Shown: in pieces, positions 1 through 20,112 of the stretch
How positions within the stretch are numbered: position 1 is the stretch's first letter
Layout of the letters: each line of letters starts with the position of its first letter
DNA from: a virus
IMG/VR virus record: IMGVR_UViG_3300029264_000324
Span: 1 to 20,112 of that record
Reading direction: 5' to 3' (one strand)
DNA: 20,112 nucleotides
The notes under the pieces: generated by a model
Told to the model about the DNA's origin: nothing
Database searches by the model: none
Seen by the model: only the letters and a program-made list of their open reading frames with translations
Program-made: the position numbers and the translations under genes

Positions 1-2
1 CG

Positions 3-50
3 TCCAAATTGAGCGCCTTGTTATTTGGCGCTGGAGGAATAAATGAATAA
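3..50 (+). CDS. Possible 3' end of an upstream gene (partial)
   Basis: Two reading frames are open from the window edge. One reads SKLSALLFGAGGINE and stops at 48-50. The other reads VQIERLVIWRWRNK and stops at 44-46, which would give an ATGA overlap with the next start. I cannot tell which, if either, is the real gene end. A short overlap with the next gene would suit the packed early region of a Mu-like phage. No function can be given. Confidence 0.25.
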   Translation, partial: SKLSALLFGAGGINE

Positions 51-207
51 CGAACTACTCATAAAAATGGGGGCGACTGAGGCATGGGATGCCGTGCAGA
101 AAGCGTATGGACTGCTGTATGGGCCAGAAGCGCCGACAGATAAAGATAAACAGGATGCTGAGAAACTACTGAAAAAAGCAAACGAATGGCTTTCAGCGCT
201 CAAATAA
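43..207 (+). CDS. Small early-region phage protein, function unknown
   Basis: This is a 54-residue acidic/basic helical protein starting MNNELLIKMGATEAW and ending NEWLSALK. The start is supported by a strong ribosome site (TGGAGG at 32-37) five bases before the ATG. It lies 81 bases before the GemA-like gene, so it belongs to the early or middle phage operon. The composition (many Lys, Glu, Ala, Asp; no Cys; no hydrophobic stretch) predicts a soluble helical protein. I do not recognise a family. Confidence 0.7.
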   Translation: MNNELLIKMGATEAWDAVQKAYGLLYGPEAPTDKDKQDAEKLLKKANEWLSALK

Positions 208-288
208 CGCCGGAGTCGCGCGTCGAGGTACGAGATCGCCGCGCACCCGTGTGTTATTGATCGATCATCAAAAAAACAGGTTAAAAAA

Positions 289-705
289 ATGGCTAATTTA
301 AAAGCTCAAATACACATCGCTAAAACCCAGCTCGGCATGGACGACGACACGTACCGCGCTGTATTAAAATCCGCGACGGGCAAAACCAGTTGTGCGGACA
401 TGGGCGTGATTGATTTAAATAAAGCGCTGCAGGCGTTTAAAGATCGTGGTTTTAAATCTAAGCCACCGAAAAAGAAGCCGTCTAAAACCACCGCCACGCT
501 CACGGATAAATTAATCACGCAGTGGCGCGCGATGGGCGACGAGGGTATTGTGCGTGACGCGTCTGACGCTGCGCTGCGCAGTTATGTTGATCGACAAACC
601 GCTGGCAGATTTAAAGCACCACAGTTTTGCGACAACTATACGACTATAAAATTAATTGAGTCACTCAAGCAGTGGCAAAAGCGCGTTAAAAAGTCGAACG
701 TTTAA
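289..705 (+). CDS. gemA: GemA/gp16-like regulatory protein (DUF1018)
   Basis: This 138-residue protein matches the Mu GemA/gp16 family. The N-terminal block carries the typical KAQIHIAKTQLGMDDDTYR pattern (residues 5-23), followed by a TGKTS turn and a region ending in DRGFKSK. A lysine-rich linker (about 56-66) separates this from a C-terminal helical domain that ends KQWQKRVKK. In Mu, GemA affects expression of host genes and DNA supercoiling. The upstream ribosome site is weak (CAGG and an A-rich stretch). The Mor-like gene follows 11 bases later, the same pairing as gp16-gp17 in Mu. The family call is firm; the exact role here is inferred. Confidence 0.88.
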   Translation: MANLKAQIHIAKTQLGMDDDTYRAVLKSATGKTSCADMGVIDLNKALQAFKDRGFKSKPPKKKPSKTTATLTDKLITQWRAMGDEGIVRDASDAALRSYVDRQTAGRFKAPQFCDNYTTIKLIESLKQWQKRVKKSNV

Positions 706-716
706 CCGGAGGCCGT

Positions 717-1067
717 ATGTCTACACAAACCAAGTTCATGCGTGACGCGCCAGAGATGTTGATGGATCTCTACGATCACACGTCAGCCGCTGCACGCAAA
801 GCCGGACTGTCTGACGACGCGGCGGACAAACTCGCAATAGACGTCGTTGATCAGTTGGGCGAAACGTGGGCAGGCCAGCAGCTTTACTTCGGCAAGGGTT
901 GCATCATGCGCCTGCGCAAACGCGATTTAGATATCTATAACGAGTTCGACGGCAAAAACCACGCGGAGCTAGCCGCAAAATATAAAGTGAGCACAGTTTG
1001 GATTTACTCGATCATTCGCACAGTTAAGAAACAAATACACGCAGACGCTCAACAGCCGCTGTTGTGA
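717..1067 (+). CDS. mor: Mor/C family transcription activator
   Basis: This 116-residue protein belongs to the Mor/C family of Mu, dimeric DNA-binding activators that recruit host RNA polymerase to the middle and late promoters. The conserved beta-strand dimerisation block is seen as GQQLYFGKG (residues 53-61). The helix-turn-helix is at about 79-105 (GKNHAELAAKYKVSTVWIY). A strong ribosome site (GGAGG, 708-712) precedes the ATG. The gene sits directly before a 218-base non-coding gap and then the head operon. Only one Mor/C-type gene is visible, so this protein may activate the late genes itself rather than through a separate C protein. That role is inference. Confidence 0.9.
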   Translation: MSTQTKFMRDAPEMLMDLYDHTSAAARKAGLSDDAADKLAIDVVDQLGETWAGQQLYFGKGCIMRLRKRDLDIYNEFDGKNHAELAAKYKVSTVWIYSIIRTVKKQIHADAQQPLL

Positions 1068-1128
1068 TCGTTTTTAACGACCCGCTATATTGGCCCACGT
1101 TTTTAGTGTTAGGCATGTTTTGACGCCG

Positions 1129-1142
1129 TTTGACGCGTCAAA
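1129..1142. promoter_or_regulatory. 14-bp perfect palindrome, candidate activator site
   Basis: TTTGACGCGTCAAA is a perfect palindrome. A third copy of the half-site (TTTTGACGC, 1118-1126) lies about one helical turn upstream in direct orientation. This places three half-sites on one DNA face. The position, between the Mor-like gene and the head operon and upstream of a candidate -10 at 1173-1178, fits a binding site for the dimeric Mor-like activator or another regulator. No binding data; the assignment is inference. Confidence 0.5.
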
Positions 1143-1148
1143 GAGGTA

Positions 1149-1178
1149 TTTAAAAAGTAGCTGGCGCAGTGTTATTGT
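1149..1178 (+). promoter_or_regulatory. Candidate late promoter for the head operon
   Basis: An extended -10 element TGTTATTGT (1170-1178) is preceded at 18 bases by a weak -35 like TTTAAA (1149-1154). The palindrome at 1129-1142 would lie roughly 43-56 bases before the start site, about where Mor/C proteins bind in Mu. A poor -35 is expected for activator-dependent Mu promoters. A second possible arrangement uses an imperfect dyad, TTAA-N6-TTAA at 1210-1223, with a start site near 1256. Neither can be proven from sequence. Confidence 0.35.
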
Positions 1179-1255
1179 GAATCAACAACCAACCCCCCCG
1201 CAAAAACTCTTAAACTCCTTTAAAAGACCCCACCCGCGAACCACCGCATAGTGAT

Positions 1256-1277
1256 CTCACGTTATCTATTTCGTGAG
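1256..1277 (+). promoter_or_regulatory. Inverted repeat just before the protease start
   Basis: CTCACG (1256-1261) and CGTGAG (1272-1277) form a perfect 6-bp inverted repeat with a 10-base loop, ending 8 bases before the ATG at 1286. The only ribosome-site-like bases (GTGAG) are in the 3' arm, so in mRNA the hairpin could limit initiation of the protease gene. It could also be a DNA-level operator. Confidence 0.4.
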
Positions 1278-1285
1278 TCGCATCC

Positions 1286-2287
1286 ATGCCAGGCACAACA
1301 CCCAGCATCCACATTTTCAAAGCCGGTACTCATACCAGCGTCGCGGGCGACACAATCTCGTTTAGCGAATCCGAAGTTACCGCATCTATTAATGCCTACG
1401 ATCCAGCGATCCACGAAGCCCCTCTCGTTATCGGTCACCCAACATTAGATGGCCCTGCGTACGGTTGGGTTAAATCATTAGCCGCCGATGCCGACGGCAT
1501 GGTGGCGATCCCGGATCAAGTCAATGCCGATTTTGCAGAGATGCATAAAAGCGGCGCGTTTAAAAAAGTGTCCGCATCATTTTACCCCCCGACCTCCGCG
1601 AATAACCCTGTGCCCGGCGTTTGGTATTTACGTCACGTCGGTTTTTTGGGCGCGATGCCTCCAGCCATTAAAGGGCTGCGTAACCCCGAGTTCGCCGAGG
1701 GCGATGATTACATCACCGTTGAATTTTCCGAAGGTTTGCCTGCTGTCGACGAGCCTGCAACACCTATTACCGAAGAACCCCCAGCCACTCAAACCGAGGA
1801 CACCACCGTGACCGAAGCAGAAGCCGCAGCGTTAGCTGCAAAAAACAAACAGCTCGAAGCGGATTTGCTAGCCGAGAAAACCGCTCGCGCTAAAGACGCC
1901 GCGGACCAGCGCGCAAAAGAAAACGTTGCATTCGCTGAAAAGCTAGCAACAGAAACCCGCATCGGCAAAGACGAAGCGCCGTTAATCGCTGCCGTATTAA
2001 CCACGCTCGAAAACGCCGCCGCAGCAACGCCCGTGAATTTTGGCGAAGGTGATGCTGCAAAACCCTTGCACAAAGCGTTTGCAGATTCGTTGCAAGCGCA
2101 GCCCACCCGCGTGGAATTTGCAGAAATCGTCACCAAAGAAAAAGGTGCGGAAGCGGACGCCGACGATTCGGTGCAATACGCCGAAGGCACTTCGGAAGAA
2201 TCCATCGCCCTGGATAAAAAAATTCGCGCGCACATGAAAGCGCATTCTGTTGATTACACCACCGCCGCGCACGCGGTCGCTAAATAA
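1286..2287 (+). CDS. Mu I-like prohead protease / scaffold protein
   Basis: The 333-residue product resembles the Mu I protein, which processes the prohead and whose C-terminal part acts as scaffold. The protease domain covers roughly residues 1-140 and contains the blocks LVIGHPTLDGPAYGWV (about 48-62) and FKKVSASFYPP (about 92-102). His51 and Ser96/Ser98 are candidate catalytic residues, not proven. Residues about 175-230 are an Ala/Glu/Lys-rich coiled coil (EAAALAAKNKQLEADLLAEK), typical of scaffolds. The ribosome site is weak and lies in a hairpin arm. The capsid gene follows 11 bases later. An in-frame internal start at 1808 probably makes the scaffold alone. Confidence 0.88.
   Translation: MPGTTPSIHIFKAGTHTSVAGDTISFSESEVTASINAYDPAIHEAPLVIGHPTLDGPAYGWVKSLAADADGMVAIPDQVNADFAEMHKSGAFKKVSASFYPPTSANNPVPGVWYLRHVGFLGAMPPAIKGLRNPEFAEGDDYITVEFSEGLPAVDEPATPITEEPPATQTEDTTVTEAEAAALAAKNKQLEADLLAEKTARAKDAADQRAKENVAFAEKLATETRIGKDEAPLIAAVLTTLENAAAATPVNFGEGDAAKPLHKAFADSLQAQPTRVEFAEIVTKEKGAEADADDSVQYAEGTSEESIALDKKIRAHMKAHSVDYTTAAHAVAK
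1808..2287 (+). CDS. Probable nested scaffold protein (Mu Z-like) from an internal start
   Basis: A GTG at 1808-1810 is in frame with the protease gene and is preceded at 7 bases by GAGGA (1796-1800), a better ribosome site than that of the full-length gene. Initiation here would give a 159-residue protein made of the coiled coil and the C-terminal region without the protease domain. In Mu, scaffold Z is made in just this way from inside gene I, and lambda Nu3 from inside gene C. The site lies precisely at the protease/coiled-coil boundary, which supports a real start. Usage is inferred. Confidence 0.6.
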   Translation: MTEAEAAALAAKNKQLEADLLAEKTARAKDAADQRAKENVAFAEKLATETRIGKDEAPLIAAVLTTLENAAAATPVNFGEGDAAKPLHKAFADSLQAQPTRVEFAEIVTKEKGAEADADDSVQYAEGTSEESIALDKKIRAHMKAHSVDYTTAAHAVAK

Positions 2288-2298
2288 GGGGACAGTTT

Positions 2299-3222
2299 AT
2301 GGGACGTTTATCCAACCTCCGTGTTGTTGATCCGGTACTCACGCAACTAGCGATGGGCTACAGCAACAATGCGATGATCAGCGAGGCGTTATTCCCGCTG
2401 GCGGAAGTCGAAAAAGAAGGCGGCAAGATTCCAAAGTTTGGAATGGAGCACTTCAAAATTTACAACACGCTACGAGCATTGCGTGCAAAGTCAAACCGTA
2501 TTCAGCCTGAAGATATCGGCAGTATCGACATCATTCTGGATGAACACGATTTGGAATATCCGATCGATTACCGCGAAGACGCCGAGTCAATGTTCCCTGT
2601 CCGCGCGCACGCGACCAAAGTTGTGACTGAAGCGATTCAGTTACGACGTGAAAAAGCATGTGCCGATTTAGCTCAAAACCCGGCTAATTTCGCTACAGGT
2701 AATAAAATCACGCTGTCTGGTACCAGCCAGTTTACTGACAGCTCGTCTGACCCAGAAGGAGTAATCGACACGGGCAAGTCGGCTATTCGCTCAAAAATTG
2801 CGAAAGACCCTAACACGATGACGATGGGCCATGACGTGTGGCGTGTACTTAAGCGTCACCCGAAGATGCGTGAGCTGCTACCCAACATCACCAAACGTTT
2901 GATTTCGATCAAAGACCTGCAGGATATTTTTGAAATCGAAAATATCATTATCGGCAGCGCTGTAATGGCTGGCGACGACGGAGTGATTGAAGACATCTGG
3001 AAGGACAACATCAACTTGGCATACGTGCCCTCGGCGTCAAACACGCCGCGCAGCATGTACGAGCCATCGTTTGGTTACACGTTGCGTAAGCGCGGCGGCC
3101 TGGTGATGGATTCGCGCACAGAAGACGGCAAAGTCGAACTGATTCGTCAGACTGACAATTACCGTCCGTATTTGCTCGGTGCAGACGCTGGTTACCTAAT
3201 CAGCAACACCAACGCAGATTAA
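2299..3222 (+). CDS. Major capsid protein
   Basis: This 307-residue protein follows the scaffold gene, has a strong ribosome site (AAGGGGA), and has the features of the HK97-fold capsid proteins found in many siphophages and prophages. The start resembles the family pattern DPVLTQLAMGY, then ALFPLAEVEKEGGKIPKFG, with the conserved acidic D-to-R region LDEHDLEYPIDYREDAE near residue 75-92. It forms the icosahedral shell. The C-terminus reads YRPYLLGADAGYLI, matching the usual final beta strand. Family assignment is from overall pattern and position; the precise Pfam family was not checked. Confidence 0.85.
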   Translation: MGRLSNLRVVDPVLTQLAMGYSNNAMISEALFPLAEVEKEGGKIPKFGMEHFKIYNTLRALRAKSNRIQPEDIGSIDIILDEHDLEYPIDYREDAESMFPVRAHATKVVTEAIQLRREKACADLAQNPANFATGNKITLSGTSQFTDSSSDPEGVIDTGKSAIRSKIAKDPNTMTMGHDVWRVLKRHPKMRELLPNITKRLISIKDLQDIFEIENIIIGSAVMAGDDGVIEDIWKDNINLAYVPSASNTPRSMYEPSFGYTLRKRGGLVMDSRTEDGKVELIRQTDNYRPYLLGADAGYLISNTNAD

Positions 3223-3231
3223 GGGGGATTT

Positions 3232-3708
3232 ATGGCAGCTCGTAAACCAACCCCAAAAGCAGCGGCTGAACAAGCCGCTGCAACTCCGCCACCGGCTGCG
3301 GTAGTCGTTGATAAAGACGCAACCGACGCTGATGTAAAAGCCGCCCAGGAACAGGCCGAAGCCGACGCCAAAGCCGCTGAAGAATTAGCGGCCAAGGAAA
3401 AAGCCCAAGCCGATGCTAAGGCCGCTGAAGAATTAGCGGCCAAGGAACAAGCCGAAGCCGACGCCAAGGCCGCTGAAGAATTAGCGGCCAAGGAACAAGC
3501 CGAAGCCGACGCCAAGGCCGCTGAAGAATTAGCGGCTAAGGAGCAAGCCAAGGCCGCTGAACTTGAGCCGCTCGAATACGTTGTCAATTCCCCCGTCAAT
3601 CACGACGGCGAATCTTACAGCGTTGGTGACTACATCTATTTAACTGCTAAACAAGCCGCGCGTTTGGTCGCAAACGGCACCATTAGCATGACCGGAGAAT
3701 CCGCATGA
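3232..3708 (+). CDS. Ala/Glu/Lys tandem-repeat protein with C-terminal DUF7210-like domain
   Basis: The 158-residue product has three parts. Residues 1-40 are Ala/Pro-rich. Residues about 41-110 are nearly four copies of a 16-residue unit DAKAAEELAAKEQAEA, predicted as one long charged helix or coiled coil. Residues about 111-158 form a small domain (VNHDGESYSVGDYIYLTAKQ then ARLVANGTI) resembling the DUF7210 type, also seen in the 57-aa protein at 4998-5171. A good ribosome site (AGGGGGA, 3222-3228) precedes the ATG. It lies between the capsid and decoration genes, so it probably works on the head or head-tail joint. The role is unknown. Confidence 0.75.
   Translation: MAARKPTPKAAAEQAAATPPPAAVVVDKDATDADVKAAQEQAEADAKAAEELAAKEKAQADAKAAEELAAKEQAEADAKAAEELAAKEQAEADAKAAEELAAKEQAKAAELEPLEYVVNSPVNHDGESYSVGDYIYLTAKQAARLVANGTISMTGESA
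3364..3549 (+). repeat. 48-bp tandem repeat, about 3.9 copies, inside a coding gene
   Basis: Units start at 3364, 3412, 3460 and 3508. The second and third copies differ only at a few third-codon positions, while the first has two amino-acid changes (KEKAQA for KEQAEA). The last copy ends early and runs into AKAAELEP. The near identity at DNA level implies recent expansion by slippage or unequal crossing over, so copy number, and thus helix length, may vary between related phages. Confidence 0.9.
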
Positions 3709-4037
3709 AAACTCACATGCCTTTATTAGTAATGTCGATCACCGCCGCCTCGGCCATCGGCCAGCGCCGTTTTGTTGGCCTCGACGGCGACCTGTGCGGC
3801 GCGGGTGACAAAGCCCTCGGCGTAACGGAATACGCCGTTGATGCCGCTGATCAGGCCTCGGTTAACGCCAATGGCGTAATTCTGATCGAAGCCGCTGCCG
3901 CGATTGCCGTGGGTGCCGAAGTTGAGTCCGACGCCGCTGGCAAAGCGATCACGCTGAGCGCAGGTGTCAGCAACGGCTACGCGCTGGATGCTGCTACGGC
4001 AGACGGCGACGTCATCCGTATTGTGCGCGGTATTTAA
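3705..4037 (+). CDS. Capsid decoration (cement)-like protein, DUF2190 type
   Basis: This 110-residue protein overlaps the previous gene by ATGA (3705-3708), implying translational coupling. The sequence shows the DUF2190/cement pattern: RRFVGLDGDLCGAGDKALGV, then a run of short beta segments with VILIEAAAAIAVGAEVESD. Proteins of this family bind the outside of capsids and stabilise them. Length is in the usual 100-120 residue range. Confidence rests on pattern and on position after the capsid gene. Confidence 0.72.
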   Translation: MKTHMPLLVMSITAASAIGQRRFVGLDGDLCGAGDKALGVTEYAVDAADQASVNANGVILIEAAAAIAVGAEVESDAAGKAITLSAGVSNGYALDAATADGDVIRIVRGI

Positions 4038-4040
4038 CCC

Positions 4041-4541
4041 GTGGCCGCGTATGCAACAGTCGCTGAGTTAGCCCGCGTCGCGGTCAACGGCTGGGACGAA
4101 CTCGCCCAGTTTTCGACCCGCAATCCGCAGGTGACCGGCGACATGTTGCAGGCGGTGTACAACGACGAAACGCTCGACGATTTGTCGCTGAATATCGACG
4201 CGGCTGACGGGCTTGCAGAGCTAACAGACACGCTCGAAAACGTGTCTCGTTATGCCGACACGTATTTAAACCAACGCTATCGGGAATTAGTGCCGTTAGC
4301 GCCGGAGCATTATCAAAACACCGGCCTCGGTTACGCCGTGGCCGTGATTGCGCTGGGTCGACTGTACGGCATCAGACAAGACGAAGACATGCGCAAAGCG
4401 ATTAAAGCGCAGGAGGATTACCTGCGCGATTTAGCGTCGGGCAAAGCCTCGCTGGATTACACCCAGCCATCCACGCCAGAGCCGAGCGGTCGTATGACCG
4501 TGGTGGCTAAACCATCGGCATTTGATTGGGGCGGCTATTGA
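4041..4541 (+). CDS. Mu gp36-like head-tail connector protein (DUF1320)
   Basis: The start is GTG at 4041, three bases after the preceding stop; no better start exists and translation is probably coupled. The 166-residue product begins AAYATVAELARVAVNG and contains LENVSRYADTYLNQRYRELVPL and LGRLYGIRQDEDMRKAIKAQEDYLRDLASGK, the pattern of Mu gp36 (DUF1320), thought to sit at the head-tail interface. Its stop overlaps the next start by one base (TGATG), matching the gp36-gp37 order of Mu. Confidence 0.85.
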   Translation: MAAYATVAELARVAVNGWDELAQFSTRNPQVTGDMLQAVYNDETLDDLSLNIDAADGLAELTDTLENVSRYADTYLNQRYRELVPLAPEHYQNTGLGYAVAVIALGRLYGIRQDEDMRKAIKAQEDYLRDLASGKASLDYTQPSTPEPSGRMTVVAKPSAFDWGGY

Positions 4542-4984
4542 TGTTTACCGATATCGAAAGCGCCTTAGTTGAGCGATTAAAAACGCGGCTTAAAGCCATG
4601 ATGCCCGATGTGCATGTACTCACCGCTTCGGAGTTATCCGAAGTCGATGAAGCGCGCCAACCAACGCCTGCGGTGCACGTTATTTATAACGGCTATCGCA
4701 CGTTGCCAAACGCCCGTACCGACGGCAAGGCGGTTCAAGTATCGCAAACGTGGCTAACCGTGATCGCTGTTAGCAATGTGCGCAAACGCGGCAGCGGCGA
4801 AGCGGCACGAGAAGACGCCGTCGCGCTGTGTGAACAAGTAGCCGGTTGTTTGATGGGGTATTGGCCGCAATCGGCAGCCAGCCCGCTACGGCTAACCAAC
4901 GCACCGCGCAGCGGCGCAAGCAACGGATTTACATACGTGCCGCTGGCGTTTGCCGTGGACACAGTTTTAAAAGCAGCCAACTAA
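4541..4984 (+). CDS. Mu gp37-like protein (DUF1834)
   Basis: I chose the ATG at 4541, which overlaps the gp36-like stop, over the upstream TTG at 4526. The 147-residue product begins MFTDIESALVERLKTRLKAM and has the block PAVHVIYNGYR, followed by beta strands and a helix (EDAVALCEQVAGCLMGYW), as in the Mu gp37/DUF1834 family. These are tail-completion or head-tail joining proteins. It lies directly before a DUF7210-like gene and the tail tube gene. Confidence 0.82.
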   Translation: MFTDIESALVERLKTRLKAMMPDVHVLTASELSEVDEARQPTPAVHVIYNGYRTLPNARTDGKAVQVSQTWLTVIAVSNVRKRGSGEAAREDAVALCEQVAGCLMGYWPQSAASPLRLTNAPRSGASNGFTYVPLAFAVDTVLKAAN

Positions 4985-4997
4985 CCACGAGGTATTT

Positions 4998-5171
4998 ATG
5001 GCATCTACAAAAACGATCGACGTCACACTGGCGAAGGCACACACCCACGCGGGTAAAGACTACGCCGCTGGCGACAAAATTAACGTCCGCGAAGCAACCG
5101 CGTCGTGGTTAAAAAAAGCCGGTGTTGTTGCGGATAACGCGCCCACCACTAAACCCGTGAAAGGAGCATAG
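4998..5171 (+). CDS. Small DUF7210-like protein (position of Mu gp38)
   Basis: The 57-residue product reads from MASTKTIDVTLAKAHTHAGK through DYAAGDKINVREATASWLKK to a short tail. The pattern beta strand, HxGKxYxxGD, then a final helix with a hydrophobic end is typical of small DUF7210-like phage proteins and resembles the C-terminal domain of the protein at 3232-3708. The start has a ribosome site (CGAGG, 4988-4992). The stop is two bases before the tail tube start, and the tube's ribosome site lies inside this gene. Function unknown. Confidence 0.75.
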   Translation: MASTKTIDVTLAKAHTHAGKDYAAGDKINVREATASWLKKAGVVADNAPTTKPVKGA

Positions 5172-5173
5172 TC

Positions 5174-5950
5174 ATGGCCGAACGCGTAGCAGTTTATAAA
5201 CCCTATCTGGGCAGCGGCAAAGTCTGGTTGCGTGATCAATCGCTGCCAAACGGCCCGTCGTATCATATCGGTAACGTGTCAGTACTCACACTGACCGTGG
5301 ATGAAAACGTTATCGAGCAAGCCGATTTTACGTCGCCGGGCGGCGGTACTCACGCCGAAGTGCGTCGCATCAACTCTGTGACGGCGGCAATCACGATGCA
5401 CGACCTTAACGCCGATAACCTCGCGTTAGCGACAAAAGGCTCTAACACCGCCGTTGCTGCAGGCACGATTACCGACGAAGCCGGTACGGCGCATAAAGGC
5501 GCGCTAATTCGCCTAGCGAAGCCCAGTCCGACGACCGTTGTCGTGACTAGCTCGGATGGCAATACGACCTACACCGAAGGCACAGATTACGACGTAGTTG
5601 GTGCCGGTATTGTGATCGCGACCACCGGGGCGATTGCCACCGCGATTGACGCGCTAGGCACGCCATCGGATGGCTTACCCTTGCTCATTAGCTACGCATA
5701 TGGCGCGTACAACGAAGTAGAAGCACTGACCCAAGGCAACACGAACTGGGCGCTCACGTTCGACGGCGTGAACGAAGCAGATAGCGATAGCCCGCAAGTC
5801 GTTGATTTGCACAAGGTCAACTTGGGTGCGGCCAGTGAGTTGTCTTTGATTGGTGACGCGCTGGGTACGATCAGCGTTGAGGGTAAGTGCCTGAAAGACA
5901 GCAGCCAAGGCGCGGGTAAGTCTGCGTACTACCGAGTGCAGCAAGCCTAA
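5174..5950 (+). CDS. Major tail tube protein
   Basis: This 258-residue beta-rich protein is in the place of a tail tube gene, three genes after gp36/gp37-like genes and upstream of the tape measure. It starts MAERVAVYKPYLGSGKVWL and includes VDENVIEQADFTSPGGGTHAEVRRINSVTAAI, the strand-turn-strand of siphophage tube proteins. An insertion at about residues 105-180 (TYTEGTDYDVVGAGIVIATT) looks like an added beta domain. The ribosome site AAGGAG (5161-5166) is inside the previous gene. No sheath gene precedes it, hence a non-contractile tail. Confidence 0.78.
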   Translation: MAERVAVYKPYLGSGKVWLRDQSLPNGPSYHIGNVSVLTLTVDENVIEQADFTSPGGGTHAEVRRINSVTAAITMHDLNADNLALATKGSNTAVAAGTITDEAGTAHKGALIRLAKPSPTTVVVTSSDGNTTYTEGTDYDVVGAGIVIATTGAIATAIDALGTPSDGLPLLISYAYGAYNEVEALTQGNTNWALTFDGVNEADSDSPQVVDLHKVNLGAASELSLIGDALGTISVEGKCLKDSSQGAGKSAYYRVQQA

Positions 5951-5981
5951 AACACGGATGACATCTCAAGGAAGAGACCCA

Positions 5982-6015
5982 TTAAAAAAGGCGGCCATTT
6001 AGCCGCCTTTTTTAA
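5982..6015. terminator. Bidirectional rho-independent terminator
   Basis: A perfect GGCGGC/GCCGCC stem (5990-5995 and 6002-6007) with a six-base loop is flanked by six A's on the left and six T's on the right, so it terminates transcription from both strands. It closes the tail tube gene on the plus strand and the small membrane protein gene on the minus strand. Confidence 0.92.
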
Positions 6016-6025
6016 AGAGATTTTT

Positions 6026-6277
6026 TTAACGTCTGCCGAATAGCAGACCAAGCAGCCGGATAACGATGGCGGCGATAAAAGCAACTATAGCGATACCGAC
6101 CGAAAAGATAACGATGAACCCGAAGATCATTTGAAACACTTTGCCGGGGTCAAAACTATAAATGGCGGCGGAGATGAAAAACGCTATTACACCAACAATG
6201 ATCGCTAAAAACACCATCGCTTCTTTGAACTGCGATTTAAAACTGCGCTTCTCTTTATCAGAATGAGTCATATCCAT
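6026..6277 (-). CDS. Small two-helix membrane protein, moron-like
   Basis: On the minus strand, an 83-residue protein starts MDMTHSDKEKRSFKSQ. It has a charged N-terminus and then two strongly hydrophobic segments at about residues 20-40 (AMVFLAIIVGVIAFFISAA) and 48-75 (MIFGFIVIFSVGIAIVAFIA onward), ending LLGLLFGRR. The ATG at 6277 is favoured because GAGG lies nine bases before it; MTHS at 6271 is the alternative. It is convergent with the tail tube gene, shares the bidirectional terminator, and its ribosome site and promoter must lie inside the start of the tape measure gene. Single inverted genes with their own terminator are typical of morons, often superinfection-exclusion factors. That role is inference. 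Confidence 0.75.
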   Translation of the reverse strand: MDMTHSDKEKRSFKSQFKEAMVFLAIIVGVIAFFISAAIYSFDPGKVFQMIFGFIVIFSVGIAIVAFIAAIVIRLLGLLFGRR

Positions 6278-9200
6278 GAGCAAAGACCTCGAATTAGCGT
6301 TAAAGATTAAAGTCGATAAAAAAGACGGTGAAACCAATCTTACCGCGTTTAACCGCGCATTTAAAAGCGCGATGTCTGATATTGGCAAAAGCTCCGATGA
6401 CGTAGATGCATTTGGTCGTTTAATTGTAGACCTTAAAACAGGTAAAAAAGCGGTTGAAGAATTAGACGCCGAAACAAAACAACTATACGACACGTACAGC
6501 AAAGGCGCTCAACTTGCCGCCGATAAAGACATTCTTGGTGTTCGTGCCCACGCTGAAATTCAGAAAGAAATTGATGAGACCCGCCAAGCGTACGATCGCT
6601 TAAAAAAATCGGGCACACTCACCCAGCAAGAACTTGCCCAAGCCGCACTAAAAACAGAAGAGCGCATCCGCGAACTTAAACACGAAACTAACGGTTGGAC
6701 GGATGCCCTGCAAGCCGCTAGCGGCAGCATCGCGGGGCTAGCCGCTTCGGCGGCCTCGTTGGCCGTTGCCGCGGGCTATGCCATCGATTTTGAATCATCG
6801 ATGGCTGACGTTCGAAAAGTGGTCGAAGGCACCGACGAACAATTCGATGGACTTACCGAACGTTTAAAAGACATGACCGGCGAGCTGCCGATCACGGCGC
6901 AAGGTCTCGCCGAAATCGCGGCCGCTGGCGGGCAACTGGGCGTACCGATTGAAAAGCTCGACCAATTTGTTGAACTGGCCGCCAAAATTGGTGTGGCGTT
7001 CGATTTAAGCACGGCTCAAGCCGGTGATGCTGTCGCCAAACTTAGCAATATTTTTGATATACCCATCGAAAACGTCGAGCAGCTCGGCGACGCCATTAAC
7101 GTGCTGGGCAATACCACCGCTGCGCGCGAAGCGGATATTTTAGACGTACTGACTCGCATCGGTGGTACCGCTAAACAATTTAAGTTAACAGCGGAGCAAG
7201 GCGCGGCATTGGCGGCCACAATGATTGCAATGGGCGCGAAGGCGGAAGTCGCCGGTACTGGCATCAACGCGCTGTTGAGTAAGCTGCAAACCGCTAACGT
7301 TCAGTCGCCAGAATTTAAACGCGCACTGGAAGGTATCGGCATTTCTGCTGTGCAGTTGGGCGACGATATTCGAAACAACCCACAAAAAGCGTTAACCGAT
7401 TTTTTAAGAACGCTGGAAAAACTCGACGATCAAGCCCGTGCGGAAACTCTGACTAAGTTATTTGGCCAAGAGTACCAGGACGACATTGCTCGGCTGTTAA
7501 ACGGCTTGGATAAGTATGACCAAGCGCTGGCCCGCGTAAATGATACCGGCACCACCGCAGGTGCCATGCAGCGCGAATTCGCAGAGCGTATGAAGACCAC
7601 CGAGGCTGAAATTCAGCTGATGCAAAACGGCTTGCAAGAAGTGGCGATTAATTTAGGCACCATCTTTTTGCCCGCGATCAGAGAAGCGGCGGTCGCGATT
7701 GGAGACGTGTCACGCGCACTCGCCGATTTTGTCGAAGCCAACCCTGCGATTGCAACGATCGCGACAACGTTGGCGACGGTTGCGGTATCGGCTGGCGCGC
7801 TACGTTTATTATTTTTGTCGCTGGGCGTTGTAGGCGCGAAAGCGTTTGGCGGTATAGGAAAAGAGATCGCCATCGCAAATACTGAACTGCGGCTATTATC
7901 AACACAGGTTGGCAAAACAGGAGCCGCGTTTCGAGTCGCCGGAGGAATAGCATCGGCCGCGTGGATCGGCTGGGATATCGGTACACAACTGCGCGAACAG
8001 TTTGTAGAAGTCGAGCGTGCGGGTATAGCGCTGGCCGCCGGTCTCACTAAAGTTGCTGAGCGTATTAAATTTATTTTTGACGTGATTGATACCGGAGACT
8101 GGGACGCGTCACTGGGCCGATTAGAGGGACGTTTAAAAAACGTTGATGAAATTTACGGCGACATGTTCGCTGATACGTATAAGCCGAAAGAAAAACTCGA
8201 TGAACTCGGTAACGCTGCCGCGGCGGCAGCTGATAAGGCGGCAGCCGCTGCACAAACCATCCGCGATAATTTCGCAAAGTTAGACCTCACATCAGCCAGC
8301 GGGATTATCGGTTTTACTAAACAAATTGATGCTGCGAAAGACAGCGCCAGTTTACTCACTGACGAATTAAAAAAATGGATCGCCGAGACCAAAGCCGCCG
8401 ACTTGCAGTCGTTTCAAGATGGGTTGGTTGATGCCTTTGTCGACGGCAAGTTATCTGCAGAAAAACTGACTGAATATAATCAGTTGGTGTTGTCGCAATC
8501 ATTTACCGCGTTGGGTGTGACCGCCGAAACCGCACTCGGTAAAATCAGCCCCGCTGCGCAAGAGGCCATCGGGCAGATTGATTTGATCGAGCAAACCCTC
8601 ACCAGCATGGCCATTACTGGCACGCAAAAAATGGGCGCGCTTGAAGTGGCTATCCGTGGTGCGGTTGGCCAAGCCGATACTCAAACCGCCGTGCAAGCGT
8701 TGCGCGATCGTGTCGCCGAATTGGGTGAAAGCGGAGACTTAACCGCAGCACAAATGAAGCGCTTATCTGACACACTGGACGCGCAAAGCAACGCCATTAA
8801 TCAGATCACACCGGGCATACAATCGGTTGAAGACGCCATGCGATCGCTGGGCGTGACCAGCCAAGCCGAGCTGCAAAAAGCCGCTGACTCGGCCCGTTTA
8901 GCGTACGAGCAAGTTAAGTTGATGGGCGGCACCCTCGAAGATCAGAAAACCGCATTCATCGCCTACGCTCAAACCGTGATCGCGGCGAATCAAAACGTGA
9001 CCGAATCACAGCGCGCCGTTGCGCTGGCCGAACTCGAAATACAGGCCGCTGTATTAGGTGTGACGGAGCAATTCAACACATTAGCCGCCGCTGGTGAATC
9101 CGCCGGTAACAAGGTTGCGGAGAGCGCAAAAAAAGCCGCCGCATCAACTCGTGATTTAGGTACTGCCGCTGTCGAAAGCTCGCACGACGTTCAAGCCGTC

Positions 9201-10064
9201 GCCGCATCATTAGCAGAATGGTTTGTGTCGGTACGCGCAGAAATGTCAGCGCTTAGCGCCGAAGCCGGTGCGCTATTCGACGACAAAATGGGTCTGCAAT
9301 CCTCGGGTACCGTTAACGAAGTCGACGCGTTAAAAGCTGCGCTGTCAGCGGCCCACGAGGAACTCGGAAAAATCGCGATCGACAATATTCAAGTGTTCGA
9401 TCCGACCGGCGTAAATCGCTGGAAGAATTCTGTACTGCAGGCGAAGAATGAAACCGTCAGCGCGTACAACGAGCAAAAATTGAAGTTTTTGGAATACACC
9501 GAGGCCCTCCAAAACGGCGAAACGTTAAACGCCTCGTTTATCCGTAACGCCGAAACCGCGGTCGGCACAATGAAGCTGCTCGGCTCTCAGGATCTCGCGA
9601 CCCTGCGCAGTGCAATTGACAGCGCAACGCAAAAGCTGGAGTCGATGCGCGAAGCCGCGAAAGCAACGCGCGATAGCTTGCAAGACGAGTTGGATCGGAT
9701 TAACGGCAATCAAGCCAATATTGATAAAAACGAGTACGAACGTAAAAAAGCCGAAGCACAAAAAGAGCTAGAAAATGCGCGGCTATACGGCGATCAACAA
9801 GCGATAAATTACTGGACCGAAGCGCTGAAATTATTAGATCAGGTGCGCAGCGCGAAGGCGCAAAAGGCTCGCGAAGACGCGGCGTCTAGCAACGCTCAAG
9901 CGGGTAGCGGTGCGGCATCTACCCAAACTCAGTCAACGTCAAAAACTTACGACGTAAACGTTAATTTCGGTGGCGAAAAAACAAAGTTAGCGTTCGCAAA
10001 TGAGGCATCTGCGGATAGCTTTTTATCGCTAATGAACGACTTTAAAAACCGCTCAGGAGGCTAA
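6276..10064 (+). CDS. Tail tape measure protein
   Basis: The 1262-residue length, helical composition and position identify the tape measure protein, which sets tail length and is ejected into the host envelope. Residues about 140-400 match the TP901-type tail domain, with the FESSMADVRKVVEG block near 172 and repeated helices (AAATMIAMGAKAEVAGTGIN). A hydrophobic segment lies at about 488-520 (AIATIATTLATVAVSAGA then LRLLFLSLGVV). A charged coiled coil is near 1130-1170, followed by a short beta tail. The start overlaps the start of the minus-strand gene, and its ribosome site is poor. No tail chaperone gene precedes it, which is unusual. Confidence 0.93.
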   Translation: MSKDLELALKIKVDKKDGETNLTAFNRAFKSAMSDIGKSSDDVDAFGRLIVDLKTGKKAVEELDAETKQLYDTYSKGAQLAADKDILGVRAHAEIQKEIDETRQAYDRLKKSGTLTQQELAQAALKTEERIRELKHETNGWTDALQAASGSIAGLAASAASLAVAAGYAIDFESSMADVRKVVEGTDEQFDGLTERLKDMTGELPITAQGLAEIAAAGGQLGVPIEKLDQFVELAAKIGVAFDLSTAQAGDAVAKLSNIFDIPIENVEQLGDAINVLGNTTAAREADILDVLTRIGGTAKQFKLTAEQGAALAATMIAMGAKAEVAGTGINALLSKLQTANVQSPEFKRALEGIGISAVQLGDDIRNNPQKALTDFLRTLEKLDDQARAETLTKLFGQEYQDDIARLLNGLDKYDQALARVNDTGTTAGAMQREFAERMKTTEAEIQLMQNGLQEVAINLGTIFLPAIREAAVAIGDVSRALADFVEANPAIATIATTLATVAVSAGALRLLFLSLGVVGAKAFGGIGKEIAIANTELRLLSTQVGKTGAAFRVAGGIASAAWIGWDIGTQLREQFVEVERAGIALAAGLTKVAERIKFIFDVIDTGDWDASLGRLEGRLKNVDEIYGDMFADTYKPKEKLDELGNAAAAAADKAAAAAQTIRDNFAKLDLTSASGIIGFTKQIDAAKDSASLLTDELKKWIAETKAADLQSFQDGLVDAFVDGKLSAEKLTEYNQLVLSQSFTALGVTAETALGKISPAAQEAIGQIDLIEQTLTSMAITGTQKMGALEVAIRGAVGQADTQTAVQALRDRVAELGESGDLTAAQMKRLSDTLDAQSNAINQITPGIQSVEDAMRSLGVTSQAELQKAADSARLAYEQVKLMGGTLEDQKTAFIAYAQTVIAANQNVTESQRAVALAELEIQAAVLGVTEQFNTLAAAGESAGNKVAESAKKAAASTRDLGTAAVESSHDVQAVAASLAEWFVSVRAEMSALSAEAGALFDDKMGLQSSGTVNEVDALKAALSAAHEELGKIAIDNIQVFDPTGVNRWKNSVLQAKNETVSAYNEQKLKFLEYTEALQNGETLNASFIRNAETAVGTMKLLGSQDLATLRSAIDSATQKLESMREAAKATRDSLQDELDRINGNQANIDKNEYERKKAEAQKELENARLYGDQQAINYWTEALKLLDQVRSAKAQKAREDAASSNAQAGSGAASTQTQSTSKTYDVNVNFGGEKTKLAFANEASADSFLSLMNDFKNRSGG

Positions 10065-10069
10065 TAATC

Positions 10070-10456
10070 ATGTTACTTGATGCTGTAGCACTGCCGCCAA
10101 ATTTGTACTGGTCAAACGAGTTCGCCTTTAAACCCGTGTCGCAAAGCAAGCAACGCGGAGTGACCGGACGCATGATTATTCAGTCCGCTCCGCTGGTGTA
10201 CGGCCAGCCGATAACGCTGACCGGTGCTTGGATCACCCGCGCTGAGTTGCTCGTGTTGCAAGCAATGGAAAACGCGATTGATACCGTGCGCACGCTCACG
10301 TTAAACAACGGCGACACGCACTCGGTGCTATTCGATCTCGATGCCGGTGGCCTTGCTACGACGTCGGAATATCCGCTCACCGCGCCGCTGTGCAACCCAG
10401 ACGCAGACACGCTTTATAAAATCACCATCAATTTAATAACTGTTTCAGGAGCCTAA
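10070..10456 (+). CDS. Minor tail protein, function unknown
   Basis: This 128-residue protein begins MLLDAVALPPNLYWSNEF and is rich in beta strands (GRMIIQSAPLVYGQPITLTG), ending with KITINLITVSG. A perfect AGGAGG (10055-10060) precedes the ATG. It immediately follows the tape measure, the position of distal tail or tail-tip proteins in siphophages. I do not recognise a named family. Confidence 0.75.
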   Translation: MLLDAVALPPNLYWSNEFAFKPVSQSKQRGVTGRMIIQSAPLVYGQPITLTGAWITRAELLVLQAMENAIDTVRTLTLNNGDTHSVLFDLDAGGLATTSEYPLTAPLCNPDADTLYKITINLITVSGA

Positions 10457-10459
10457 AAA

Positions 10460-13400
10460 ATGGCTATTAATAAATCCGACGTAGCACTATTTTTGCCCGA
10501 GGGTGTTGGTGATAATCCAGACGACGGCGGCAAGCAAACCGGCACGGAATTAATATCTGGCGACGTTAATGCGCTTTTTGCTGACATTGGCCCTAACGAT
10601 CAGGTGCGTGGTCGTGTCGCAATACGCACGCTTTTCGGCGCGGTTAAAGCCGCGAACGCAGATTTGTTTTTAAATAGCAGCTGGGCGTTAACGCAAGACG
10701 CCGCTGCCGAGAATATTAGTACGCTGTTATTTGATACCGGCAATCACTACGCCGTGCGCTCGGAAATTCAAAACGATATTGAGCGCTATGTGCTCAAGTC
10801 GCAATTATCTGCGCTGCGCCCACGCGGCACCCAAAGTGCAGGACAAAAAAACCTGATTGTATATGCAGACAAGAAAACCGATGCGCCGGAGGTTGGCGAG
10901 GTGTTAATGCTGGAATACAACAGCGTTGAGCAATACGTAAAAGTGCTCGATGTCGATGTGATCAGCGCGTCGTATACATACATTGATAGCCAAGGCGCGT
11001 ATCAAAAATACAATGCGTATGAAATGACGCTGCGGCTGAGCCAAGAATTAGTGCAGGATTTTCCGGCGTCGGATCCGATGCCCGTCGTGAGTAACAGCAC
11101 TCAGATTTTTAATACGCAAGGCAATCCCGGTGCAAAATATTACGGCATTAAAGCGCTGGCCGCTGATGCTGTGGCCGGTGATTCGAGCGTGAGCGTCGAG
11201 AGTATTTTTCAACCGCTGGTACCCGCGTCGACGACAGAAAAAGCCTACGCGGACCAAACCCCAGGCATTGTGCAAAAGATGGTGCAGGCAGCGGCCACGG
11301 CAACTAAAACTCGCAGCATAGGAACGCTGACCGGTACGCAGTTTTTAACACTGCCAACGGCGTGGGTGCCCGGCACGCTAACGTTAACCGTGGCGGGCAG
11401 CACATACGACGAAGCGGATGGCTCATTACGTTTGTTGTCGGGATCTAACTATTTAAGTGATATTACGATTAGCGCGGCAGCCGGTACGCTCGGATTTACT
11501 GTGAGCGGCAGTCGTTCGGTATCTGTTTCATACATTCCCGGCGTTGCCGTTGAGTTAACGCCGTATACCGATTCGGTGTTAATTACGGACGGTAATCGAC
11601 AACTAACGTATACGTTCCAAGTCGCACCCAATCCATCCCCCGGCACGCTGCGGATTGATTGGTCGTATCTCGGAAAGTGGTATTCGATGATCGACGACGG
11701 CACAGGCACGTTGACTGGTCCAAGCGCGAGCGGTGCAATTAATTACGACACCGCTTCAGGTTCGTTTACGCTGCCGAGTGAGCCGGATTTAAACTCGCAA
11801 ATTATCTATACGTGGGCGCAAACGCCGTACTCGGTTGCTACCGCTGGCGCACGGTCGGCTTGGTTCGAAATTGCGCTCGATGATCAGCCGATGGCCGGTA
11901 CGCTCGATCTTGCGTGGTCGCGCAGCGGTACGAATTACACAGCCACTGCCGACAGCTCTGATGTGTTATCCGGCGGCGCGGGTAGTAGCGCGGGCAGTAC
12001 ATTGACGTTTACCCCGTCGGTCTTGCCAAGTGGCGATTTAACGATTAATTACGACAAGCTCAACACCGCGATTTTAACCGCGAGCGTGGCAGTCGCGGAG
12101 CAAAGCGGCGGGTCAATTGTGCTCGATGTGAGCCAAACGAATATCGTCGCAGGGTCGTTTAGTTTTGAGTTGGATTTAACGTACACGCAGTCGACGTTAA
12201 CCGGCGGCACACTTTACGAATCGCGAATGGGTACGACAGAGCGTTTTGTATCCAATGCCCAAGGTCAACTTAAAGCAAATTCGATGGGCGGCGCGGTCGT
12301 GGGCACCGTTGATCATGCGGCGGGTACTATCACAATCGACGCTGATTTATTCACGCGCAGCGTTATCGACTATACAAAACTCAATACGGTGCTGGGCGGT
12401 TATCAGCAGTCGCGCATTGATAAACTCATGCGTGTTGAATCGCAAACAACAACGATCAGCTATCGCTCAACCAGTGCGGGAATCCCCGTTACTCAAACAA
12501 TCGCGCACGCGGATTTAGTGCTAAAAATAAACGTCGCTGATGACTCGCTCGTGCCCGGCTCTGTTGTACTCACGCTCGACGGCACCGAGTTAATTGATCG
12601 CGGGGACGGCGTGTTATATCGCAGCTTTAACTTAACGACCGCGGCCGGTTTATCGACCGGCACAATCGATACCGTAAACGGCTTCGCTGAGATTAATTAC
12701 GCCTTGATTAGTAGTGTTGTTGATTCGCTCAGCGGCTCGCTCGATGCGGCCGCGATTGGTTTGGGTGCTGCTGTTGCTGTTACGTCTGTTGTGTTTCGTA
12801 CGATTGCCGCCCCGTTGCGTAGTAGTGGTCTGCAGTTCCTAGCACGGCGCTCGACCGACGGCGCGTTGATGCGGGCGGTATCAGACAACGACGGCGTGAT
12901 CACCGGCTCGTTTGATGCCGGTAACACATTAACTGAGTTACCGCAGCCGGGCGTTAGCAATGGCTACGTGCTCCCGTTTGTGCCAACCAGCACAAGCGCA
13001 GGCAGCGCTAGCGGTAATGTCGATAGCATCGCGGGCGTGGTCGAAATTACGTTTACGCAACCCGTTATTTTATCAACGCTAACGTACAACGCGGTGGTTT
13101 ACAGCACAGTGCCGCAAAACCCTGAACGCCTCGGTTTAAACCCCGTACGCTTGCCCACGAACGGCCAAGTGCCAGCGTTCCAAGACGGTTATTTAGCGCT
13201 GATTCATCACACGGCCAGCGTGAGCGTAGCAACGCCTGTGGCGGGCGATGTGATCGATTGCGGCCGTACCGATTTAGCCGTTGTTGTTGTTAAAGACTCG
13301 CTCGGCGCGTTGCTCGCCTACGATCAATACGCAGTCGATTTAGCCACCGGATTGGTCACTCTCGCGACTCCGTTCAGCGCCATCGATGCCAACGGCAACT

Positions 13401-13999
13401 CGCTCACATTGCCGTTGGTTGTGTATCACCGCATACAAGATCGCGCGGTGATCGTTAGCGCATTATTAACCGGCGAAATCCAACTCGGCTTGCAGCTAAC
13501 GCACGATTATCCGGCGAGTGAAAGTTACATCAGCGCAATGGTCGAGACCGGCGATCTTCAGGCGCGTGTGAAAAATCTGTTTTATCAAAAAACCGACGTG
13601 GCGGGTGTGTTTACCGACGAGCTCAGTGGCGATGCATCAACCGCCAGTTACGATGATCTTAACTATCCTCTGCTTGTGGATTCACGCGGGGCCGTTAAAG
13701 ACCGCTGGAAATTAAAATTTACGTCGACGACGGGTTTTCAGTGTATTAGCGAACAGCGTGGAGTGATCGGCACGGGTAGTACCGCTGTGGATTTTTCACC
13801 GATTAATCCGATGACCGGAACGCCGTATTTTACGATTCGCGCGGCCGGATTCGGTGAGGGCTGGGTAACCAGCAACGTGATCGCATTTGCGACTGATCCG
13901 TGCAGCGCGCCGGTAGCGATTATTCGTACTGTAATACCGAGTAATACGCCCGTCGCCGACGGCAAAGTGGTTATCGAGTTTTTAGGAGCGGCAGACTAA
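10460..13999 (+). CDS. Large beta-repeat tail structural protein
   Basis: The 1179-residue product starts MAINKSDVALFLPEG three bases after the previous stop. Residues 1-300 are mixed alpha/beta and include ADLFLNSSWALTQDAAAENI. From about 300 to 900 there are five or six degenerate repeats of a beta-sandwich-like unit with the pattern [PA]GTLxLxW, then DDGxGxLxG, then GxIxYxTG, for example GTLRIDWSYLGKWYSMIDDG. The remaining 280 residues are beta-rich. This suggests an elongated tail-tip or fibre-like protein, but it is not a recognised receptor-binding family. The stop overlaps the next start (TAATG). Confidence 0.78.
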   Translation: MAINKSDVALFLPEGVGDNPDDGGKQTGTELISGDVNALFADIGPNDQVRGRVAIRTLFGAVKAANADLFLNSSWALTQDAAAENISTLLFDTGNHYAVRSEIQNDIERYVLKSQLSALRPRGTQSAGQKNLIVYADKKTDAPEVGEVLMLEYNSVEQYVKVLDVDVISASYTYIDSQGAYQKYNAYEMTLRLSQELVQDFPASDPMPVVSNSTQIFNTQGNPGAKYYGIKALAADAVAGDSSVSVESIFQPLVPASTTEKAYADQTPGIVQKMVQAAATATKTRSIGTLTGTQFLTLPTAWVPGTLTLTVAGSTYDEADGSLRLLSGSNYLSDITISAAAGTLGFTVSGSRSVSVSYIPGVAVELTPYTDSVLITDGNRQLTYTFQVAPNPSPGTLRIDWSYLGKWYSMIDDGTGTLTGPSASGAINYDTASGSFTLPSEPDLNSQIIYTWAQTPYSVATAGARSAWFEIALDDQPMAGTLDLAWSRSGTNYTATADSSDVLSGGAGSSAGSTLTFTPSVLPSGDLTINYDKLNTAILTASVAVAEQSGGSIVLDVSQTNIVAGSFSFELDLTYTQSTLTGGTLYESRMGTTERFVSNAQGQLKANSMGGAVVGTVDHAAGTITIDADLFTRSVIDYTKLNTVLGGYQQSRIDKLMRVESQTTTISYRSTSAGIPVTQTIAHADLVLKINVADDSLVPGSVVLTLDGTELIDRGDGVLYRSFNLTTAAGLSTGTIDTVNGFAEINYALISSVVDSLSGSLDAAAIGLGAAVAVTSVVFRTIAAPLRSSGLQFLARRSTDGALMRAVSDNDGVITGSFDAGNTLTELPQPGVSNGYVLPFVPTSTSAGSASGNVDSIAGVVEITFTQPVILSTLTYNAVVYSTVPQNPERLGLNPVRLPTNGQVPAFQDGYLALIHHTASVSVATPVAGDVIDCGRTDLAVVVVKDSLGALLAYDQYAVDLATGLVTLATPFSAIDANGNSLTLPLVVYHRIQDRAVIVSALLTGEIQLGLQLTHDYPASESYISAMVETGDLQARVKNLFYQKTDVAGVFTDELSGDASTASYDDLNYPLLVDSRGAVKDRWKLKFTSTTGFQCISEQRGVIGTGSTAVDFSPINPMTGTPYFTIRAAGFGEGWVTSNVIAFATDPCSAPVAIIRTVIPSNTPVADGKVVIEFLGAAD

Positions 14000-15024
14000 T
14001 GACGGCACCCACCATTTATTACTCCGACGACGCCGGTGCGCCGGTGCTCACTAACGGCCAAGATGCGTTTTATCAAGTATTAAAAGCGTGTTTGATCGAT
14101 GGCTACGGCAGCAAGGCGGCGGCGGGCTGGAGTGTCGTTTATGACGACTGGGCCGCGAGCGGGCACGCGAGTTTTACTAACGCTGGACAGTCCGGCGTGC
14201 TCGGTTTAGTGCGTGCAACAACGACAGATTACCCGCCGTTTATGTACGTTGCGGAGGCGATGATTGACGCACAAACGGCGGTTAATGCGCGCAGCGGTGA
14301 GCGCGCAATTGCGGACATAACGACGGATTTTGTTGAAGGGTCGAGCGAAGTGACGCAGCGTCCGGTGAGTTATAAATCGCACTATCCGTACTGGTGTGTT
14401 GTTGCGAATGAAAATTTTGCGTGGGTGTGGATGTCGAGTGGTAGCACGTTATTAACCACGGGGCTGTCGTCGCTAGCGTACTCTGTCGTGGGGTTTGGTG
14501 CGATCAGACATTTTCGCGGTCTGGGAGATATTAGCAGTCCCACGCTCGGAAACTTTTCAATTTTTGGCGGCACTAATACAAATTATATGGCATTGCAATC
14601 AAATCGTGGCTCATTTAACTCCGCTGCCGGGGGCGGCAATAATGCGGGCACGGTGTTTTACGGATTGGACGGTCAGATTGCAGTATCAGACAATACATAT
14701 TCGTTTTGGCCGTTTTTTCAGTCATATGCGGACGGCGGCGGCGGCGGTATCGGTGAATCTGATACCGCGATTATTGAATTGCCAATTTATCGGGCGTCTG
14801 TGTATCTCGTCGATAGCAGAGGAACCCGGTACGGTAATCAAATCGGGGATATGCCTGCAATATATTGCAATGCGGCCGCGTGTGTGGAAGCGGACTGGTT
14901 AGATCGTGTGTATGTCGGTGATGATTTAAAAACGCAATTTACGATTGCGGGAAAAACGTTTTTTAAAGTTCGGCTGATCTACAACGTCGCATTTTTATCA
15001 CTCGACGCGAGCGACTGGGCATGA
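13999..15024 (+). CDS. Tail structural protein, hypothetical
   Basis: The 341-residue product starts by overlap with the previous stop. Its N-terminus (YYSDDAGAPVLTNGQDAFYQ, then LKACLIDGYGSKAAAGWSV) follows a pattern I know from structural proteins of many tailed phages. The middle is aromatic and Gly-rich, with a DGGGGGIGE stretch near residue 250. The C-terminal half contains Cys residues (YCNAAACVEADW). It is probably a minor tail or baseplate component that works with the two flanking proteins. No enzymatic motif is seen. Confidence 0.75.
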   Translation: MTAPTIYYSDDAGAPVLTNGQDAFYQVLKACLIDGYGSKAAAGWSVVYDDWAASGHASFTNAGQSGVLGLVRATTTDYPPFMYVAEAMIDAQTAVNARSGERAIADITTDFVEGSSEVTQRPVSYKSHYPYWCVVANENFAWVWMSSGSTLLTTGLSSLAYSVVGFGAIRHFRGLGDISSPTLGNFSIFGGTNTNYMALQSNRGSFNSAAGGGNNAGTVFYGLDGQIAVSDNTYSFWPFFQSYADGGGGGIGESDTAIIELPIYRASVYLVDSRGTRYGNQIGDMPAIYCNAAACVEADWLDRVYVGDDLKTQFTIAGKTFFKVRLIYNVAFLSLDASDWA

Positions 15025-15761
15025 CGGTTACAGTAACCATCGCTGATGTTGTCGTGTCTCCGATTGCCGTCGTGCCGCCGGTATATGCATCTATTAATCA
15101 CAACCTGCCGACCGATGCCGACTTTTTTGTAGTCCAGTTTTTTCGGTCTATTAATCAGCCAGAAACAGTGATCGTCGTGCGCGACAAGCTGCGGTTTTTG
15201 ATCGCGGGTATCGACACTAGCGCAACGTATAAGTTGTTAGCATTTAAAATCAGCAACGGAATCGCAGATGGCGTTTGGTGGGTAGACGATTACGTATATG
15301 ACCCCGATCAAGTCAACATCGTATTTAAGTCGAGTGCGGAAAACTCACAAACCGGCGAACCAAAATCATACTCGGGCACTATACTCGTTGCCGATTTACC
15401 CGCGATCCGAACCGTGGTTGCTATCGCGCTCGATGCTGATACGCCGTATTTATTAGCCAGCACCCAATCCGACAGCAACGGCGCGTACACGCTAAATTGG
15501 AACGGCTACAGCGGGCAAATGCTCGTCACGGTGCACGACGATTACGGCATAGCCCACGTAAGCGGCGAAGCGCGCGGCGTCGGTGAGCGTATTCATCCGT
15601 CTATATATAACGGCTACGTTTACGACGTAACGATTACGGGCACGTTAGGATTGGAGCCAACATGGCCAACGGAGGCCGGTCAAACTGTGTTGTCTGGCTC
15701 GTGTCAGTTAATCGCGGTGCCATTTTACAAACCGCAAACGCAAGGGCCGTATTTTGTTTGA
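15021..15761 (+). CDS. Tail protein with carboxypeptidase-regulatory-like domain
   Basis: This 246-residue protein overlaps the previous gene by ATGA. The N-terminal part is beta-rich and resembles a fibronectin-like fold (HNLPTDADFFVVQFFR, TSATYKLLAFK). Residues about 115-180 look like a transthyretin or carboxypeptidase-regulatory domain (YSGTILVADLP, LLASTQSDSNGAYTLNWNGY), which is common in phage tail appendages. The C-terminus ends PFYKPQTQGPYFV. Likely a tail-tip protein; the receptor role is unproven. Confidence 0.68.
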   Translation: MTVTVTIADVVVSPIAVVPPVYASINHNLPTDADFFVVQFFRSINQPETVIVVRDKLRFLIAGIDTSATYKLLAFKISNGIADGVWWVDDYVYDPDQVNIVFKSSAENSQTGEPKSYSGTILVADLPAIRTVVAIALDADTPYLLASTQSDSNGAYTLNWNGYSGQMLVTVHDDYGIAHVSGEARGVGERIHPSIYNGYVYDVTITGTLGLEPTWPTEAGQTVLSGSCQLIAVPFYKPQTQGPYFV

Positions 15762-15773
15762 GGGTTATCAATA

Positions 15774-17546
15774 ATGGCGCGCTGGCTTTACGCAAGTGCC
15801 GCGCTGGCCGCTACCACGGCGTCAAAATCGTACTCGTCAGACGCTGCAATACAGTTGCATCAGCCGCGTTCGTTATCCACTTCCGCTGCATCACCCGTCG
15901 GCATCGCCGCCCTTAATTTTTACACCGAATCTGCGGCCGCTTGGGGTGTGCCAGCATCGATGAGTAAGACCGGATATCTAAACATATCAGCACCAACGGC
16001 TTTGCTGTTCAGCGAGTCAGCAACGGCGTGGAATACCCCGATTAATATGCAAACCGAGTACAGTGCGCTGGTCGCTCAGGCGTCTCAAAGCTACGCAAAA
16101 ATGAGCGCGTTAGGCATTCACTACGCAACACCAAAGTACCTCGAAAACGCGATACCGCAACTGGGCACAGACTATTACACGATCCGCCCGAGCGAATACG
16201 ATCTGCGCCAAGGCGAGCTGCTGACCGGCGTTAGCAATGTGTTTAATCTCGATACGCCAGAGCACATACCTAGCCCGATTTTTAATATTGCGTCGTACAA
16301 ACTGACAGATTTACCGGCGTACCCTATCTACGCCGGTGGCATGTTCAGCGTCCACATGCCAGCCAATAAACCCGCACCTGCAAATTTGGCGTGGGGCCCA
16401 GGCGAATCGCTCTACGCTCAGCCGGATCTGCCGTATACCGTTCAACCCCCATTAATTGAAGGCGCGCCGGTGTTAGAGCCGGACGTGCGGGAGACTTACA
16501 TCACTATGAACAGCGTCAATGTCGTCGCACTACCGAGCGGTGAGCCGCTGGCAGTCGCTGACGTTAAACTCGACCTCGACAAAAAATCAGCCGCTTGGAA
16601 ATGCTCGTTTACAGTACTCAATAGCGCGAGCGCGGCATTGATAGAACCCACGGCAGCGGGCCAAAAAGAAGTTGCGATTACGATCAACGGCTGGCGCTGG
16701 GAGTGTTTTATTGATTCGGTGCCGGAGTCAAAATCGTTCAGTGGCGACACGTTAAATCATCGTTATACCGCGTCCGGTTATAGCAGATCGCAATACCTCG
16801 GCAACCCATACGCACCGCTTCGATCAGCAAGTGCAGCGTCGATAACGGCGGTACAAGCGATTACAGACGAGCTGTTTGGTACCGGATTCACCCTCGATTG
16901 GATCACGGCACGACTGCCGGACTGGACGATGGCGAGCAGCGCGTTTAGCTATCAGGGTTTAACGCCGTTGCAGGTCATCACAAAAATGGCAGCGGCGGTC
17001 GGCGCGATCGTCCAGCCGGACATGAGTACAGACACAATCACAGTGCGGCCCGAATATTACCCGCTGCCTTGGGATCTTGCATCGAGCACGCCCGATCATT
17101 CGATCAGCGAACATCAAATCGAGACGTTCGACAAAACCCGCGTATATAGCAAACTCATCAACGCCGTTGTGGTGAGCGGTGAGCAAGACGTCAGCGGCGC
17201 GGTCTCGCTCACAGTCACACGCGCGGGCACCGCTGGCGATACGTTCGGCGATGACGTATCCGACGCGTGGTTAACGTCATTCGACGCTAATAAAAGTCGA
17301 GGCGCTCAAGCGATCGCGGCTAGCGGTGTGCGTATGCGTTACACATTATCAACCGCCGTGCCCGAGTCGATCAGCACCGAGCCGGGTGTCATTGTTCCTG
17401 GTCAAACGCTCGCGGTTATCTACGACGACACCGCCCAATCATTCCGCGCGTATGTTGACTCAATCTCAATCAGCGCGCCGGGCAACGGACTGGCCGAAGT
17501 GACACAAACTGTCGTGCTCGATCGGCCTATTGAGTGGGAGGCATAA
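15774..17546 (+). CDS. Tail hub-like protein
   Basis: This 590-residue protein has a ribosome site GAGGG (15761-15765). The N-terminus is Ala/Ser-rich. Residues about 240-590 contain beta-rich sequence (VADVKLDLDKKSAAWKCSFT, WRWECFIDSVPESKSFSGDT) with the build of gpD/gp27-type tail hub domains, then a helical part (LTPLQVITKMAAAVGAIV) and a final beta barrel (IVPGQTLAVIYDDTAQSF). In phages with tapered tail tips this protein joins tube and tip. The assignment rests on pattern, so moderate confidence. Confidence 0.68.
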   Translation: MARWLYASAALAATTASKSYSSDAAIQLHQPRSLSTSAASPVGIAALNFYTESAAAWGVPASMSKTGYLNISAPTALLFSESATAWNTPINMQTEYSALVAQASQSYAKMSALGIHYATPKYLENAIPQLGTDYYTIRPSEYDLRQGELLTGVSNVFNLDTPEHIPSPIFNIASYKLTDLPAYPIYAGGMFSVHMPANKPAPANLAWGPGESLYAQPDLPYTVQPPLIEGAPVLEPDVRETYITMNSVNVVALPSGEPLAVADVKLDLDKKSAAWKCSFTVLNSASAALIEPTAAGQKEVAITINGWRWECFIDSVPESKSFSGDTLNHRYTASGYSRSQYLGNPYAPLRSASAASITAVQAITDELFGTGFTLDWITARLPDWTMASSAFSYQGLTPLQVITKMAAAVGAIVQPDMSTDTITVRPEYYPLPWDLASSTPDHSISEHQIETFDKTRVYSKLINAVVVSGEQDVSGAVSLTVTRAGTAGDTFGDDVSDAWLTSFDANKSRGAQAIAASGVRMRYTLSTAVPESISTEPGVIVPGQTLAVIYDDTAQSFRAYVDSISISAPGNGLAEVTQTVVLDRPIEWEA

Positions 17547-17547
17547 C

Positions 17548-17775
17548 ATGAGCAATCCGTGGGTTTCATTCAAAGGCTTGTTTGACGCAGGCGCTAAAAC
17601 AATCGTCACAGTGACAACGGTCAATGCTGACGGCACAAGCATCATCACACTACGCAGCGGCAGCACGCTGCGTGTACAGGGCGACAGCGTAACCGTTGGC
17701 GATAAAGCAATCATTCAAGGGGGGAAGATCATCGGGCGGGCACCAAGCCTGCCGGTTCAGACCGTAGAGGTCTAG
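17548..17775 (+). CDS. Small tail-associated beta protein, last late gene
   Basis: I chose the ATG at 17548, six bases after GGGAGG (17536-17541), over an upstream TTG at 17530. The 75-residue product starts MSNPWVSFKGLFDAGAKTIV and continues with alternating strands (TLRSGSTLRVQGDSVTVGDK), so a small beta-barrel or OB-like fold is likely. It is adjacent to the hub-like gene and ends the late tail operon. Function unknown; it may cap or assist the hub. Confidence 0.75.
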   Translation: MSNPWVSFKGLFDAGAKTIVTVTTVNADGTSIITLRSGSTLRVQGDSVTVGDKAIIQGGKIIGRAPSLPVQTVEV

Positions 17776-17791
17776 GAAAAGGAGACGGCCC

Positions 17792-17813
17792 CGGTTTAGC
17801 TGTAACTAAACCG
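17792..17813. promoter_or_regulatory. Perfect dyad upstream of the com operon
   Basis: CGGTTTAG and CTAAACCG form an 8-bp perfect inverted repeat separated by six bases. It is not followed by a T-run, so it is a poor terminator. The half-site-N6-half-site geometry (TTTAG-N6-CTAAA) is like the TTAT-N6-ATAA site known for the Mu C activator at Pmom, so this may be the activator site of the accessory operon. That is inference by analogy. Confidence 0.45.
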
Positions 17814-17861
17814 AAGCCACCAACCACAGTGAACCATCCACCGTGAATTAGCCAAGGTCTC

Positions 17862-17879
17862 CCGCTCGTCGACGAGCGG
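17862..17879. promoter_or_regulatory. 18-bp perfect palindrome in the com leader
   Basis: CCGCTCGTCGACGAGCGG is self-complementary and as RNA would fold into a stem of seven pairs with a TCGA loop. It lies 27 bases before the com start, within a leader with several other inverted repeats (17781-17786 with 17857-17862; 17825-17831 with 17839-17845 with one mismatch; 17886-17889 with 17895-17898). The last of these covers the TAGG that may serve as the com ribosome site. Confidence 0.5.
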
Positions 17880-17906
17880 AGTTAGCCTAACAGATAGGTT
17901 ATTCAC

Positions 17907-18131
17907 ATGCATAATGTGCGATGCAATAAATGTAACAAACTGCTGGCGCGAGTCGGCGGCGGTGATAAAGTTAACGACGTGGCGCTGGTCTTTGAGATTA
18001 AGTGCTCACGTTGCAGGTATATCAATATTCAGAAGGCCCAGAGCCTCTTAAATAGTCCGCACGTTGCGGTAAATTTGGAGAGGTCTCATGGCCAAGTCGA
18101 AAACAAAACAACTCGGAAAGAACGGCTTTAA
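17907..18131 (+). CDS. com: Com-like zinc-finger translational activator
   Basis: The 74-residue protein begins MHNVRCNKCNKLLARV and matches the Mu Com family. Four cysteines in two CxxC pairs (6/9 and 33/36) can bind zinc, and the RCxxCNKLL block is diagnostic. In Mu, Com binds the com-mom mRNA and opens the mom ribosome site. Here the downstream gene starts inside com (18088) and its ribosome site is in a predicted hairpin at 18041-18087. The ribosome site of com itself is weak (TAGG). The gene follows a structured leader of about 130 bases. The C-terminus is basic and probably disordered. Confidence 0.9.
   Translation: MHNVRCNKCNKLLARVGGGDKVNDVALVFEIKCSRCRYINIQKAQSLLNSPHVAVNLERSHGQVENKTTRKERL
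18041..18087 (+). promoter_or_regulatory. Predicted Com-controlled RNA switch hiding the next ribosome site
   Basis: GAGCCTCTT (18041-18049) pairs with GAGAGG-T-CTC (18078-18087) as nine pairs with one bulged T and one G-T pair. The 3' arm contains the ribosome site (GGAGAGG) of the gene that starts at 18088. Nested inside is a second perfect hairpin, CCGCA-CGT-TGCGG (18057-18069). This is the arrangement expected of a translation-inhibitor stem opened by Com, as known for Mu mom. Not tested experimentally. Confidence 0.65.
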
Positions 18132-18243
18132 GTACAAGCCTAAATTTGGCGTCGTTATCATCTGCGAAGACGAACGTTCACAGATTGATGCGCACCGTCG
18201 CGTTAAAGAACTGGGGCTAAAAACTAAGGTGGTGACTATATGA
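18088..18243 (+). CDS. 51-aa basic protein of the modification operon
   Basis: The product is MAKSKTKQLGKNGFKYKPKF followed by GVVIICEDERSQIDAHRRVK and a short hydrophobic end (LKTKVVTI). It starts 44 bases inside com and overlaps the next gene by ATGA (18240-18243), so it is fully embedded in the operon. A ribosome site (GGAGAGG, 18077-18083) is present but sequestered. The pattern KFGVVIxCxDExxQ reminds me of short conserved proteins or domains in phages, but I cannot name a family. It is the first target of Com-type control and may be a subunit or adaptor of the enzyme encoded next. Confidence 0.72.
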   Translation: MAKSKTKQLGKNGFKYKPKFGVVIICEDERSQIDAHRRVKELGLKTKVVTI

Positions 18244-19328
18244 AAACAGTCACTATCGAACACCGCTGCTCAGACTTCGATTCATTCCGCGCCGAATACG
18301 TTAAGAGTTTATTTAACGTCGAAAGCGGCGCTGACTTCCGCATTGATGCGCACTTGCCTGATGACTCCGAAGAATGGGGTATCGGCGTAATCGTTGGCCC
18401 CAGCGGCTCGGGTAAAACGTCACTCGGCTCCGAGTTCTGGCCGCGCACAAAACCGTGGTCGCCTCGGTGGCCGAAAGACAAACCCATTATCGATGTCATT
18501 GGTACTAACCTCGAAGTAAAGCAGGCCGCGGCGATGCTCTCGTCCGTTGGCTTAGGCTCGGTACCCAGCTGGCTACGTCCTTATAACGTTCTATCCAATG
18601 GTGAGAAGTTCCGCGCCGATCTAGCGCGTCTCTTATGCGACGCACCTGCCCACGCGGTTGTCGACGAGTTCTCAAGCGTTGTGGATCGTCAGATCGCTAA
18701 GGTTGGCGCTCTGGCGTTTGCTAAGTCGTGGCGTCGAACCAACGGGCGCGTCGTTCTGCTGAGTTGTCACTACGACATTCTGGAATGGCTACAGCCCGAC
18801 TGGTGGTTTGATACAGCCACGGGTGAGCTGAACCGGAGGGCGCTTAGGCGACCCAAGTTCGAGTTGGAAATCATCGAAACGGATTGGCGATACTGGCCCC
18901 TGTTTGAGCCGCATCATTATTTAAAACTGCCCAAGATGATCGCCGCCAAATGCTACGTGGGGTTTGTTAATGGTGAGCCTGTTGCTCACGTAGCGTTCTC
19001 TACGCGACCGGGGCTTGTCGAGGCTCGCGCTTGCCGCTTGGTCGTTATGCCGGAGTGGCAAGGCGCTGGCGTCGGTATGCGATTTCTAAATGCAATTTGT
19101 GAGCGCTGGCTTAAAGGTAAGAATAGATTTGGCCTGAATCTTCCGACGTTATTCCACACATCACACCCCGGCTTGGCCGATACTCTGCGTCGTCAATCGT
19201 GCTGGACACAGGTTAGCGGTGTGCTTCATGGAAGTTGTGCCCGTGATACCGGATTAAATAGCGCGTCATACGGGGGGCACTGGCGTGCGGTTCAAGGATT
19301 TAGATACATAGGGGCCGATTATGATTAA
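18240..19328 (+). CDS. ABC-type ATPase fused to a Mom-like GNAT domain
   Basis: The 362-residue protein has two domains. Residues 1-200 are an ABC-type ATPase: Walker A GPSGSGKT (53-60), signature-like LSNGEKFRADLAR (118-130), Walker B AVVDEF (D142, E143), D-loop SSVVD (145-149) and switch His177. There is no membrane segment, so it is not a transporter subunit. Residues about 205-362 look like a GNAT fold: HHYLKLP (225-231), YVGFVNGEPVAHVAFS and an acetyl-CoA-type loop QGAGVG (274-279). Mu Mom is also a GNAT-fold DNA-modifying enzyme, and many Mom-like proteins have an HY motif near this position. Following com, it is the best candidate for a DNA base-modifying enzyme with an ATP-driven module. 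Function is inferred. Confidence 0.8.
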   Translation: MKTVTIEHRCSDFDSFRAEYVKSLFNVESGADFRIDAHLPDDSEEWGIGVIVGPSGSGKTSLGSEFWPRTKPWSPRWPKDKPIIDVIGTNLEVKQAAAMLSSVGLGSVPSWLRPYNVLSNGEKFRADLARLLCDAPAHAVVDEFSSVVDRQIAKVGALAFAKSWRRTNGRVVLLSCHYDILEWLQPDWWFDTATGELNRRALRRPKFELEIIETDWRYWPLFEPHHYLKLPKMIAAKCYVGFVNGEPVAHVAFSTRPGLVEARACRLVVMPEWQGAGVGMRFLNAICERWLKGKNRFGLNLPTLFHTSHPGLADTLRRQSCWTQVSGVLHGSCARDTGLNSASYGGHWRAVQGFRYIGADYD

Positions 19329-19932
19329 AGCGTTTGTGGTCGGCCGCGGCTGGTTTGCTTCCGAGGTTTGCCGGTTACTTACAGCGGCGGATAACGTCGT
19401 TGTCGTTGGTGGGTACGCCCCTGACAAGTCTGACCGACTATTTACCACCGCCGTATCGTATGGACTGCCCTGCGGCACCGGCACTAGATTAACGGGTTTG
19501 GATATCCCTCGCGGCACCGACGTTATCGTCGGTGCTAACACCCACGCCTATGTTGATGCTTCGGCTCGATTGTTTACGCGGTTTGGAGCGATCGCTTATC
19601 ACCCGTCACTACTACCACGGCATCGAGGCCGCGACTCGATAGAATGGGCAGTACGAATGGGCGACAAGATCACAGGCGGCTCTGTCTACTGGATGGACGA
19701 CGGAGCCGACACGGGGCCAATCGCCGCTCAGGATTGGTGTTGGATAAGACCGGGTGATAACGCCCGCGAATTATGGAGACGTGACTTGGCACCGATGGGG
19801 CTGAAGTTGTTACTGGACGTGCTAAACGATCTGGACGACGGCAAGGTCGTATCGGTTACTCAGAGTAGTGACGTTGCGTCGTGGGAACCGGCATTAACAA
19901 AAACCCCGCTTTCAACTTTGACGCGGGGTTAG
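19321..19932 (+). CDS. Folate-type formyltransferase domain protein
   Basis: The 203-residue protein is a single formyltransferase (GART-type) domain. The fold start KAFVVGRGWFASEV resembles the nucleotide-binding-like beginning of this family. The folate loop is AYHPSLLPRHRG with His94, and the second motif is GGSVYWMDDGADTGPI with Asp130. The catalytic Asn of Fmt/PurN (NxH) is replaced by Ala92, as in the 10-formyl-THF hydrolase/dehydrogenase group, which also has a YHPSLLPRHRG motif. It overlaps the ATPase-GNAT gene by eight bases, so the two are co-translated. A role in transferring or releasing a formyl group during DNA base modification is proposed, not shown. Confidence 0.82.
   Translation: MIKAFVVGRGWFASEVCRLLTAADNVVVVGGYAPDKSDRLFTTAVSYGLPCGTGTRLTGLDIPRGTDVIVGANTHAYVDASARLFTRFGAIAYHPSLLPRHRGRDSIEWAVRMGDKITGGSVYWMDDGADTGPIAAQDWCWIRPGDNARELWRRDLAPMGLKLLLDVLNDLDDGKVVSVTQSSDVASWEPALTKTPLSTLTRG
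19902..19930 (+). terminator. Possible terminator at the end of the accessory operon
   Basis: AACCCCGC (19902-19909) and GCGGGGTT (19923-19930) form a perfect eight-pair, GC-rich stem with a 13-base loop that overlaps the stop codon at 19930-19932. Only a weak T-rich run follows. It would stop transcripts before the prophage end and the host gene. Confidence 0.55.
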
Positions 19933-19939
19933 TTCTGTA

Positions 19940-20018
19940 ATTATATTGCAGAGTGTGTCGTGGTATACGCGTTCTAAATATTGCATTTATTTAGGCGCAA
20001 ATATCGCGGCGCGCTTCA
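19940..20018. repeat. attR: Prophage right end with transposase-binding repeats
   Basis: Read inward from 20018, the sequence begins TGAAGCGCGCCGCG, very like the Mu right end TGAAGCGGCGCACG. GCGATATTTG (19998-20007), GCAATATTTA (19975-19984) and GCAATATAAT (19940-19949) are three copies of one repeat on the minus strand. The first two are spaced 23 bases, similar to Mu R1-R2; the third is 35 bases further in. The terminal CA at 20017-20018 is the rule for Mu-type elements. A terminal CA at 20020 is the alternative. Confidence 0.8.
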
Positions 20019-20112
20019 CACTGGCGAGCTGAATCGCAATGCCAGAGGCTGGTTTGCCGTTATAGTAGCCAGCAACTGAATAGTTTTCAGCACCCAGTTC
20101 AATACTCGCCAC
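20019..20112 (-). pseudogene. Host RND efflux pump (AcrB/MexB family) gene, interrupted by the prophage
   Basis: The minus strand reads VASIELGAENYSVAGYYNGK then PASGIAIQLAS, which matches the porter region of AcrB-type proton-driven multidrug pumps (in E. coli AcrB, around residues 270-300: [20 protein letters not shown]). After LAS the family continues with GANAL, and the next host base is the expected G. Beyond 20019 the frame runs into phage sequence and stops at 19987. The rest of the gene should lie left of the prophage. Expression of the pump is presumably lost. Confidence 0.85.

Follow-up and report, generated by a model that had tools for sequence, protein, structure and literature searches.

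Packaging genes relocated to the left end and a predicted Mor box before both late regions in a Mu-like phage

The DNA stretch analysed here (the window) is the 20,112-bp IMG/VR virus record IMGVR_UViG_3300029264_000324, a contig fragment whose left side is cut off. With a probability of about 0.92, it represents the right half of a complete Mu-like phage of ~39.6 kb whose packaging genes were relocated to the left and whose late regions would be driven by Mor. The initial annotation had described lysis, packaging and portal genes as missing between mor and the protease gene, which holds for the window but not for the phage, since these genes lie at the other end of the genome, on a second contig, G018 (IMGVR_UViG_3300029264_000415, 19,817 bp). 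Among the explanations it had offered, a move of the modules to the left was the right one, the full set being found on G018, on contigs G001, G002, G004 and G020, and in a prophage of Thalassolituus sp. UBA674. As read from these sequences, nothing was deleted and the modules moved left. The modules were located, each appears whole as judged by gene family, and both ends of the element were established.

The window and the contig that carries the left half

The window opens with a stretch shared with G018 (1..141) and continues, on the plus strand, with GemA, in the last part of the early region (289..705; PF06252, E=2.3e-31), and a Mor-family transcription activator (717..1067; PF08765, E=2.7e-31; phrog_532, late transcriptional activator); no other Mor/C gene was found in the window. 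The late control region that follows (1068..1285) is non-coding and without conserved gene, and its length of 218 bp, from the end of mor at 1067 to the protease start at 1286, is the one initially reported. The plus strand then encodes the head maturation protease/scaffold, gene I (1286..2287; phrog_976, E=1.1e-89), the major capsid protein (2299..3222; phrog_1005, E=3.3e-104), the other head, neck and tail genes, including Gp36, the tail terminator, the major tail protein, the tape measure and tail proteins (3705..17775), and a group made of a Com homologue and cargo genes (17907..19932). No match to terminase, Portal_Mu, gp30/F or lysis families was obtained for the 20 window ORFs scanned with PHROGs, and the PHROGs/Pfam scan of the ORFs bore out the earlier statement that no lysis, terminase or portal gene occurs elsewhere in the window. 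An apparent portal at 4526-4984, labelled “portal protein” through phrog_209, was rejected, Pfam identifying it as a tail terminator/Gp37. Between the capsid gene and the later head genes (3232-3708), a 158-aa protein consists largely of near-identical EQAEADAKAAEELAAK-type repeats.

Read in reverse complement, bases 1-141 of the window are identical to bases 1-141 of G018, i.e., the two contigs overlap end to end. De Bruijn assemblers leave a fixed overlap between neighbouring contigs, and 141 is a usual k. A search with a 59-mer taken from the overlap returned a single IMG/VR contig, G018, bearing in mind that the window's own record may be omitted from such scans. The similarity of G001 to the window starts only at base 203, leaving the 141-bp overlap outside. 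Because this stretch is not common to such a close relative, a chance match of 141 bp between two different phages is unlikely. Judging from this overlap, ~19.7 kb of phage DNA lies to the left of window base 1 and is carried on G018. Annotating the DNA to the left, the check proposed with the initial annotation, indeed revealed terminase, portal and lysis genes.

When oriented like the window, G018 begins with 73 bp of other DNA, followed by the phage end TGACCACCACTGAG at base 74. From this end, the minus strand encodes G, the portal-F fusion, TerL and TerS; endolysin and spanin follow on the plus strand, and MuA and MuB come next. The packaging operon runs leftward from about 5760 and comprises a DUF2730-like gene, a phrog_436 gene, TerS (phrog_426, E=2e-36), TerL (538 aa), the portal-F fusion and G, while the lysis operon runs rightward from 6173 with an M15-type endolysin, a holin-like protein (short, with two hydrophobic stretches, the likeness being judged by eye) and an Rz-like spanin (a weak match, E=1e-4). 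The lysis genes are followed by leftward genes (among them, in G001, a CI-type repressor) and then by rightward MuA and MuB, matching the phrog_310 transposase (from the fragment scanned) and the phrog_296 DNA transposition protein. Family matches on G018 also cover neck and portal plus minor head proteins. From end to end, the phage thus measures ~39.6 kb (19,817 - 73 + 20,018 - 141).

The whole phage would then read, from its left end, as a leftward packaging operon (G, portal-F, TerL, TerS and two small genes), a rightward lysis operon, a leftward repressor region, rightward MuA, MuB and early genes up to gemA and mor, and finally protease, capsid, tail, com and cargo genes up to the right end. 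In this lineage, portal and F form a single 740-aa protein, Portal_Mu and Phage_Mu_F being encoded by one ORF (L078:11614-13833 on G018; L071:651-2870 on G001). A protein of 469-482 aa follows the lysis genes (L071:7380-8789 on G001; 7376-8824 on the G018 map), and its G001 copy gave no match in Pfam or PHROGs.

Phage ends and membership of the Mu-like group

The phage end at 20018 given in the initial annotation is correct. The last phage bases of the window, GCGCAAATATCGCGGCGCGCTTCA, match the right end of the chromosomal Thalassolituus UBA674 prophage, GCGCAAATATCGCGCGCGGCTTCA, which directly adjoins the target duplication of that prophage (CCTCGC, 6 bp, present on both sides). Moreover, the window right end (19974..20018, with TTCA at 20018) and the left end on G018 are inverted repeats of each other, 25 of 45 positions being identical for a random mean of 11, and TGA[AC]CACCA is the exact point of divergence for the left ends of several contigs. 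Beyond the right end, the 94 bp at 20019..20112 apparently belong to a bacterial gene.

A comparison of the host flanks (window 20019-20112 against the left 73 bp of G018) yielded no target duplication for the window's own insertion. Because these flanks share none, the two contig ends come from different insertions, as expected for virion DNA, where contigs are built from phage copies at different insertion sites; the pairing of the two contigs is accordingly probable, not proved. To the left of the phage left end, several contigs carry different host DNA, which fits replicative transposition and packaging of host DNA at both ends.

The phage has the features of transposable phages, namely a DDE transposase with a MuB-type ATPase (in G001, a weak rve match and AAA_22), TG...CA ends with terminal repeats, a short target duplication (seen around the UBA674 prophage) and a Mor/C-type activator. 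The Mu-type gene order, with lysis and packaging genes between mor and protease, was not observed, 218 bp being found there and the block at the left end. By its transposition genes, ends and target duplication, the phage is transposable (Mu-like), and its gene order departs from the canonical group.

Relatives, known systems and alternative readings

The same gene order was found in G001, G002, G004 and, after reversal, G020, each on a single contig, with the portal far to the left on the minus strand and with Mor and capsid close together on the plus strand. It also occurs in the 211-kb contig of Thalassolituus sp. UBA674, where a whole prophage of 39,745 bp lies at 44614-84358. The usual order is borne out by 11 other IMG/VR records where both genes were found, in which the portal gene precedes the capsid gene by ~4 kb, both being on one strand. 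In the TerL tree, nine rows of the lineage group in a single clade (support 100), next to L090 and the Pseudomonas phage Komp_PAO1_1 (PQ287647), these two being its sisters (support 99); the capsid rows form one clade (87/82) once L143 and L144, members of the group, are counted in. Since one TerL clade adjoins Komp_PAO1_1, in which TerS to capsid form one block, a single relocation explains the data most simply: the packaging block would have come to the left end in inverted orientation, next to the lysis genes, in one lineage's ancestor. L139 (Oceanospirillaceae SP177) is not part of the TerL clade because its TerL is only 36% identical to that of the window phage. Elsewhere in its packaging region (7873-13484), identity reaches 72% for TerS and 60% for the portal part, which reads as an exchange of TerL within a packaging operon that was otherwise retained.

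In most relatives, mor and protease are 216-262 bp apart; in the G004 group, the distance is 357 bp. A second perfect palindrome within this gap, TTTGACGCGTCAAA at 1129-1142, is kept in G001 and not in all relatives.

The canonical order invoked initially (mor, lysis, TerS, TerL, portal, F, G, protease) is that of the Pasteurella phage AFS-2018a (MH238466). Mu and AFS-2018a share with the window phage the transposition genes, Mor, TerS, TerL, portal, F, G, protease and capsid. In them, however, lysis and packaging lie between mor and protease and everything is rightward, whereas in the window phage the packaging genes point leftward at the left end and the lysis genes adjoin them. Separated TerS-TerL-Portal blocks and 6-bp duplications are documented in transposable prophages of Leptospira, the former in group TG1, whose prophages are without Mor/C (PMC8705779). 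The window phage resembles TG1 by its separated packaging block, a likeness of description and not of exact layout, and differs from it by its hosts and by its Mor. Komp_PAO1_1 has the same ABC-GNAT and formyltransferase pair as the window phage but keeps TerS to capsid in one block, has its early genes with Mor reversed and is without the dyad box described below. The Pseudomonas phage Bise (OR683401) has a leftward group of TerL, portal, F and G at its left end and protease, capsid and tail rightward; its whole early arm with Mor is also inverted, however, so that packaging still follows Mor, whereas in the window phage only packaging is leftward. A limited literature search found no published description of an order with only packaging leftward, lysis beside it and Mor adjoining protease, nor a publication treating Thalassolituus and Mu-like phages together. 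Only the arrangement and the predicted shared late control are new; separated TerS-TerL-portal blocks are already known in Leptospira transposable prophages.

The initial annotation had also raised a large precise deletion between mor and protease, leaving a defective prophage, and the window alone, in which mor adjoins protease, does suggest it when set against AFS-2018a, with lysis and packaging genes in between. However, the same adjacency occurs in at least eight relatives. The whole packaging set stands at the left end in four of them and also in a complete chromosomal prophage. For the window phage itself this set is on the overlapping G018, provided that the two contigs join, and the gap holds a conserved control site and not a scar. 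The deletion is thus unsupported and very improbable. The lack of terminase and portal in the window could also point to a satellite using the packaging functions of a helper phage, another early suggestion, but the element itself encodes capsid, protease and tail proteins, and G018 and all relatives with enough leftward sequence contain terminase, portal and lysis genes. A satellite would be without packaging genes of its own; this phage has them, and helper dependence found no support and has a negligible chance of being correct. Finally, the window is a metagenome-type contig, in which the adjacency of mor and protease could be an assembly chimera at 1068-1285. Its alignment to G001 runs unbroken across the gap, from 203 to 6013, at 86% identity, and a similar gap recurs in independent contigs as well as in a bacterial chromosome, which makes a chimera just as hard to credit as a satellite. 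The relocation of the packaging block to the left end is the reading retained here.

This removes the false lead of a defective or helper-dependent phage, and illustrates that a short virus contig of a Mu-like phage can appear incomplete. It also reveals a lineage of transposable phages, one of them in a Thalassolituus genome, with the packaging block inverted at the left end.

Predicted late control and the cargo slot

The best conserved part of the gap between mor and protease, in an alignment of relatives, is TTAAACnnnTTTAAAAGA. It includes a predicted Mor-binding box, the 16-bp dyad CTTAAACTCCTTTAAA at 1209..1224, made of six bases on each side of a 4-bp spacer. The box TTAAACNNNTTTAAAAGA occurs exactly twice in the window and G018 together, at window 1210 and G018 5819, where no exact match is expected by chance. 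The second dyad copy (G018 5818-5833 in window orientation) lies between the leftward packaging and rightward lysis operons and is a near-perfect palindrome. When up to two mismatches were allowed, the only other copy was the overlapping reverse reading at G018 5815, for 0.05 expected per 40 kb. The box is present at both places in G001, G002, G004 and UBA674, and less exactly in G020.

In all three directions, and in the relatives too, a -10-like hexamer (CATAGT, CAAACT, TAAACT or TACACT) is located 19-20 bp past the box. In the window, CATAGT at 1247..1252 (plus strand) is the predicted -10 hexamer of the head/tail (PI-like) promoter, with a predicted start near 1259. If this hexamer is the -10, the dyad centre falls near -42.5. 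The 16-bp dyad to which Mor of Mu binds is centred at -43.5, and the promoter there has no -35; counted from the predicted start, the dyad geometry is within about 1 bp of this Pm type. In AFS-2018a, whose Mor is 37% identical to that of the window, the same dyad is found 51-85 bp before the amidase (lysis) gene, the protease gene and two tail/baseplate genes, with five hits in all for 0.04 expected. ORF12 of AFS-2018a, compared with the window Mor, displayed no similarity to it.

Hence, we infer that the predicted box is bound by Mor. Since its second copy separates the relocated packaging operon from the lysis operon, both late regions are probably controlled by one activator. Mor, encoded last on the early transcript, would bind the dyad at 1209-1224 and launch head and tail transcription, while its binding to the near-perfect palindrome would start the packaging and lysis operons divergently, and the two separated late regions would be switched on together. 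A single-activator programme, with one palindromic Mor site serving packaging and lysis in both directions and a copy ~20 kb away driving heads and tails, is slightly favoured by these data. With the gene order unchanged, the dyad could instead be the site of another phage or host regulator. Mor binding is a prediction and some phages with a Mor are without the box, which was sought in Komp_PAO1_1, Bise and PhiKM and is absent from all three; the box is for this reason not general for Mor. This alternative is nevertheless rather unlikely, considering the 16-bp dyad, its spacing to the -10-like hexamer, its position before late genes and its recurrence before four late genes in AFS-2018a, which has a related Mor; in addition, no box was found in the repressor-early region. 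With Mor as the presumed activator, one conserved activator-type box kept before both late regions offers a testable case of modules that move without losing their timing.

Towards the right end of the window (17907-19932), an ABC-ATPase/GNAT fusion (phrog_11143) and a formyltransferase-like gene (phrog_9240) come after the Com homologue (phrog_6417). Relatives of the fusion and of the formyltransferase-like gene lie side by side in Komp_PAO1_1, with 64% and 47% identity, respectively. In UBA674 and G004, the gene after Com instead resembles, by eye, a DNA adenine methylase. By analogy with com-mom in Mu, the slot after Com may be an exchangeable DNA-modification slot.

Follow-up and report, generated by a model that had tools for sequence, protein, structure and literature searches.

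The stretch of DNA analysed here (20,112 nucleotides, called the window in the following) includes the right end of a Mu-like prophage, where a com gene, as in phage Mu, is followed by three genes other than mom, which raises the question of whether this operon, too, modifies phage DNA, and by what chemistry. A first-pass annotation, made from the sequence alone, had proposed a candidate new DNA hypermodification system. The present analysis argues for a DNA-modification operon under the control of Com (probability about 0.8, leaving out of account the formyl-CoA step discussed below).

Organization and position of the operon

The operon consists of com (17907-18131; 74 aa; zinc-ribbon translational activator), a 51-aa gene (18088-18243), the gene of a fusion of an ABC ATPase with a GNAT domain (ABC-GNAT; 18240-19328; 362 aa), and a formyltransferase-fold gene (19321-19932; 203 aa), all on the plus strand and with successive overlaps of 44, 4 (ATGA), and 8 bp; these reading frames and overlaps are those of the first-pass annotation. 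On the minus strand, positions 20021-20112 hold a fragment of an RND efflux-pump gene, which matches MdtF/AcrB in the PDB (E = 5e-7, residues 2-32) and, below the cut-off, PF00873 (14.6 bits). This fragment is host DNA (the position of the prophage junction being approximate), and the formyltransferase gene is therefore the last phage gene. The operon occupies the same position in the prophage as mom in Mu.

Probable translational control by Com

Com matches PF10122 (27.5 bits, cut-off 22.9) and phrog_6417 (E = 7e-11), and in the alignment it exhibits four zinc-binding cysteines in the same CxxC...CxxC pattern as Mu Com. In Mu, com (35768-35956) overlaps mom (beginning at 35877) by 80 bp, whereas the overlap with the 51-aa gene amounts to 44 bp here. 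At the start of this gene, folding predicts an RNA hairpin (18035-18093, plus strand; minimum free energy -28.8 kcal/mol) similar to the translation-inhibition structure of Mu: the Shine-Dalgarno sequence GGAGAGG (18077-18083) of the 51-aa gene is paired in it, and the start codon falls into a small internal loop within the stem. The hairpin has a z-score of -5.48, and none of 200 shuffled sequences folded as well. Its 5' side contains a putative motif of the Com-binding type, CC(N)2GAG (CCCAGAG; 18037-18043, plus strand), as derived from SELEX (PMC6483171).

Both features are seen repeatedly at loci led by com, and less strongly or less often at others: the mean hairpin z-score is -1.69 at loci with com and -0.20 at loci without it (p = 3e-8; the effect was small with shuffled flanks and clear with dinucleotide shuffles and controls), and the motif is found at 91% of the former vs 34% of the latter. 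With a predicted hairpin over the downstream ribosome site and a predicted Com motif, the window appears to hold a Com-regulated operon, and the earlier claim that com is kept and leads the genes behind it is supported by these two features and by the PF10122 match. Within the 131 bp upstream of com there is no GATC, so the Dam-dependent switch of Mu is not evident here.

Concerning the genes that follow com elsewhere, Com was searched for irrespective of its cargo, and the genes behind it were judged at loci that were long enough. They encode D12-type adenine, N6A/N4C, or C5 methyltransferases, Mom, or ABC-GNAT, with just two or three exceptions among these loci. That nearly all other com cargo is a DNA methyltransferase or Mom supports the first-pass view of the operon as one for DNA modification, and suggests that Com serves generally as a translational switch of DNA-modifying genes, beyond mom.

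The ABC-GNAT fusion and its relation to Mom

The 362-aa protein matches phrog_11143 (E = 7e-149), and its AlphaFold2 model has a pLDDT of 87. The ABC part scores just below the cut-off of PF00005 (ABC_tran; 24.1 bits, cut-off 25), the GNAT part above that of PF00583 (25.3 bits, cut-off 20.7). The ABC motifs, located by alignment of homologues (18396-18770, plus strand), comprise Walker A (GPSGSGKT, aa 53-60), the signature (LSNGE, 118-122), Walker B with its Glu (AVVDE, 139-143), and the H-loop His177; Lys59, Ser119, Gly121, Asp142, Glu143, and His177 are kept in 84/84 homologues. The spacing from Walker A to the signature is short, the fold is similar to transporter ATPases (Z = 15), and the sequences and domain matches of the operon proteins contain no transmembrane partner or domain. 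The GNAT domain (18849-19325, plus strand; aa 204-362; structure model with pLDDT 87.9) possesses the acyl-CoA loop QGAGVG (aa 274-279), of which Gln274, Gly275, Gly277, and Gly279 are invariant in the same 84 homologues, and an HHY motif (aa 225-227). It is closest in fold to 1y9k (Z = 14.6) and RimI (5isv; Z = 14.2); in this search with the GNAT domain alone, general GNATs were tied, none of them giving a hint of the substrate, and a Mom structure was absent among the matches, which is not evidence of absence.

The first-pass annotation had called this domain Mom-like. The Pfam family of Mom (PF25680), which Mu Mom matches with 253 bits, gave no match to the 362-aa protein at E values up to 1, and the Mom-specific motif (RNSES/RNTES in most members) is replaced by the QGAGVG loop in the family of the window protein. 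Homology to Mom was rejected in a profile-profile comparison: hhalign aligned just the HHY region, pairing the His-Tyr pair after the first helix with KHY of Mom, at an overall probability of 12%. This pair is the weak remnant of the claim, against which stand the missing PF25680 match, the weak profile score, and a standard CoA loop that Mom does not have; by these features, the GNAT is classed outside the Mom family. Systems that pair a GNAT with an ABC ATPase have been predicted to add an acyl group to a DNA base (Iyer et al. 2013, as cited in PMC7824862). The window protein is assigned, on sequence grounds, to this predicted DNA-modification family and is homologous to a protein of Tenacibaculum phage pT24 (tblastn against its genome, E = 1e-39).

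The 51-aa protein

The 51-aa protein matches phrog_28816 (E = 2e-17), a family that also matches the C-termini of the ParB-like proteins P0001, L066, and L071, and an HMM built in this analysis matches further ParB tails. It is thus identified by profile as a free-standing C-terminal domain (CTD) of ParB-like proteins; this identity goes beyond what the first-pass annotation saw. In the clade of the window, the family nearly always adjoins ABC-GNAT, with a 4-bp stop/start overlap. ParB-like genes lie ahead of ABC-GNAT in several relatives from other phages, and in phage Appa a ParB-like gene overlaps a Mom-like gene. A CTD protein of ParB length is found at only 1/117 loci with com vs 17/42 loci without it (p = 1e-10).

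The formyltransferase

The 203-aa protein matches PF00551 (Formyl_trans_N; 66.5 bits, cut-off 26.1) and PDB 4qpd (E = 2e-25). Its profile scores are 152 bits with 10-formyl-THF dehydrogenase, 103 bits with the best Fmt, and 48 bits with HypX, and His94, Ser96, and Asp130 are invariant (63/63). Identity as a methionyl-tRNA, GAR, or ArnA formyltransferase was rejected by the curated cut-offs (TIGR00460, 64 vs 201.5 bits; TIGR00639, 42 vs 150.1; PRK08125, 45.2 vs 777). Fmt and PurN carry a catalytic Asn in their Asn-x-His motif, and this residue is absent here: two residues ahead of His94, the window protein has Ala, and the homologues inspected in the alignment have Gly, Ala, or Ile. Judging from these residues and scores, the protein is similar to the 10-formyl-THF dehydrogenase hydrolase domain and unlike Fmt or PurN; the protein ends at 203 aa, and the acyl-carrier and aldehyde-dehydrogenase domains of the whole dehydrogenase are absent. 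The formyl acceptor is a phosphopantetheine thiol in 10-formyl-THF dehydrogenase and probably CoA in HypX, where the role of formyl-CoA is without direct experimental proof (PMC6802093). The folate-type formyltransferase of the first-pass annotation stands as to fold, and the thiol-acceptor type goes further than that reading.

Conservation and spread of the gene set

Among 145 homologous loci with adequate flanks, the 51-aa family is situated directly upstream of ABC-GNAT at 133 and the formyltransferase directly downstream at 117, and com is present at 94. This arrangement is not chance, and the first-pass proposal that the set works as a unit is supported. Homologues in unrelated contexts, which it had named as the finding that would speak against it, were searched for with the formyltransferase, and the outcome did not overturn the proposal: ABC-GNAT lies upstream at 77/77 loci for which 700 nt or more were available on that side, although at five of these ABC and GNAT are separate frames, so that these five are assigned by the ABC part. 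Conversely, 17/135 CTD/ABC-GNAT loci with enough downstream sequence (about 13%) are without the formyltransferase, which means that the GNAT is able to function, or to be retained, when the enzyme is missing. The neighbours listed at loci without the enzyme include no other acyl-supplying enzyme, just ordinary phage genes; one of the loci (L016) has ParB and a Dam-type methylase.

One viral collection contains 350 relatives of ABC-GNAT and 345 of the formyltransferase, and the host bacteria of carriers range from Pseudomonadota to Planctomycetota and Acidobacteriota, with one Chloroflexi MAG. Carrier phages include Pseudomonas phage Komp_PAO1_1 (host PAO1) and Gordonia phage Mariokart. Present in hundreds of viral contigs and prophages, the cassette may rank among the commoner unrecognised means by which phages shield their DNA from restriction, and with carriers among phages of laboratory hosts the modified base could be directly identifiable.

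Proposed mechanism and alternative explanations

The ParB tail, the type of formyltransferase and its linkage to ABC-GNAT, the hairpin with its Com motif, and the com cargo elsewhere together make a DNA-modification operon very likely, one through which phage DNA would probably receive a chemical mark. In the proposed mechanism, the hairpin would block the ribosome-binding site in front of the 51-aa gene and be opened by Com binding to CC(N)2-3GAG, a step to which the sequence tests lend support, and the downstream genes would be translated by coupling through the 4- and 8-bp overlaps. The ParB tail may dock on ABC-GNAT, standing in for the whole ParB-like protein of relatives, as their architecture suggests; the ABC domains may spend ATP on engaging DNA or on loading substrate; the formyltransferase would move the formyl group from 10-formyl-THF to CoA; and the GNAT, with its standard acyl-CoA site, would pass it to the exocyclic amine of a DNA base, such that the modified phage DNA would be protected from restriction. 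This whole chain, from the Com switch over ParB tail and ABC-GNAT to a formyl-CoA-fed GNAT that formylates DNA and replaces mom, is put forward tentatively, at somewhat below even odds, and its chemical core, i.e., a dedicated phage enzyme making formyl-CoA with which an ATP-powered GNAT formylates an exocyclic DNA amine, is doubtful. A formyl amide on a base is fairly labile and a poor fit to a protective mark unless processed further. If true, the formyl-CoA mechanism would imply a novel DNA base and a role for formyl-CoA that is new as well. For the ABC-GNAT systems, predicted long ago, the cassette provides a donor chemistry that can be tested.

The same evidence for DNA modification applies equally to a reversed order, in which the GNAT first adds an amine-bearing acyl group (e.g., glycyl) and this amine, bound to DNA or not, is afterwards the substrate of the formyltransferase. 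Many enzymes with the PF00551 fold (Fmt, ArnA, sugar formyltransferases) do formylate amines; however, the family here is without the catalytic Asn of such enzymes, and its closest relative, 10-formyl-THF dehydrogenase, has a thiol acceptor; this order is considered rather improbable. Formyl might also be missing from the product altogether, the DNA being modified with an ordinary acyl-CoA and the formyltransferase serving as a 10-formyl-THF hydrolase, folate balancer, or structural subunit. ABC-GNAT loci without the enzyme, and the naming of the closest relative's domain after 10-formyl-THF hydrolysis, fit such a role, whereas the tight tie to ABC-GNAT and the overlapping genes are unlike a general metabolic enzyme, and we consider it unlikely.

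GNATs modify proteins, RNA, and small molecules, too. The target could accordingly be a host protein or RNA (e.g., the ribosome, aminoacyl-tRNA, or RNA polymerase), with the GNAT acting in host takeover or as a toxin-like acyltransferase: among solved GNAT folds, protein N-acetyltransferases such as RimI and Naa50 come closest, and GNAT toxins acetylating aminoacyl-tRNA have been discussed (PMC7641849). That com-led genes are nearly all DNA modifiers, that ParB proteins are partners, that the operon has a late position like mom, and that PADLOC gave no match of weight and no defence system of note, all speak against such a target, which appears quite unlikely. Barely credible, finally, is an ABC transporter with a formyltransferase of metabolism, which the phage would bring along as a "moron" to serve the lysogen. 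This is how the corresponding genes (gp29/gp30) of Burkholderia phage phiE255 were interpreted, as possible transport and metabolism (PMC2920897), and it agrees with the resemblance of the ABC fold to transporter ATPases. Fusion and operon already contradict it, however: the ABC domain is joined to a GNAT, with no membrane subunit encoded and a short Walker A-to-signature spacing, and expression is tied to Com and a phage hairpin.

Comparison with known systems

Com control, the ParB tail, and the thiol-type formyltransferase, as well as their full combination with ABC-GNAT, were absent from the searchable literature, outside of which most subscription papers lie, and a term search of the accessible part of the Leptospira LE3/LE4 paper returned no base-modification data. 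Part of the system of the first-pass annotation is not new: its ABC and GNAT domains are homologous to those already predicted to be DNA-modifying (Iyer et al. 2013, as far as cited in PMC7824862). Those relatives of ABC-GNAT outside the clade of the window that were examined possess neither formyltransferase nor Com, whereas the clade itself is distinguished by a dedicated formyltransferase and, at com-led loci, by the detached ParB tail. In phiE255, gp28-gp30 (hypothetical protein, ABC, formyl transferase) follow in the same order at the right end of a likewise Mu-like phage, as compared by description (PMC2920897).

Concerning the formyltransferase, the fold and the catalytic His and Asp are shared with the hydrolase domain of 10-formyl-THF dehydrogenase and with HypX, the Ser and the motif YHPSLLPRHRG with the dehydrogenase; the window enzyme differs in standing alone, without an acyl-carrier, dehydrogenase, or HypX enoyl-CoA-hydratase-like domain. 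The organization is similar to com-mom of Mu, with which it shares Com, the overlap with the next gene, the hairpin at the ribosome site, the Com motif, the placement as final genes before the right prophage end, and a modifier of GNAT fold. It differs in that, in place of Mom, the window has a ParB tail, ABC-GNAT, and a formyltransferase, and its GNAT retains an intact CoA loop.

Organization of the operon and its place in the prophage

The four genes lie where the first-pass annotation had placed them (com, 17907-18131; a 51-aa gene, 18088-18243; ABC-GNAT, 18240-19328; a formyltransferase-fold gene, 19321-19932), with overlaps of 44, 4, and 8 bp. In a Pfam search of the window proteins, Com, GNAT, and the formyltransferase score above the cut-offs and ABC just below, and the last three genes match PHROGs families over nearly their full length. 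The window (a 20,112-base IMG/VR virus record) encodes a Mor regulator, and its last stretch (20021-20112, minus strand) is part of a host gene for an RND efflux pump (AcrB/MdtF-like) abutting the phage end, such that it is a Mu-like prophage with the formyltransferase gene as its last gene; the position equivalent to that of mom in Mu, proposed earlier, is thereby upheld. The adjoining fragment indicates a host efflux gene interrupted by the prophage, and the sequence at the junction, TGTGAAGCG..., resembles a right end of Mu type. Within the 131-bp gap upstream of com, a palindrome (CCGCTCGTCGACGAGCGG; 17858-17880) is a possible regulator site.

Distribution and gene linkage

Relatives of ABC-GNAT number 350 in one viral collection and 450 in a bacterial species collection. 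The neighborhood search for ABC-GNAT with Com and formyltransferase, suggested by the first-pass annotation, bears out the association: among 145 loci with adequate flank, the 51-aa family is situated directly upstream in 133, the formyltransferase directly downstream in 117, and com is present in 94, and in the reverse search ABC-GNAT precedes the formyltransferase in all 77 best-scoring loci with enough upstream sequence, although remoter loci may differ. In the tree, most of the 164 rows of the window clade have the formyltransferase, its absences being scattered, and none of the six distant outgroup phages possesses this gene; the outgroup branches are long, and the main split alone is trustworthy. 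Within one order, the gene occurs in 3 of 294 host genomes, a rarity as expected of a mobile element.

In loci L358, L360, L361, L387, and L392, ABC and GNAT apparently form separate reading frames ahead of the formyltransferase, with a ParB-length protein carrying the C-terminal domain (CTD) upstream. Another locus (L016:4669-7025) contains ABC-GNAT without formyltransferase, followed by a 502-aa ParB-like protein and a Dam-type methylase.

The 51-aa protein and probable Com control

On sequence grounds, the 51-aa protein is a free-standing tail of a ParB-like partner. Hits to its family (PHROG 28816) fall at the very C-terminal end of those ParB-like proteins that are encoded ahead of ABC-GNAT in viral contigs and a Gordonia phage (E 5e-7 to 1e-8), and with a custom profile weaker matches to this tail were obtained for ParB-like proteins from phages of Arthrobacter, Streptococcus, Pasteurella, and Lactococcus. 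The ParB-length version is found in 1 of 117 com-led loci, whereas it occurs in 17 of 42 loci without com. The tail may dock on ABC-GNAT, given that the two constantly occur together and that their genes overlap by 4 bp.

Mu Com acts by binding mom RNA, where it unfolds a hairpin that covers the start; selection yielded the motif GAG(N)2CC or CC(N)2-3GAG (PMC6483171). Both elements are recognizable in the sequence of the operon: a predicted hairpin sequesters the Shine-Dalgarno of the 51-aa gene (z -5.48; 0 of 200 shuffles as stable), and CCCAGAG sits in its 5' side. Compared with starts in com-less loci, starts behind com fold more stably (mean z -0.20 and -1.69, respectively, p 3e-8; the loci are related to one another, such that p-values overstate certainty), and also more stably than the ABC and formyltransferase starts. 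The motif lies upstream in 91% of com-led loci versus 34% of the others, and it is frequent in Com-methyltransferase loci as well.

Cargo of com-led operons

When Com profiles were used as queries and cargo was ignored, the genes behind com were D12-type adenine, N6A/N4C, and C5 methyltransferases, Mom, and ABC-GNAT. Mom follows com in 14 of 20 loci from the Mu Com query; in loci L217-L296, Com mostly precedes D12-type adenine methyltransferase genes, not mom, and appears to be a switch for phage DNA methyltransferases in general. A Pfam check of ten cargo proteins, including three missed by motif rules, returned DNA methyltransferases in all ten. Just three loci lack an assignable modifier (L230, L315, and L273, the last of these frame-disrupted); in L230, the clearest exception, a com-like ORF is followed by an SGNH-hydrolase-like 600-aa gene and no DNA modifier. 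The case for DNA modification by the ABC-GNAT module draws its strongest argument from this com-led cargo, nearly all of which consists of DNA modifiers. Microbacterium phage Appa (L209:2469-3621) also ties ParB partners to GNAT DNA modifiers, as its genes for a ParB-like and a Mom-like protein overlap. The Appa ParB-like protein terminates in a CxxC segment, not in the CTD.

Enzymes and possible mechanism

The ABC domain has conserved nucleotide-binding motifs and a standard fold, and no membrane partner is found among the operon proteins. The GNAT domain, modelled alone (pLDDT 87.9), structurally matches CoA-binding GNATs; in QGAGVG, the Gln and three Gly are kept in every homologue aligned. 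Described at first as Mom-like, it falls outside the Mom family and has only a His-Tyr motif in common with Mom. For the formyltransferase, the best match is the 10-formyl-THF dehydrogenase hydrolase domain (E 2e-25; 152 bits vs 103 for the best methionyl-tRNA formyltransferase); in the formyltransferase family, His94, Ser96, and Asp130 are invariant (63/63). Fmt and GAR transformylase use a catalytic Asn, which is absent here from the corresponding position. In 10-formyl-THF dehydrogenase, the formyl acceptor is the 4'-phosphopantetheine thiol, and formyl transfer to CoA is proposed for HypX (PMC6802093).

Operon structure, the Com hairpin and motif, ParB-tail identity, enzyme families, and DNA-modification company are shown by sequence analysis. 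As a GNAT needs acyl-CoA, formyl-CoA would be the simplest link between formyltransferase and GNAT, with ATP presumably used by the ABC domain and a base in DNA as the likely target. The main rival reverses the order, the acyl group being transferred first and the formyl group second. A non-DNA target of the module is possible, but is opposed by the Com and ParB evidence.

Comparison with known systems

According to PMC7824862, GNATs coupled with ABC ATPases were predicted by Iyer et al. (2013) to modify DNA bases, and the window ABC-GNAT protein has a match in the genome of pT24, which that paper names. The Mu-like phage phiE255 has an ABC gene paired with a formyl transferase gene at its right end, and the two were interpreted as a transporter and as metabolism (PMC2920897). 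No paper uniting Com, the ParB tail, ABC-GNAT, and a formyltransferase of 10-formyl-THF-dehydrogenase type was found in the literature searched, which did not extend to Iyer et al. itself. Compared with Mu, the right-end place of mom is held here by the formyltransferase gene; the mom region is Dam-controlled, whereas GATC is absent from the 131-bp gap before com; and the CoA loop, changed in Mom, is present in the window GNAT.
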